Shown one piece after another: positions 1 to 64,000 of a stretch of DNA of 64,000 bases (positions within the stretch are counted from its first letter, which is position 1; every line of letters starts with the position of its first letter). The position numbers were made by a program, and so were the translations under genes. A model generated the notes under the pieces. It was not told where the DNA came from. It made no database searches and saw only the letters and a list, made by a program, of their open reading frames with translations. The DNA is from Elmis aenea (Eukaryota > Arthropoda > Insecta > Coleoptera > Elmidae): NCBI GenBank assembly GCA_947652605.1, contig CANTFG010000067.1, positions 1-64,000 of the forward strand. The letters run 5' to 3'.

Positions 1-3000
1 CTTGAGCGACTATTTCTAAACAATTTTAATTATTGATTTGTATATCACAGGAACAGTTTATCCATCGCCTCTTTACATGAATACAATTGTTTTGCATATG
101 TCTTTCAATGAGCTGGTTTTAATTTTTAATAATTTCCTAAAAATACCTTGCTTTAGTTAATACATATGTTCCTTGAGCGACTATTTCTACACAATTTTAA
201 TTATTGAATTGTATATCACAGAAACAGTTTATCCATCGCCTCTTTACATGAATACAATTGTTTTGCATATGTCTTTCAATGAGCTGGTTTTAATTTTTAA
301 TAATTTCCTAAAAATACCGTGCTTTAGTTAATACATATGTTCCTTGAGCGACTATTTCGAAACAATTTCAATTATTGATTTGTATATCACAGAAACAGTT
401 TATCCATCGCCTCTTTACATGAATACAATTGTTTTGCATATGTCTTTCAATGAGCTGGTTTTAATTTTTAATAATTTCCTAAAAATACCGTGCTTTAGTT
501 AATACATATGTTCCTTGAGCGACTATTTCTAAACAATTTTAATTATTGATTTGTATATCACAGGAACAGTTTATCCATCGCCTCTTTACATGAATACAAT
601 TGTTTTGCATATGTCTTTCAATGAGCTGGTTTTAATTTTTAATAATTTCCTAAAAATGCCGTGCTTTAGTTAATACATGTGTTCCTTGAGCGACTATTTC
701 GAAACAATTTTAATTATTGATTTGTATATCACAGGAACAGTTTATCCATCGCCTCTTTACATGAATACAATTGTTTTGCATATGTCTTTCAATGAGCTGG
801 TTTTAATTTTTAATAATTTCCTAAAAATACCTTGCTTTAGTTAATACATATGTTCCTTGAGCGACTATTTCTACACAATTTTAGTTATTGATTTGTATAT
901 CACAGAAACAGTTTATCCATCGCCTCTTTACATGAATACAATTGTTTTGCATATGTCTTTCAATGAGCTGGTTTTAATTTTTAATAATTTCCTAAAAATA
1001 CCGTGCTTTAGTTAATACATATGTTCCTTGAGCGACTATTTCGAAACAATTTCAATTATTGATTTGTATATCACAGAAACAGTTTATCCATCGCCTCTTT
1101 ACATGAATACAATTGTTTTGCATATGTCTTTCAATGAGCTGGTTTTAATTTTTAATAATTTCTTAAAAATACCGTGCTTTAGTTAATACATATGTTCCTT
1201 GAGCGACTATTTCTAAACAATTTTAATTATTGATTTGTATATCACAGGAACAGTTTATCCATCGCCTCTTTACATGAATACAATTGTTTTGCATATGTCT
1301 TTCAATGAGCTGGTTTTAATTTTTAATAATTTCCTAAAAATGCCGTGCTTTAGTTAATACATGTGTTCCTTGAGCGACTATTTCGAAACAATTTTAATTA
1401 TTGATTTGTATATCACAGGAACAGTTTATCCATCGCCTCTTTACATGAATACAATTGTTTTGCATATGTCTTTCAATGAGCTGGTTTTAATTTTTAATAA
1501 TTTCCTAAAAATACCGTGCTTTAGTTAATACATATGTTCCTTGAGCGACTATTTCGAAACAATTTTAATTATTGATTTGTATATCACAGGAACAGTTTAT
1601 CCATCGCCACTTTACATGAATACAATTGTTTTGCATTTGTCTTTCAATGAGCTGGTTTAAATTTTTAATAATTTCCTAAAAATACCGTGCTTTAGTTAAT
1701 ACATATGTTCCTTGAGCGACTATTTCGAAACAATTTTAATTATTGATTTGTATATCACAGGAACAGTTTATCCATCGCCTCTTTACATGAATACAATTGT
1801 TTTGCATATGTCTTTCAATGAGCTGGTTTTAATTTTTAATAATTTCCTAATAATACCGTGCTTTAGTTAATACGTATGTTCCTTGAGCGACTATTTCTAA
1901 ACAATTTTAATTATTGATTTGTATATCACAGGAACAATTTATCCATCGCTTCTTTACATGAATACAATTGTTTTGCATATGTCTTTCAATGAGCTGGTTT
2001 TAATTTTTAATAATTTCCTAAAAATACCGTGCTTTAGTTAATACATATGTTCCTTGAGCGACTATTTCGAAACAATTTTAATTATTGATTTGTATATCAC
2101 AGGAACAGTTTATCCATCGCCTCTTTACATGAATACAATTGTTTTGCATATGTCTTTCAATGAGCTGGTTTTAATTTTTAATAATTTCCTAAAAATGCCG
2201 TGCTTTAGTTAATACATGTGTTCCTTGAGCGACTATTTCGAAACAATTTTAATTATTGATTTGTATATCACAGGAACAGTTTATCCATCGCCTCTTTACA
2301 TGAATACAATTGTTTTGCATATGTCTTTCAATGAGCTGGTTTTAATTTTTAATAATTTTCTAAAAATACCGTGCTTTAGTTAATACATATGTTCCTTGAG
2401 CGACTATTTCGAAACAATTTTAATTATTGATTTGTATATCACAGGAACAGTTTATCCATCGCCACTTTACATGAATACAATTGTTTTGCATTTGTCTTTC
2501 AATGAGCTGGTTTTAATTTTTAATAATTTCCTAAAAATACCGTGCTTTAGTTAATACATATGTTCCTTGAGCGACTATTTCGAAACAATTTTAATTATTG
2601 ATTTGTATATCACAGGAACAGTTTATCCATCGCCTCTTTACATGAATACAATTGTTTTGCATATGTCTTTCAATGAGCTGGTTTTAATTTTTAATAATTT
2701 CCTAATAATACCGTGCTTTAGTTAATACGTATGTTCCTTGAGCGACTATTTCTAAACAATTTTAATTATTAATTTGTATATCACAGGAACAATTTATCCA
2801 TCGCTTCTTTACATGAATACAATTGTTTTGCATATGTCTTTCAATGAGCTGGTTTAAATTTTTAATAATTTCCTAAAAATACCGTGCTTTAGTTAATACA
2901 TATGTTCCTTGAGCGACTATTTCGAAACAATTTTAATTATTGATTTGTATATCACAGAAACAGTATATCCATCGCCTCTTTACATGAATACAATTGTTTT

Positions 3001-6000
3001 GCATATGTCTTTCAATGAGCTGGTTTTAATTTTTAATAATTTCCTAAAAATACCGTGCTTTAGTTAATACATATGTTCCTTGAGCGACTATTTCGAAACA
3101 ATTTCAATTATTGATTTGTATATCACAGAAACAGTTTATCCATCGCCTCTTTACATGAATACAATTGTTTTGCATATGTCTTTCAATGAGCTGGTTTTAA
3201 TTTTTAATAATTTCCTAAAAATACCGTGCTTTAGTTAATACATATGTTCCTTGAGCGACTATTTCTAAACAATTTTAATTATTGATTTGTATATCACAGG
3301 AACAGTTTATCCATCGCCTCTTTACATGAATACAATTGTTTTGCATATGTCTTTCAATGAGCTGGTTTTAATTTTTAATAATTTCCTAAAAATACCGTGC
3401 TTTAGTTAATACATGTGTTCCTTGAGCGACTATTTCGAAACAATTTTAATTATTGATTTGTATATCACAGGAACAGTTTATCCATCGCCTCTTTACATGA
3501 ATACAATTGTTTTGCATATGTCTTTCAATGAGCTGGTTTTAATTTTTAATAATTTCCTAAAAATACCGTGCTTTAGTTAATACATATGTTCCTTGAGCGA
3601 CTATTTCGAAACAATTTTAATTATTGATTTGTATATCACAGGAACAGTTTATCCATCGCCACTTTACATGAATACAATTGTTTTGCATTTGTCTTTCAAT
3701 GAGCTGGTTTAAATTTTTAATAATTTCCTAAAAATACCGTGCTTTAGTTAATACATGTGTTCCTTGAGCGACTATTTCGAAACAATTTTAATTATTGATT
3801 TGTATATCACAGGAACAGTTTATCCATCGCCTCTTTACTTGAATACAATTGTTTTGCATATGTCTTTCAATGAGCTGGTTTTAATTTTTAATAATTTCCT
3901 AAAAATACCGTGCTTTAGTTAATACTTTTGTTCCTTGAGCGACTATTTCGAAACAATTTCAATTATTGATTTGTATATCACAGAAACAGTTTATCCATCG
4001 CCTCTTTACATGAATACAATTGTTTTGCATATGTCTTTCAATGAGCTGGTTTTAATTTTTAATAATTTCCTAAAAATACCGTGCTTTAGTTAATACATAT
4101 GTTCCTTGAGCGACTATTTCTAAACAATTTTAATTATTGATTTGTATATCACAGGAACAGTTTATCCATCGCCTCTTTACATGAATACAATTGTTTTGCA
4201 TATGTCTTTCAATGAGCTGGTTTTAATTTTTAATAATTTCCTAAAAATACCGTGCTTTAGTTAATACATATGTTCCTTGAGCGACTATTTCGAAACAATT
4301 TTAATTATTGATTTGTATATCACAGGAACAGTTTATCCATCGCCACTTTACATGAATACAATTGTTTTGCATTTGTCTTTCAATGAGCTGGTTTAAATTT
4401 TTAATAATTTCCTAAAAATACCGTGCTTTAGTTAATACATGTGTTCCTTGAGCGACTATTTCGAAACAATTTTAATTATTGATTTGTATATCACAGGAAC
4501 AGTTTATCCATCGCCTCTTTACTTGAATACAATTGTTTTGCATATGTCTTTCAATGAGCTGGTTTTAATTTTTAATAATTTCCTAAAAATACCGTGCTTT
4601 AGTTAATACTTTTGTTCCTTGAGCGACTATTTCGAAACAATTTCAATTATTGATTTGTATATCACAGAAACAGTTTATCCATCGCCTCTTTACATGAATA
4701 CAATTGTTTTGCATATGTCTTTCAATGAGCTGGTTTTAATTTTTAATAATTTCCTAAAAATACCGTGCTTTAGTTAATACATATGTTCCTTGAGCGACTA
4801 TTTCTAAACAATTTTAATTATTGATTTGTATATCACAGAAACAGTTTATCCATCGCCTCTTTACATGAATACAATTGTTTTGCATATGTCTTTCAATGAG
4901 CTGGTTTTAATTTTTAATAATTTCCCAAAAATGCCGTGCTTTAGTTAATACATGTGTTCCTTGAGCGACTATTTCGAAACAATTTTAATTATTGATTTGT
5001 ATATCACAGGAACAGTTTATCCATCGCCTCTTTACATGAATACAATTGTTTTGCATATGTCTTTCAATGAGCTGGTTTTAATTTTTAATAATTTCCTAAA
5101 AATACCGTGCTTTAGTTAATACATATGTTCCTTGAGCGACTATTTCTAAACAATTTTAATTATTGATTTGTATATCACAGGAACAGTTTATCCATCGCCT
5201 CTTTACATGAATACAATTGTTTTGCATATGTCTTTCAATGAGCTGGTTTTAATTTTTAATAATTTCCTAAAAATACCGTGCTTTAGTTAATACATATGTT
5301 CCTTGAGCGACTATTTCGAAACAATTTTAATTATTGATTTGTATATCACAGGAACAGTTTATCCATCGCCACTTTACATGAATACAATTGTTTTGCATTT
5401 GTCTTTCAATGAGCTGGTTTAAATTTTTAATAATTTCCTAAAAATACCGTGCTTTAGTTAATACATGTGTTCCTTGAGCGACTATTTCGAAACAATTTTA
5501 ATTATTGATTTGTATATCACAGGAACAGTTTATCCATCGCCTCTTTACTTGAATACAATTGTTTTGCATATGTCTTTCAATGAGCTGGTTTTAATTTTTA
5601 ATAATTTCCTAAAAATACCGTGCTTTAGTTAATACTTTTGTTCCTTGAGCGACTATTTCGAAACAATTTCAATTATTGATTTGTATATCACAGAAACAGT
5701 TTATCCATCGCCTCTTTACATGAATACAATTGTTTTGCATATGTCTTTCAATGAGCTGGTTTTAATTTTTAATAATTTCCTAAAAATACCGTGCTTTAGT
5801 TAATACATATGTTCCTTGAGCGACTATTTCTAAACAATTTTAATTATTGATTTGTATATCACAGGAACAGTTTATCCATCGCCTCTTTACATGAATACAA
5901 TTGTTTTGCATATGTCTTTCAATGAGCTGGTTTTAATTTTTAATAATTTCCCAAAAATGCCGTGCTTTAGTTAATACATGTGTTCCTTGAGCGACTATTT

Positions 6001-9000
6001 CGAAACAATTTTAATTATTGATTTGTATATCACAGGAACAGTTTATCCATCGCCTCTTTACATGAATACAATTGTTTTGCATATGTCTTTCAATGAGCTG
6101 GTTTTAATTTTTAATAATTTCCTAAAAATACCGTGCTTTAGTTAATACATATGTTCCTTGAGCGACTATTTCTAAACAATTTTAATTATTGATTTGTATA
6201 TCACAGGAACAGTTTATCCATCGCCTCTTTACATGAATACAATTGTTTTGCATATGTCTTTCAATGAGCTGGTTTTAATTTTTAATAATTTCCTAAAAAT
6301 ACCGTGCTTTAGTTAATACATATGTTCCTTGAGCGACTATTTCTGAACAACTTTAATTATTGATTTGTATATCACAGGAACAGTTTATCCATCGCCTCTT
6401 TACATGAATACAATTGTTTTGCACATGTCATTCAATGAGCTGGTTTTAATTTTTAATAATTTCCTAAAAATACCGTGCTTTAGTTAATACATATGTTCCT
6501 TGAGCGACTATTTCTAAACAATTTTAATTAATAATTTGTATATCACAGGAACAATTTATCCATCGCTTCTTTACATGAATACAATTGTTTTGCATATGTC
6601 TTTCAATGAGCTGGTTTTAATTTTTAATAATTTCCTAAAAATACCGTGCTTTAGTTAATACATATGTTCCTTGAGCGACTATTTCTAAACAATTTTAATT
6701 ATTGATTTGTATATCACAGGAACAGTTTATCCATCGCCTCTTTACATGAATACAATTGTTTTGCACATGTCATTCAATGAGCTGGTTTTAATTTTTAATA
6801 ATTTCCTAAAAATACCGTGCTTTAGTTAATACATATGTTCCTTGAGCGACTATTTCTAAACAATTTTAATTATTGATTTGTATATCACAGGAACAGTTTA
6901 TCCATCGCCTCTTTACATGAATACAATTGTTTTGCATATGTCTTTCAATGAGCTGGTTTTAATTTTTAATAATTTCCTAAAAATACCGTGCTTTAGTTAA
7001 TACATATGTTCCTTGAGCGAATATTTCGAAACAATTTCAATTATTGATTTGTATATCACAGGAACAGTTTATCCATCGCCTCTTTACATTACTACAATTG
7101 TTTTGCATATGTCTTTCAAAGAGCTGGTTTTAATTTTTAATAATTTCCTAAAAATACCGTGCTTTAGTTAATACATATGTTCCTTGAGCGAATATTTCGA
7201 AACAATTTCATTTATTGATTTGTATATCACAGGAACAGTTTATCCATCGCCTCTTTACATGAATACAATTGTTTTGCATATGTCTTTCAACGAGCTGGTT
7301 TTAATTTTTAATAATTTCCTAAAAATACCGTGCTTTAGTTAATACATATGTTCCTTGAGCGACTATTTCGAAACAATTTTAATTATTGATTTGTATATCA
7401 CAGAAACAGTTTATCCATCGCCTCTTTACATGAATACAATTGTTTTGCATATGTCTTTCAATGAGCTGGTTTTAATTTTTAATAATTTCCCAAAAATGCC
7501 GTGCTTTAGTTAATACATGTGTTCCTTGAGCGACTATTTCGAAACAATTTTAATTATTGATTTGTATATCACAGGAACAGTTTATCCATCGCCTCTTTAC
7601 ATGAATACAATTGTTTTGCATATGTCTTTCAATGAGCTGGTTTTAATTTTTAATAATTTCCTAAAAATACCGTGCTTTAGTTAATACATATGTTCCTTGA
7701 GCGACTATTTCTAAACAATTTTAATTATTGATTTGTATATCACAGGAACAGTTTATCCATCGCCTCTTTACATGAATACAATTGTTTTGCATATGTCTTT
7801 CAATGAGCTGGTTTTAATTTTTAATAATTTCCTAAAAATACCGTGCTTTAGTTAATACATATGTTCCTTGAGCGACTATTTCGAAACAATTTTAATTATT
7901 GATTTGTATATCACAGGAACAGTTTATCCATCGCCACTTTACATGAATACAATTGTTTTGCATTTGTCTTTCAATGAGCTGGTTTAAATTTTTAATAATT
8001 TCCTAAAAATACCGTGCTTTAGTTAATACATGTGTTCCTTGAGCGACTATTTCGAAACAATTTTAATTATTGATTTGTATATCACAGGAACAGTTTATCC
8101 ATCGCCTCTTTACTTGAATACAATTGTTTTGCATATGTCTTTCAATGAGCTGGTTTTAATTTTTAATAATTTCCTAAAAATACCGTGCTTTAGTTAATAC
8201 TTTTGTTCCTTGAGCGACTATTTCGAAACAATTTCAATTATTGATTTGTATATCACAGAAACAGTTTATCCATCGCCTCTTTACATGAATACAATTGTTT
8301 TGCATATGTCTTTCAATGAGCTGGTTTTAATTTTTAATAATTTCCTAAAAATACCGTGCTTTAGTTAATACATATGTTCCTTGAGCGACTATTTCTAAAC
8401 AATTTTAATTATTGATTTGTATATCACAGGAACAGTTTATCCATCGCCTCTTTACATGAATACAATTGTTTTGCATATGTCTTTCAATGAGCTGGTTTTA
8501 ATTTTTAATAATTTCCCAAAAATGCCGTGCTTTAGTTAATACATGTGTTCCTTGAGCGACTATTTCGAAACAATTTTAATTATTGATTTGTATATCACAG
8601 GAACAGTTTATCCATCGCCTCTTTACATGAATACAATTGTTTTGCATATGTCTTTCAATGAGCTGGTTTTAATTTTTAATAATTTCCTAAAAATACCGTG
8701 CTTTAGTTAATACATATGTTCCTTGAGCGACTATTTCTAAACAATTTTAATTATTGATTTGTATATCACAGGAACAGTTTATCCATCGCCTCTTTACATG
8801 AATACAATTGTTTTGCATATGTCTTTCAATGAGCTGGTTTTAATTTTTAATAATTTCCTAAAAATACCGTGCTTTAGTTAATACATATGTTCCTTGAGCG
8901 ACTATTTCTGAACAACTTTAATTATTGATTTGTATATCACAGGAACAGTTTATCCATCGCCTCTTTACATGAATACAATTGTTTTGCACATGTCATTCAA

Positions 9001-12000
9001 TGAGCTGGTTTTAATTTTTAATAATTTCCTAAAAATACCGTGCTTTAGTTAATACATATGTTCCTTGAGCGACTATTTCTAAACAATTTTAATTAATAAT
9101 TTGTATATCACAGGAACAATTTATCCATCGCTTCTTTACATGAATACAATTGTTTTGCATATGTCTTTCAATGAGCTGGTTTTAATTTTTAATAATTTCC
9201 TAAAAATACCGTGCTTTAGTTAATACATATGTTCCTTGAGCGACTATTTCTAAACAATTTTAATTATTGATTTGTATATCACAGGAACAGTTTATCCATC
9301 GCCTCTTTACATGAATACAATTGTTTTGCATATGTCTTTCAATGAGCTGGTTTTAATTTTTAATAATTTCCTAAAAATACCGTGCTTTAGTTAATACATA
9401 TGTTCCTTGAGCGAATATTTCGAAACAATTTCAATTATTGATTTGTATATCACAGGAACAGTTTATCCATCGCCTCTTTACATTACTACAATTGTTTTGC
9501 ATATGTCTTTCAAAGAGCTGGTTTTAATTTTTAATAATTTCCTAAAAATACCGTGCTTTAGTTAATACATATGTTCCTTGAGCGAATATTTCGAAACAAT
9601 TTCATTTATTGATTTGTATATCACAGGAACAGTTTATCCATCGCCTCTTTACATGAATACAATTGTTTTGCATATGTCTTTCAACGAGCTGGTTTTAATT
9701 TTTAATAATTTCCTAAAAATACCGTGCTTTAGTTAATACATATGTTCCTTGAGCGACTATTTCGAAACAATTTTAATTATTGATTTGTATATCACAGAAA
9801 CAGTTTATCCATCGCCTCTTTACATGAATACAATTGTTTTGCATATGTCTTTCAATGAGCTGGTTTTAATTTTTAATAATTTCCTAAAACTACCGTGCTT
9901 TAGTTAATACATATGTTCCTTGAGCGACTATTTCGAAACAATTTCTATTATTGATTTGTATATCACAGAAACAGTTTATCCATCGCCTCTTTACATGAAT
10001 ACAATTGTTTTGCATATGTCTTTCAATGAGCTGGTTTTATTTTTTAATAATTTCCTAAAAATACCGTGCTTTAGTTAATACATATGTTCCTTGAGCGACT
10101 ATTTCTAAACAATTTTTATTATTGATTTGTATATCACAGGAACAGTTTATCCATCGCCTCTTTACATGAATACAATTGTTTTGCATATGTCTTTCAATGA
10201 GCTGGTTTTAATTTTTAATAATTTCCTAAAAATGCCGTGTTTTAGTTAATACATGTGTTCCTTGAGCGACTATTTCGAAACAATTTTAATTATTGATTTG
10301 TATATCACAGGAACAGTTTATCCATCGCCTCTTTACATGAATACAATTGTTTTACATATGTTTTTCAATGAGCTGGTTTTAATTTTTAATAATTTCCTAA
10401 AAATACCGTGCTTTAGTTAATACATATGTTCCTTGAGCGACTATTTCGAAACAATTTTAATTATTGATTTGTATATCACAGGAACAGTTTATCCATCGCC
10501 ACTTTACATGAATACAATTGTTTTGCATATGTCTTTCAATGAGCTGATTTTAATTTTTAATAATTTCCTAAAAATACCGTGCTTTAGTTAATACATATGT
10601 TCCTTGAGCGACTATTTCGAAACAATTTTAATTATTGATTTGTATATCACAGAAACAGTTTATCCATCGCCTCTTTACATGAATACAATTGTTTTGCATA
10701 TGTCTTTCATTGAGCTGGTTTTAATTTTTAATAATTTCCTAATAATACCGTGCTTTAGTTAATACATATGTTCCTTGAGCGACTATTTCTAAACAATTTT
10801 AATTATTAATTTGTATATCACAGGAACAATTAATCCATCGCTTCTTTACATGAATACAATTGTTTTGCATATGTCTTTCAATGAGCTGGTTTTAATTTTT
10901 AATAATTTCCTAAAAATACCTTGCTTTAGTTAATACATATGTTCCTTGAGCGACTATTTCTACACAATTTTAATTATTGATTTGTATATCACAGGAACAG
11001 TTTATCCATCGCCTCTTTACATGAATACAATTGTTTTGCATATGTCTTTCAATGAGCTGGTTTTAATTTTTAATAATTTCCTAAAAATACCGTGCTTTAG
11101 TTAATACATATGTTCCTTGAGCGACTATTTCGAAACAATTTTAATTATCGATTTGTATATCACAGGAACAGTTTATCCATCGCCTCTTTACATGAATACA
11201 ATTGTTTTGCATATGTCTTTCAATGAGCTGGTTTTAATTTTTAATAATTTCCTAAAAATACCGTGCTTTAGTTAATACATATGTTCCTTGAGCGACTATT
11301 TCTGAACAACTTTAATTATTGATTTGTATATCACAGGAACAGTTTATCCATCGCCTCTTTACATGAATACAATTGTTTTGCATATGTCTTTCAATGAGCT
11401 GGTTTTAATTTTTAATAATTTCCTAAAAATACTGTGCTTTAGTTAATACATATGTTCCTTGAGCGACTATTTCTAAACAATTTTAATTATTAATTTGTAT
11501 ATCACAGGAACAATTTATCCATCGCTTCTTTACATGAATACAATTTTTTTGCATATGTCTTTCAATGAGCTGGTTTTAATTTTTAATAATTTCCTAAAAA
11601 TACCGTGCTTTAGTTAATACATATGTTTCTTGAGCGACTATTTCGAAACAATTTTAATTATTGATTTGTATATCACAGGAACAGTTTATCCATCGCCTCT
11701 TTACATGAATACAATTGTTTTGCATATGTCTTTTAATGAGCTGGTTTTAATTTTTAATAATTTCCTAAAAATGCCGTGCTTTAGTTAATACATGTGTTCC
11801 TTGAGCGACTATTTCGAAACAATTTTATTATTGATTTGTATATCACAGGAACAGTTTATCCATCGCCTCTTTACATGAATACAATTGTTTTGCATATGTC
11901 TTTCAATGAGCTGGTTTTAATTTTTAATAATTTCCTAAAAATACCGTGCTTTAGTTAATACATATGTTCCTTGAGCGACTATTTCTAAACAATTTTAATT

Positions 12001-13792
12001 ATTAATTTGTATATCACAGGAACAATTTATCCATCGCTTCTTTACATGAATACAATTGTTTTGCATATGTCTTTCAATGAGCTGGTTTTAATTTTTAATA
12101 ATTTCCTAAAAATACCGTGCTTTAGTTAATACATATGTTCCTTGAGCGACTATTTCGAAACCATTTTAATTATTGATTTGTATATCACAGAAACAGTTTA
12201 TCCATCGCCACTTTACATGAATACAATTGTTTTGCATATGTCTTTTAATGAGCTGGTTTAAATTTTTAATAATTTCCTAAAAATACCGTGCTTTAGTTGA
12301 TACATATGTTCCTTGAGCGACTATTTCTAAACAATTTTAATTATTGATTTGTATATCACAGGAACAGTTTATCCATCGCCTCTTTACATGAATACAATTG
12401 TTTTGCATATGTCTTTCAATGAGCTGGTTTTAATTTTTAATAATTTCCTAAAAATACCGTGCTTTAGTTAATACATATGTTCCTTGAGCGACTATTTCGA
12501 AACAATTTTAATTATTGATTTGTATATCACAGAAACAGTTTATCCATCGCCTCTTTAAATGAATACAATTGTTTTGCATATGTCTTTCAATGAGCTGGTT
12601 TTAATTTTTAATAATTTCCTAAAAATACCGCGCTTTAGTTAATACATATGTTCCTTGAGCGACTATTTCAAAACAATTTTAATTATTGATTTGTATATCA
12701 CAGAAACAGTTTATCCATCGCCACTTTACATGAATACAATTGTTTTGCATATGTCTTTTAATGAGCTGGTTTAAATTTTTAATACTTTCCTAAAAATACC
12801 GTGCTTTAGTTAATACATATGTTCCTTGAGCGACTATTTCGAAACAATTTTAATTATTGATTTGTATATCACAGAAACAGTTTATCCATCGCCTCTTTAC
12901 ATGAATACAATTGTTTTGCATATGTCTTTCAATGAGCTGGTTTTAATTTTTAATAATTTCCTAAAAATACCGTGCTTTAGTTAATACATATGTTCCTTGA
13001 GCGACTATTTCTAAACAATTTTAATTATTGATTTGTATATCACAGGAACAGTTTATCCATCGCCTCTTTACATGAATACAATTGTTTTGCATATGTCTTT
13101 CAATGAGCTGGTTTTAATTTTTAATAATTTCCTAAAAATACCGTGCTTTAGTTAATACATATGTTCCTTGAGCGAATATTTCGAAACAATTTCAATTATT
13201 GATTTGTATATCACAGGAACAGTTTATCCATCGCCTCTTTACATTACTACAATTGTTTTGCATATGTCTTTCAAAGAGCTGGTTTTAATTTTTAATAATT
13301 TCCTAAAAATACCGTGCTTTAGTTAATACATATGTTCCTTGAGCGAATATTTCGAAACAATTTCATTTATTGATTTGTATATCACAGGAACAGTTTATCC
13401 ATCGCCTCTTTACATGAATACAATTGTTTTGCATATGTCTTTCAACGAGCTGGTTTTAATTTTTAATAATTTCCTAAAAATACCGTGCTTTAGTTAATAC
13501 ATATGTTCCTTGAGCGACTATTTCGAAACAATTTTAATTATTGATTTGTATATCACAGAAACAGTTTATCCATCGCCTCTTTACATGAATACAATTGTTT
13601 TGCATATGTCTTTCAATGAGCTGGTTTTAATTTTTAATAATTTCCTAAAACTACCGTGCTTTAGTTAATACATATGTTCCTTGAGCGAATATTTCGAAAC
13701 AATTTCTATTATTGATTTGTATATCACAGAAACAGTTTATCCATCGCCTCTTTACATGAATACAATTGTTTTGCATATGTCTTTCAATGAGC
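1..13792. repeat. 171-bp tandem satellite array (about 81 monomers)
   Basis: Copies of one AT-rich monomer run head to tail; the landmark CTTGAGCGAC recurs at 1, 172, 343 and onward at 171-bp steps. Monomers differ by a few substitutions (for example TTTCTAAAC versus TTTCGAAAC, CCTCTTTAC versus CCACTTTAC) and almost never by indels; one 1-bp loss is near 11827. Shared variant combinations recur at exact multiples of 171 bp, so there is higher-order structure. The array enters from the left edge and stops abruptly in mid-monomer at the Polinton end. No ORF of note lies inside. The 171-bp length is nucleosome-scale and equals that of primate alpha satellite, but I see no shared sequence; a centromeric or heterochromatic role is inference only. 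Confidence 0.98.
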
Positions 13793-13999
13793 AGTAGAAG
13801 GGATGAGGTTGTTCAAAAACACGAGTACACAATTTGCTGGGGTTGCGTAATTAAAACGAAAAATATTCGTTGTTTAACTATCTCATGGGTATAACCCGCT
13901 TGAACAACCCGTCCGCCCCGAGGCTCTCATGCAGGTACCGAACGTCGCAGCGCGCTCCCGAGTCGAGGTCAGGCGTTTGATGCTAAAGTGGTTTTGTTT
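13793..13999 (+). repeat. Polinton left terminal inverted repeat
   Basis: Reads inward from AGTAGAAGGG and matches the reverse complement of the right end. The outer stretch to about 13975 (ending GTCAGGCG) appears identical to the right copy. It contains an inner inverted pair GTTGTTCAA (about 13809) and TTGAACAAC (about 13900), which could fold each end into a hairpin. The segment around 13910-13970 is strikingly GC-rich for this AT-rich window. Confidence 0.95.
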
Positions 14000-14208
14000 G
14001 CTGATTAGCGAAAGTGGTTATCGTGTTGTTGTTGTTTAGACGAGACAGGTTTTGTAAAAAACTGCTTTTTTGATAGGTATTTATTTAATCGTTTAAATGT
14101 TAACACTTTATGCTATGCTTCAAAAGATAACAATGTCTTCTCTCTCTTTTGACAATAACAATTTAAACTGGCTTTAAAATGCAATAACAAAAACTTACCC
14201 AATTTGCA

Positions 14209-14690
14209 TAGTAGGCGGGAGTTGTTAAGCTCTTTGACGTTTTTAAATGTATATTTTCTGTAGTTCAATATAGATGGTGCAATTTTTCAAATTCAAAACG
14301 AGGGAAACTGTATAATATTAGTATGCTACACTGTAGATGGCGCTACTATGACTAGTATCGCTTTATATGGTACGTATCATACCTGATACCATATGACTGT
14401 ATAATATTAGTATGCTACACTGTAGATGGCGCTACTATATGAGAACTATGACTAATATTGCTTTATATGGTACGTATCATATCTGATACCATATGACGGT
14501 TGTAGGCGGGAGTTGTTAAGCTCATGAACGTTTTTTAAATGAATATTTTCTGTAGTTCAACATAGATGGCGCAATTTTCCAAATTACGGGTGAAACTGTA
14601 TGCTACACTGTAGATGGCGCTACCATATGAGAACTATGACTAATATCGCTTTATATGGTGCGTATCATATCTGATACAATATGCGGCAAG
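14209..14690 (+). repeat. 291-bp tandem/segmental repeat with AGATGGCGC motifs
   Basis: A unit starting GTAGGCGGGAGTTGTTAAG occurs at 14211 and again at 14502 (period 291 bp). Inside are shorter repeats of a block GCTACACTGTAGATGGCGCT with downstream CTTTATATGGTACGTATCAT. The word TAGATGGCGC (or the near match TAGATGGTGC) appears about five times (near 14270, 14333, 14423, 14563, 14612). No coding potential is seen. It lies just inside the left TIR, upstream of the first left-arm gene. Confidence 0.85.
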
Positions 14691-14713
14691 GGGTAAGGGG
14701 TAAAGATAAAAAA

Positions 14714-15905
14714 ATGCCCAAAAGATCCAAACTTCTCAGTTTCCAAAAATTCCCAAAAGTTCAAAAATTCCCATAGGTTCCAAAAATTCCCAAAAGTTCC
14801 AAAAATTCCCAAAAGTTCCAAAAATTCTTATAGGTTCCAAAAATTCCCAAAAGTTCCAAAATGTCAAAAATTCCCAAAAGTTCCAAAAGTTAAAAAAATT
14901 CCCATAAGTTCCAAAAATTTCCAAAAATTCAAAAATTGCCAAAAACTCCCAAAATTCTTATGGGTTCCAAAAATTCCCAAAAGTTCCAAAAGTTAAAAAA
15001 ATTCCCAAAAGTTCCAAAAATTCCCAAAAGTTCCAAAAATTCTTATAGGTTCCAAAAAATTCCCAAAAGTTCCAAAATGTCAAAAATTCCCAAAAGTTCC
15101 AAAAGTTAAAAAAATTCCCATAAGTTCCAAAAATTTCCAAAAATTCAAAAATTGTCAAAAACTCCCCAAATTCTTATGGGTTCCAAAAATTCCCAAAAGT
15201 TCCAAAATGTCAAAAATTCCCAAAAGTTCCAAAAGTTAAAAAAATTCCCAAAAATTCCAAAAATTCCCAAAAAATCCAAAAATTCTTATAGGTTCCAAAA
15301 ACTCCCAAAAGTTCCAAAATGTCAAAAATTCCCAAAAGTTCCAAAAGTTAAAAAAATTCCCAAAAGTTCCAAAAATTCCCAAAAAATCCAAAAATTCTTA
15401 TAGGTTCCAAAAATTCCCAAAAGTTCCAAAATGTCAAAAATTTCCAAAAGTTCCAAAAATTAAAAAATTCCCATAAGTTCCAAAAATTCAAAAATTGCCA
15501 AAAATTGCCAAAAATTGCCAAAAATTCCCAAAATTCTTATAGGTTCCAAAAATTCCCAAAAGTTCCAAAATGTTAAAAATTCCCAAAAGTTCCAAAAGTT
15601 TAAAAAATTCCCAAAAGTTCCAAAAATTCTTATAGGTTCCAAAAAAAAAATCCACAATTCCCAAAAGTTCCAAAAATTCCCAAAAGTTCCAAAATGTCAA
15701 AAATTCTCAAAAGTTCCAAAAGTTAAAAAAATTCCCATAGGTTCCAAAAAATTCCCAAAAGTTTAAAAATTGCTAAAAATTCCAAAAATTCAAAAAAATT
15801 CTCAAAAGATACAAAAATTCAAAAATTCCCAAAAGTTCCAAAAATTCAAAAATTTCCCAGTTTCATAATACCCAAAAGTTCCAAAATTCCCAAAAGTTCC
15901 AAAAG
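14714..15905. repeat. A-tract minisatellite with about 9.5-bp phasing
   Basis: Almost 1.2 kb built from alternating TTCCCAAAAG and TTCCAAAAA words, with larger composite units marked by TTCTTATAGGTTCC. A4-A5 tracts therefore recur every 9-10 bp, close to one helical turn, which is the classic pattern of intrinsically bent DNA. Because stops are rare in it, several frames on both strands stay open as low-complexity translations (Lys/Pro/Ser on +, Phe/Trp/Asn on -). I treat those as by-products and not genes. It separates the left TIR region from the first left-arm gene. Confidence 0.93.
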
Positions 15906-16080
15906 AAGAAATATTTAGATCTATAGTAAATTTTTAATTTTACGTCGTTAAAAATAATAATACCTTCTAATCGTTTGAATTTCCTGTACAGACACATCGA
16001 ACGACTTAATATCTTTATTGAAAACCATAAATATGTAAATAAAATGAATATGAAAGTGATTGTTTTTCGTAATATGTTAA

Positions 16081-16092
16081 TATATATATATA
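16081..16092 (+). promoter_or_regulatory. TATA box of first left-arm gene
   Basis: TATATATATATA, followed 34-35 nt downstream by GCAGTAGTG (CAGT at 16115), an arthropod Initiator-like sequence. The first AUG follows at 16146. The spacing fits a Pol II core promoter. Confidence 0.55.
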
Positions 16093-16145
16093 GTTTTACA
16101 GTGATTACTTTAAGCAGTAGTGTGACAGCTTCTTAAATAAAAACA

Positions 16146-16385
16146 ATGAGTGATGTAACAATAACTGAGGTGCAGTTGGAATCTATATTTCAACAGAATT
16201 GCTGTAATTATCACCGTCTCCTTATAATCCAGATTATTTGGCCCAATCTCTCAGAACATCAACGAAAAAAATGGAGTCAATATCAACCGTGTTTAAAACA
16301 TTTTAATACGGATACGAATATGGATCATGTGGACGGACCTAATATTTTAAAAATTAATTGCAAGACTTGTCAAAACTCAAAGTAA
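16146..16385 (+). CDS. Hypothetical 79-aa protein, first left-arm ORF
   Basis: Not recognised. It is a short, mostly polar protein with a Cys pair near residues 19-20 (NCCN) and a C-terminal CKTC motif. The AUG at 16146 sits in context AACAATGAG, about 55 nt below a TATA box. The ORF ends in TAA (16383-16385), and the same frame then stays open through the membrane-protein ORF to 16862. The two could therefore be separate proteins, or one gene cut by a nonsense codon or joined by readthrough. A GT...AG pair at 16382-16403 would remove the stop but is only 22 bp, too short for a normal intron. Confidence 0.5.
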   Translation: MSDVTITEVQLESIFQQNCCNYHRLLIIQIIWPNLSEHQRKKWSQYQPCLKHFNTDTNMDHVDGPNILKINCKTCQNSK

Positions 16386-16430
16386 TTGTTAAAACTTCTA
16401 CAGTTGCTTGACGCATCTGAGCCAGGCGTC

Positions 16431-16862
16431 ATGTTACCAGCTTTAGTCATTTTGTCTGCAATATCTCTGAACGTTTTGTACGTAAGTCGACCGTTTAATA
16501 CTGAATATGCTTTGATCACCTTTGATTTCAATACCAGCAAACCCGTAAATTGGTATCACATGTCTAAGGATTATTCGATTTATAATATCCGACTTTATAA
16601 AATTGATGTTTCGAATTTTACTTCAAATAATAGTTATATTTACTATAGACTAAATTATGTTTACAAAAATTTTACACGACTGTCCAATTGGCAACTTCTT
16701 TATTTTAATAATTCTTCTTCAATTACTGATTCCGTGATAGATGAAAAAGTACGTAGTTATACTTTTGTTGATTGGATTTTATTATTAAACAGTTATCTAT
16801 GTTTCCTGTTTTACATACTGGTTGCAGTATTTGTAATAAAGCATAAAAGATTTAAACTATAA
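16431..16862 (+). CDS. Putative small membrane glycoprotein
   Basis: Not recognised by family. From the AUG at 16431 it encodes 143 aa. Visible parts are an N-terminal hydrophobic stretch (MLPALVILSAISLNVLYV) that could be a signal peptide or anchor, a middle region of about 85 residues with several N-glycosylation sequons (NTS, NFT, NNS, NFT, NSS), a C-terminal hydrophobic segment (ILLLNSYLCFLFYILVAVFV) and a basic tail (KHKRFKL). This topology fits a type I or hairpin membrane protein with an extracellular or lumenal loop. The frame is open upstream back to 16386, just after the stop of the preceding ORF, so a longer product is possible. It may be a virion-surface or host-interaction protein, but that is only inference. 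It is far too short for a typical viral fusion glycoprotein. Confidence 0.5.
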   Translation: MLPALVILSAISLNVLYVSRPFNTEYALITFDFNTSKPVNWYHMSKDYSIYNIRLYKIDVSNFTSNNSYIYYRLNYVYKNFTRLSNWQLLYFNNSSSITDSVIDEKVRSYTFVDWILLLNSYLCFLFYILVAVFVIKHKRFKL

Positions 16863-16970
16863 GTAAAAATAACAAGAATGATGATATCATGTTTTTTTTT
16901 CAATCATGCGACTGGACAAGTTTTTTTATTGTTGTGAAACACGATTGTAGAAGGATAGGTACATTTTAAG

Positions 16971-16979
16971 TATATATAC
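16971..16979 (+). promoter_or_regulatory. TATA box upstream of nucleotidyltransferase gene
   Basis: TATATATAC lies about 108 bp before the chosen AUG at 17079. It supports transcription starting near 17000, upstream of that AUG. Confidence 0.45.
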
Positions 16980-17078
16980 TGAGAGTTTATTTCATTTCGG
17001 TCGACTTTATTATCGTTTATATCAAAATTATTTTTGAATACTAAGTTTGTTTTTTTTTTTTTCAACTTTTCCATTAAA

Positions 17079-17693
17079 ATGAATTCGGGTAGTAGTAGCG
17101 TAGAGTTAACACATACTAAATTTATTTCTAGACCTTTTGATAAGAGAACAAATTCTGTTGAAATAAATAAGTTTTTGGAGCAATTAACTGAATATTTTGG
17201 TCAGGTTTGCGTCGCCGGTGGTTTTCCCACTTTTCTGTTAAATAAAACCTTACAGTATAGTGATGTTGACATATACGTGAATTGTGCTTTTCTTGATGAA
17301 ACAGCTATAGAAAAATTTGGTGTCTGTAAGAAGGTTTATTCAGATTACTATCGCTGGGGATCCTTTATTCTTTACCAAAAACGTATTGCTGATGTACTTT
17401 TCGAAATTATTTGTATACCTTTTTTTAATACTTTAACCACTGAAATGTATGCATTGCGAGTTATACATTCATTTGATCTTGAAATATGTAAAAACGCGTT
17501 GTATATGGATTACCCTTCTTCAAATAATTATTTTACTATTGAGACGCCGCTTTCGAAACCCATTAGTGCTAACAGTGCCAAAGAAAACCGAAAACTAAAA
17601 TATACAACGAGAATCAACAAACATTATTGCTCAACTTATCAACCCTACAGTTTAAAGTTGGCTGCATATATTGCTCTTGTGATATGTTCGTGA
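17079..17693 (+). CDS. Pol-beta-superfamily nucleotidyltransferase-like protein
   Basis: A 204-aa protein. Residues 43-67 carry the signature of the DNA polymerase beta nucleotidyltransferase fold: a GG pair (47-48) followed after about 13 residues by SDVDIYV with the metal-binding acids D62 and D64. A third acidic position could be D105 or E109 in the strand ADVLFEIICI. Only the minimal catalytic head is evident; no RNA-binding or HEPN partner domain is seen. The frame is open upstream to 17034 but without an AUG; the AUG at 17079 (AAAATGAAT) is chosen. Its place in the replication arm before the SSB-like and polymerase genes suggests a nucleic-acid end-modifying or nucleotide-transfer role, but substrate and activity are unknown. 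This is not one of the standard Polinton hallmark genes. Confidence 0.65.
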   Translation: MNSGSSSVELTHTKFISRPFDKRTNSVEINKFLEQLTEYFGQVCVAGGFPTFLLNKTLQYSDVDIYVNCAFLDETAIEKFGVCKKVYSDYYRWGSFILYQKRIADVLFEIICIPFFNTLTTEMYALRVIHSFDLEICKNALYMDYPSSNNYFTIETPLSKPISANSAKENRKLKYTTRINKHYCSTYQPYSLKLAAYIALVICS

Positions 17694-17803
17694 TTTTAAA
17701 AACTGTAAACAAAAAAAATCATGTAATGCACATTTAAGTTTTTAGCTGATAGGAAAATTATTAAACCACTACGTAACAAAGTCTTCTTGAAAGTCGTGTC
17801 CCA

Positions 17804-17939
17804 CCAGACTGGTTAACCTTTCCAAGTGAAGGTCGTACGTCACCAGACTAGTGAACGTTTCCAAGTGAAGGTCTTACCTCTCCATACTGGTTAACCTTTC
17901 GAATTGAAGGTCTTACATCGTCAGACTGGTTAACCTTAC
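17804..17939 (+). repeat. 39-bp tandem repeat (3.5 copies)
   Basis: Units begin CCAGACTGGTTAACC at 17804, 17843 (diverged), 17882 and 17921, period exactly 39 bp. Each holds the palindrome-like GGTTAACC and the word GAAGGTC. It sits about 70-200 bp upstream of the TATA box of the next gene, so it may be a cis-regulatory or protein-binding array. Confidence 0.85.
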
Positions 17940-18009
17940 AACTAAGATTGTAAACATGTTGTTATGTTTTTCATTGTTAACATGATACCTTGCGAAACGG
18001 GTTTTGAGC

Positions 18010-18017
18010 TATATATA
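18010..18017 (+). promoter_or_regulatory. TATA box that decides the start of the OB-fold-like gene
   Basis: TATATATA, with an Initiator-like TCAACAGTTG about 28-31 nt downstream (18036-18045). A transcription start there lies downstream of the AUGs at 18023 and 18027, so the AUG at 18066 is the first usable one. Confidence 0.5.
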
Positions 18018-18065
18018 GGGATATGAATGTATACATCAACAGTTGACAGTTATATATCCTTCAAG

Positions 18066-18377
18066 ATGCAGCAGCTCGAAGAAATAAATTCGATTGGTTT
18101 AGCATCCAACTTTAAACCACAACTTAAAATTAAAGACATGGTGATCGACAAGTTCTACAACGTGCTTGGGATAGATACTGCGACTACGAAATTCGGCAAA
18201 GCAGTAGTCGTGGAAACGGACGAGCATTCCATTTTTTTACCGAAACGGATGGTCGACAAATTCGATGCAGTCACGCTTGAAAGGATGAGAAGTTCGCAGT
18301 ATGCTTTGGTTTTTCGTGGACTCAAACCCACCGGTCAAGCAAAACCTGCATCGTTGGTGGAATTCGTGAAATTGTAA
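18066..18377 (+). CDS. Putative OB-fold / single-strand DNA-binding-like protein
   Basis: A 103-aa protein from the AUG at 18066 (116 aa if the in-frame AUG at 18027 is used; the TATA position argues against that). It shows alternating short strands: LKIKDMVIDKFYNVLGIDT, KAVVVETDEHSIFLP, YALVFRGLKPT and a C-terminal SLVEFVKL. This is the spacing of a small OB-type beta barrel, resembling small proteins encoded next to polB in insect Polintons. A role coating displaced single strands during protein-primed replication is inferred from fold impression and position just before polB. No catalytic motif is seen. Base composition is richer in G/C than in the polymerase gene next door. Confidence 0.55.
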   Translation: MQQLEEINSIGLASNFKPQLKIKDMVIDKFYNVLGIDTATTKFGKAVVVETDEHSIFLPKRMVDKFDAVTLERMRSSQYALVFRGLKPTGQAKPASLVEFVKL

Positions 18378-18383
18378 TTAGTG

Positions 18384-18437
18384 GTAAGTTAAATTTAAAA
18401 TAAACTAGTTAATTTGCTAAGTCGATTAAATTTACAG
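18384..18437 (+). other. Candidate 54-bp intron between OB-fold-like gene and polB
   Basis: A consensus 5' splice site GTAAGT (18384-18389) follows GTG. A 3' site ATTTACAG ends at 18437, with a branch-like GCTAAG about 17-20 nt upstream. Fifty-four bases is a typical minimal insect intron. It lies 6 bp after the stop of the preceding gene and 9 bp before the polB AUG, so it would be an untranslated or intercistronic intron. Confidence 0.45.
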
Positions 18438-18446
18438 TAAATAAAA

Positions 18447-21400
18447 ATGGAGCATTTTAGTGAAACGGCGAATGGCATGCATTTAACATTAAAAGCAGCT
18501 TATGTAAACTTACAAAGTAGTCGCGATCCCAAAGAACTTACAATTCAGACTTGGATTCGTTATAGTGGTAAAACTATTCGTTTACTTTTGCGAGCATTGC
18601 GATTGTCAAACTTAAGTTTTGGTGAAAAGCGAAATTTAGAATCATTGTTGGGTAATGTAAAAAGATATCAATTATTATTAAAAAATTTATTATATAATAA
18701 AAAAAAAAAAAAACATGGTGGTAAACTTAAAAGTCATAGAGGTGATCGTGTTGCTTGGGTGGATATAAAGAGTGCATTTAAATCTAGAATCCGTTCAGGA
18801 CTCATTATAAATTTTAAACATAAATTATTAACATCATTTTTGGATGATTGTTTCTATTTGTTTGCAAGTCGTATAAAAAATGAACACCAAAAATATCAAT
18901 GTCCTTTTAAAATTAACGTTGTGTTTTGTGCTGAATTTGTTAAACAAACGGGAAGCAATCAAGTTTTTGATGAAAAACATTTTAGTTCAAAAAACCAAAT
19001 GTTAATTTTTAGTCAACTCTCTAATGACGATTTAAAAAATTGGTTTTCTGATAATGTTATCGATTTCGTTAACACTAAATTAGATAAATTTCAAGAGTCA
19101 GATAGTGGGTGGTCGCTTTCCAATATAATATCGTTAGCTATCAACATTAATCATTGTGATCAGTTATTTAATTTTGGATCATCCTATATCGAATTACCGA
19201 AGGAAATAAAATCGAAAAGGGCTATTGTTAACGTTAAGAACATGGATAATGCATGTTTTGGTCACGCTGTGATTTCGGGATTGTTTCCTGTTAAACAAAA
19301 TCCTTCTCGTGTTTCATCCTATCCACCGTATGAAACCGTATTAAATTTAACGAATATCACTTTCCCCATGACCATAAGTCAGGTTTCAACGTTTGAAAAA
19401 AATAACGATATATCAGTCAACGTGTACATTTTAAAATTTAAAAAACGTAAATATATAACTTACCCGGTCTACTTAACTTCAAATAAAAAAGATACTCACG
19501 TAAATTTATTAATGATACAAGAAAATTACAAAGATGGTAACGTTGAAAACAATCAACATTTTTGTTGGATTAAACATTTCTCGAGATTAGTGCGTTCCCA
19601 GTTAACGAGTCATACGGCTAAAATATTTATTTGTGATAGATGTTTACAATATTTTACTAGTGATTTAAAATTAAATTTACATTCAAATGATTGTAAAACG
19701 ATTAATAATTGTAAAATAACGCTACCTACAGAGGGAACGTTGTTGGAATTTACAAATTTTTCTTACAAAGAATATTTACCTGTTGTGGTGTACGCTGATT
19801 TTGAATGTTTGTTAAAAAATGTTGATAGTACTAGCGAACAGTCTACAGTAAAATATCAAGAACATGAACCATATAGTGTTGCTTATTACGTTCATTGTCG
19901 ATTCAATAAAAATTTATCATTTTTTAACTTGCATAGAGGATCTGATTGTTGCACTTGGTTTGCAAACCAACTTGAAAAAATATTAGTGGACTTTCAAAGT
20001 TATTACGACACTGTCGTACCAATGCATCCACTAACACCAACCCAACAAAAAGAGTTTTATGAAACCACCATTTGCCATATGTGTGAAAAACAAATTCAAA
20101 ATGAAACAGGTGTTAAAGATCATGATCATTTTACGGGAAATTATAGGGGAAAAGCGCATTATACTTGCAATCTTAATTATGATAAATCAAAATATGTTAT
20201 TCCTGTAATATTTCACAACTTCTCCGGTTACGATTCCCATTTTCTTGTCAAAGATTTAGCTCACGCGTTCCCAGGTAAATTATCTCTTTTACCACTCAAT
20301 AAAGAACGTTATATTTCGTTTACAAAAGAACGCATTGGTTCACGTTTAAAATTACGATTTATAGATTCGTACAGATTTTTGAGTGCATCTCTCGATACAC
20401 TTGTATCATATTTGAATCGAGATCAGTTTAAAATTTTGGATTCTATTTATCCACATCTTTCTGATACCGAAAAATTGTTGTTAACGAGGAAAGGTATTTT
20501 TCCGTATGAATATTTGGACAGTTGGGAAAAATTAAATGACAATGAATTACCAACAAAAGAATTATTTTTTAGTAAACTTAAAAACAGTCACATATCAGAT
20601 GTTGAATACCTGCATGCTCAGAATGTTTGGAATACTTTTAACATTAAAGACTTGGGTTCCTACAGCGATTTATATTTGAAAACAGATGTAATTTTGTTGG
20701 CGGATGTGTTTGAAAATTTTCGAATAGGTTGTAAAGATAGTTACGATCTTGATCCAAGTAACTACTATACAATAGCAGGATACACATTCGATGCCATGCT
20801 AAAATATACCAAAGTTAAATTAGAATTACTCTCTGATATTGATATGTTATTGTTTTGGGAGAGGGGTTTAAGGGGTGGTGTCAGTCAATGTTCGACTCGA
20901 CATGCTGTTGCAAATAATAAATTTTTATCGGGGTACAATCAAAATTTACCGTCTAATTATTTAATGTACTTCGATGTTAATAATTTATATGGTCATGCAA
21001 TGTCGCAATTTTTACCATATGGTGGTTTTCAATGGTTATCACAATCGGAAATTGATGAGTTAAACGTACTTGACGTTAGTGATCAATCTCCAGTCGGTTA
21101 TTTATTTGAAGTCGATTTAGAGTATCCTGCACACTTACATAATTTACATAAGTACCTACCCTACGCATCTGAACATCGCGTACCCCCAAACAGTAAATGT
21201 CAGAAATTATTATTAACGTTATATAATAAAGAAAAATATGTTTTACATTACCGAAGTTTGAAACAATGTTTACAAGCTAGTCTAGTCCTTAAAAAGATAC
21301 ATAGAGTATTAAAATTTCAACAAAAACCGTTTTTAAAAAATTATATTGATTTTAATACAAACAAACGTCAACATGCAAAAAACGAGTTTGACAAGCATTT

Positions 21401-22196
21401 CTATAAACTATTAAACAACGCTGTATTTGGAAAAACTATTGAGAACGTTCGTAAACATAGAAATGTAAAGCTAGTTACCAAATGGGATGGTCGGTTTGGA
21501 GCATTGTATTACATAAATAAACCAAACTTTCATAGTAGAGCAATCTTTGATGAAAATTTAGTTGCTATTGAGTTACGTAAACTTGAAATTAACTATAAAA
21601 AACCAGTTTACGTCGGAGTGTCCATTTTAGATATCTCGAAACTTTGTTTGTACGATTTTCATTATAATTATATGTTGACTAAGTTTACCACTGACGAATG
21701 TAAATTATTATATACCGATACTGATAGTTTAATATATTCAATAATTTGTGACAACTTTTATGATAATCTGAAAACGGATATTCATCTTTTTGATACAAGT
21801 GACTACCGAGAGAATAACGTTTTTAATATTCCTCGTGTGAATAAAAAAGTTCCAGGTTTGATGAAAGATGAAAATAACGGTTGTATTATGACAGAATTTG
21901 TTGGATTGAAATCAAAAATGTATAGTTTTACTATAGATGGAGGTGGTGTGGTTAAAAAAGCTAAGGGTGTGAATGAATCAGTTGTAAAAAAAATGATTTC
22001 TTTTGAAGATTATCTTAAATGTTTAAAAACCAACATTGTTCTAACCGCTTCTCAATTTCATATTCAGTCTGAGTTACACAAAGTATTCAGTGTACAACAA
22101 ATGAAAATAGCTCTCAGTGCAAATGACGATAAACGTTACATATTGACTAATGGTGTAGACACTTTACCTTGGGGACATTGCGCAGCTGCAGAATAA
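18447..22196 (+). CDS. POLB: Protein-primed family B DNA polymerase (Polinton pPolB)
   Basis: A 1249-aa polymerase, typical length for Polintons. Order: a lysine-rich N-terminal region; a domain at about residues 250-430 ending in a CxxC...H...C zinc-finger-like motif; 3'-5' exonuclease motifs YADFEC (449-454), HNFSGYDSHF (590-599) and YLKTD (743-747). Between Exo I and Exo II lies an HNH/zinc-like insert with CHMC (543-546), DHDHFTG and CNLNY. Polymerase motifs are A YFDVNNLYG (841-849), B KLLNNAVFGKT (from 987) and C YTDTDSL (1089-1095). All expected catalytic residues are present. It should copy the element from a terminal-protein primer bound at the TIRs. The AUG at 18447 follows AATAAAA. 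An A-run encodes a lysine string near residues 84-88. The gene ends within GAATAAATAAATG, which also supplies AATAAA words. Confidence 0.97.
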   Translation: MEHFSETANGMHLTLKAAYVNLQSSRDPKELTIQTWIRYSGKTIRLLLRALRLSNLSFGEKRNLESLLGNVKRYQLLLKNLLYNKKKKKHGGKLKSHRGDRVAWVDIKSAFKSRIRSGLIINFKHKLLTSFLDDCFYLFASRIKNEHQKYQCPFKINVVFCAEFVKQTGSNQVFDEKHFSSKNQMLIFSQLSNDDLKNWFSDNVIDFVNTKLDKFQESDSGWSLSNIISLAININHCDQLFNFGSSYIELPKEIKSKRAIVNVKNMDNACFGHAVISGLFPVKQNPSRVSSYPPYETVLNLTNITFPMTISQVSTFEKNNDISVNVYILKFKKRKYITYPVYLTSNKKDTHVNLLMIQENYKDGNVENNQHFCWIKHFSRLVRSQLTSHTAKIFICDRCLQYFTSDLKLNLHSNDCKTINNCKITLPTEGTLLEFTNFSYKEYLPVVVYADFECLLKNVDSTSEQSTVKYQEHEPYSVAYYVHCRFNKNLSFFNLHRGSDCCTWFANQLEKILVDFQSYYDTVVPMHPLTPTQQKEFYETTICHMCEKQIQNETGVKDHDHFTGNYRGKAHYTCNLNYDKSKYVIPVIFHNFSGYDSHFLVKDLAHAFPGKLSLLPLNKERYISFTKERIGSRLKLRFIDSYRFLSASLDTLVSYLNRDQFKILDSIYPHLSDTEKLLLTRKGIFPYEYLDSWEKLNDNELPTKELFFSKLKNSHISDVEYLHAQNVWNTFNIKDLGSYSDLYLKTDVILLADVFENFRIGCKDSYDLDPSNYYTIAGYTFDAMLKYTKVKLELLSDIDMLLFWERGLRGGVSQCSTRHAVANNKFLSGYNQNLPSNYLMYFDVNNLYGHAMSQFLPYGGFQWLSQSEIDELNVLDVSDQSPVGYLFEVDLEYPAHLHNLHKYLPYASEHRVPPNSKCQKLLLTLYNKEKYVLHYRSLKQCLQASLVLKKIHRVLKFQQKPFLKNYIDFNTNKRQHAKNEFDKHFYKLLNNAVFGKTIENVRKHRNVKLVTKWDGRFGALYYINKPNFHSRAIFDENLVAIELRKLEINYKKPVYVGVSILDISKLCLYDFHYNYMLTKFTTDECKLLYTDTDSLIYSIICDNFYDNLKTDIHLFDTSDYRENNVFNIPRVNKKVPGLMKDENNGCIMTEFVGLKSKMYSFTIDGGGVVKKAKGVNESVVKKMISFEDYLKCLKTNIVLTASQFHIQSELHKVFSVQQMKIALSANDDKRYILTNGVDTLPWGHCAAAE

Positions 22197-22210
22197 ATAA
22201 ATGTTAAATG

Positions 22211-22217
22211 TATAAAA
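22211..22217 (+). promoter_or_regulatory. TATA box of Cys/His-rich gene
   Basis: TATAAAA just after the polB stop, with TTCACAAACG (A at 22243) about 32 nt downstream and the AUG at 22282. It suggests this gene has its own promoter separate from polB. Confidence 0.5.
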
Positions 22218-22281
22218 TGCTCCATAGCACGATTAGTACTTCACAAACGTCTCGATAATCTTAACGTGCTTAACTGCGAAA

Positions 22282-22752
22282 ATGAGTGTACCCGACATCA
22301 ACGCTATTATCTCTGAAGATTCTATAACAGAAGATGACATCGATCCCACACAAATTGAAGAAATCATCATACCTATAAACGTTAACTGTGAAAATGTGGT
22401 ACACAGACATTTGTGGAGTCAACATTATCAACGCAAAGTTGTTCACGATGACTACGCCAAAGAAGATGAGTGTTATACCTTCTATTCGTTAAATTCATTT
22501 ACGCATAAAAAAATTAATTTCGTATGTCTTCACTGTTTTGATTTAGCAAGGTACGTTTGGTATAATAGCGTACCAAACGCATTTTCCAAAAGACATCATT
22601 GTCATACTTCTTACAAATTGTATTGTGATAAGTGCAAAAATCTTTGTAATCTTCCACCTCAAAATAGGTGTGCAACTTTGACATTTTATCATCAAATAAA
22701 AACAGAACCGGTTTCTGCAAATAATTATGTTAACATTCCTTCGTTGGAATAA
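22282..22752 (+). CDS. Hypothetical Cys/His-rich (zinc-binding-like) protein
   Basis: A 156-aa protein of unknown function. The first 40 residues are acidic (Asp/Glu-rich). The second half holds candidate metal ligands: FVCLHCF, KRHHCHTSY, YCDKCKNLC and a later RC, a pattern like one or two zinc knuckles or ribbons. The AUG at 22282 (AAAATGAGT) lies below its own TATA box. It is the last + strand gene of the left arm; a shared AATAAA-rich region follows it. A DNA-binding or late regulatory protein is possible but there is no family evidence. Confidence 0.7.
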   Translation: MSVPDINAIISEDSITEDDIDPTQIEEIIIPINVNCENVVHRHLWSQHYQRKVVHDDYAKEDECYTFYSLNSFTHKKINFVCLHCFDLARYVWYNSVPNAFSKRHHCHTSYKLYCDKCKNLCNLPPQNRCATLTFYHQIKTEPVSANNYVNIPSLE

Positions 22753-23058
22753 ACGATTAAACTACTACTTTTAAAATTTCAATTTTTTTTGTTATGATTA
22801 AGATAATGTTTTAGTTATATGTAAACTTTAGATTTAAATGGTTTGTGGTTTATGTGAATATTTGTAATCTTTTGTCTTAATAAATACATATTTTTAATTG
22901 CTTCTTTTATTTACGTTACTCCTTTGATACCAGATTAAACGATTTAGGTTCAGTCTTAAACTTAAAAAAAAACAACAAAAAAAATAGTTTATTAAAATTT
23001 TATTTTCTTAAAATAAAGTACAAAACAATTAAAATAAAGTACAAAAACAATTAAAATA
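22753..23058. terminator. Shared 3' region between convergent Polinton arms
   Basis: This gap of about 300 bp has no ORF and is very AT-rich. It holds a + strand TTAATAAATAC near 22878 and several - strand AATAAA-type words (+ strand TTTATTAA/TTTTATTTT and repeated AAAATAAAGTACAAAA around 22990-23055). Left-arm and right-arm transcripts should both end here. Confidence 0.5.
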
Positions 23059-24105
23059 TTAATGTATTACATTTTCCTCTCGCAATTCTTCAATTATTGA
23101 AAGTATTTCATTTTCATGGTTGTTATTACCGGCTGTTTTTGAAGCCCATAATAAGCGCAAACGACTTATGAGCTCAGCAGGTTTGTTCCAGTAAACGTAT
23201 TCTAAAGGTCTATCGTTGTACGTCTTTTTGGAAGTAGAAATTCCTTCGCCACCCCAAGTTTGAAGACGTCTTGCTCTTGTTTCATAGGGCGTCCTTCTAG
23301 ATGATGACGATGTTTTTGGAGTTTCGTCAAGTAGTGGTTTTATAATAAAAGAATATTTATAACCTCTATTGCTTTTAACTCGATTAGTGGGATGAAAACC
23401 TTGTTTATGTAAATTAGTTTGATCCATTATTTGCTTATAGATCTTCCTATCATTGTCTTTAACAAGACGGTACGAGGGTCTATCCATGAAAAGTAATTCG
23501 TAAAGACCCTGCGTGCCTTTGTGTAAAACATTGTTAATTTTTATGTCAGCACCGATAATTTCGATAGGTGTGTTACCTATCGACCAGGAATCAGTCACCT
23601 GATCATAATGAACTCCGTAAGTATAATCGATTTCTTTTTTATCATCTTTCAGTAATTTTTCCAAATACTGACGAGGTAACGGATCGTATTGCTCGAGGAA
23701 GAGGTTGAAAACATCCTGACTGGTTTGTAACGTATCACTAAACACGTTCTCTTCTTCTTCTTCGTCTTCATAAGGTGGTGAGTCAGCAATGACGTCAGTT
23801 GTTAAAAATCTGGGCGTAGCTTGCTGTCGCATGGATTTGCTAACATTATCATCATCATCATGAGTTTTAAAACTATGTTTTAATGGTGATTTAACTGAAT
23901 CACCTTTTTCTAGTTTGATTTCACGTTTTACATCTGCCCTTGTTTGTTTTATAATTTCCTTCAGAGGTTCCGTTATAGGTTTATACGTTTGCTCACGTTG
24001 AAATGTTTCCTCAGCTTGACCTAGTTTTAAATCTCTATATTTTTTTCTTATGGCTTTGCTTGTCTTAATTAATTCACGTTTTAATTTTTCATCTTTTTTA
24101 TTCAT
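23059..24105 (-). CDS. Conserved Polinton protein, 348 aa, function unknown
   Basis: The protein has a basic N-terminal helix region (MNKKDEKLKRELIKTSKAIR), an acidic linker (EDEEEEEN, residues about 113-120), then a conserved-looking globular part containing TQGLYELLFMDRP, a Tyr/Asn-rich KIYKQIMDQTNLHKQG, TWGGEG, and a C-terminal DRPLEYVYWNKPAELISRLR followed by AGNNNHENEILSIIEELRE. I have seen this C-terminal pattern in ORFs of insect and cnidarian Polintons; from memory it may be the Pfam family DUF8207, which I could not check. Being the last gene of the structural arm, it could be a virion or assembly protein. The AUG at 24105 lies about 30 nt below an Initiator-like TCAGT. Confidence 0.75.
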   Translation of the reverse strand: MNKKDEKLKRELIKTSKAIRKKYRDLKLGQAEETFQREQTYKPITEPLKEIIKQTRADVKREIKLEKGDSVKSPLKHSFKTHDDDDNVSKSMRQQATPRFLTTDVIADSPPYEDEEEEENVFSDTLQTSQDVFNLFLEQYDPLPRQYLEKLLKDDKKEIDYTYGVHYDQVTDSWSIGNTPIEIIGADIKINNVLHKGTQGLYELLFMDRPSYRLVKDNDRKIYKQIMDQTNLHKQGFHPTNRVKSNRGYKYSFIIKPLLDETPKTSSSSRRTPYETRARRLQTWGGEGISTSKKTYNDRPLEYVYWNKPAELISRLRLLWASKTAGNNNHENEILSIIEELREENVIH

Positions 24106-24131
24106 GTTGTATACTTAACGAATACCAACAT

Positions 24132-24167
24132 ACTGAGATCATAACATAAACCCAACAAATTAATATA
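24132..24167 (-). promoter_or_regulatory. TATA and Initiator of the 348-aa gene
   Basis: On the - strand TATATTA (24167-24161) is followed by a perfect arthropod Initiator TCAGT (24136-24132) whose A lies about 34 nt from the first T of the TATA box. The AUG follows at 24105. Confidence 0.6.
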
Positions 24168-24205
24168 GCGATAACAATCTTATTACGCGCAACGTACGTC
24201 AACCC

Positions 24206-24898
24206 CTACAAATGTATATAGAAATCAAAATTCTTACGGTATCGACCATTTTCCAAATCACTGTCTTTATCTATCACTAACACACTATATTTATCATCTT
24301 TCCAACAAGCATTGCAAATATTTTTGAATTGTGTAAAAGTCATGTCACTATTAACATGTTCATTATAGACATGTTGTAAATTAACGTAGTCCTGTTTAAA
24401 AAGAACAATTAAGTTAGCGTTATCGCGAATCAATTGTTTTGGAATTTTTGAATATGTCTGACAAAGATAAAAGCTATCAACGTTGTTATGTCGACCCATA
24501 CAAAAGTATTCGCGCATTCTATTTTGTTTGTCGCAAATTATATCATCAAAAATAAATATTGAATTACGTTTAGCCTCTCTCGGATCACAAATAGCCTCGT
24601 TGTCTGTGAAAGTATAATAACCTATTTCCTTTACATGCCCGAGAGCATGTTTTAAGAACAGATATTTGGGTTGATTTAAAAATTTTGAATAGATGTATAC
24701 GTTTTCGAATCGTAAACCATTTAAATCGGTAAGCAAGGTTATAAGGAGGTTTGTTTTACCAGAATTACTTGGTCCACATACTAGAGCACGAATTGATGAC
24801 GGAAGCAGCGGACCATGTTTACGTTCATCGTTTACAACTTCTAATTTATCATCAAAATTATTTATCGGTAACGTTGCTTGTTGCTTTATTAACCGCAT
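24206..24898 (-). CDS. ATP: A32-like genome-packaging ATPase (FtsK/HerA type)
   Basis: A 230-aa ATPase with Walker A GPSNSGKT (residues 42-49), Walker B SIFIFDDI (113-120, acids D118/D119) and a downstream polar residue in FYLCQTYSKIP (Q147) like the sensor glutamine of this family. Length and motif order fit the Polinton/adintovirus packaging ATPase, which pumps genomic DNA into the capsid. Its AUG is only 2 nt beyond the stop of the preceding fibre-like gene (TAA GC ATG), so the two are probably on one mRNA with translation by termination-reinitiation or leaky scanning. Confidence 0.93.
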   Translation of the reverse strand: MRLIKQQATLPINNFDDKLEVVNDERKHGPLLPSSIRALVCGPSNSGKTNLLITLLTDLNGLRFENVYIYSKFLNQPKYLFLKHALGHVKEIGYYTFTDNEAICDPREAKRNSIFIFDDIICDKQNRMREYFCMGRHNNVDSFYLCQTYSKIPKQLIRDNANLIVLFKQDYVNLQHVYNEHVNSDMTFTQFKNICNACWKDDKYSVLVIDKDSDLENGRYRKNFDFYIHL

Positions 24899-24900
24899 GC

Positions 24901-25191
24901 TTACACTTTACCCTCTAATGTTTTCAATTTTTCTTCTATATTTCGTATTTTATCGTTTATAGCCACAAGTTCAGACTGTATTTCTCTTTGCAAGAGCGGA
25001 AAAATATTATCAACGTATGCTTTGGTGGATGCATCTTGCGCTTCGGTGGGATTGCGAACATTACTCAGTCTTTTGTTTTCAATGTTAAAATCACCTGATT
25101 GTGTTAACGTAAATCCTTGTCCAGGTATGCCACGTAAAAGTTTCGTTTTGATTGCTGTCGACGTGTGTCTACCGAACTTGTCAACACTCAT
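24901..25191 (-). CDS. Fibre/spike-like coiled-coil protein, 96 aa
   Basis: The middle holds RLSNVRNPTEAQDASTKAYV, very like the N(V)xxPxxxxDAxTKxYVD motif of phage tail-fibre and spike proteins that trimerise. The remainder (from NIFPLLQREI) is a predicted coiled coil with heptad-spaced hydrophobics. The N-terminus is short and basic. A trimeric receptor-binding or vertex-attached fibre stalk is a reasonable guess, but there is no receptor-binding head, so it may be only a stalk, or fold with another protein. The AUG is at 25191 with a TATATAA box about 35-40 nt upstream; the ATPase follows almost without a gap. Confidence 0.65.
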   Translation of the reverse strand: MSVDKFGRHTSTAIKTKLLRGIPGQGFTLTQSGDFNIENKRLSNVRNPTEAQDASTKAYVDNIFPLLQREIQSELVAINDKIRNIEEKLKTLEGKV

Positions 25192-25225
25192 TACGAAATT
25201 AACAACTTCCTACCTTAAACTAAGC

Positions 25226-25232
25226 TTATATA
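25226..25232 (-). promoter_or_regulatory. TATA box of fibre-like/ATPase unit
   Basis: On the - strand TTTTATATAAGC; the fibre-like gene AUG is 35-41 nt downstream. No equally good TATA lies directly before the ATPase AUG, supporting one shared transcript. Confidence 0.5.
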
Positions 25233-25319
25233 AAACAAACAAAGACAATCCATTAAAGTTATTTTATTTTATTTTATTAAGTTTTATCAATAATACATTT
25301 AACATTTATATATTTAACC

Positions 25320-26225
25320 TTATTGCACTACGTTCGTTTTGTCTATCCAAGATCGTTCATCAAGTCCAAGCCATTTTACATACAACTTGTTTCCTTTTCG
25401 ACGCAATACTTTTTCAACGAGATAAATGTCAGGGTTCAAGGTTTTTTGCAATTCATACTCGTAAAATCCACCTTCAATAGGACGTCCTTGCATATCTTCC
25501 AGTTTATACGTCACGGGGTTGGTTAATTGAACTTTAGTAATTTTAAATAACTCCGTTGACCAAGATGGTGTGTAACCTTTTTCGAAGATGCTTTTAAATT
25601 TACTGATTCTAACGACCTCGTTAATTTTATAGCGACCTTTACCAGCCACTTTTAAATGACTGTACACATTCAATTTTGTACGACTACGAACGTCACCCGG
25701 TTTCATGTTAGTTGTGCTGTGCTTACGATTATTGTAATTTTTAACGACTTCATTTAATATATCAATCCATTTATAGTTACCACGTAAACTAAAGCGTTTA
25801 TATAAATCATTTTTTATCGTTCTTATTGCACGTTCCGCAATTGCTGCTTTTTTAACGCTATAAGTTGAATAATGATTAATATTATATTTTTGCATAAGTA
25901 GTGCAAAAGATCGGTTGTAAAATTCAGTACCGTTGTCAGTTTGCAAATTGTCGGGAATATTACCTCGTTTTAGTATTGCACTTTCAAACATTTGCACTAC
26001 CTCTTTGGCATTTTTTGATTTTAACGGTACAGCCCAAATATATTTTGAATAACAGTCTATGACTAACAACATATACTTGAATCCTTTATTTTCTCTGGCA
26101 TACAATCCAAATTCCGCCAAATCAGCTTGATACAAATCTTTTAACTTTTTGATAACAGTTCGCCGTCGCGGAAAGTTTTTACGAGCTGGTTTGTGCAATT
26201 CATTAACCACTTGTTGTTTCGTCAT
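25320..26225 (-). CDS. INT: Retrovirus-like DDE integrase with C-terminal chromodomain
   Basis: A 301-aa protein from the AUG at 26225 (an in-frame TTG lies two codons upstream). The N-terminal LHKPARKNFPRRR resembles the basic linker of Polinton integrases. The catalytic core shows LYQADLAEF (D35), LQTDNGTEF (D97) and KKAAIAERAIR (E131), a D,D,E triad with 33 residues between the last two. A basic SH3-like region follows, and residues about 268-299 form a chromodomain (YLVEKVLRRKG, YVKWLGLDERSWID). It should insert element ends and may tether them to methylated histone tails. No N-terminal HHCC finger is visible. All triad residues are present. Confidence 0.95.
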   Translation of the reverse strand: MTKQQVVNELHKPARKNFPRRRTVIKKLKDLYQADLAEFGLYARENKGFKYMLLVIDCYSKYIWAVPLKSKNAKEVVQMFESAILKRGNIPDNLQTDNGTEFYNRSFALLMQKYNINHYSTYSVKKAAIAERAIRTIKNDLYKRFSLRGNYKWIDILNEVVKNYNNRKHSTTNMKPGDVRSRTKLNVYSHLKVAGKGRYKINEVVRISKFKSIFEKGYTPSWSTELFKITKVQLTNPVTYKLEDMQGRPIEGGFYEYELQKTLNPDIYLVEKVLRRKGNKLYVKWLGLDERSWIDKTNVVQ

Positions 26226-26265
26226 TTTCAATTATTTATGAAAGATTTCTTTACTGAATTGACTT

Positions 26266-26769
26266 TTATAAAGTTTGCTTATACACTGATGGTTTGCAAC
26301 AGAAGGGGTGAAGAATGTAATCGTAAATTAATTTTACGTTTTCCACAGCACACACACCACTATCATGATAATAACACTTAGCATTCCATTGTGATTTATT
26401 CAACTGCGGTATATTTTTCAAATTAACAATTTGATCCAAATCTTTTACGATTACATCACCGTAAAAATATTTTCGAAGGAAATCACATTTTATTTCACCT
26501 TTACAGTATATTACGGTAGCATACTTTTTAATATCACTTAATATATGTGGTATTCGTGATAACTCGACATCACCGTCGGACCACTTCAGTTTGTGATGAT
26601 TTTTGGTTAACCAATTTGCCTGACGTTGAAGAGAATTTGAGAGATATTTAAATGGAAATGGTTCTTTAAACACATAGTGTGCAATTCGTTCACCATCCCA
26701 TATTGCAAGCTCTTTTGGTACAAACTCTGGCGTTTTAAAACCTTGCACGTCGATTACGATACAACTCAT
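26266..26769 (-). CDS. Conserved 167-aa protein downstream of major capsid gene
   Basis: It begins SCIVIDVQGFKTPEFVPKEL and contains ATVIYCKGEIKCDFLRKYF and a Cys/His-containing C-terminal part (CYYHDSGVCAVENV). The arrangement of hydrophobic strands with an early acidic residue (VIDVQGF) recalls an RNase H/DEDD-exonuclease-type fold, but catalytic acids are not all evident, so this is only a suggestion. Similar proteins occur in insect Polinton-like sequences as far as I recall. Its AUG overlaps the major capsid stop codon as ATGA (26766-26769), a classic reinitiation arrangement, so it is likely made in amounts tied to capsid translation. Confidence 0.65.
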   Translation of the reverse strand: MSCIVIDVQGFKTPEFVPKELAIWDGERIAHYVFKEPFPFKYLSNSLQRQANWLTKNHHKLKWSDGDVELSRIPHILSDIKKYATVIYCKGEIKCDFLRKYFYGDVIVKDLDQIVNLKNIPQLNKSQWNAKCYYHDSGVCAVENVKLIYDYILHPFCCKPSVYKQTL

Positions 26770-27974
26770 AATTTACGAACATCTCCGTTCAGGGGTCTAT
26801 ACTGCACCAAACAATCATGTAGAATAAGAGCGTACGCGGTAGTATCTGCTGTAAATACTCCTGTCGCTTCGAATTCCAAACGGATATCCACAGTGGACGA
26901 TTTGAGAGACTCGTTTTGTTTTGAACAATCAATCACGTAGACCATAGAATTATGAAATTCTGTATACGTTAACAAAGGCTGATCAGGACGATTATAATAA
27001 CTCTTTTGAAAGTTAGCATAACTGTGATATGCTAACGCATACCGATTTTTTGTAATATCCAAATTCCATTGTTCGTATGGGTATACTTCATGTAAATGTA
27101 ATTTTATATTTGACAGGAAATTATGATCAAAACGACTGGAATCTTCAAGCTTATTATTTTTACGATTTTTCTGAAATGCAAAAATTATGTAACGTGGTTT
27201 TTCTAAATGTCTCGAAGTTTTGACCGGCCAAACGTCTGCTTGAGCTTGACGCAAGGATGGTAGTTCATATAGATCCCATTTTCGAAAAGCGATATTAATA
27301 GGAACATTTTTATTCAACTGTTTTAATAAATCCAATTTTGCTTCTTCGTTTAACTTAATATGAGGTACTTTCCATTGAACTTTAAGCAAGTCTAACGTAA
27401 CGTTATTATTGGCGGACTGATAACAATTTTCATCACTCTTAGATCGAATCAATATCAATTCCAAACTGGTATTAATAAAAACCTTTTTATAATCCTCGGC
27501 TGATCCTAATAAATGTTTTAACGGTATGCAGGCACTGAAATTATCAGTAAGATTAGCACTTTTTTCATTTTTGAAATCCAAAAACCATCCAGCAGACTGA
27601 AGAGCTCTACTTTCAAAATCGTTGTAAGATACGAGTCCTTTTAAGGTACTAGTAATGCCCGGTTGTTTCGTAGAGTCTATTTCTTGACCGTTCAATTCTA
27701 ACCGAATTTCATCGAAAAGAAAAGCTAAGGAGTTATTCGTTAACTTATATTCATTCTTAAGATCAGGATCTGTTTTAGTAACCACACCTTCAATGTATAA
27801 AAAACTATCACAAACAGCCGATAATAAGTCCTGTCGTTGTATGCGTATACGAATTTCATCTGTATTGGCGAACTTAACGGATCCATACGGTTGATATGTA
27901 TGAAGTTCTTCACTCGAAATTAATTCATCGAACACAACACCATCAAAAACATTTAATTTTTCGAACGACGCCAT
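26766..27974 (-). CDS. MCP: Double jelly-roll-like major capsid protein
   Basis: A 402-aa protein, beta-rich throughout. It opens FEKLNVFDGVVFDELISSEELHTYQPYG-type sequence (residues 4-31) and contains LAFLFDEIRLELNGQEID, the strand-turn pattern of double jelly-roll capsid proteins in arthropod Polintons and adintoviruses. The C-terminal part (VDIRLEFEATGVF, YALILHDCLVQYRP) also matches that family. It should trimerise into pseudo-hexameric capsomers. It lies directly after the minor capsid gene with a small ORF overlapping the junction, and its stop overlaps the next start. The size is somewhat shorter than some Polinton MCPs but typical for the arthropod group. Confidence 0.85.
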   Translation of the reverse strand: MASFEKLNVFDGVVFDELISSEELHTYQPYGSVKFANTDEIRIRIQRQDLLSAVCDSFLYIEGVVTKTDPDLKNEYKLTNNSLAFLFDEIRLELNGQEIDSTKQPGITSTLKGLVSYNDFESRALQSAGWFLDFKNEKSANLTDNFSACIPLKHLLGSAEDYKKVFINTSLELILIRSKSDENCYQSANNNVTLDLLKVQWKVPHIKLNEEAKLDLLKQLNKNVPINIAFRKWDLYELPSLRQAQADVWPVKTSRHLEKPRYIIFAFQKNRKNNKLEDSSRFDHNFLSNIKLHLHEVYPYEQWNLDITKNRYALAYHSYANFQKSYYNRPDQPLLTYTEFHNSMVYVIDCSKQNESLKSSTVDIRLEFEATGVFTADTTAYALILHDCLVQYRPLNGDVRKL

Positions 27975-28108
27975 TGATGTTTTTTAACTCGAAGCCCGAT
28001 AGACTGTAAGAATAGTAAATCACTACGTGTTAACGGATTCACGGATTGTGATTTAATAGGTTTAGTTCGCTTCGGAAATCCTCTTTTATTGCTAAAATCT
28101 ATCCCCAT
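27953..28108 (-). CDS. Overlapping small ORF between minor and major capsid genes (51 aa)
   Basis: A 51-aa ORF with AUG at 28108, inside the last codons of the minor capsid gene (17-nt overlap), and stop at 27953-27955, inside the first codons of the major capsid gene (22-nt overlap), in a different frame. The product is basic at both ends (SNKRGFPKRTKPIKSQ; VKKHQWRRSKN) with a central TRSDLLFLQSIGLRV that looks like an amphipathic helix. It fills an intergenic gap that otherwise has no explanation, and its sequence looks protein-like rather than random. Function unknown; a DNA-binding core or scaffolding peptide is possible. Confidence 0.5.
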   Translation of the reverse strand: MGIDFSNKRGFPKRTKPIKSQSVNPLTRSDLLFLQSIGLRVKKHQWRRSKN

Positions 28109-28814
28109 CTGTTAGTTGTTTTAGTTCTAGTCGTACTGTTAGTTTTTCGTTGGCAAAATTTACCAAATCACCGTCCTGGTCAACGATTGTCAAGGTAATG
28201 TTATTGATACTTTTTGTTAAAACAGGTAAATATATAATATTTGCAGGTTCCTTAGTTAATCGGTAACCTGGTTCAACGTCAACGTCAAATTCAAAAATTG
28301 TATGTGACAAATCGTTATTATAATAAGCTCCACTTGTAATGTTACACTCGATTCTGATATTTATTATTTTCACAATTTCCACAGCTTTGTCAGACGAATG
28401 TAATTTATTCGGTTCCAATGATTGAGAAAATCCTAACAATTGTCCGATTGATTTTTTAGCACTAAAATCAAGAGTGAAGGTACTCTGAATTTCACACTTC
28501 AAGGTATTGTCATTCGGTCGAAGCAGAAAATTATTACTCCCCAGTTTACTCTGAATATAAGTATTTATTTCTGTAACTTCGTAAGCTCCAGGTGGTATGA
28601 CGATCGTTTGTAGTAATTTTTCCTCAGGTTTTTTTTCATCAGGTATAAAATACGTTAAGATGTTATTAGCTTCATGTACATTTGGAATTGAATTATAACT
28701 GTAAAAACCAACCAAACCAAGTCCATACGAAAACTTCGGATTCAATTCTATCGGTGGAAAGTATGTACTAGTGAGGACGTTGCTATTACCTGTCAAGGTG
28801 AATGTTCGAAACAT
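28092..28814 (-). CDS. mCP: Minor capsid (penton, single jelly-roll) protein
   Basis: A 240-aa protein from the AUG at 28814 (the frame continues three codons upstream to a GTG, without an AUG). It carries the pattern of Polinton minor capsid proteins: YGLGLVGFYSYNSIPNV near the start, IPPGAYEVTEINTYIQ, a NDNTLKCEI segment, LLGFSQSL, NIRIECNITSGAY, and a C-terminal LTIVDQDGDLVNF strand. It is expected to form pentamers at the capsid vertices. It is preceded by the 51-aa coiled-coil gene and followed by the overlapping 51-aa ORF and major capsid gene, the usual capsid cluster. Confidence 0.88.
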   Translation of the reverse strand: MFRTFTLTGNSNVLTSTYFPPIELNPKFSYGLGLVGFYSYNSIPNVHEANNILTYFIPDEKKPEEKLLQTIVIPPGAYEVTEINTYIQSKLGSNNFLLRPNDNTLKCEIQSTFTLDFSAKKSIGQLLGFSQSLEPNKLHSSDKAVEIVKIINIRIECNITSGAYYNNDLSHTIFEFDVDVEPGYRLTKEPANIIYLPVLTKSINNITLTIVDQDGDLVNFANEKLTVRLELKQLTDGDRF

Positions 28815-28844
28815 TCTAACCACTTTTAGACGAATAACTACTAC

Positions 28845-29000
28845 TTATTTGTCACAAAATTTGAGTGCTTGAAAAACTTTAGTTAAACTTTTCACCTTTT
28901 CATATTCGCAAACCAGTTGTTGTAACTGTTTTATATTTTTTAATAAACAATCAATTCTTGTTCTCAGTTCTTCGTTTTTCTGCTCAACGATTGCATTCAT
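28845..29000 (-). CDS. Small coiled-coil protein (51 aa)
   Basis: A 51-aa ORF, AUG at 29000 (AUGAAUGCA), stop TAA at 28845-28847. It is predicted to be almost entirely alpha-helical, with leucine/isoleucine heptads (ELRTRIDCLLKNIKQLQQLV) and three cysteines. It fits exactly in the gap between the protease and minor capsid genes, and a TATAAA word overlapping the protease stop lies about 33-38 nt upstream. Not recognised; a small structural or assembly factor is possible. Confidence 0.55.
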   Translation of the reverse strand: MNAIVEQKNEELRTRIDCLLKNIKQLQQLVCEYEKVKSLTKVFQALKFCDK

Positions 29001-29032
29001 TGTACAAATCTTGAACGCTACTAAACTATTCG

Positions 29033-29038
29033 TTTATA
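29033..29038 (-). promoter_or_regulatory. TATA-like box overlapping the protease stop codon
   Basis: TATAAA on the - strand (29038-29033) shares bases with the protease TAA (29036-29034). It is suitably placed for the 51-aa coiled-coil gene and possibly the minor capsid transcript. Confidence 0.4.
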
Positions 29039-29396
29039 CAATATCATTATATAGAAATTTTAAACATAAATGACCACAATTATAAGTATTATATTTTTGA
29101 TGTACTTCGTAGTTGTATATGATTTTACTACCTCGAAAATAATCTACAACTTCTTTAGGTGGTCTTAAATTACCGAAACTATCAAAATAGTCTACACTTG
29201 AGTTTCGTTTTCTATATGCAACCCAATGTGTTCCGGGACCGTCATCATCATCCAAATTTACTATTGCACTTTCATTTTTATACGGTTTATTGGGTAGCAT
29301 ATTTTTCATGAAGACTCCGCGAAAGTAAGGAGCATTTTTAGCATATTTTAACAAATCAGCGTCGGTAAGTGGTCTACGAGGTAGTTGCTCAATTAG
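29034..29396 (-). CDS. PRO: Adenain-like cysteine protease, entered by -1 frameshift
   Basis: C5/ULP1-type protease domain. Visible are a conserved lead-in RPLTDADLLKYAKN, FRGVFMKNMLP, the His motif GTHWVAY, the acid in YFDSFG, and Q seven residues before the active cysteine in NCGHLCLKF, the same Q-to-C spacing as adenovirus protease. It should mature capsid precursors. The odd point is its start. The first in-frame AUG (29309) lies inside FRGVFM and would remove the conserved lead-in, while the open frame reaches back past 29396 into the 3' end of the PLA2-domain gene, with a stop upstream near 29474 and no AUG between. A slippery heptamer sits exactly at the junction, so it is probably made as a fusion to the upstream protein. 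Alternatives are non-AUG start or splicing. Confidence 0.9.
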   Translation of the reverse strand, partial: LIEQLPRRPLTDADLLKYAKNAPYFRGVFMKNMLPNKPYKNESAIVNLDDDDGPGTHWVAYRKRNSSVDYFDSFGNLRPPKEVVDYFRGSKIIYNYEVHQKYNTYNCGHLCLKFLYNDIV

Positions 29397-30187
29397 TTTT
29401 TTGAAGATTTCATGTATAAACCCAACCCTTTTTTGTACGGTTTCAAATATAAAGCACTTCCTTTTGTTTTACCTAAAGCAACAGCTTCCATCGTTTTATT
29501 ATGTCGTTCTGATTCTTGAAGTTGTTTCGTTGCATCTTTCGCCTCATTCACTGCTTTGACAATTCCAGCTACACCCCCTGCAAGACCTCCCAAAGCTGAC
29601 AAACCGGCAAATATAGCTGGTAAAAAAGGTAAAAATCCACCTCGTTTTGGTATAGCAATTACACGAGGTATTTTAACTTTTCGTTTTCCTCCTATCGTCT
29701 TGACAATGTGTTTAGCTGCTGTTAATGCAACACTTGCACCTTGATGTTGATCTTTAACACCAGACCGTTTGAGAACATCTTTTATTTTTCGAACAACGTG
29801 AGAATTAAAATTAATTTGACGTTTTACCTTCTTTTTTCTAATTTTTCTAATCTTTTTTCTACTTCCTAAACCTAATTTACGTTTAGCTTTCATAGCGTTG
29901 GTTACTGTCCAGGCTGCAATTTTTTCATTAAATGATGCGTCCGGAGCGTTGACTCTCCGCCAAGCCTTTTCTTGTAATAAAAGATCTGCCTCATGTCTTT
30001 TCTTTATATCCTCTTTATGAATAAAATATGATATATCGTGTTCTCTACACGCAGCATCTAATGGGTTTACACCAACTTCACCTCGAAGCAAACGTTTCTC
30101 TAATTTAGTACCTGGCCCACAAAACTGAAATCCCGGCAAATGAATTTCGAAGGGTAATTTATTTATAACGTCGTTAACAAACGACAT
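29393..30187 (-). CDS. PLA2-domain core / membrane-lytic-like protein
   Basis: 264 aa. Residues 17-54 form a parvovirus-VP1-type phospholipase A2 domain: calcium-loop-like FCGPGTKL (22-29) and catalytic CREHDISY with H50-D51 and Y54, then an acidic D68. Next comes a strongly basic stretch (about 100-123, RKKIRKIRKKKVKR) able to bind DNA or act as a nuclear localisation signal. Residues 184-210 are a glycine-rich hydrophobic segment (FLPFLPAIFAGLSALGGLAG) like a membrane-disrupting peptide. LAGG|V at 202-206 fits the adenain cleavage pattern (M/I/L)xGG-x. The protein probably helps the particle leave endosomes and coats DNA. It is the first gene of the right arm, and its 3' end carries the slippery site feeding the protease frame. 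Confidence 0.82.
   Translation of the reverse strand: MSFVNDVINKLPFEIHLPGFQFCGPGTKLEKRLLRGEVGVNPLDAACREHDISYFIHKEDIKKRHEADLLLQEKAWRRVNAPDASFNEKIAAWTVTNAMKAKRKLGLGSRKKIRKIRKKKVKRQINFNSHVVRKIKDVLKRSGVKDQHQGASVALTAAKHIVKTIGGKRKVKIPRVIAIPKRGGFLPFLPAIFAGLSALGGLAGGVAGIVKAVNEAKDATKQLQESERHNKTMEAVALGKTKGSALYLKPYKKGLGLYMKSSKN
29396..29402 (-). promoter_or_regulatory. -1 ribosomal frameshift site A AAA AAC
   Basis: On the - strand the last codons of the PLA2-domain gene read AAA AAC followed by TAA, with the preceding codon ending in A. This gives A AAA AAC in the exact X XXY YYZ phase needed for tandem -1 slippage, as at several retroviral gag-pro sites. After a -1 slip the ribosome enters the open protease frame. 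A short CTAC/GTAG stem with a CTC loop begins 11 nt downstream; it is weak, so a stronger structure or pseudoknot needs folding to show. Confidence 0.75.
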
Positions 30188-30290
30188 TTTTTTTAAATTT
30201 TTTAATATGCTTGTTTGTGAACACTTTTTTTCAAGTTTTATTGACTTCAGAGGTATCAGTTAGTTGAAGGTTAGATATAACCAACAAGTT

Positions 30291-30420
30291 GACTCACGAT
30301 CAAATACGTTGAGACTTGTTCAAGGTTATAACTAACAAACAAACAGGTCGACTCACGATCAAATACGTTGAGACTTGTTCAAGGTTAAAAACAACAAACA
30401 AACAGGTAGACAATCAAATA
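30291..30420 (+). repeat. 59-bp tandem repeat inside right TIR
   Basis: The unit GACTCACGATCAAATACG...CAAGGTTA occurs at 30291 and 30350 (period 59), with a third partial copy near 30409. It lies between the right TIR and the first right-arm gene, mirroring the repeats inside the left end. Upstream of the 264-aa gene no strong TATA box is seen, so these repeats may hold the promoter elements. Confidence 0.85.
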
Positions 30421-30431
30421 CGTCTCCACTT

Positions 30432-30657
30432 AACAAAACCACTTTCGCTTGGCATCAAACGCCTGACCTCGAACCGCCTGACCTCGACTCGGGAGCGCGC
30501 TGCGACGTTCGGTACCTGCATGAGAGCCTCGGGGCGGACGGGTTGTTCAAGCGGGTTATACCCATGAGATAGTTAAACAACGAATATTTTTCGTTTTAAT
30601 TACGCAACCCCAGCAAATTGTGTACTCGTGTTTTTGAACAACCTCATCCCTTCTACT
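30432..30657 (-). repeat. Polinton right terminal inverted repeat
   Basis: Reverse complement of the left end, terminating in CCTCATCCCTTCTACT. It is 19 bp longer than the left copy. About 15 bp is an extra direct copy of the GAGGTCAGGCG motif present once on the left, and 4 bp (GCGA) is an indel near the inner edge. Otherwise the two ends agree closely. Confidence 0.95.
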
Positions 30658-32262
30658 ATAATTTGCCAGTTAATTGCAAAAGTTTACACAAACAAGGATT
30701 TGCCCACTTCAAATTCATCTACTGGACTACAAAAGTAATTTAATTGAATTATGAAAAAAAAAATTAAATCCGATTATAACTTACATGTCATGTATAATTC
30801 TAACTAACGCTATGTAGGTGCAAGGATTATAAACTGAACAGGATGTACCATCCTATAAGCAAAAGCCTTATGTATTACTACGTATCAGTAAGTGACGTCA
30901 TTAATGATGACAAAATATTAAAATTTTATAGGTATCTTAGATTTTGCATTGAATGGCAGTCAATTATTAAAGATGAAAAACGAGTCAGTGTAAAAATTAA
31001 ACGAAAACAAATCATATTTAGGGTGGTAGATATATAACTTTTTTGCTTACTGTCTTGAACCAGTCTCCAATACATACATTGTTTAATTAAAATCAGTAAC
31101 ATTATGACTACTACATTGTTTAAAATTACGTCTTCTGGGTTAGGTACAATATTTTGTTCATCAAAAATTATTGACAAAAATTCAAGCACCTCCTGACTTA
31201 TTTTGTACTTTTTGTCGTTTTAATTGCTTTATGCGCATTATTGGTACGGCCTCTGAAATATTTACGGCGCTCGAATAACCATAAACATTAAAGGTCTAAA
31301 TTTACCGTAAAGAGCCGTGTAGGATTTGTATAAATAATAAACTGTAAGGTTGCGTTTAAAATTTAAGGGCTGCGTGAACGTCTACCTTCTTAAACCGCGA
31401 GGTTAAAACTCCAGGAAATAAGCTACAAATTAATTTAATGGAAGATTATTGGATTATTATGCATTTAACAAACTTTAATAACGCTACGGAGAATCATAAT
31501 TCCTTAAATATTTATGATTTTTTAAGTTTCGGAATGGCGAATGTTTATTGCAAGTGTTTCTGAGCGATTGTTAGCAATCATATGTATATAATTTTTTAAA
31601 TCTTACTAACTATGCTTAATGTGAAGTGCGCTTTATTTATCAATTTGCAAAACACATTGTGTTAAAAGTTAAAACTCTATACAAGTAAAGAAATCAAGTG
31701 TAATATACTGACTGTTGTACACCCGATGAATTAACAACAAAAATCAGAGTCATATTTCTCAATTAAAATTATCTGTTCCAAACTTCATTTAAACTAAACA
31801 CCAACAAATAATTTCATTTAAACTTTCCGCGCCCCTCTTAATTTTTAGCGTCAATCCTAAGGGCATCAGGCTAGAGTTTAGGGCTTCGTTATTAACGCAA
31901 TTTGTATCTAAATTGTTTTGAAAATATCGACCGAATCCATTTAAATGTAAATTGAAAAACGTTGTTTCAATAAATAATTTTCTACACCGTTTTATCCCTT
32001 ATCTTAATAACAAAACCAAAACGGTGAGCCACCTTAAGTAGACTTCCCTGTTACAGCATGTCGTTACGATAACGAAACTGTAGCGTGGGACCGCGAAACA
32101 TGCTTGGATAAAATTTGTGTTAAATAGTGATCAGAAGTCGATAGCAAAAATTGCGTCAAAAATATGATCAGAGTGAAACGTTATCATATTCAAAAATAGA
32201 TAAATTTTTAATTGTAGTTTTTTTAGCTTTATATTTTAGTAAACTATAATATAAATATTAAT
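30658..32262. other. Host flank of Polinton, no gene seen
   Basis: AT-rich single-copy-looking DNA. There is no satellite monomer here although satellite borders the other Polinton end. Short ORFs (for example around 30843-31037) have no recognisable sequence. Nothing else supportable. Confidence 0.6.
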
Positions 32263-32655
32263 ATAACAAAGACAAAGGTTATAGTTATAGCGAAAAATCA
32301 TGAACTAGTTACAATAATGCTAGACCAAAAAAAGATAGAACAGGTAGCAAGTTTTAAATATTTAGGAACAATAATTGCAGAAAATGGTAAATTGGAGGAA
32401 GATCTGAATGACAGAATAGCGGCAGCGACGAAATTTTACTACGCCACTAATAAATGCTTGATAAGTAAGAAACAAACATCAAAAGAAACGAAGACGCGAG
32501 TTTTTAATGCAGTGTACGTACCCATCCTCACGTACAGTTCAGAAACTTGGACACTAACTCAAAAACAAAAACAAAGAATACAGGTACAGGAAATGAGATT
32601 TTTGAGAAGAATAGAGGGATGTAGACTGATCGATAAAATCAGTAACGAAATCAGG
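32263..32655 (+). pseudogene. Non-LTR retrotransposon RT C-terminal fragment
   Basis: An open frame shows the C-terminal part of a LINE reverse transcriptase: a TKTKV lead-in, FKYLGTIIAENGKLEEDLND, a TKTRVFNAVYVPILTYSSETW segment and MRFLRRIEG. The catalytic core and endonuclease are missing, so it is a truncated relic. It runs directly into a mariner relic on the right. Confidence 0.8.
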
Positions 32656-32659
32656 TCCG

Positions 32660-33095
32660 GCGCACAGTCATTACTCCGGCTATGATTGTGGCTGCTGGTG
32701 GGCTAATTTATACGAATCGTGGCAGAGTTGGCCGAAAGACTTCCCACGTACTCGCCTGATAACCGTAATTCGCCGAAAGCGCCGAGGTTTGTTTACCGAT
32801 GGTGATTTGCTTTAGCATGATAATGCACGCTCTTATTCCCCTCGCAGGACGGTCTCACCTATTTACGTTTAAATGTCTCCCATATCGAGCTTATTCCCCT
32901 GACTTAGCACCTTTGAATTTTCACATTTTTGTAGCTCTCAACGAGCATATTGGTGACACATGACGAAACGATGATAGTCAAGAAAACGGTTCATGATTGG
33001 TTGCACACACGTGTGAAAGACTTTTTTTTACCACGCTTTAGAGCACCGTTAAGGGGAAAGCATTGTCCTTGGTGAGGATTACGTTAAAAAATAAA
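32660..33095 (+). pseudogene. Degenerate mariner-like transposase fragment
   Basis: Conceptual translation in shifting frames shows HDNAR (about 32816), then YSPDLAPLNFHIF (about 32899) and a C-terminal part with VKDFFY and GEDYVKK, the C-terminal half of a Tc1/mariner transposase. Internal stops and at least one frameshift make it dead. The polyadenylation-like AATAAACAC follows the end. Confidence 0.75.
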
Positions 33096-33346
33096 CACAT
33101 GTATTTGCACTTCACTTAATTCATTTGCTGTTTTCATTTGAACGTCCCTTACATCATAAAAGTTGGCACGTCATTGTTTTTATCCTTGAAATTTTTTATC
33201 CTCTCACAAAATTTAAATTTTAAAAATCTCAAAGTCCCTAAAATTGGATATCGCAAATTTTTTATTTATTACTGTAATAAAATTGCGCTTAATAATTTTT
33301 TGTTGTATGTTGTTTTAAACCATTTGCAGAAATTTCGACTTTTGAA

Positions 33347-33702
33347 CAGGGACCCGAACCGTAAAGAACAACGGTTCAGTTCCGGTTACCATAGATTTTA
33401 TCTTTTCGGTTTACGTTCCGAATCATCGGTTTTTATTTTATAATAATTCGGTAACCGGTTCGGCGGCAACGGTTCAGTTCCAGTTCCGGTTTAATGCAAA
33501 ATATTATATTATAAAAAAAATTGGACTGAACCGTTGTGTGAACCGGTTGAAGCGGTTTGAACCGGTTCAGACCAGTCGGTTCGTTGCGAAATTGTAGTTT
33601 TGTGATTTTTAAAATAAAAGGTTCAGTACCGGTTTACGGTTGATGAAAAAACACCGGTTCGTACCGGTTTTTGTTCCAGTTCCGGTTCGATTCGGGTCAC
33701 TG
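33347..33702. mobile_element. hAT-type MITE with perfect 8-bp duplication
   Basis: 356 bp bounded by CAGGGACCCGAACCG and the reverse complement of CAGTGACCCGAATCGAACCG. It is flanked by exact 8-bp direct repeats CTTTTGAA at 33339-33346 and 33703-33710, the hAT hallmark. The interior is dense in ACCGGTTC/GGTTCAG words in both orientations, probably subterminal transposase-binding repeats. It has no coding capacity. Confidence 0.92.
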
Positions 33703-33710
33703 CTTTTGAA

Positions 33711-34583
33711 TTTTGGATTGGTCGAATTAAAGTAAGATAAATATTTTCATAAATATTCTTAAATTTTTCTTGTTTACTTTATTGATGAAACCCATTGGAG
33801 TATCAAGCCGTTTTCAAACAATCTTTTCGCTTTATAGCAGAGAATGAGCAAAACAAACAGTTAGTAGGTGGATGCACTTACCTTGAGTTGATGTGGTTAG
33901 CAGCTACACTGATGTCAACACGGTATTCGGGACCTTCGGTTAACAGAATTGTGAATTGGGAATATTCAACCTGTAATAAGAAAATTTTGGTCATCTAAAA
34001 TGATTTTGAATAGTGCAATCTTAAGACGAACACATCACGTGAATACTAACATTTCTAAGGTAGTAAAATTGACATGCAGTCTTTATTTATACAGTTATCC
34101 AACTGGTATCGTTGACACTCTGGCTAGAATGGCCATAGCCAAGAAGTGTTAATTTCAAGCGGTTCTGAAAAGATGAGATGTAGAATATTCAAAGTAATTT
34201 AAATTTGTGAAGTATGGAGAATCCGGGTCGCCTAAAAACCAGTGTCATAGCATTAGCGAACACTTGAAAAGCAAACGTCACTGATGACGTATTTTTGAGA
34301 CTCTCTGCGTACATGCACAGATAATTTTTATTTCCCATTAATAAACCTTGCGAACGAATGTAAAATATAAAATTTCTATGCCCTATTTTATTACAATTTA
34401 ATTACACAAATTTTATTGAGTGTCGTTAAAACAAATCTTTAAATAAGAACACAAAAAATGTATGTTTTCAAACGACTTTCCACAAATTTAACTTATTTTG
34501 TTTCCATTACTTGAAGGAACTCATGGCCAATTTTAACCATATTCCACTCTGCTACTTATACATTACATTACATTATTAGTACC
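33711..34583. other. Intergenic, no gene recognised
   Basis: AT-rich DNA with only short spurious frames. Nothing identifiable. Confidence 0.5.
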
Positions 34584-35140
34584 GTCGCGCGGGGTGACTT
34601 AAACCATTTTTCCACAAAGTCTTTTAAATTTTTTCATGTAATTATAAAACTTGAAAGGTTCTGTGTTTGAAAATTGGAGGAATAGATACAAACTACATGC
34701 CCTATAGTTTTACAAACGCTCAGAACCCCAATTTTCATAAAAACTTTGTTTTTTTTTTTAAATTCAGGGGATGGCTCATGACACCTCATGGATTGAGCCA
34801 CATGATAATTAAGTGCATATTTGATTCTCTACTTCTAATTTAGCCCCCAACTGAGATAAAATGAGCCACCCACACTGTTTAAAAAAAACTGCGACTCTTT
34901 ACTTATAGAATATTAAAAAAATATAAATCACTGGTATTTTCTCAAAAATTTGCACCTTACACTTTAAGGCTTACAGAATAAGCAGACAGCATAAGTAGAA
35001 ATAAATTTAGTGAATTCTAACCCAATTAAGAAAGAGAGCACAAAAAGTTGTCCTAGAAATGCTATATTAGGAAGTATCAATATATACAGCTATTAATCAA
35101 ACAATTTTCTTGTCAAGTGGTTCAAGTCATCCCGTGCGAC
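34584..35140. mobile_element. Probable MITE with imperfect TIRs
   Basis: About 557 bp between GTCGCGCGGGGTGACTTAAA and, inverted at the right, GTCGCACGGGATGACTTGAA. No coding region. A clear target duplication is not visible, so the exact ends and superfamily are uncertain. Confidence 0.6.
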
Positions 35141-36238
35141 TTTATATTACAAATATATGAAAATGTTTTACGGTACCATAACTAAACTCGTAAATGTTAA
35201 TTGAATAAAAACAGGTGCCGGTGTGCAAAAGTTTCCAAGTTCGAAATCCTCGGATATCCTTAAATTGCGTTGTCGAAATGATTCGTGTTTAAACGCAACC
35301 CCAGGCTGTTCCATGTAAAAATAACTTAACAAAGCTTGACGGGACATTAAAACAAAGAGTTTCTGACGGGTCTCGACAACGATCCACTAAAATGGATGCA
35401 GCAACAAGATTTTAATTTTATTGAAATGTAAACGCAACTGTAATGCACATTTGCCGTATTATATTCCGCATCAATTGTTTAAGTGTTGTTCTGAATAAGA
35501 GCGTTAATAATGTTTGACGTGCGCTTTTTCGTTTTCACACAAATGCGAGATAATAAAAAAATCGAGAGTCGTAAAACAAAAACGTAATCAAGATAATGTA
35601 AAGCTTGTTTAACTAGATTTTGTTACTTCGTATAAGTAGTTTATTGTATTTCCAAATTTAACCTTCGAGCGAGCGCGCAGTGATAAAATTTATACCTTTT
35701 TAAGATTTTTGGCGATAACTTTTTTTTTAGAGTTTCCGGCGCCGTCTAACCCAAAGGTATTCCTAAAACAATGTTTTTGCTATATATAATAATAATAATA
35801 ATAATAATAAGAATAATATTAATAATAATAATTTATTAGTCTTTGAGAATACTTTCTGATTTTATTATTTTGTTATTATTCTTATGTTTATGAATTTATG
35901 TTATGTTACAATTGAATTTGGAATATATTTTGATTATTTTTGCAAATAAAACTACGTACCTATTACATAGACAACTGAAATTTTTACTTTTGCACAATCA
36001 AAAGAATATAAAATTACATAAAAAAATGAATGCCCTTATGACCTAGGTATGCCACAACTATTCAACAATAAATAATAAACAAAAATATGGCCCTCGGAAC
36101 CGTCAAAATATTTTAAATCAGCAAAATACATACAAATAACGCACGAGATAAAATTTATCCTGCGCGCCTGCTGATGTTATAATTTTAGGCGCGCCCGCTC
36201 GAAGGTTAAAGGATAAACGCCGAATTTAGATTTTTATA
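35141..36238. other. Intergenic, with a trinucleotide microsatellite
   Basis: No gene is seen. An imperfect (AAT)n microsatellite lies at about 35787-35833. A GC-rich patch with GCGCGCCTGC near 36160 stands out against the AT-rich context but has no assignable role. Confidence 0.55.
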
Positions 36239-36766
36239 TACAGGGTGTTTCACTTTTTCATGCGACACTATTGCTACCTCCGTAAATAATGAAAATACAA
36301 GTTTGGTTAAATGGGACAAAAGTTTGCTATTTAGTAGTTTATTGTAAACAAGATCGTTTTTTTTTTTAAATTCCATGGCTTGCGTTATATAACGAAAAAA
36401 CCGAAATTGATCAAAATTTTTAAACTTAAATATCTCGGCTATTGTTGCGAACACACAAAAACGCCAAAGAAAAAATGTTTTGTAGATTTTGTTTGCTATA
36501 AGATGACGATAGTCAGATCTTTCTTTATAAATTACCGTGCGAGATATTTGTCAAAACAACTTGTTTTTAAATGGCAGTCGTAGTAGGTGATGACTTAGAT
36601 TTAAAGATTATTTTTTTACCGGCAAAACCATTACGGTTGTTAAAGATTTTTTTTCGTTTAATAGTAGCTCGTAAATCATAGATCATTTTGACTCATTTAA
36701 CCAACTCTGTATCTCTTACCGTTTACGAGATCCCCATGCTGTTCACGATAACTGAGACACCCTGTA
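36239..36766. mobile_element. TACAGGGTG-family MITE (Tc1/mariner-like)
   Basis: 528 bp with terminal inverted repeats TACAGGGTGTTTCA and, inverted, TACAGGGTGTCTCA, flanked by TA on both sides (36237-36238, 36767-36768). A related left half occurs at 62604, and its right-end motif GGGGATCTCGTAAACGG recurs at 43973 and 45628. Non-coding. Confidence 0.82.
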
Positions 36767-36818
36767 TAAAACAGTATCAACACAACAACAAAATTGTGTG
36801 CTCCTCATATAGGATATA

Positions 36819-36846
36819 CAGTGCAGCGCAAAAGTATGGAAACAGA
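36819..36846 (+). mobile_element. Solitary mariner-like terminal repeat
   Basis: CAGTGCAGCGCAAAAGTATG resembles the ends of mariner-type miniature elements. The matching opposite end was not found nearby. Confidence 0.4.
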
Positions 36847-36849
36847 CAA

Positions 36850-39086
36850 ATATCTAGAAAAGAAGAGGTCCGCTGAGCCTTTTATTATATTCGAAAATCG
36901 TTCAAATTAATTTTTCAGGCTAAGTTGAAAACAAAATATTGTCTACAAAACAATTCATTGGAGTCCTCTGTAAGCTATTAATTTTGTCAGGGGTCCTTGG
37001 AGTAAAAAGTTTGAGAATCACTGATCTAGATGATCTAGAATACTATTAAAGATATTACAATGAAATTTGGTTATGGCCGTTTTTGTAGGTTCCGGTTTCA
37101 ATGAAAATATTGAGGTTGCAAATACGACTTTCTGTTCAACGGAAAACCGATTAAAACTAGGATTTAAAAAAAAACTGTATATTTTGGATTATTCTTTAAT
37201 TTGTGTGAGGTTATATCGGCCTAAAGTCAACCAATTTCGTGAAATTTGCATTTTTATGAATATTTTGAGCGTACAGCACTTTCAAACTTTCGAAAACTGT
37301 TAACATTTAAAAACTAAGAAAGGCAGTAGAAACTCAGATTGACAATAAATTAACTAACACTGCTCTAGCTACATTTTAAAAATATTATACAGGGCGTTTT
37401 TACGCTTGATCAAACCTGTGAAAATTTAAACATTGATAACTTATTTTTCTTAAATACAACACCCTACACTTTTTTACAAAGTCTTACAGAAAATTTCATT
37501 GTAAATAAAAACAATAAACCTGTTTTCTACCTAAAATTGATATCTATTATCTGAGATATAGCGGTTTTATTAGGGTAGCGTAATTTTGGAAACATTGGCA
37601 CCATTAAAAGAAGAAATCAAAAAAGTTATAATTTTATTTATTCCCTACAAATTTTTGACTTTTTTTTATAATGAAGATGTGATTTTATTGCGGTTTCAGT
37701 ACCCAGGTATTTTTAGCTTGATCGTTTAAATTCGCCGCAAGATATTACGCGTTATTAAAATTTCTATATTACCTTAATAAGTTGGTATATATTTAAGACA
37801 ACACGAAATATTAAAGACCTCTCAGTGATCTTCCCTCATTTGTAACGCATTCTGCGAAAATTTGACAGAAACCTGGGGTGCTAACAAGCAGTTTATAGCT
37901 ACATTAAACGTTTGCATTGTATGAGTACAAAGTTATTAAATTAAGGTGGTTACCTATATTTACAGCCGAAATACACGCTGTCAAGGTTAATCGCCGCTGG
38001 ATCTCGGGGTATTAATTTTAAACTCAACTGTTGTATGTTCACAACAGGTGGCACACGAACACTCTAACGGTTGGATAACGTCTTAAAAAATTCGTTTTTA
38101 ATTAGTGATAAAATGGTAAAAATATTTCTTTCTGGAAAAATATACTGGTTAATAAAATATGCAAGATATTACGTCAGCATAATATAGATTTAATTATTGA
38201 GAGCTTCCGTTCATAATTATAGGTATTTAATGTACGTTGTAATAAAGTACATTAAATTATGGTGGAGGCGACAGGCAAGATTGTTCATGAATACAACACT
38301 TATACAGGGTGATTCAGTTAGACTGTCGCACCCCTATAACTTTGTTATTTTAAGAGACAGCCTCCATAAATATTATATTTTTGTAAATTGCGGAATCTCT
38401 ATCGAACAACGCGACGTTTAAATATTTTTTTCTACGATGAAATATATCAGACTAACGATAGTCAACTTCAATTTTTATATTACATGTTATACTTTTTTTT
38501 ATTGATTCTAATAAAATTCTAAATCTGATAGAGCATTTAAAAAAATAAGCAAACTTATAAAAAAATTAGTTTAAAATTATTTATTTTGCACAAAATCGTT
38601 GTATTTGACTAAACAAAACACGATCGCTGAAGTAATTGACAGGTTAAAACTTGTCTAATTGTGTTTTATTATTTTTTAACGAAATATTATTTTGTAAGCA
38701 TTAAATTGAAACGCCTGAAGTAGGTGCTTAACAGAAACAAATTGACAGAAGGTTCATTTTTAATTTAATACTCATAAAACAATTGCTTTTCGTCAAAAAA
38801 TATTAAGACACAATTAGGAAAAATTATAAACTGCCAATTACTACAGCGATTGTGTTTTGTTCAGTCAAATACACACATAAAATCAAATAGTTATTGATTT
38901 TAATTATGTATTTAAACACTACCAGAAATTATTATTGAGAAAAATAACCGCACAAAAAAACTTACGCTGGTGTAAAATTCGAAGAATATCTCAACCGGAA
39001 ATAAATAGGGAAAAAATACTGCTCCAATTTTAGATAAATTCATATCAATATAGGTTTTCATCGTGTCTTTATTCAATCATTGTGAG
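36850..39086. other. Intergenic with scattered element ends
   Basis: No gene recognised. It holds lone TACAGGG ends near 37389 (TACAGGGCG) and 38303 (TACAGGGTGATTC), so it is probably built of decayed miniature elements. Confidence 0.5.
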
Positions 39087-39468
39087 CAGGGTTTGGAGCA
39101 GTTCAGTTTTTTAATTGCTCCGCTCCAGGTCCCCCCAGCGTCAGAATACCTGATGCAGCTCCGCTCCATGCTCCAAATATTGTTAATAATAAAAAAAAAG
39201 GTTTTGTAATAGTTTTTATTTTTTAAAAAGTTTTAATTTTATCGGATATGTGGAAGATGGTCAAAAATTACAATATTTGACCTTAACAAACAAGGGAAGT
39301 TAAATATATGTAAATGTTTGAAAGAACAAATAATTGATCTTCAAAGGTTGAAAAAATTGCAGATACATAATAAACTGGAGCAGTGGAGCAATCAAAATTA
39401 TTTGTTCCGGACTCCGCCCCTGTTCCGGGCAAAAACCCATTGCTCCACTGCTCCGCTCCAAACCCCTG
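39087..39468. mobile_element. hAT-type MITE rich in GCTCC words
   Basis: 382 bp from CAGGGTTTGGAGCAG to CTGCTCCGCTCCAAACCCCTG-type inverted end, flanked by near-identical 8-bp direct repeats ATTGTGAG (39079-39086) and ATTGTAAG (39469-39476). Multiple GCTCC/GGAGC motifs near the ends look like subterminal binding repeats. Non-coding. Confidence 0.88.
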
Positions 39469-39476
39469 ATTGTAAG

Positions 39477-40941
39477 AAAAAGTCCAATATAATCACAATG
39501 ACAAATTGTTAATTAGAACTACAAGCTTAAGTGAGGCGCGTACCTTGTCGTAATTTATGTAAAAGTTTTGTAAAACATTGAATTAAATAAGTAAATCGTA
39601 ATGACAACATAAACTTATCTATAAGAATGAAAATAACTGACGAAACTGATTTTCTTCATAAAATTGGGTCAATTTCAGTAGTATAATACAAAGAAATATA
39701 CAATAATCAAACGAGAATGAACAAGTTAAATAACTGCAAACCAATACACATACTGATACTTGTAATAAAGATTAACATGGTTTTTTAAATTTCATTGTCA
39801 TCGAACGAGTTTTATACGTAAATTGTTGAAAATATTACACAAAATAATAATACTATTGATAGGTTTTTTATCAAAAAAATTTAAAGTTTTCAACGTTTTA
39901 TTATGCTTAAAAATAAGTTTCGGAAATAACTTTTATGTATTACAAAAATGTAGTTTAACTTTTAAACTAACTTTTAAAAGTAGGGATCTGTTACATTTTT
40001 ATTTTTATCCTTAATAATAATATAAGCTGGCGTTTTTAAAGTTTTAAATGAGCTTTATTATTTTATATGACATTAATCGGTAGTTCTCATGGAATGCTTG
40101 ATAATTTTCTTGAAAAATCGGATCACGCGACCAAAATATATAAACAAAACACGAAAAATTAGCATTTATACTTTTTTTTAAAGTTGTTCCTTACAGAAAA
40201 AGTTAGGACCTTCACATACTAACCGAATCACCGACATCAACCAAGTTTTAATAGCAGTGAATAAAATCAATTTTATTTTCACGCTTTATTTTTAACATAA
40301 TAACAATTTGGTACGAAGCTGTATGCCACATTAATTAAAATTTAAAAAGTTATAAAGATATCACGTAGCTATAATACGGTGGGCGGTATTAAGTTTCGGG
40401 AAAGTTTGTAATACACCAAGTAAATGTCAGGTTTTGATATGTATCACGTACTGGTATCATATCATTGTATTATTAGTGTAACAATGTAAAATTTCAAAAG
40501 AATCCTAGTAAGTTCTGTTAGCGTATCGCTTTAGTTTACGAACGCCATTTATAACACTGCATAAATGAGCACAAATATTGAATATCAAAGCTTATGTTTA
40601 CTTCCAAAGCCTCAAAGTGCACTCTTCTTTGAAACCAAAAACTTCCAAAGTTGGGATAACATCTTAACTTGTTATCCTATATCACAGTAATAGCAAAAAG
40701 GCGGAGGATAATTTAAAGTTAACGGAAATAATTTGCAATGACTTGTGAATTGATATCGTCAATTTAATTGATGAAACGACAAGAAAAAAATGCGTTAATA
40801 ATTTAAATCCAAAGAGGCTTAAGAACCGATAAAAACTACTACTATTATTATTTAGTCCTTAAAGTTAATTTTTAAACATTATAAAATACAGTGTCCGCTA
40901 AAGATCACTTCACAGCCTTAACATCGCAAGAACCTATAAGA
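39477..40941. other. Intergenic, no gene recognised
   Basis: AT-rich, with short frames lacking any recognisable motif. Confidence 0.5.
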
Positions 40942-41193
40942 CAGTGGTTTCCAATCTTATTGCTCACCCGGCCCCCCTTTTTCTTAAAAAATGTTTGCGT
41001 CCCCTTCACTTTTAGTAACAATCCGATTTCATAAATACTGTTCTGATATAATAATTATTTTATGGGCTACAAAGCAATATACCATATTCTGTATAAATAA
41101 AGTTCTTTTTGTTTGTTTGTATTCAAAAATGACATTTTGGTAACAGCTGCGCGCCCTCTTGCCCTTTGCGCGCCCACAGGTTGGAAACCACTG
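40942..41193. mobile_element. Short hAT-like MITE, CAGTGGTTTCCAA ends
   Basis: 252 bp between CAGTGGTTTCCAATC and the inverted GTTGGAAACCACTG. GC-rich ends (CCCGGCCCCCC, CTGCGCGCCC) contrast with an AT-rich centre. No convincing 8-bp duplication was found. A second, truncated copy lies at 41489-41619. Confidence 0.65.
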
Positions 41194-41488
41194 CTTTAAT
41201 GGTTTAAAAAAGTTCCAAGGCACTCTAGATCTAGATAATAAACAAAGATCAAAATGAGCTTTTTTTTGTTAATAACCCGGTTATTATACTTGATGGTACA
41301 AAAATATTTTTCGAAAAAATTTGTAGATTTTTATGTACAGGGTGGTCCAAATTCGATGGGATTACAAGGGTATCTCGTTTAATATTCGAGATAGACAAAC
41401 GGTTAAATAAAAAATGTGCAGTTTTTTAAGACAACCTCAGAACCGTTTTCAAAAATATTTTGTAAAATAACTCAAAAACCGGAAATGA

Positions 41489-41619
41489 TATTCTGTATAA
41501 ATAAAGTTCTTTTTGTTTGTTTGTATTCAAAAATAATATTGTGGTAACAGCTGCGCGCCCGCCTTGCATTAGTCTCGCGCTCCCTAGGAGGGGCGCACCC
41601 CACAGGTTGGAAACCACTG
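41489..41619. mobile_element. Truncated second copy of the CAGTGGTTTCCAA element
   Basis: Shares TTCTGTATAAATAAAG, the GTAACAGCTGCGCGCCC block and the terminal GGTTGGAAACCACTG with the copy at 40942-41193, but lacks the left end. Confidence 0.7.
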
Positions 41620-43972
41620 ATATAAGATAAAGGAATTGTTCAACAACTACATTAAATTGTATCTTGGAGGGACGTCTAACAGTGCGGATATTACGCCATA
41701 CTTCCCCTTATCTCTTGACTCACTCCCATAACTTGAAAATTCTAAATAGCAAGAACACCTTTGTAATACACATCGAAAATAAAGTATCTGCGCTCTAAGA
41801 CCATATGAAAACTTGGCAAAGGGAACAAGTAGCTACTCTTAAATGGATTAAACCATTATAATTGACATTGACATCCATTAACGCTATGCAATAGTAACAT
41901 CGGCTTTAAAAGGCACTCCTTGCGCTTTTAAATAATCTTGTCGTGTAGTATCTGAGAAGATTATTTAAGAAAGCATTTTAAAAGATTATGAAGACTTCCT
42001 GGCGAAAATGCTAATACTTTTGATTTAAAATGAAGAAACTGACTTTAATATTGCATAACGTTTAATGGATATCAACTTAAAGATTTAATTTTTTTCCATT
42101 GCAAATAATTATTTCTCCTGTGTGATTTCCTTTTACACTAGCTTGGAGTAAAACTAAGTAATTTGTTTTTGATTGGCTTAATGTTAAAAGACCTAAATAC
42201 CTACATTACCTAGGCTTTCCAATGAGTATTACTAAAAGTACTTTGTGATATAAATTGAAAAGCGTACTGTTGGTAACGCCGAGAGTACATTTTGATAGTA
42301 TTGTTGCATAATCTCTTTTCATTTTCAACAAATTTGAAAGAGAGAATCTGTACCGTTACTTGTGTTGCACGATATTACAAGTATTAGCAATAAAGTTGTT
42401 AATACATATATGTATATGGAGAAAAGTGAAGCTCACTTATTTTAAGTGAGATATTTTACTGCCTTGTTGAAGTCTTCCAAGCATAGACGGTAAAATCGCG
42501 TTTGTGTTCGATGAAATTAAATTAAGTAGTGATAAAACCGGTAAAAGCCGGTTTTAGGAATTATTTATTTCGTTTTCGTTTTCGGACGAAAAATAATAAC
42601 TTCGTTTTCTTTGGGTTCCAATAAAAATTTCTGTTAAATTCGTTTAAAGCTTTTGTTTTCGTTCAGTTCTCAGTCCCTGCAAATAATTGAATAACAACTT
42701 TATAGATTCCTAAAATGTTTCAAATTTACCATTTTGGAGTGTTAAAGGTTTTAGTAAAAGATAAGTCTCTGCATGGGCGTTCACAGGGGAGTGCAAACGG
42801 GGCACTTGTCCCTCCCTGGAATCGAGTATTCCATTAATGACCAAATTAAAGAGGGTCAAATTAAAAGTTCGTTAATATTTTACTGCAGTCCTTTAAAAGC
42901 TTTGCCTACCCCTGGATAATTTTCTGCGGACTCCTATGAGTCTCTGTAGGTATATTCCAAGTTGTTGATGTATAAAAATTGAAATTGCTTTAAAGTGAAA
43001 TATAAATAATTGACAACATTTTGGCGGTGTTCGTCTAATCGTTCAAGAATTTTTGCAATATCAGGTGATTTTTAAACTGACTGTATCTGGAGCATGGTAA
43101 TTCCCACAAATTTATTGATCTTGAAACTTTTTAGTCACTTTCATATAAACTATTTTAAACGATAAAAATCTCTAAATAGATAAGAATAAGTACAAAAAAA
43201 CTTTCAGCTAAATTATCACTGTAATTATGCATGAAAAAGTTGTTTTAAATGTGTAATTATAAAAATTGTGCTGCAAAAATTGCATAACACTTTGGATTAA
43301 ATATTTATTAATATTCAACCAAACTGCATTTTTCACCCACAGTTTTAATTACCCAAAGAAGCTTAGGAGCTTATCGTGCACAATTTACAAATGTATATTA
43401 TAGAAATTAGAGATATGGAGTATTTAGTCATTAATGAAAGGATTACGAGATTCGACCGAACTAATCCCACTTCCACAATTCACAATTCACCATACACCAA
43501 AATATAAACGAAGCACAATAAACACGCGTAAGTAATACATTAAAGAAATAATTTTTTATTTATTGAACTAAAAAATTACCCTTCGTCTGAGTAAAATTAC
43601 TTTTTGCAACAGCAGTAATAGCAAACCAATACATTATTCTTGACGTTTTATATGTAAATAGTTAAAGTTAAGTATTCCAAAAAATATCAGCCCTATAATC
43701 TTGCAAAAAAAAAGTTCAAAACAATTTTTCAACCTTGTAATTTTAGAGTGTAGGCTCTCGCGAGCATTACATAACTTTAAGGAATACTAAATTTGTATAA
43801 TAATAAAGTAAACATAGGTAACTTCACTTGCTAAAGTTACCTAAATTATTGTGGGGTTTTATCTTTTATTAACTCTTGAATATTATAAATACATGAAAGT
43901 AAAGACTGTAATCATATTACTAAAAAATAGACACTGTGCATGCAAATACAAAGGCATTATTGACTATACACA
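41620..43972. other. Intergenic, no gene recognised
   Basis: AT-rich sequence without supportable ORFs, RNAs or clear elements. Confidence 0.5.
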
Positions 43973-44040
43973 TACAGGGTTCTCGTTTTTCGAGGGCCAC
44001 TATGAGGATCTCGTAAACGGTAAGAGTTACGACTTCGGTT
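43973..44040 (+). mobile_element. TACAGGGTTCTCG element end, copy 1
   Basis: Shares a nearly identical run of about 60 bp (TACAGGGTTCTCGTTTTTCG ... CTCGTAAACGGTAAGAG) with 45628-45689, in the same orientation. Its inner part matches the right end of the complete element at 36239-36766. Confidence 0.7.
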
Positions 44041-45627
44041 AAATTAGGGCAAAGTTGTATATTCAGGTGCTTAATAATTTGATGCAAACAGAACTTATCT
44101 AGCTCTTTTAGTTTTGAGATATAGGGAAAAAAGTAAAAAAGGGTTTTTGTTTTTTGCCCGTAACTTTTTCATTTGATGTCGAATTTAATTTCTGTTAAAA
44201 CTTTTCATGGTCACTTTTTGCAAGGAATCAAATTCCCTAATTATATTTTCCGTGCGACGTTTCGTTTTTTTAAAACCATCATCAGGTCAATTTTTTCTTA
44301 TGGACGCTATATCTGATTTTAACGCCAATTTGTAGAGCATTTTTTCCTGAATTCGACATTGTATAACACTTGGGATTTTTTTGAAACAATTGTTGTTAAA
44401 AATGGAAAAAAACAAATATTTAATTTAAAACAAATCCTAATCGGCATGGTAAATAATTGTCTTTGTCCCTTTTTCCTTGGAAGCCCGTAAGTAAACCGCA
44501 TGAAATTACTATTAAAGGGATTTAATTTAAAAAAATAGGTAGATAATAATAAATATGTTAGGAATGCATTAACATTGTTCACTTATTAACAATTATTTTT
44601 AGAATATTTCCTTTGGTTAAGTAATAAATTTCTCTAAAATGTATATTTAATCCTTATTTGGCATACAATTTGCGTGTATGCCAAACATATTTATGCTGTA
44701 AAGCAAACTGTACAATTGATAAATCTTTTAGTTATTTAAATAATTTATTTTAGTACTCATTTAGTTTAAAATTCACTTATAAACAATAAATCTACTAACG
44801 CAGAGCGAGAGTCTCTTGTTATGATCAAATCAGATAATATTTGAAAGCTTTATGAATGTGCTTCTTTTCAATTATTTTCGTAATAGTTCTACTGCAATCA
44901 GGCGTACTATACAAATTCCATGAAAGGTTTTTTTTAAATCGATGTATGAATAACATGTGGAATATTTTACATGTGTAAATTACCATATTCGGTTTCTACC
45001 TGTAGAAGCGTAAAATGCAATTTTATTCTACGAAGTAGGTACTGTAAAAGCTTCGTATTTTAATGTAACTCAATTTACTCACAAATAAATTTAAATAAAT
45101 TTGTACGTGGGTGGATTAAAAAGTTCGCGACCTGGCCTAAAAACAATTGTTTTATAGGTATGTTCTCAATAATTTTTATATTTCTACATAAAAAGTTTAT
45201 TTATGGTCAGATTTTCATAAACTTTTTTTAAAATGATAAAGCATCTAAAAACTGTACTTAGGCACCCTATTTTAAAATTCAGTTTACACCCACAAAGCCT
45301 ACTATGACTTTTTTTTTCGATGACAAAATTGGCAAAATTTGTTTAGCAATTTTTTTATCTAAAATCTGACTACACCATTGGATTCGGGATGCCCTCAAAT
45401 GGGTTTGTACCAAATTTCATGAGAAAATATTTATTTGCCATGAATCCAAACTAACCGTACTACATAAAAAACTTTTAAAACTATAGTTTTTCATGTATAG
45501 CCTTGGTAGTACTAATATTAACAGAAATAACCATAAACATTTATGCAGATTGGAAAAACCTGTATAGCGAAGAAGTATAATTAAGTAAATATGCTATTAC
45601 TTAAATTAAAATGAGAGGTGTGTGTTA
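44041..45627. other. Intergenic between two element ends
   Basis: No gene recognised. The sequence just inside copy 1 (to about 44280) resembles the internal, non-coding style of TACAGGG elements. Confidence 0.45.
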
Positions 45628-45689
45628 TACAGGGTTCTCGTTTTTCGAGGGCCACTATGGGGATCTCGTAAACGGTAAGAGTTACGACT
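45628..45689 (+). mobile_element. TACAGGGTTCTCG element end, copy 2
   Basis: Same terminal sequence as at 43973, ending in GGTAAGAGTTACGAC, then diverging. Confidence 0.7.
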
Positions 45690-45974
45690 AAATAAAAAAA
45701 AAATATATTTAACAGATTAATAAATCACATATTTAAAATAATATGTGATCAGTTAAAATTTAAAAAAAATACAATATAAAAATTTAAAAAATTATTGTTT
45801 CTCATAGATTGATGACTACGAGATATCTATTATATGTATTTTATTAAACTATTTATCGATTTATCAATGTTTGGTTGGCTGATTTATTGTCTTTACTATT
45901 TACTTGTAACAAATTTAAAATAAAGCAAGAAAACTTCTACATGATATTAAACCCACCAGATAACCACATAAACG

Positions 45975-46425
45975 AACAGCAAATATATATATTTTTAAAA
46001 ACAGTTTTTGCATTTTTAAGAGCTAATAACTATTTGATTTATAGAATAGATATAAAAGTCTATTCTGTTTAGTAATATAGTTTAAATAAACAAATTGGTT
46101 TTACATTTTATTGTTATTTTTCGATTATTTTAATCAGGTATTTAGATCGCATCTTACTTTAAAAATTTTCCCACCACTGTTCTTGCTACCAAATTTTGCA
46201 GAGGACAAGTAAACCCAAACTTCACTTTCGCTACTATACAAAATCAGCCACCGAATAACACCACACGCGGAGAGCAAATACATGTTTTTTCTCTTTAATA
46301 GTTTTTGCTTCTTTAAATGCTAATAAGCAATTGATTTACAGAATAGAAATAAAAGTCAATTCTGTTTAGTAGCATCGTTAAACTAAGCAACATAGGTTTT
46401 TTATTTTATAGTTGTAATCTGCAAA
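45975..46425. repeat. Diverged direct duplication, offset about 298 bp
   Basis: The segment around 45975-46125 (AGCAAATATATAT ... AGAATAGATATAAAAGTC) recurs at about 46272-46425 with many substitutions (AGCAAATACATG ... AGAATAGAAATAAAAGTC). A short ORF covers part of copy 1 but is not conserved in copy 2, so I do not call a gene. Confidence 0.6.
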
Positions 46426-46429
46426 TTTT

Positions 46430-47209
46430 TCAATTTATGCACGGATAAACTTAGTCGGTGTCGTCTGCGTTTGAGAAGTCGCCAATTTATGCATCGTTTA
46501 TGAAATGTAGGTGTTTTAAAAGCGTTCTATCACACCACAATTGTGATGTAAATTTTGAATTACAGTACCTTGCTTACTGATCTGATTAACTTCAAACTTA
46601 TCATCTTATTTTATCAACCTGTACCCGTATCTCTGTCTCGTTTGCGTTTATTGCTGTAAATAGAAACGAAAGCAAGATGCACTGTGGCATTGTGATGATA
46701 ATCAGAAAATTGTTGTGTAGAAATTCACGATCGAACTCTGGTTGTAAATACAACGTGCAGCAGTCATGGAAATAAGGATTAATCTAATTTTCGGAAGACG
46801 AGTGTTTCCCATTCTGTCAAATGAGTTATAAAATTACCGGCTTTTGAAAGGGACGTTAAGCTTTTCAGTGTTTTTAATTTCAGTTATCGCTTCATCAAAA
46901 GTGGTTGTAATACGGTTTTGCAAAAACAAAAAGAGTGAGAATGTAATGGTAAAAACTCTCAAACAAAAATGGAGTGTTTTTAATTACACGATTTTTGTGA
47001 AAAGTTTGTTCTGAAACTGTTCTGGATACAAGTAAAAATTATTGTGATTTAGTTTTTTACTCCCCAAAAAGATCAATTACGAGGAACGTTCAAATATAAT
47101 AAGGAATTTTCCTGACTCACTGGACAAACAACACTGACATGTTTGGACCTTTTAATAGTAGTGCTAGTGCTAGTTTCTCTTTCCATCATCCTTGTTAGTT
47201 GTAATCAAC
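46430..47209. other. Intergenic, no gene recognised
   Basis: AT-rich. The part from about 47080 may be the 5' untranslated or terminal region of the mariner relic that follows. Confidence 0.4.
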
Positions 47210-47855
47210 ATGTCGGAGCAAGAAGTTTACAACAGCATATAGCGCAGCGAATTACCATAGATTTTTCACTAAAGGAGGTGTCATTATGTCTCAGATTTAT
47301 TCGAAACTTAGAAATCAGGTTGGGGATGTCTTTCTCAATTTAGAGTGTATGATTGGTGCTAGTCTTTTAAAAAAGACCGGGTAAGAGTTAAATATGAACC
47401 ACATGCTCGTCAGCTGAGAACCTCAACCGATGAAGACAAGCTGAACAACAAAGTTGATGCACTAATTCGAGACGATCGGATAATCACCGTCAGAGAAATC
47501 GCTAAGAAACTTAAAATAAGTGTTGGTAGTGTGAAAACATAAGCTAAAGATCGTCTTAAATTCAGAAAGGTGAATGCCAGGTGGGTTCCCAATCTTTTTA
47601 TGCCTGAACACAAAGAACGAGGATTGGTTGCAGTCTTCTGCAGCGTTATGAAAAGGACGGATACAAGTTTTTAGACTCCATAGCAACTTGTGATGAAATA
47701 TGGGTTGTTCACTACTTCACTCCAGCGTCAACACGAGTAAGCATGTAATGGCGACATTCAAGCTCACCACTACCACGGAAAGCCAAAACGACATTTTCAC
47801 CTGGGAAAATTATGGTCACTTTCTTTTGGGATTTTTTACCTCGATTTTCTCAAAG
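47210..47855 (+). pseudogene. Degenerate mariner transposase (DD34D type), 3'-truncated
   Basis: Starts with an AUG and MSEQEVYNS-like residues, then (in shifting frames) a helix-turn-helix region with TVREIAKKLKISVGSV, a KVNARWVPNLF linker, the first catalytic motif TCDEIWVVHY and a KIMVTFFWD strand. Stops and frameshifts break it, and it is cut off at about 47855 by an abutting LINE fragment. Mariner transposases cut and paste at TA sites; this copy cannot. Confidence 0.8.
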
Positions 47856-48157
47856 AACTTCTTCTTAATCGGTTCCTCTTGTACCTTTCGGTGTCAAGGT
47901 ATGCTTTTCTATTTCTGTTATGTTTCTCCACTCCTGCCTATCGTTAGCTAGTTGTGGCACATCTCTCCAGCTGACTCCTTTTTCTTTTAGTCTCTGCCTC
48001 ACTTCTTTTTCCCATTTTATTCTTGGTCTTCCTCTATTTCTTGTTCCCTCCATCTTCATTTTCCATCCTATTTTCGCGTATCTACTGTCTAGCATGCGTA
48101 GTAGATGTCCAAGCCATCTTAATTGATTCGTCTCCATCTTTTTCTCAATATCTGTTA

Positions 48158-49839
48158 GGCCCTCTGCACACGGAGCAACTCAAAACAAACTGATCACCGA
48201 CGCAAATCACCAACCGGTCCGCAATGAGTTGCAACCTGTGTAATTGAATGGGACACTGCAGACGGGGCAACTCGTTACAAACCAGTCGGTAACGCGTTGG
48301 CAATCAGTTGTAGGCAACTCAACCTGTCAACTCGTTTTGGACTTGAATCACCAACCAGTTGCTTGTTCGGCCGATTGCATCAGCGGGGAGAATATCTTGT
48401 ATTGTTTTTCTTGTACAGATTTCGATATAGAATTCCAAACGTTTGAAACTGTGTGTGACACGGAGACATATTTTATATACAATTTACTAACCATGCACAT
48501 GCGCCTAAACAGTATAAACACAGATAAGACCCAAACAGAATGCGAGAATAGAAATTCCTGAACAGTTAATTCTTGGTAATCCGAAGTAGGATGATGTTAT
48601 TGTTTAAAATGGCAATTACAAGGGATAAATACCTTGTTTTAGAGGGAGTGCATATAGGTAGAAGTACAGATTACAAAGAAAGAATTTATAGGGGTGGTAG
48701 TGGCATATGGCTCGAATGAGAATGCGGCAGAAGAGGATAAGAGTAGTGGTATACTACGGTTCCTGCGACAGTTCGATGGCATATTCATCCGGAGCTTACT
48801 ATGATCGATGTTTAAAGGTCGCGAAGAAGTCTTTGAAGGTCGTCGACAATGACCAGAGGGTGGTTGCTGAAGGAGTCTTTGAAATGTTTGAGGGTGTGTT
48901 TTTTGGGGTTGCCGAAGAAGTCTTTCAAGGTCGTCGACAATGACCAGAGGGTGGTTGCTGAAACATTCCAAAGACTCCTTCAGCAACCACCCTCTGGTCA
49001 TTGTCGACGACCTTGAAAGACTTCTTCGCGACCTTCAAACATCGATCATAGTAAGCTCCGGATGGACATGTAATCGAACTGTCGCAGGAACCGTAGTATA
49101 CCACTACTGTTATCCTCTTCTGCCGCATTCTCATTCGAGCCATATGCCATTACCACCCCTATCAATTATTTCTTTGTAATCTGTACTTCTACCTATATGC
49201 ACTCCCTCTAAAACAAGGTATTTATCCCTTGTAATTGCCATTTTAAACAATAACATCATCCTACTTCGGATTACCAAGAATTAACTGTTCAGGAATTTCT
49301 ATTGCTTTTATTTCCTTTAGCTGCAGATGTTCAAAATCAGCCGCTATTATTCACGAACTGAATGCGCATCTGTAGCACGCACTTTCTATATCAAAACTTA
49401 TATGGAAATAGGAAAAGTCGTATAGTATTTTCTGTGCAAGAAACTATACAGAATTTTGTACGAAAAACCTGTATGACACGATATAAGATTTTCTGTATAG
49501 TATTTGGTACAGATTTCTATATAGAAAACTATACCGTACCGTGTCACACGGGCTTAAGAATGTTTTAAACCGAATTTTTAAGTCAGTTTTGTTCAAAATA
49601 AGATTCCACCCAGTGCAAGCAGAGGTTCTTAAACTTATCGCCATCTAACGAATTTTTAGCCCACAAAGTTTGTGATGTTCCACCATCCATGACCACACAC
49701 AACACAGAAACTGCAGATTTCGATCAGTTCTGAGTTGCCCCGTGTGTGGAGCTACATCACTAATGAGTTTGTAACCGGTTAGTAATTTCAATCACAAACC
49801 AGTTGCGTTTGTTTTGAGTTGCTCCGTGTGCATAGGGCC
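48158..49839. mobile_element. PIF/Harbinger-like non-autonomous foldback element
   Basis: Ends GGCCCTCTGCACACGGAGCA and inverted GGCCCTATGCACACGGAGCA (about 33 bp, one mismatch), flanked by TTA duplications (48155-48157 and 49840-49842), the PIF/Harbinger signature. A second, internal inverted pair (GACGGGGCAACTCG near 48258; GAGTTGCCCCGTGTG near 49731) lies inside the ends. The centre is a large palindrome (48546-49304). The open frames inside are palindrome arms read both ways, not a full transposase. It interrupts a LINE fragment. Confidence 0.82.
48546..49304. repeat. Large internal palindrome of the Harbinger-like element
   Basis: The left arm from AATAGAAATTCCTGAACAG and the right arm ending CTGTTCAGGAATTTCTATT are inverted copies of each other over about 350 bp, including a GTCGTCGACAATGACCAG block that occurs three times near the axis. 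Transcribed, it would form a long hairpin RNA. Confidence 0.85.
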
Positions 49840-49905
49840 TTACTCCTAGGTTATTTCGAATTTTATCGTTACTTCTCAAAGAACTAAAAACTATTAATGC
49901 TAAGT

Positions 49906-50497
49906 ACTATTCAATGATTTTAATAGAGAGAGTGAAGCCAGCGATTCGTTCCTAGAGAAGAGTTACCTAGGAGGCAGTTTGTTTCCTTCAATTGCATTTA
50001 AAGTAAAATAGTTAGTTATCGGTGCGCGGTAACAAAACAATCGATATGACTGAAAATAAATTTAGGTTATATAACTAATGATCTCCATCCAACAAATTTT
50101 GATAGAAAAATAGTGTTTTATTCTTTATAATAAATCAGATATGAAGAAAACACGCACTAGGTGGACACAATCTATGTAATTACACAAAGTTTAAATAATT
50201 TTAACTTAACGCGGTGAACTGTTTTAAAACCTCATTTTATTTATGACCTTTTACTCGAAATACTTTCATGACGTTGATTAATTTCCTAATATAAAAATGT
50301 TGTTACAATAAGAGTTTGCATAAAATGTAAAAAGAAGAAAGAACAGTCTCTAGAGTGAGACTCTACCTGAGCAATATTAATTTCTGAAAGTACAAAAGCG
50401 AAGTATGCCGCATTTGCTGTTAGTGTTTTTGATATACCTACAACCCATATAAACTTGTTTGTGGCATTTTAAATTTAGTAGAAATAAAACTTTTCTA
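49906..50497. other. Intergenic, no gene recognised
   Basis: AT-rich, no supportable feature; short gap between two LINE relics. Confidence 0.45.
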
Positions 50498-52090
50498 TTC
50501 ACAATACTCAACACTCAACACAGAAGAACAGGAAGACGGCATCACAATAGAAGAACTACAACAAGGATTAAAGAAATTAAAAAACGGTAAAACACCAGGA
50601 CATGACAGGATAACAAGCGAAATGTTAAAAAATATGGGACCCCAAGGAACACGTCTACTTCTAGAAGTCATGAACAAGGCATGGTCCGAAGAAATAATAC
50701 CGAAGGACTGGGAGATAGGTATGATACTGCCTATATTTAAGAAGGGGAACAGCAAATATTGCAATAATTACAGGGGCATAATGCTTCTCAGCACAGCACT
50801 AAAATTGTAAGAACAAATACTATCACAGAAACTAACAAAAATATTAGATAAGACATTAACAGAATCACAAAGTGGATTTAGAAAAGGTAGGATTGTTCAG
50901 GATCACATATTCACAATTAAACAGATTATTACCAAAACACAACTAAAAAGAGAAAAAGCATACTTCGCATTTATAGATTTACAAAAAGCATTCGATAAAG
51001 TGTCTAGACAAAAAGTTTGGGAGATCCTTGAAGAAAGAAAGGTAGACAATAAACTAATAAGAAATATCAGATGCTTGTATAAGAAAACAATAAACCGCGT
51101 GGTAACGAAAAACATGAAATCGGAATACAGAAGATGGATTAAGACCAGGGGGAGGAATGAGCCCAATATTGTTTACAATATTTATGGACAATATCATTAA
51201 GAAGTGCCAAAAAAAAGTAAAAAGTTTATTCGTAGGCTATAAGAATTTACAGAAGGTCGAAATAGCAGAGTGTGCGTTCGCAGACGATGTAGTCATTATG
51301 GCAGAGAATGTAAAAGATCTCAAAACTAATACAGAAATTTGGAAAAAAGCATTAGAAGAAAATGGAATGGAAATAAATCACAAGAAAACAAAAGTGATGA
51401 CGACAAACGAAGGAAACGAGAACATAAACATAGAAATTGAAGGAGATAAAATTGAAACCCTACAGTGTTTTGACTACCTTGGAATAGTAATCGAGAAGAC
51501 AGGACTACAGGAAGTGGAAATTAACAAGAGAATAGAAAAAGCAATGAAAACATACCATGCCATCGACAAGACGTTCGTCAATAAAAGAGATATCAAAAAA
51601 GACTAAAATAAATGTATACCGCACAATATTCCGACCAATATTGACTTTTGGATGCGAGTCCTGGACACTAACAACTAGCTAAAAAAAAAGTAAAATACAA
51701 GCTGCCGAAATGAAATTTTTAAGAAGAGTAAGAGGTGTAACAAGAACGGACAGAATAAGAAACGAACAAATTAGAAACGAATTAGAAGTAGAATTTATCT
51801 TGCAATTCATAGAAACTAGGCAACTGAGTTGGTGGGGACATCTACAGAGGATGGACGCAAGAAGACAGGTAAAGAGAGTGTGGGAAGCAAGAGTACAAAC
51901 AAGGAGGAAAAGAGGAAGACCGAGAGAAACGTGGGAAAAGGCGGTATGAAAATTTTGGAGAAGTAAGGAAAATCATGGCGCGAAGCAAAAGAAATGGCAC
52001 AGAATAAAAAACAATGGTGCAAATTCGTGCATAGTACATAGATATGCACACATCCCTGCACCTACGGGTAGATGGGAATTTGATTATATA
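50498..52090 (+). pseudogene. LINE reverse transcriptase relic with FADD motif
   Basis: Translation across several broken frames gives an RT domain: ITIEELQQGLKKLKNGKTPG, NYRGIMLLS, SGFRKGRIVQDHIF, FIDLQKAFDKV, GMSPILFTIFMDNI, the catalytic FADDVVIMAEN (about 51278), then the C-terminal FLRRVRGV and SWWGHLQRMD ... KRGRPRETWEKAV. Stops near 50808, 51200 and 51604 and a frameshift near 51140 inactivate it. The 3' end passes into an (AT)n tail near 52085. The endonuclease half is missing. Confidence 0.88.
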
Positions 52091-52092
52091 TA

Positions 52093-52843
52093 TACAGGGT
52101 GTGTAAAAATTGGCGGTGAAATTAATTGTGGAAATGCTTTAGTTCAAGAAATAAATGAAGTTTTTGGCGTTAGTGAAGTGAACAGTCAGCTTTTTCGATT
52201 TCCACGGCACTCTATTTGCTTTAATAACGATTAGAAAAAACAAATGTCGAATATCTCGAAAAGTATGAGTTTTGGGTATAGGACATACTTAATAAAAAAT
52301 GAAGCTCTCTTAAAGACGAATTCGATGACATAAGAAAATACAGGGGTTTGCATTTGAAAAAATTGAATTACGAGCTTTTGAAAATCAGGAAAGTTGTCAC
52401 CTATTTATGAACACCCTGTATGCGTGATTCAAACTTTTTCGTATCGAGCTAATAGAGCAATGTTTTCTGCATGTCCTTACCAAATTACAAGTCTGTGCTT
52501 CGAAAAATGACTTCAGGAGAGTTTTTTAAATAAAGACTTAAAACCTTGAAAAATTTTGAAAATTATTTTTTTTTAGTGACAAAGCCGCATAAAAACCTAT
52601 ATTGTTTTATATCGATGTAAAGCTAAAATAAAGGCGGTCAAGAATATTAAATAAAAAATGGGGTGTTGTATTTGAAATATAAAAGTTGCTATTGGTTCCA
52701 GAGAGGTGACTCACCCTGTATATTTGAAAATATTTTTATCGTGTTCGGAAGAAAAAACTGTATGGAATACCGTTTGAATCAACTTTATATCTCAAACCGT
52801 TTAGCCACAATCGACCGATCCGCCACTAATGACTCACCCTGTA
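52093..52843. mobile_element. TACAGGGTG-family element or composite
   Basis: The left end TACAGGGTGTG and right end inverted TACAGGGTGAGTC enclose about 750 bp. Further inverted ACCCTGTA words at about 52412 and 52706 suggest two or more elements nested or side by side. It sits at the tail of the LINE relic. Non-coding. Confidence 0.45.
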
Positions 52844-55800
52844 TATATATTCACAATTTTATAAATAATCACTTACGTACAGATAACTTTAAAGTAAAAG
52901 AAAGTACACGAATTAATCGTTTATGAAAAATTTCATTACAATATATCAGTTAAATGTCATTTTTTTTATTGCTCTTCATTAAAATGAAAATAGGAAATCT
53001 GCACATAATCTGCACAAAAAAAACAAACTTTTATACAGTCCATATATTTTCCTTAGGAAAACTGTAAGCAATAACAATAAAGCAAAATAACAAATATGTA
53101 CATGTTAAGTTTACTTATAGCCATTTTCGAATCTACAAAAATGAAAATTTATTCCACTTTATAGGAAAATTTTATTTTCTGTTTTTTATTTGCGAACTTT
53201 TCCCTTTTACATTTGCCACCGTACGAGGTTTGATTATAACTGCGTTGCATGACGCTCTTAACTGGAAGTTATGTAACAAACCATCATAAACTAAATTAAC
53301 TAAAAGGGTGTCTGAAAGTGCAACACTATAGAGTGCATTTCTATAATCCCATACCATCGCCACGTTTGTACTTTGTTTCACACTTTAACGTTTTAAGACT
53401 CGCCCAATAGGGCTAAGTAAACCAGCAAACAACATAAATATACAGGGTGTCCCAGATTACATTTCCAGCATGGAGATCTTGCTTATTACAGTAGGTACAG
53501 GTTTGTTTAAATTAAATGAATTATTCCTTAGTATGAGAGGAGCCACAATCAATTTTTAAAAGTACAAAATTCCTCGTGCTTCAGATATATCTTCTGTCGT
53601 GTCTGTCTTTATAAACAACTTGGAAAATCGAGAAAAACAGCAACAGTGTGAGGACGAGCCAACGCTGTGTAGTGCACAGTATGCGTTGGAATAATAATCG
53701 CGAAGACGTCGTTTATTTCTTGTATAATTTATGGCAAACATTGTGAATTCAGTGCTTTGTAAGACGAAAATTCCCAGAATTGTTTGTTATTTAAATAATT
53801 TTACGCCATATTAACAGTTATAATATTATATCAAATAATAGACTTTGCATAGGTTTATACGTAGATATATTTTGGATACTCTTTACGGACTTTAAGGCGG
53901 CATCGCATCCACACATAAGTATTCAAAACTTTAAATTATACAGCAAAAAATATCGAGCGTTAGGCTGACTTACGTTCAGTCTAAAATTCATTTAAACTCG
54001 TTTATATCAATTTACCGCTATTGAAGTTTTTGTAATAAAGTCATATCGATGAAGGGATGTCTTCTTACATACATATCAGAATATTATTCATGAAGTTGGT
54101 TAAGTGAGTTATTTACGATATTTTACAGTTTTTAGAATGCTTTAAAAAATTTAACACTCAAATGTATAATGTATGTATACTACAGAAAGTTCAATTTATA
54201 CAGGAAGTCCCCGTTATCACCGCAAATATTTTAAGTGGTGATAGAGGACCTTATTCTAAGAAAAAATTTCAAGTGAAAGTTTTTCCTAAAATCAAATGCT
54301 AAGCAAATATCAACACTTACTTGATTTTTTTACACTTCTACATTTAAAAGACCCTGTCGCCGAAAATATCAATTTAAACGTAAAATATTTTCAAGCTTTT
54401 TAATAGAGCATGAAATTCTCTACAAAATTGGTTATAATTATTTTTTGTCTACAGGTAATGGTTTAAGAGTTATAAGGCAGTTCGTACAAAAAAATGTTAA
54501 AAATTTAAAAACTTTAATTGTTTCTTACACTTTGCAACCGCTGTATTTAAAACGAAAGGTTTTACAAAAAAAACGGACGGCCATTCTGGATGGAAAATTT
54601 TATGGGCTACAATTTTGGTTCAGTGAAGTTTTCGGAAAATCAAGCCGATTTTCAGGAAAAACTGAAAATAAGGAATAGTGTAAAAAAAAATCCGAGAAAT
54701 GTTTGTATTTAAAAATGCTTTTAAGGAGAGTGCGACTATATACTGAAAATGATGGAGGTCATTTTGAACACTTATTGAAGTAATTTCGTGGTTACATGTT
54801 AATTTTATTGTATCAAGATGAATTTGCATTGTTTTGAATTTTATCGTTTTTGAAAAAAAAAAAAACCGAGGAATAATGATGTTTTGTATTTAAAAATGCC
54901 ATAAAATTATGTATCTCATCAGTTTCAAAGCTTTTTATGAAGTTTGAAATTCTTTAAAAAACAACCCCTCTTCATTTTATTAAGGAGCTAACGAACAAAT
55001 TTAACAAAAAATGGTAAAACTGCATATAAATAAGTTGTTAATTTTTAAAAATGCCGCAAAACCGATGCCTATTGCGGATAAGGCATTTAACGGACTACAA
55101 CTTTGGTAAATATGTTGTTCAATAAAACCAAACCTATAATAGAAATGTGTATAATAGTAAAAAAGGTGGAAAAAAAAAGATAACTATGCGGTTTTTATTG
55201 CATAATTAGAAAGATATTTAATAAAACAACACCTTTTACTTGACATTTTTTTAATTATCATTATAGTTTGTGATCCATTAGACCTAAATCGTAACAACAT
55301 TTAAAACCCTATTCGCATGTAACTAGTTCTGGACACCCCATTTTTTTATTTAATTAAATGAAATTTTAGACAGATGGTATGTGTGAAAAAACTCGATTAT
55401 TTGAACTTAGGTACACTATTGTTTCACTTCCGGAAATTACCCTAAGTTTGTTATTTTAAATGAAACACTGTATATTTTTACATTTTTAGAAACAGGAAGC
55501 AATTTTGAATACAACTGCATTATTTTAGTTAATGTACCACAACCATTCAGTTAAAAAAAATGACTCGCACTCGCACTCAGACAATTCTACATAATATAAT
55601 GCACTTTTGTGATAAAAAATGTTTCCCCATCTTTGTCAGACGTCGCATTTTCGAATAAAAGTGCTGGTACGGGTGGTCTAAAACATCCTATATAATGTAT
55701 AAGTAAGGTACAAATATTTCAACTTGACCAATAATTTCCTTTTTTTTTTGTTCCAAACAATTTTTACTCTTTACTGTTATACATTCGTTATTAAATTTAA

Positions 55801-56728
55801 GATCATAAGCTGTGCAAATAAAGGTACCTCCATTTCAGTGCAAAACAAACACGCACATCAAAACGAGATTATTCCTTTACGAGTAATTAATTAACAAGGA
55901 AACCTTAACACATGTAAATACTTACGCATTCAACAGGTGTTGGTTTGCAATCACTTCGCGGTATTTAGAACTAAACTACTTCGTTACAAGCTATTAATAT
56001 TGTTTTTTAACATCCAATTGTATACATTCAAATCATTTTTAACGCATCAAAAGGAACATGAAACATTTAAAAATCTTATAGAACCGATAAAATATTGAAC
56101 CCTTTAACGAAACACACAAACCTCTTTTAAAACTTTATATAGGTACAACTATTTTGGATGTAATCTTTTGCAATTTACATTTATTTAAACATGAATAACA
56201 GATTTGCTTCATCTAAGGGAACTGCATCGGACAAAACAGTACTACAGTAAGAGAAAAATGTGTGTAAACCTACCATATTACACATTTTAAATTTACGAAC
56301 AAGACTTTGCTTTTAGTTGTTTTTGCAAAACAGTAATGAATTAGAATTAAAAAATATGAACGAGTCGCATAATTTGAGTGAAGTCATTCGCGGTTTAAAA
56401 GCAGTGAGTGGGTCAGCCCAGCTAGATCTAATAAAAATATATTACATTTATCAAAATGCAGGACAGCATTTTCTTAAAGTGCACACAAAAACTTTAATAT
56501 ACATGTATGCAATGGTTCGTACCTTTGTGGGAACAACATCAAGGAAATTTATGCTCCCTGGGGGAAGGTACCTATATATGTAGGTTTATACCTAATCCTA
56601 ATGCGTTTTTCGTTGTTTGACAAATCTTATACATATTGTGTTGCCTGCATAAGTAAACCATGAAACGGCATAGTTTTCAAAAATCAATAAAATCTGTTAA
56701 AAGTTTTTTTTTGCATTTCTTTCAAAAG
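52844..56728. other. Long intergenic stretch, no gene recognised
   Basis: AT-rich. It has a single TACAGGGTGTCCCAG end at about 53441 and several loosely repeated AT-rich words. No ORF here resembles a known protein. Confidence 0.5.
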
Positions 56729-56862
56729 TTGTTTTCGATAGAGTGCCAAAGGAAAATATTTGGGAAATATTGAAAGAAATTGAGTTTGGTGAAGAATTAA
56801 TAGCCGCAATTAAAAGTTTATACAAGAGTAGTAGAAATTATGTGCGAACCCGACTGATCTCA
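56729..56862 (+). pseudogene. Short LINE RT fragment
   Basis: Translation gives FDRVPKENIWEILKEIEFG and AAIKSLYKSSRNYVRT, matching the RT segment that follows the KAFD motif in LINEs. Only about 45 residues survive. Confidence 0.75.
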
Positions 56863-58087
56863 TTAAAAAGAAAACATAATTAGTAAATACTTATTACAGT
56901 GAAAGCCGGTTATTTTTTTCCTTCCTAAGTTTATTTTCGTATGTTTACTAAATAATGGAGATAATGTAAAAAACTAAGTTTTTAAAAAATAAAAATACAA
57001 AAAAACAATACCATTATAGCGCGGTTATCAAAAATGATGCTCAATCTACGGAAGGTTTTTGGTGATCTAATAACACGGAAAAAGTATTAAAATATTATTG
57101 AAAAGTTAGCCTCCACTACTGCGTAAATGGGTGCCAATTTACAAAACTGCAAAACACCCCTCGTTATACATCGACTTTGTAACTATTAATTTCTCATTTA
57201 CTAGGGTTAATTGAACAAAACAAAATTACTCATTAGAAAATTTTACGCATTAGAACCATATTTCTATATACCTTGACCTTAAAAACTTCAAAATAAAGGC
57301 ACTATCGGCTTTGGAAAACTTTCAAATGTCAACACAGGTTAAGATTTGGTTGACTACAGAACTAACCCTGCCGTGTATCACACGAATCATGCGTTTTGTA
57401 TACTTGCGCTGTCCATATAAACCTTATCCAGTCAAGTATTTTTTGTAGATAAAAATTGAACGTTCACAGACAAAACTAGTTTGTGTTACTTTAATCGTTA
57501 ACGTTTCCGTTAAAAAAAAAAACGATTGACATCATTTTTTTGGTTTTTGTTTTAAAATTTTTATTCTGTTCTCATCCTTAAGAAAAACTAAATCCAAAAA
57601 GAGTCGGAAGTCGGTAGTTTTTCCGACTCCCGATTCATCAAAAAAGCTCCGACCCCATCCCTGGTACATGTAAAAAATATTATTGTACAAAAATTATGCT
57701 GAACGCGAAGGCACTTGTCTGTGACTAAGTTACATAAAGGCAAAGTTTCAAGACAAGTTCAAAGTAAAACAAAATTAAAAAGCAAACTTCTAGTTCTTGT
57801 GTATGCAAACTTTAACTTAAGACTATGTCATGATGTATCACATTCGTTTTGCAATTTAACGATTTTATTACTAAATATTATAATCACATATTATCGACTC
57901 TTTATCTGGGTGTGCGTAAATTTTTGGAAAGAATAGAAATCGAAGAATATTATCATCGCTCTTTACAAAAATGCCGATCTTAAGTCTTGTTCTACTTTAT
58001 AACGTGTTTACATTTTACAAACCTTTTTGTTTATTTATTGGAGAAAGTAATTAGTGTGTCCATATTATGGCGCTTGTGTTTCTACAA
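56863..58087. other. Intergenic, no gene recognised
   Basis: Nothing supportable; a region near 57590-57665 with GAGTCGGAAGTCGG and inverted CCGACTCCCGAT words may be a small element remnant. Confidence 0.4.
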
Positions 58088-59200
58088 CAGGCCTGTGCAA
58101 CCTGCGGCCCCTCTGACATTTTTATGCGGCCCGCGGCCCAGTAGTACATTACAAACATTGCTGATTTAAATAGTATAACATTAAGTGTCATTACATGTTA
58201 AAAAGTGCTAAACTTATGAGAAATTAACAGGTGATTTAAAAAGAGAAAGAATAATGAAAATGAAAAAGAACTTTGCGGGACAACAAAACTTATTCAAAAA
58301 TGCGTATAAACAACAAGATCCCGCAACAAAAGCAAGGATGGCATTTTTAATATATCATCTAAACATCTGAAACTATTCTCTGATTGTGTTTTAATAAAAG
58401 AATATACCTATTAAAATGGCTGTGAGTTTTATTTGCCCTGAAAAAATCTTTTTTCAAATATTTTATTTAGATTAGATGGCAAGATAAATTGATTAAATGG
58501 CAGAAAACGTAATATTAACTCTTAAATATAGATACTGCTAATAACTTTTTATCTAATTCTATTTGTCTTGTGATGAATCAACGGAGAACGGACCTATCTA
58601 ATACTGCTCAACTTATAAGTAATATTTTTTCGTGGAGTGGATATAATGTTAAATGTTACTGAAGAACTATTAGATTTGGTAAGAATGAAAGGAAGTATGT
58701 ACCACAGCTGAGAATTTCTATTTTGTATTAAAAACTGATTTAGAAATAAAAAATTACGAAATCGCTTCGAATTAAGTACGCTTCTGACTAAGAAATTTAA
58801 AACTAAATTTGCTAGGGAATTCTCTGTATGTTACTGTTGCTCATATTGAAAATTTAGGGGCGGAAAAAAATCTGTTTCAAAATTTCTCCGCTAGAAAGTG
58901 GTGCGGCTGGTTACGATTTCATAAAATTTGCAATTGGCCCTTTGGCTTAAAAGGCTGTTTTACAACATGCTTCAATGTATAATGAAAGTTGATTTTTAAG
59001 ACTACACAATTTGTTGGAGATAGAACAATGGTGAAATTAGTAAAAAAAGTGTGTCACGTGCTTCAGTTTCAAGTTTAATTTATAATATTTTCGACCACAT
59101 CACAGAAACATTTGAGGTGAGATATTATAATATTGTGGTGGAATTTAAAAACATGAAAACATCATTATATAAGCACTTCGTTGCGATAAATACACAAAAA
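58088..59200 (+). pseudogene. Degenerate hAT transposase-like relic
   Basis: Begins with a hAT-style end CAGGCCTGTGCAACCTGCGG. Inside, fragments in shifting frames recall ZBED/GTF2I-repeat-type hAT proteins: MKKNFAGQQNLFKNAYKQQD (about 58260) and a DEST...NTAQL-like block (about 58570-58610), the catalytic neighbourhood of that group. Many stops and indels; the right end is not located, so the limit at 59200 is approximate. Confidence 0.5.
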
Positions 59201-60287
59201 TAAAAGCAAAAGTGCGTTATTGTGCTTACAATGTGGCACAGCATCCCGGAGGATTTTTGCAGGTGGCGTAAGTACGCGTGCAGTCATTAGAATTAATTAC
59301 TTATATGGGAAGTAAAAACAATATGGTAATTCAACCGTTATTACGTTGCAGTTTATATCATATTCTCTTTATGATTGAAATTTACAGCGTCATTGAAAAA
59401 GTCGGCAATTGGAAATCGCAGTCATCGCTTACGGCAAAAAAAAATGATTTAAATCTTTGGACATTCTCTGAAGTATTTGGGATTATGCCCATATTATGCA
59501 TGAAATTTCGTTTGTTTAAATTAATATCTAATATTAAATTGTTATGTACAGGGTCGTCCAAATTAAATGGTTTTTGAGTTATCAGAAAAAAAGTGATTTG
59601 TAATTTTAATAATGCATCCTATCTCCGTTATTGTTGAAAATATCGAAAAAATGTAAGGAGATTATTTTTAGATATTTTTATGCAAAATTCGATGATACTA
59701 AAAAAAATTGTTTACGCTTGCCGTTAAAAGGTTATGACACAAATTTACCTTTCTTTAAATGGGCTATGGTCTATTTGATTTCTCATTTTTTTCTCACTCC
59801 AAATATATAAGGGTTGATGTGGTTATTTTCAATAATATGCAAGTTACGAAGGTTTTTTAGTTTTTTTTTTTTATAAAGAAACAAAAATAAAACAAAGTGT
59901 AATAGTACATTACATAACAAGAGTTATAAGAAGCATATTACGCACGAGTGGAAAAGCGGCGAGTGCGTATTTCCACGATTGCGTAATTGCTTTACAACTC
60001 GTGTTATGTAGCTTACTTTTTCTACGAACACATAATACTTTTAACGGCTTTTTGGCTAATATAAACATTTAATTTCGTTGTCTTGTCAATTTTGACGTAA
60101 GCCTACTTTGACATTTCTAGACAAGTGTGTGTTTTGCTTATCGTGCGTTATAACTCAGTTACTATGCATGCAGGCAGTGTTTGACGTAGGGCTACTTCGT
60201 ACTTTCTAGACAAGTATACGTTTCAAAAAATTTTAAATCTGCTTTAAAGATATTATACAAGGTATTTAAATAATTTTTTTGTTGTAG
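59201..60287. other. Upstream region of signal-peptide exon, with small repeats
   Basis: Holds a lone TACAGGGTCGTCC end (about 59547), an imperfect inverted repeat ACATAACAAGAGTTAT / ATAACACGAGTTGT-like around 59930-60010, and two diverged direct copies of TTTCTAGACAAGT (about 60113 and 60201). A polypyrimidine tract and TAG splice acceptor end it at 60287. Confidence 0.5.
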
Positions 60288-60390
60288 ATGAACCCTAGGA
60301 AAATTCTAGTACTGGCAGCGTATATCTTTACGGCGCTGTGGACGATAGCAGCTGCTAGAGATTATTACACATCAGACAAAAGAGCACCAG
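60288..60390 (+). CDS. Signal-peptide-encoding exon of a secreted (possibly prohormone) protein
   Basis: A 103-bp exon between a good acceptor (TTTTTTTGTTGTAG, ending 60287) and donor (CCAG|GTAAAG, 60391). It starts with an AUG right at the splice boundary and encodes 34 residues plus one base (phase 1). Residues 1-23 (MNPRKILVLAAYIFTALWTI + AAA) form a typical signal peptide, cleavage likely near AAA|RD, followed by DYYTSDKRAP with a dibasic KR. The exon is richer in G/C than its surroundings, a sign of selection. The KR soon after the signal sequence would suit a neuropeptide or other processed secreted protein, but I cannot name it. No further exon was recognised before the window ends. 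Confidence 0.6.
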
Positions 60391-61127
60391 GTAAAGTTTT
60401 AGTTTAATACTTTGACAATTTGAATGGCTTAGCATCAATTTAATATTTACCAACACGTAAAAGTGTATTTATTCAAAATTACCAGGTTTCAAATAATAAA
60501 TATAATGATTGTAGTTAACAGCATATGAAAATGTTAGCTATAAACGAAAGACATGATATTTTTAATTCAACTCTGACAACGAATCCAAAGCGGGGAAGCA
60601 ATAACTTTAATTTAAACACGGACAGGAGACAAAAACGGAAACATAATGTAAAACGAATTGCAATTTATTAAAGTATTTGCATAAGTCTATGCTGAAGAGA
60701 GAATGAAATTTTTCTAAAAATTAATATTTTTTTGGATTATACAATAAAACATTTTACATTTCCTTAAACTGTCGTCCAATATTGAATGTTATCGAAATTT
60801 CAGATTGTTAAAGGGAAACTTTAATTTAAGTTCAAATCGAAGTTGTGAAAAATATCAAGTTTCCAATTTTTCCGCGTTATTCTCAGTTACAACATTTTTA
60901 AAAGAAATTGATCGACTTCTGCAAGCTACAAGAAAAAAAAGTGTTGAATCTGAACACAACTTAATTTATATTCTGGAATTGCAATGAAAAGAAAACACAA
61001 AACCGGTTACTACAAAATATCTACTTGAGTGTGAACGATATTTTAAAACATACTTACAAAATATAAAATTACACGTTGCACACCCAATATAATCAATAAA
61101 ATATTATTACCCAACATTATCCAATAC
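60391..61127. other. Putative intron sequence after signal-peptide exon
   Basis: Begins GTAAAG. No downstream exon is recognised; the ORF at 60805-60987 has no good splice context or recognisable content. Confidence 0.4.
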
Positions 61128-61424
61128 TTAACAAAAAAGACATTTTTTGCATGCTTTTTTTGTCCTTTAAAATTCAATTTTTTTACTCATCTAAATATCG
61201 ATATATTACACCTAACTTTCTTATTTTAAAAGGTAACCATAAGCAAATTATGTATTTTTGAAAAGCGCAAAAAGTAAGATTTCGATTTATGTCAAAGCAA
61301 CTATGGTTGCCCTTTAAAATAAGAAAGTTGGGTGTAACACATCAATATTTATATGAGTAAAAACAACTGAATATCGCTATTTTATAAAGGACAAAAAACC
61401 AGGCAAAAAAAATGTTTTTCTCTA
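61128..61424. repeat. Foldback (inverted-repeat) element
   Basis: Left-arm words GTCCTTTAAAATTCAATTTT, TACTCATCTAAATAT and AACTTTCTTATTTTAAAAGG are mirrored by right-arm AATAAGAAAGTTGGGTGTAA, ATTTATATGAGTA and TATAAAGGACAAAAA. The axis is near 61275. It would form a hairpin of roughly 130-bp imperfect arms. Possibly a miniature element. Confidence 0.75.
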
Positions 61425-62603
61425 TCTTTTCGTTTGAGCGAGATATTTAACATTTTTGAAATTGTCAAAAATCGGTTTTTGGCTATACATATTTCGAAAA
61501 TTAAAAAATATATCAAAAATCTGTTTACGGCAATGATTACTCTCGAAGAAAGAAAACGAGATTACGTACTTAGTTTTTTTTAACCAAGATACCCTGTATG
61601 GGCATCGAAAATAGGCTCACCCTGTACAAGCGCATTATTAATATTTGTTTAGTGAGCATTTTCGTTTAAAAACACATATTTAACAAATCAAATTAATGTG
61701 GTAATAGTTTAGGTTCGCTAAAAGTTTCCGTTGTAATAATTTATAATAAATATCATTTATTTTAATTAATATCTACCATAAATTACCAAAAAAGCCTTTT
61801 AGTTTTCCAAAAATTTCCAAAAGTAACATATTAAGGTAAAATTAACGTAAAAACAGTTTTTGTTGAAAAACGAGTTCTCAATTGATTTCAAAACATGCAG
61901 ATGCAGAGTGTAATTCAACTCAAAATTGACCGACCTTTTTAGCAATACATTCAGCGTATATCATCAGAGGCAACGCCATTTTCAATAAGCACACGTAATC
62001 ACGTAAAGGTTACGGAAGTCACTCAATACGTGCTCAAAGAAACATAAAGACTTTAAAAATTGTCATTGTCTCAAACACACAACTGCACTATATATTATTA
62101 TAAATTCAAGGTCACTACAGTGCATTTAATGGTCAGTTTCGCTTGTCCTGCGATCAGAATATGCTAGTGCAATCTCCCGCAGGGACGCGCATCAGCTGAT
62201 TACAGGAGTTTATATAAAATGAGTTATTTACATCTTTGGAATATCACGACTTTTGCAAACACTTCCTATCGATTATTTAATACTTTACGAATGATTTTCA
62301 CCATCACAACGTAATTTTTACGCGAAAATGACATTGATTACGAGTAAATCAATTTGATGCGATTATAACAACGCTTGCACTATTTTACAGACGAGAAGCA
62401 ACACGAACACTTGCTGTACTGAGGAACATGATCAAAAATTTAAAAAGTTGTTCCATCGGGCAGTTTTTTGGTCATAGCGCAACATCGACATTGATGTTAA
62501 ATATCAGCAAAAAATTAAGTTTCCATAAAAAAGCCTTTACGTGCGAGTAGCATTATGTCTAGGTTCATCATAATAAGATTACATTCCTCATTCGTGAATG
62601 TTA
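61425..62603. other. Intergenic or intronic, no gene recognised
   Basis: Contains inverted ACCCTGTA ends at about 61589 and 61618 (TACAGGG-family remnants). Nothing else supportable. Confidence 0.45.
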
Positions 62604-62960
62604 TACAGGGTGTTTCACTTTTTATGTGGAACCGTTGCTATATTCGTAAATAATGAAAATAAAAGGTTGGTTAAATGGAACAAAAGTTAGCTATTTAGGA
62701 GTGTATTTTAAATAAGATCTTGTTCTATTAAAAAATTCCATGGCTTGCGTAATATAACGAAAAAACTGAAATCGTTCAACATTTTTAAACTCTGATCTCG
62801 CGGCTATGATTTCTAATACACTAAATTTCAAGAAGAAGAAAATTCGTTACATTTTGTTAGTCATAAAATGTTGATTTATAAAATTCCTTGCGAGATATTT
62901 AATAAAACTACTTTTTTTTTAAATAGCAGTCTTAGTAGGCGATGAGAGATATAAAGATTA
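62604..62960 (+). mobile_element. Partial second copy of the 36.2-kb TACAGGGTG element
   Basis: From TACAGGGTGTTTCACTTTTT onward it follows 36239-36600 with moderate divergence (for example AAATTCCATGGCTTGCGT and ATAACGAAAAAACTGAAAT), including a GGCGATGAGAG segment near the end. The right terminus is not found. Confidence 0.75.
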
Positions 62961-63429
62961 TTATTTCTCTTTAAAATTATATAGTTTTTTATACATTGAT
63001 TTACAAAAATAAGCGAAATAACTAAAAAATTGCGATTTTTGGAATAATCGATGAATCGACCTTTGCTAATCTATTATGACATTAAAGCTAATAAAATGCG
63101 AAACACTTAGTATAATATTGTATTTTATATCTCTTGCTAAGACATTAGCAAAGAAGGTTTTTAAATATTTAAATAAGTTGACTCACATTATTTCTAGTTA
63201 AAACAGTTATTTGTATGATGCATAATGACAAAACGTCCAACTTAAATCGATTAGACGATCTACTTGTTTTAAATTTCATTGAAGGTGTTTAATCTACAAA
63301 CCACCATTTTTAATGCAAAAGCAATATCTACATAACCTTTCTCTGATAAATTTTGACAAAAGCTCCAAAGGAACATCTCCAAGTGCTCCTTTCATTTTGT
63401 CTTGCAGCTCTGGATTCTCAATATTAATA

Positions 63430-64000
63430 AGATTATTTTAATTTCGCATTACATTCGTTTTAATGTCACCGTAGACAGAGTGTCGGAATAGATTATCAAA
63501 AATCGAAATAAAGCAATGGAAGTCGATTACTGTTTCTTTTGACAACGTTGATTTTTGTCTAAGATTTCGCAATTCTTTAATTATTTCGCTTATTTTTGGC
63601 CACAAAAGTTCGGTTAACATCGACCGATATCGCTCAGCATTTACTGTAAATTGCATTTCCAGCGTCATTTTGAAAACAATTTGGCCCGATGATGCCACCA
63701 AGCCAAAAACCATACCATACAATGAGCTTTTGAGGATGCAAAGGCTTGTCTTGAATCTCTTGTTAATTACTTTTACACCAAAAACGACAGATTTGCTTAT
63801 TGACAAAGCCATGTAACCAAAAATGTGCTTCATCCGAAAAGATGATTTTTTTTTTTAGCAAAATTACAATTAATTGCAAGTTGTTCTAAAGCCTGCGATG
63901 GTCTAGTCTAGTGGCTTCAGTTCTTGGGCCAATGCAATCTTATAAAAGTGTAAACTCAAGTCTTTTCGCAAAATAAGCCAACTTTTCGTTGAAAGACTCA
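63430..64000 (-). pseudogene. Degenerate insect IS630/mariner-type transposase
   Basis: On the - strand, shifting frames give FSDEAHFWLHGFVNKQICRF (about 63855-63793), a GGIIGP strand, and a frame with NAERYRSMLTELLWPKISEI (about 63640), in the order found in DDE_3-type insect transposases (catalytic D in SDEAHFW). Frameshifts and stops break it. The N-terminal part probably runs off the right edge; the C-terminal limit is approximate. Confidence 0.7.

What the first reader, a model, noticed from the sequence alone, without database searches (positions are those of the whole stretch)
29393..29402. Programmed -1 frameshift signal joins the Polinton PLA2-domain protein to its protease
Seen: the 264-aa gene ends with codons AAA AAC TAA preceded by a codon ending in A, giving A AAA AAC in the X XXY YYZ phase. 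A -1 slip enters the frame of the adenain-like protease, which is open across the junction and has no AUG before its conserved lead-in. Known: this heptamer in this phase drives gag-pro frameshifting in several retroviruses. Inference: the protease is made as a minor fusion to the membrane-lytic/core protein, which would carry it into the particle and limit its dose. Adenovirus instead activates its protease with a peptide from the C-terminus of its membrane-lytic protein pVI, so fusing a protease to the C-terminus of such a protein is a suggestive parallel. I am not aware of this being described for Polintons.
Basis: partly seen in the sequence, partly recalled or inferred. Interest (0 to 1): 0.88.

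Follow-up and report, generated by a model that had tools for sequence, protein, structure and literature searches.

The report
Polinton core protein–protease frameshift site
In a virus-like Polinton element of an animal genome, probably an insect's, ribosomes most likely slip back one base at a strictly preserved spot at the end of one gene, which would weld a small amount of the element's capsid-maturing protease onto a membrane-active core protein, much as retroviruses make theirs.

Summary
One A-rich heptamer proves little, so I tested relatives. In the window's own 516-Mb genome, 84 of 88 loci (87 fetched plus the window; 7 families, down to about 51% protease identity) carry AAAAAACT in the same phase, leading into the protease in the -1 frame. 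Over 105 nt around it, C-AAAAAAC-T is the only invariant block longer than 4 nt among ten representatives. 41 of the 84 have no ATG for the protease; yet between ATG-less families its frame is under purifying selection (dN/dS about 0.06-0.15). In databases, 117 of 120 listed PLA2 relatives have Lys-Asn in the last 8 residues, with neighbours that fit NNA AAA AAY TNN; a distant viral contig has the same arrangement. Natural in-frame fusions exist. No conserved RNA structure was found. Programmed -1 frameshifting is the best explanation (0.86), untested at the bench. A 2024 preprint already floated hexon-adenain frameshifting in adintoviruses; a core-protein-protease version was not found in print.

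The parts
29396..29402 (-). slippery heptamer A AAA AAC, in X XXY YYZ phase of the PLA2 gene
   Evidence: sequence; same phase in 84 of 88 loci
29393..29395 (-). zero-frame stop TAA directly after the heptamer
   Evidence: sequence
29393..30187 (-). zero-frame gene: 264-aa protein with N-terminal parvovirus-type phospholipase A2 domain and a basic, hydrophobic core-protein-like tail
   Evidence: ORF; Pfam PF08398 E 1.7e-10; PF05829 Adeno_PX E 0.039, below its cut-off
29915..30148 (-). PLA2 domain (residues 14-91)
   Evidence: Pfam PF08398
29558..29614 (-). hydrophobic segment (residues 192-210), ends 53 residues before the slip codon; spacing nearly constant in relatives
   Evidence: hydropathy scan
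29034..29468 (-). open -1 frame: 22 codons upstream of the heptamer, 122 codons from it, then stop; no ATG before FRGVFM
29037..29396 (-). adenain-like cysteine protease as read after the slip (L-I-E-Q-LPRRPLTD...); H57, D72, Q100, C107 in place (catalytic roles recalled from adenain)
   Evidence: translation P0001; these four invariant in the 30 sequences of A1; AlphaFold pLDDT 91.8, best PDB match adenovirus proteinase 1nln E 2.5e-5
26766..27974 (-). double jelly-roll major capsid protein of the same element
   Evidence: Pfam PF21738 E 2.4e-102
25320..26225 (-). retrovirus-type integrase of the same element
   Evidence: Pfam PF00665 E 9.1e-16
24206..24898 (-). packaging ATPase (A32 type) of the same element
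   Evidence: Pfam PF04665 E 4.5e-10
18447..22196 (+). 1249-aa ORF with endonuclease VII domain and a YTDTDSL motif (meaning recalled), presumed protein-primed DNA polymerase B
   Evidence: ORF; Pfam PF02945 E 3.9e-4, below cut-off; no PolB model matched

Best explanation
The junction is a programmed -1 ribosomal frameshift signal. Ribosomes translating the PLA2/core-protein mRNA decode AAA AAC and mostly stop at the TAA next to it, giving the 264-aa protein. A minority slip one base back on A AAA AAC (both tRNAs re-pairing with AAA AAA) and go on through CTA ATT GAG ... into the adenain-like protease, giving a core-protein-protease fusion. This would cap the amount of protease and deliver it to wherever the core protein goes, in principle the particle, as gag-pro frameshifting does in retroviruses. 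Shown here: the site, its phase, its preservation against silent change, the lack of any ATG in five of seven families, purifying selection on the protease frame between ATG-less families, and natural in-frame fusions. Inferred: that slipping happens, how often, that the fusion is packaged, and that it matures the capsid.
For: (1) 84 of 88 loci in the genome have in-phase AAAAAACT entering an open -1 protease frame, in 22 distinct 70-nt sequences and 7 families. The search string fixed these letters, but no locus was lost for having another base there: the four misses are a solo protease fragment, a truncated PLA2 copy, a decayed copy that keeps the heptamer, and L075. (2) Among 10 representatives, offsets -60 to +44, the only invariant block longer than 4 nt is C-AAAAAAC-T, although silent sites are at dS 2.1 (families A-G) or saturated (A-D, G-D). 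Lys codons in these tails are AAA in 139 of 166, Asn codons AAC in 13 of 37, TCN/CCN codons end in A in 30 of 94: about 0.09 per lineage, about 6e-8 for seven if independent. (3) The -1 reading at the slip is KKL, three residues, then LP in 82 of 84; L073 has LS, and L056 lacks the three spacer codons. (4) 41 of 84 have no ATG in the -1 frame from the upstream stop to FRG (A 12, D 16, E 7, F 2, G 4); protease dN/dS is 0.040/0.63 between D1 and D2, 0.136/0.91 between E and F (66 codons only) and 0.184/2.11 between A and G, all ATG-less. (5) 117 of 120 listed database relatives have KN in the last 8 residues; the residue before always has a possible NNA codon (1.00, against 0.70-0.91 at eleven positions upstream) and the one after, or the stop, can be T-first in 0.95. 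(6) L001, a viral contig with a protease 42% identical, has A AAA AAC in the same phase with a -1 stop one codon upstream and no ATG. (7) Natural PLA2- or tail-protease fusions: 7 of 18 hits, plus P0053, P0121, P0241. (8) A_AAA_AAC is named among the shiftiest heptamers for mammalian ribosomes in PMC5009743 (passage read).
Against: No conserved stimulatory RNA structure: RNAalifold finds 0 pairs on ten junctions; single folds z -2.2 to +0.6 in eight representatives; a crude pseudoknot scan finds none in 6 of 7 sequences, and 4 of 40 shuffles do as well as the seventh. 43 of 84 loci (families B, C) do have an ATG in the spacer, and at least 94 of the 120 listed database proteases start in the spacer or at the L of LP (gene callers favour such starts). 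Of 17 listed proteases with a longer lead, only 6 show KKL. Distant viral contigs L003 and L004 have ATG-started proteases. One locus, L075, has a run of 15 A and the protease in the +1 frame. Copies within a genome are not independent. No RNA, ribosome-profiling or peptide data were available.
Confidence: 0.86

Rival explanations
1. Coupled termination-reinitiation or internal initiation: ribosomes stop at the PLA2 stop and restart on a nearby ATG of the protease; the A-rich run is only leader context.
For: Families B and C have an ATG 5 and 8 nt after the heptamer, close to the zero-frame stop (43 of 84 loci); at least 94 of 120 listed database proteases start in the spacer or at the L of LP.
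Against: 41 of 84 loci in five families have no ATG at all, with the protease under purifying selection. The ATG position varies over four codons in the database list while the heptamer, its phase and the spacer length hardly vary. No near-cognate codon is shared by the ATG-less representatives (read from the listing).
Confidence: 0.06
2. Transcriptional slippage: polymerase adds an A in the A6 run, so that a minority of mRNAs encode the fusion (as potyviruses make P3N-PIPO; recalled).
For: A6 run present in 84 of 88 loci; L001 has A11, L075 A15.
Against: It would need neither the C nor the codon phase; both are kept in all 84, and no readable junction has AAAAAAT there, although Asn in these tails is AAT in 24 of 37. 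A6 is short for cellular polymerase slippage (general knowledge).
Confidence: 0.04
3. Splicing joins an upstream exon or the PLA2 reading frame to the protease.
For: Some gene models of relatives are fused (P0165, P0243, P0244) and may contain predicted introns.
Against: No AG shared by all ten representatives upstream of the LP lead-in, and no GT shared by all ten in the end of the PLA2 gene; frames are open and compact; does not explain the invariant heptamer.
Confidence: 0.03
4. Decay: the window copy lost the protease ATG and the heptamer is coincidence.
For: Closest database relative P0002 (92%) starts MQLPRR where the window reads IEQLPRR.
Against: All 12 loci of the window's family lack the ATG and keep the protease open, 11 of them 100% and one 99% identical in protein; four more divergent families lack it too.
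Confidence: 0.01

Closest known systems
Retroviral gag-pro -1 frameshift at A_AAA_AAC (e.g. MMTV, HTLV; examples recalled; shiftiness of the heptamer in PMC5009743, passage read)
   Same: same heptamer and phase, zero-frame stop close by, structural protein in front, capsid-maturation protease behind in the -1 frame
   Different: DNA element with double jelly-roll capsid; cysteine (adenain-like) not aspartic protease; no downstream pseudoknot found
Hypothetical hexon-adenain ('Hexain') and penton -1 frameshifts in adintoviruses, 2024 preprint PMC11071296 (passages read)
   Same: same virus group, same protease, same kind of mechanism proposed from KnotInFrame
   Different: fusion partner there is the major capsid protein; no comparative or experimental test is given in the passages read; here the partner is the PLA2/core protein and the site is conserved across families
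Sf Maverick 1 and 2 CAP (PLA2) and PRO genes, PMC5803895 (section 11 part 1 and passages read)
   Same: PLA2 protein and adenain-like protease in insect Mavericks
   Different: described there as separate ORFs; no frameshift between them mentioned in what was read
Adenovirus pVI/pVIc and adenain (recalled; PDB titles name an 11-residue cofactor)
   Same: membrane-active core protein linked to the same protease family; protease model matches 1nln
   Different: in adenovirus the link is a cleaved cofactor peptide, not a translational fusion

Membership tests
programmed -1 ribosomal frameshift signal (X XXY YYZ type) | slippery heptamer in the zero-frame phase inside a -1 overlap | tested here: met
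programmed -1 ribosomal frameshift signal (X XXY YYZ type) | heptamer conserved beyond amino-acid need in relatives | tested here: met
programmed -1 ribosomal frameshift signal (X XXY YYZ type) | downstream stimulatory stem-loop or pseudoknot | tested here: not met
   no conserved structure; L001 alone has a stem with z -3.28 in 65 nt, starting directly after the heptamer. Not every known site has one (general knowledge)
programmed -1 ribosomal frameshift signal (X XXY YYZ type) | fusion product made at a set ratio | not testable with these tools
   needs reporter, ribosome profiling or peptides
Polinton/Maverick (adintovirus, eupolintovirus) element | DJR capsid, A32-type ATPase, rve integrase, adenain-like protease together | tested here: met
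Polinton/Maverick (adintovirus, eupolintovirus) element | protein-primed DNA polymerase B | tested here: inconclusive
   1249-aa ORF with a sub-threshold endonuclease VII match; no PolB Pfam match; YTDTDSL seen by eye
Polinton/Maverick (adintovirus, eupolintovirus) element | terminal inverted repeats | tested here: inconclusive
   none of 40 nt or more in 15000-34000; 25 pairs of 22-40 nt in 14000-36000, none evidently terminal; element ends not mapped
adenain (C5/C48-like cysteine protease) | fold and His-Asp/Glu-Gln-Cys site (site recalled) | tested here: met
   (adenovirus proteinase 1avp E 4.4e-4 by profile); Pfam C5 and C48 below cut-off

The most novel reading that the evidence does not exclude
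Insect Polintons at large, and some other Polinton-like viruses (L001), make their maturation protease by a gag-pro-like -1 frameshift on the core protein, and the stimulator is not RNA structure but the nascent chain: a conserved hydrophobic segment leaving the ribosome at a near-constant distance (ends 53-60 residues before the slip codon in ten representatives; mean 60.7, sd 3.2 in the 117 of 120 listed relatives with KN near the end) pulls as it engages a membrane. A 2025 preprint (PMC12776465, passages read) reports that membrane insertion of a nascent segment alone drives -1 slipping when the slip site lies 45 codons downstream, but not at 35 or 55, so the distance here is only roughly right, and L001 (97 residues) does not fit.
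Probability: 0.12. Interest if true: 0.9.

Novelty: new variant of a known kind. Interest (0 to 1): 0.8.

Why it matters
If it works, Polintons, which are proposed ancestors of many eukaryotic DNA viruses and whose particles are still elusive, use the retroviral way of dosing and delivering a maturation protease. That would be strong indirect evidence that they are built to assemble virions, would explain why the protease of many elements in this genome has no start codon, and would correct gene models that drop or truncate it. It also makes the question testable with a short reporter, without any virus.

Tried and rejected
Scans of IMG/VR viral contigs with P0001, A2, A1, P0242 and A3 and one DNA pattern gave three contigs with a relative (L001 = L002 = L014; L003; L004 = L021); of 18 stretches matched by the pattern only two of these contigs encode such a protease. 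GTDB genome contigs gave none; phage records none. My first idea, a UAAUG stop-restart overlap lost by a 3-nt insertion in the window, was not borne out: family B, the nearest family with an ATG, reads CTAAGTATG or CTAACTATG, not TAATG; the DNA of P0002 itself was not seen. RNA-structure searches led nowhere. Terminal repeats were not found. The Starrett 2021 adintovirus paper (PMC8502044) is not held, so its gene maps were not checked. Claims about what is not in print rest on searches of an open-licence library only, most of whose results I saw as listings. The 120 rows listed of 1980 and of 1080 protein hits are the best by score, not a random sample. Of 90 protease matches in the genome, two short fragments (C2:40978684, C3:28019403) were not fetched. 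Loci that fail the rule: L057 (solo fragment), L075 (A15, +1 frame), L115 (heptamer kept, protease frame broken), L117 (truncated PLA2, chosen from the PLA2 list). Among the 84 that pass, L055 and L056 have the codon before the heptamer changed to a stop, so the site can no longer work in them; in L073, L076 and L114 the protease frame ends early, and in L049 and a few others the upstream frame is cut. The E-F comparison rests on 66 codons because the F representative, L076, is one of these.

Full report
What is there. On the minus strand the PLA2-domain gene runs 30187-29393 and ends TCT TCA AAA AAC TAA. A AAA AAC sits at 29402-29396 in the X XXY YYZ phase. The -1 frame is open from 29468 through the heptamer to 29034 and reads ...IFKKLIEQLPRRPLTDADLLKYAKNAPYFRGVFM..., the lead-in and body of a cysteine protease, with no ATG before FRGVFM. 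The protease looks sound: AlphaFold model pLDDT 91.8, best PDB matches adenovirus proteinase (1nln, E 2.5e-5), with ASFV pS273R also among the top ten; H57, D72, Q100 and C107, which I take for the active site from recall of adenain, are invariant in the 30 aligned sequences. The element also has a DJR capsid protein, an A32 ATPase and an rve integrase, so I file it as a Polinton; its polymerase was not confirmed by Pfam and its ends were not mapped.

Is one heptamer more than chance? Hardly. In ten ORFs of the element 47 of 3463 codons carry an in-phase slippery heptamer and 3 of 3463 carry A AAA AAC. So relatives must decide.

The genome's own copies. The window lies in an unnamed 516-Mb genome; that it is an insect's is inferred from the names on related proteins (beetles, ants). 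The PLA2 protein has 128 matches and the protease 90. I fetched 87 short stretches, which with the window make 88 rows. In 84 of 88, AAAAAACT in phase leads into the protease in the -1 frame, open for at least 60 codons. The script asked for these letters; the four misses fail for other reasons. The 84 form 22 distinct 70-nt junctions in seven families: A, the window's (12 loci), B (12), C (31), D (16), E (7), F (2), G (4). Aligned without gaps on the heptamer, ten representatives from offset -60 to +44 share only C-AAAAAAC-T, a TACC in the Leu-Pro lead-in and two single bases. Between families A and G silent sites are at dS 2.1, and A-D and G-D are saturated, so I infer that selection holds the block. 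The protein does not explain it: Asn in these tails is AAC in 13 of 37, Lys AAA in 139 of 166, and TCN/CCN codons end in A in 30 of 94.

Start codons. In 41 of 84 loci (A, D, E, F, G) there is no ATG in the -1 frame between the upstream stop and FRG; in 43 (B, C) there is one in the spacer. The -1 frame reads KKL, three residues, then LP in 82 of 84; L073 has LS, and L056 lacks the three spacer codons. Despite the missing ATG the protease frame is under purifying selection: dN 0.040 and dS 0.63 between D1 and D2, dN 0.136 and dS 0.91 between E and F (66 codons), dN 0.184 and dS 2.11 between A and G. The window's copy is not a lone decayed one: all 12 family-A proteases are 99-100% identical and open.

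Wider relatives. Protein searches found 1980 proteases and 1080 PLA2 proteins; the best 120 of each were listed. 117 of 120 PLA2 proteins have KN within the last eight residues; the exceptions are two fusions (P0165, P0241) and P0211. Before KN stand only S, P, Q, T, K, A, V, E, R, all with a codon ending in A (1.00 against 0.70-0.91 at eleven upstream positions); after it a stop or F, Y, C, S, L, which can begin with T, in 0.95. This is the protein shadow of NNA AAA AAY TNN; whether Asn is AAC or AAT there cannot be told from protein. Of 17 listed proteases with a longer lead, six show KKL just before the lead-in (P0008, P0026, P0037, P0062, P0102, P0115), five of them with the three-residue spacer, and eleven do not; P0026 has KKLIEQLP as in the window. 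At least 94 of 120 start within the spacer or at the L of LP; nine were not parsed by the script. Gene callers favour such starts.

An outside case. In viral contig L001 (protease 42% identical) a 207-aa hydrophobic gene product without a PLA2 match ends AAA AAA AAA AAC CCA GAG TTT TAA; the protease is in the -1 frame, whose upstream stop lies one codon before the heptamer, and has no ATG before FRGVFM. L003 and L004 have ordinary ATG-started proteases. So the device is not universal.

Fusions in nature. Searching with the protease part of P0165 among long proteins gave 18 hits; 7 are PLA2- or tail-protease fusions (P0165, P0243-P0248), the other 11 are not; P0053, P0121 and P0241 are three more fusions. 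Five of the ten carry NCBI names and may be gene models with predicted introns; the other five come from contig sources only.

Mechanism. I conclude, at 0.86, programmed -1 frameshifting. A_AAA_AAC is named among the shiftiest heptamers for mammalian ribosomes (PMC5009743, passage). What stimulates it is open: no conserved structure, no pseudoknot by a crude scan in 6 of 7 sequences. Efficiency may simply be low, which suits a protease, or the nascent chain may help: the hydrophobic segment ends 53-60 residues upstream of the slip codon in all ten representatives. In families B and C a free protease from the spacer ATG could be made as well; I cannot tell.

What is known. A 2024 preprint (PMC11071296, passages) mentions, from KnotInFrame, hypothetical -1 frameshifts at adintovirus penton ends and for hexon-adenain. 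Nothing on a PLA2- or core-protein-protease frameshift turned up in nine searches of the open-licence library, seen as listings, with passages of some papers read. The founding adintovirus paper was not held.

Noticed in passing
G000 family D, e.g. C209:352462-352839 (-) and C209:341936-342364 (+): In several of these elements the PLA2 domain and the hydrophobic C-terminal tail match about 10 kb apart on opposite strands; the slippery site and protease follow the tail, so the fusion partner there is the core-type tail, not the PLA2 enzyme.
   Followed up: partly
L083-L106, protease lead-in: A run of 5-8 threonines (ACG-type repeat) of varying length between LP and R[RS]RPL in these family C proteases.
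   Followed up: no
P0249, P0250, P0253, P0256: Proteins that join the adenain-like protease to an rve integrase domain; in P0249 the protease part comes first.
   Followed up: no
L075 (C2:41701470-41702196): One protease copy behind a run of 15 A, in the +1 frame relative to the PLA2 tail; run-length change, assembly error or a different device.
   Followed up: partly
window 30240-30420: Repeated units (with gatcaaatacgttgagacttgttcaaggtt) just upstream of the PLA2 start, seen by eye; promoter or end repeats are possible.
   Followed up: no
window 24901-25191 and L001 6233-8743: 96-aa protein with a TKAYVD motif; L001 has an 836-aa protein with repeated TKxYVD. The window's protein has a weak match to a T7 tail-fibre model, below cut-off.
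   Followed up: no
window 32317-32685: 122-aa ORF that looks like a fragment of a non-LTR reverse transcriptase (by eye).
   Followed up: no
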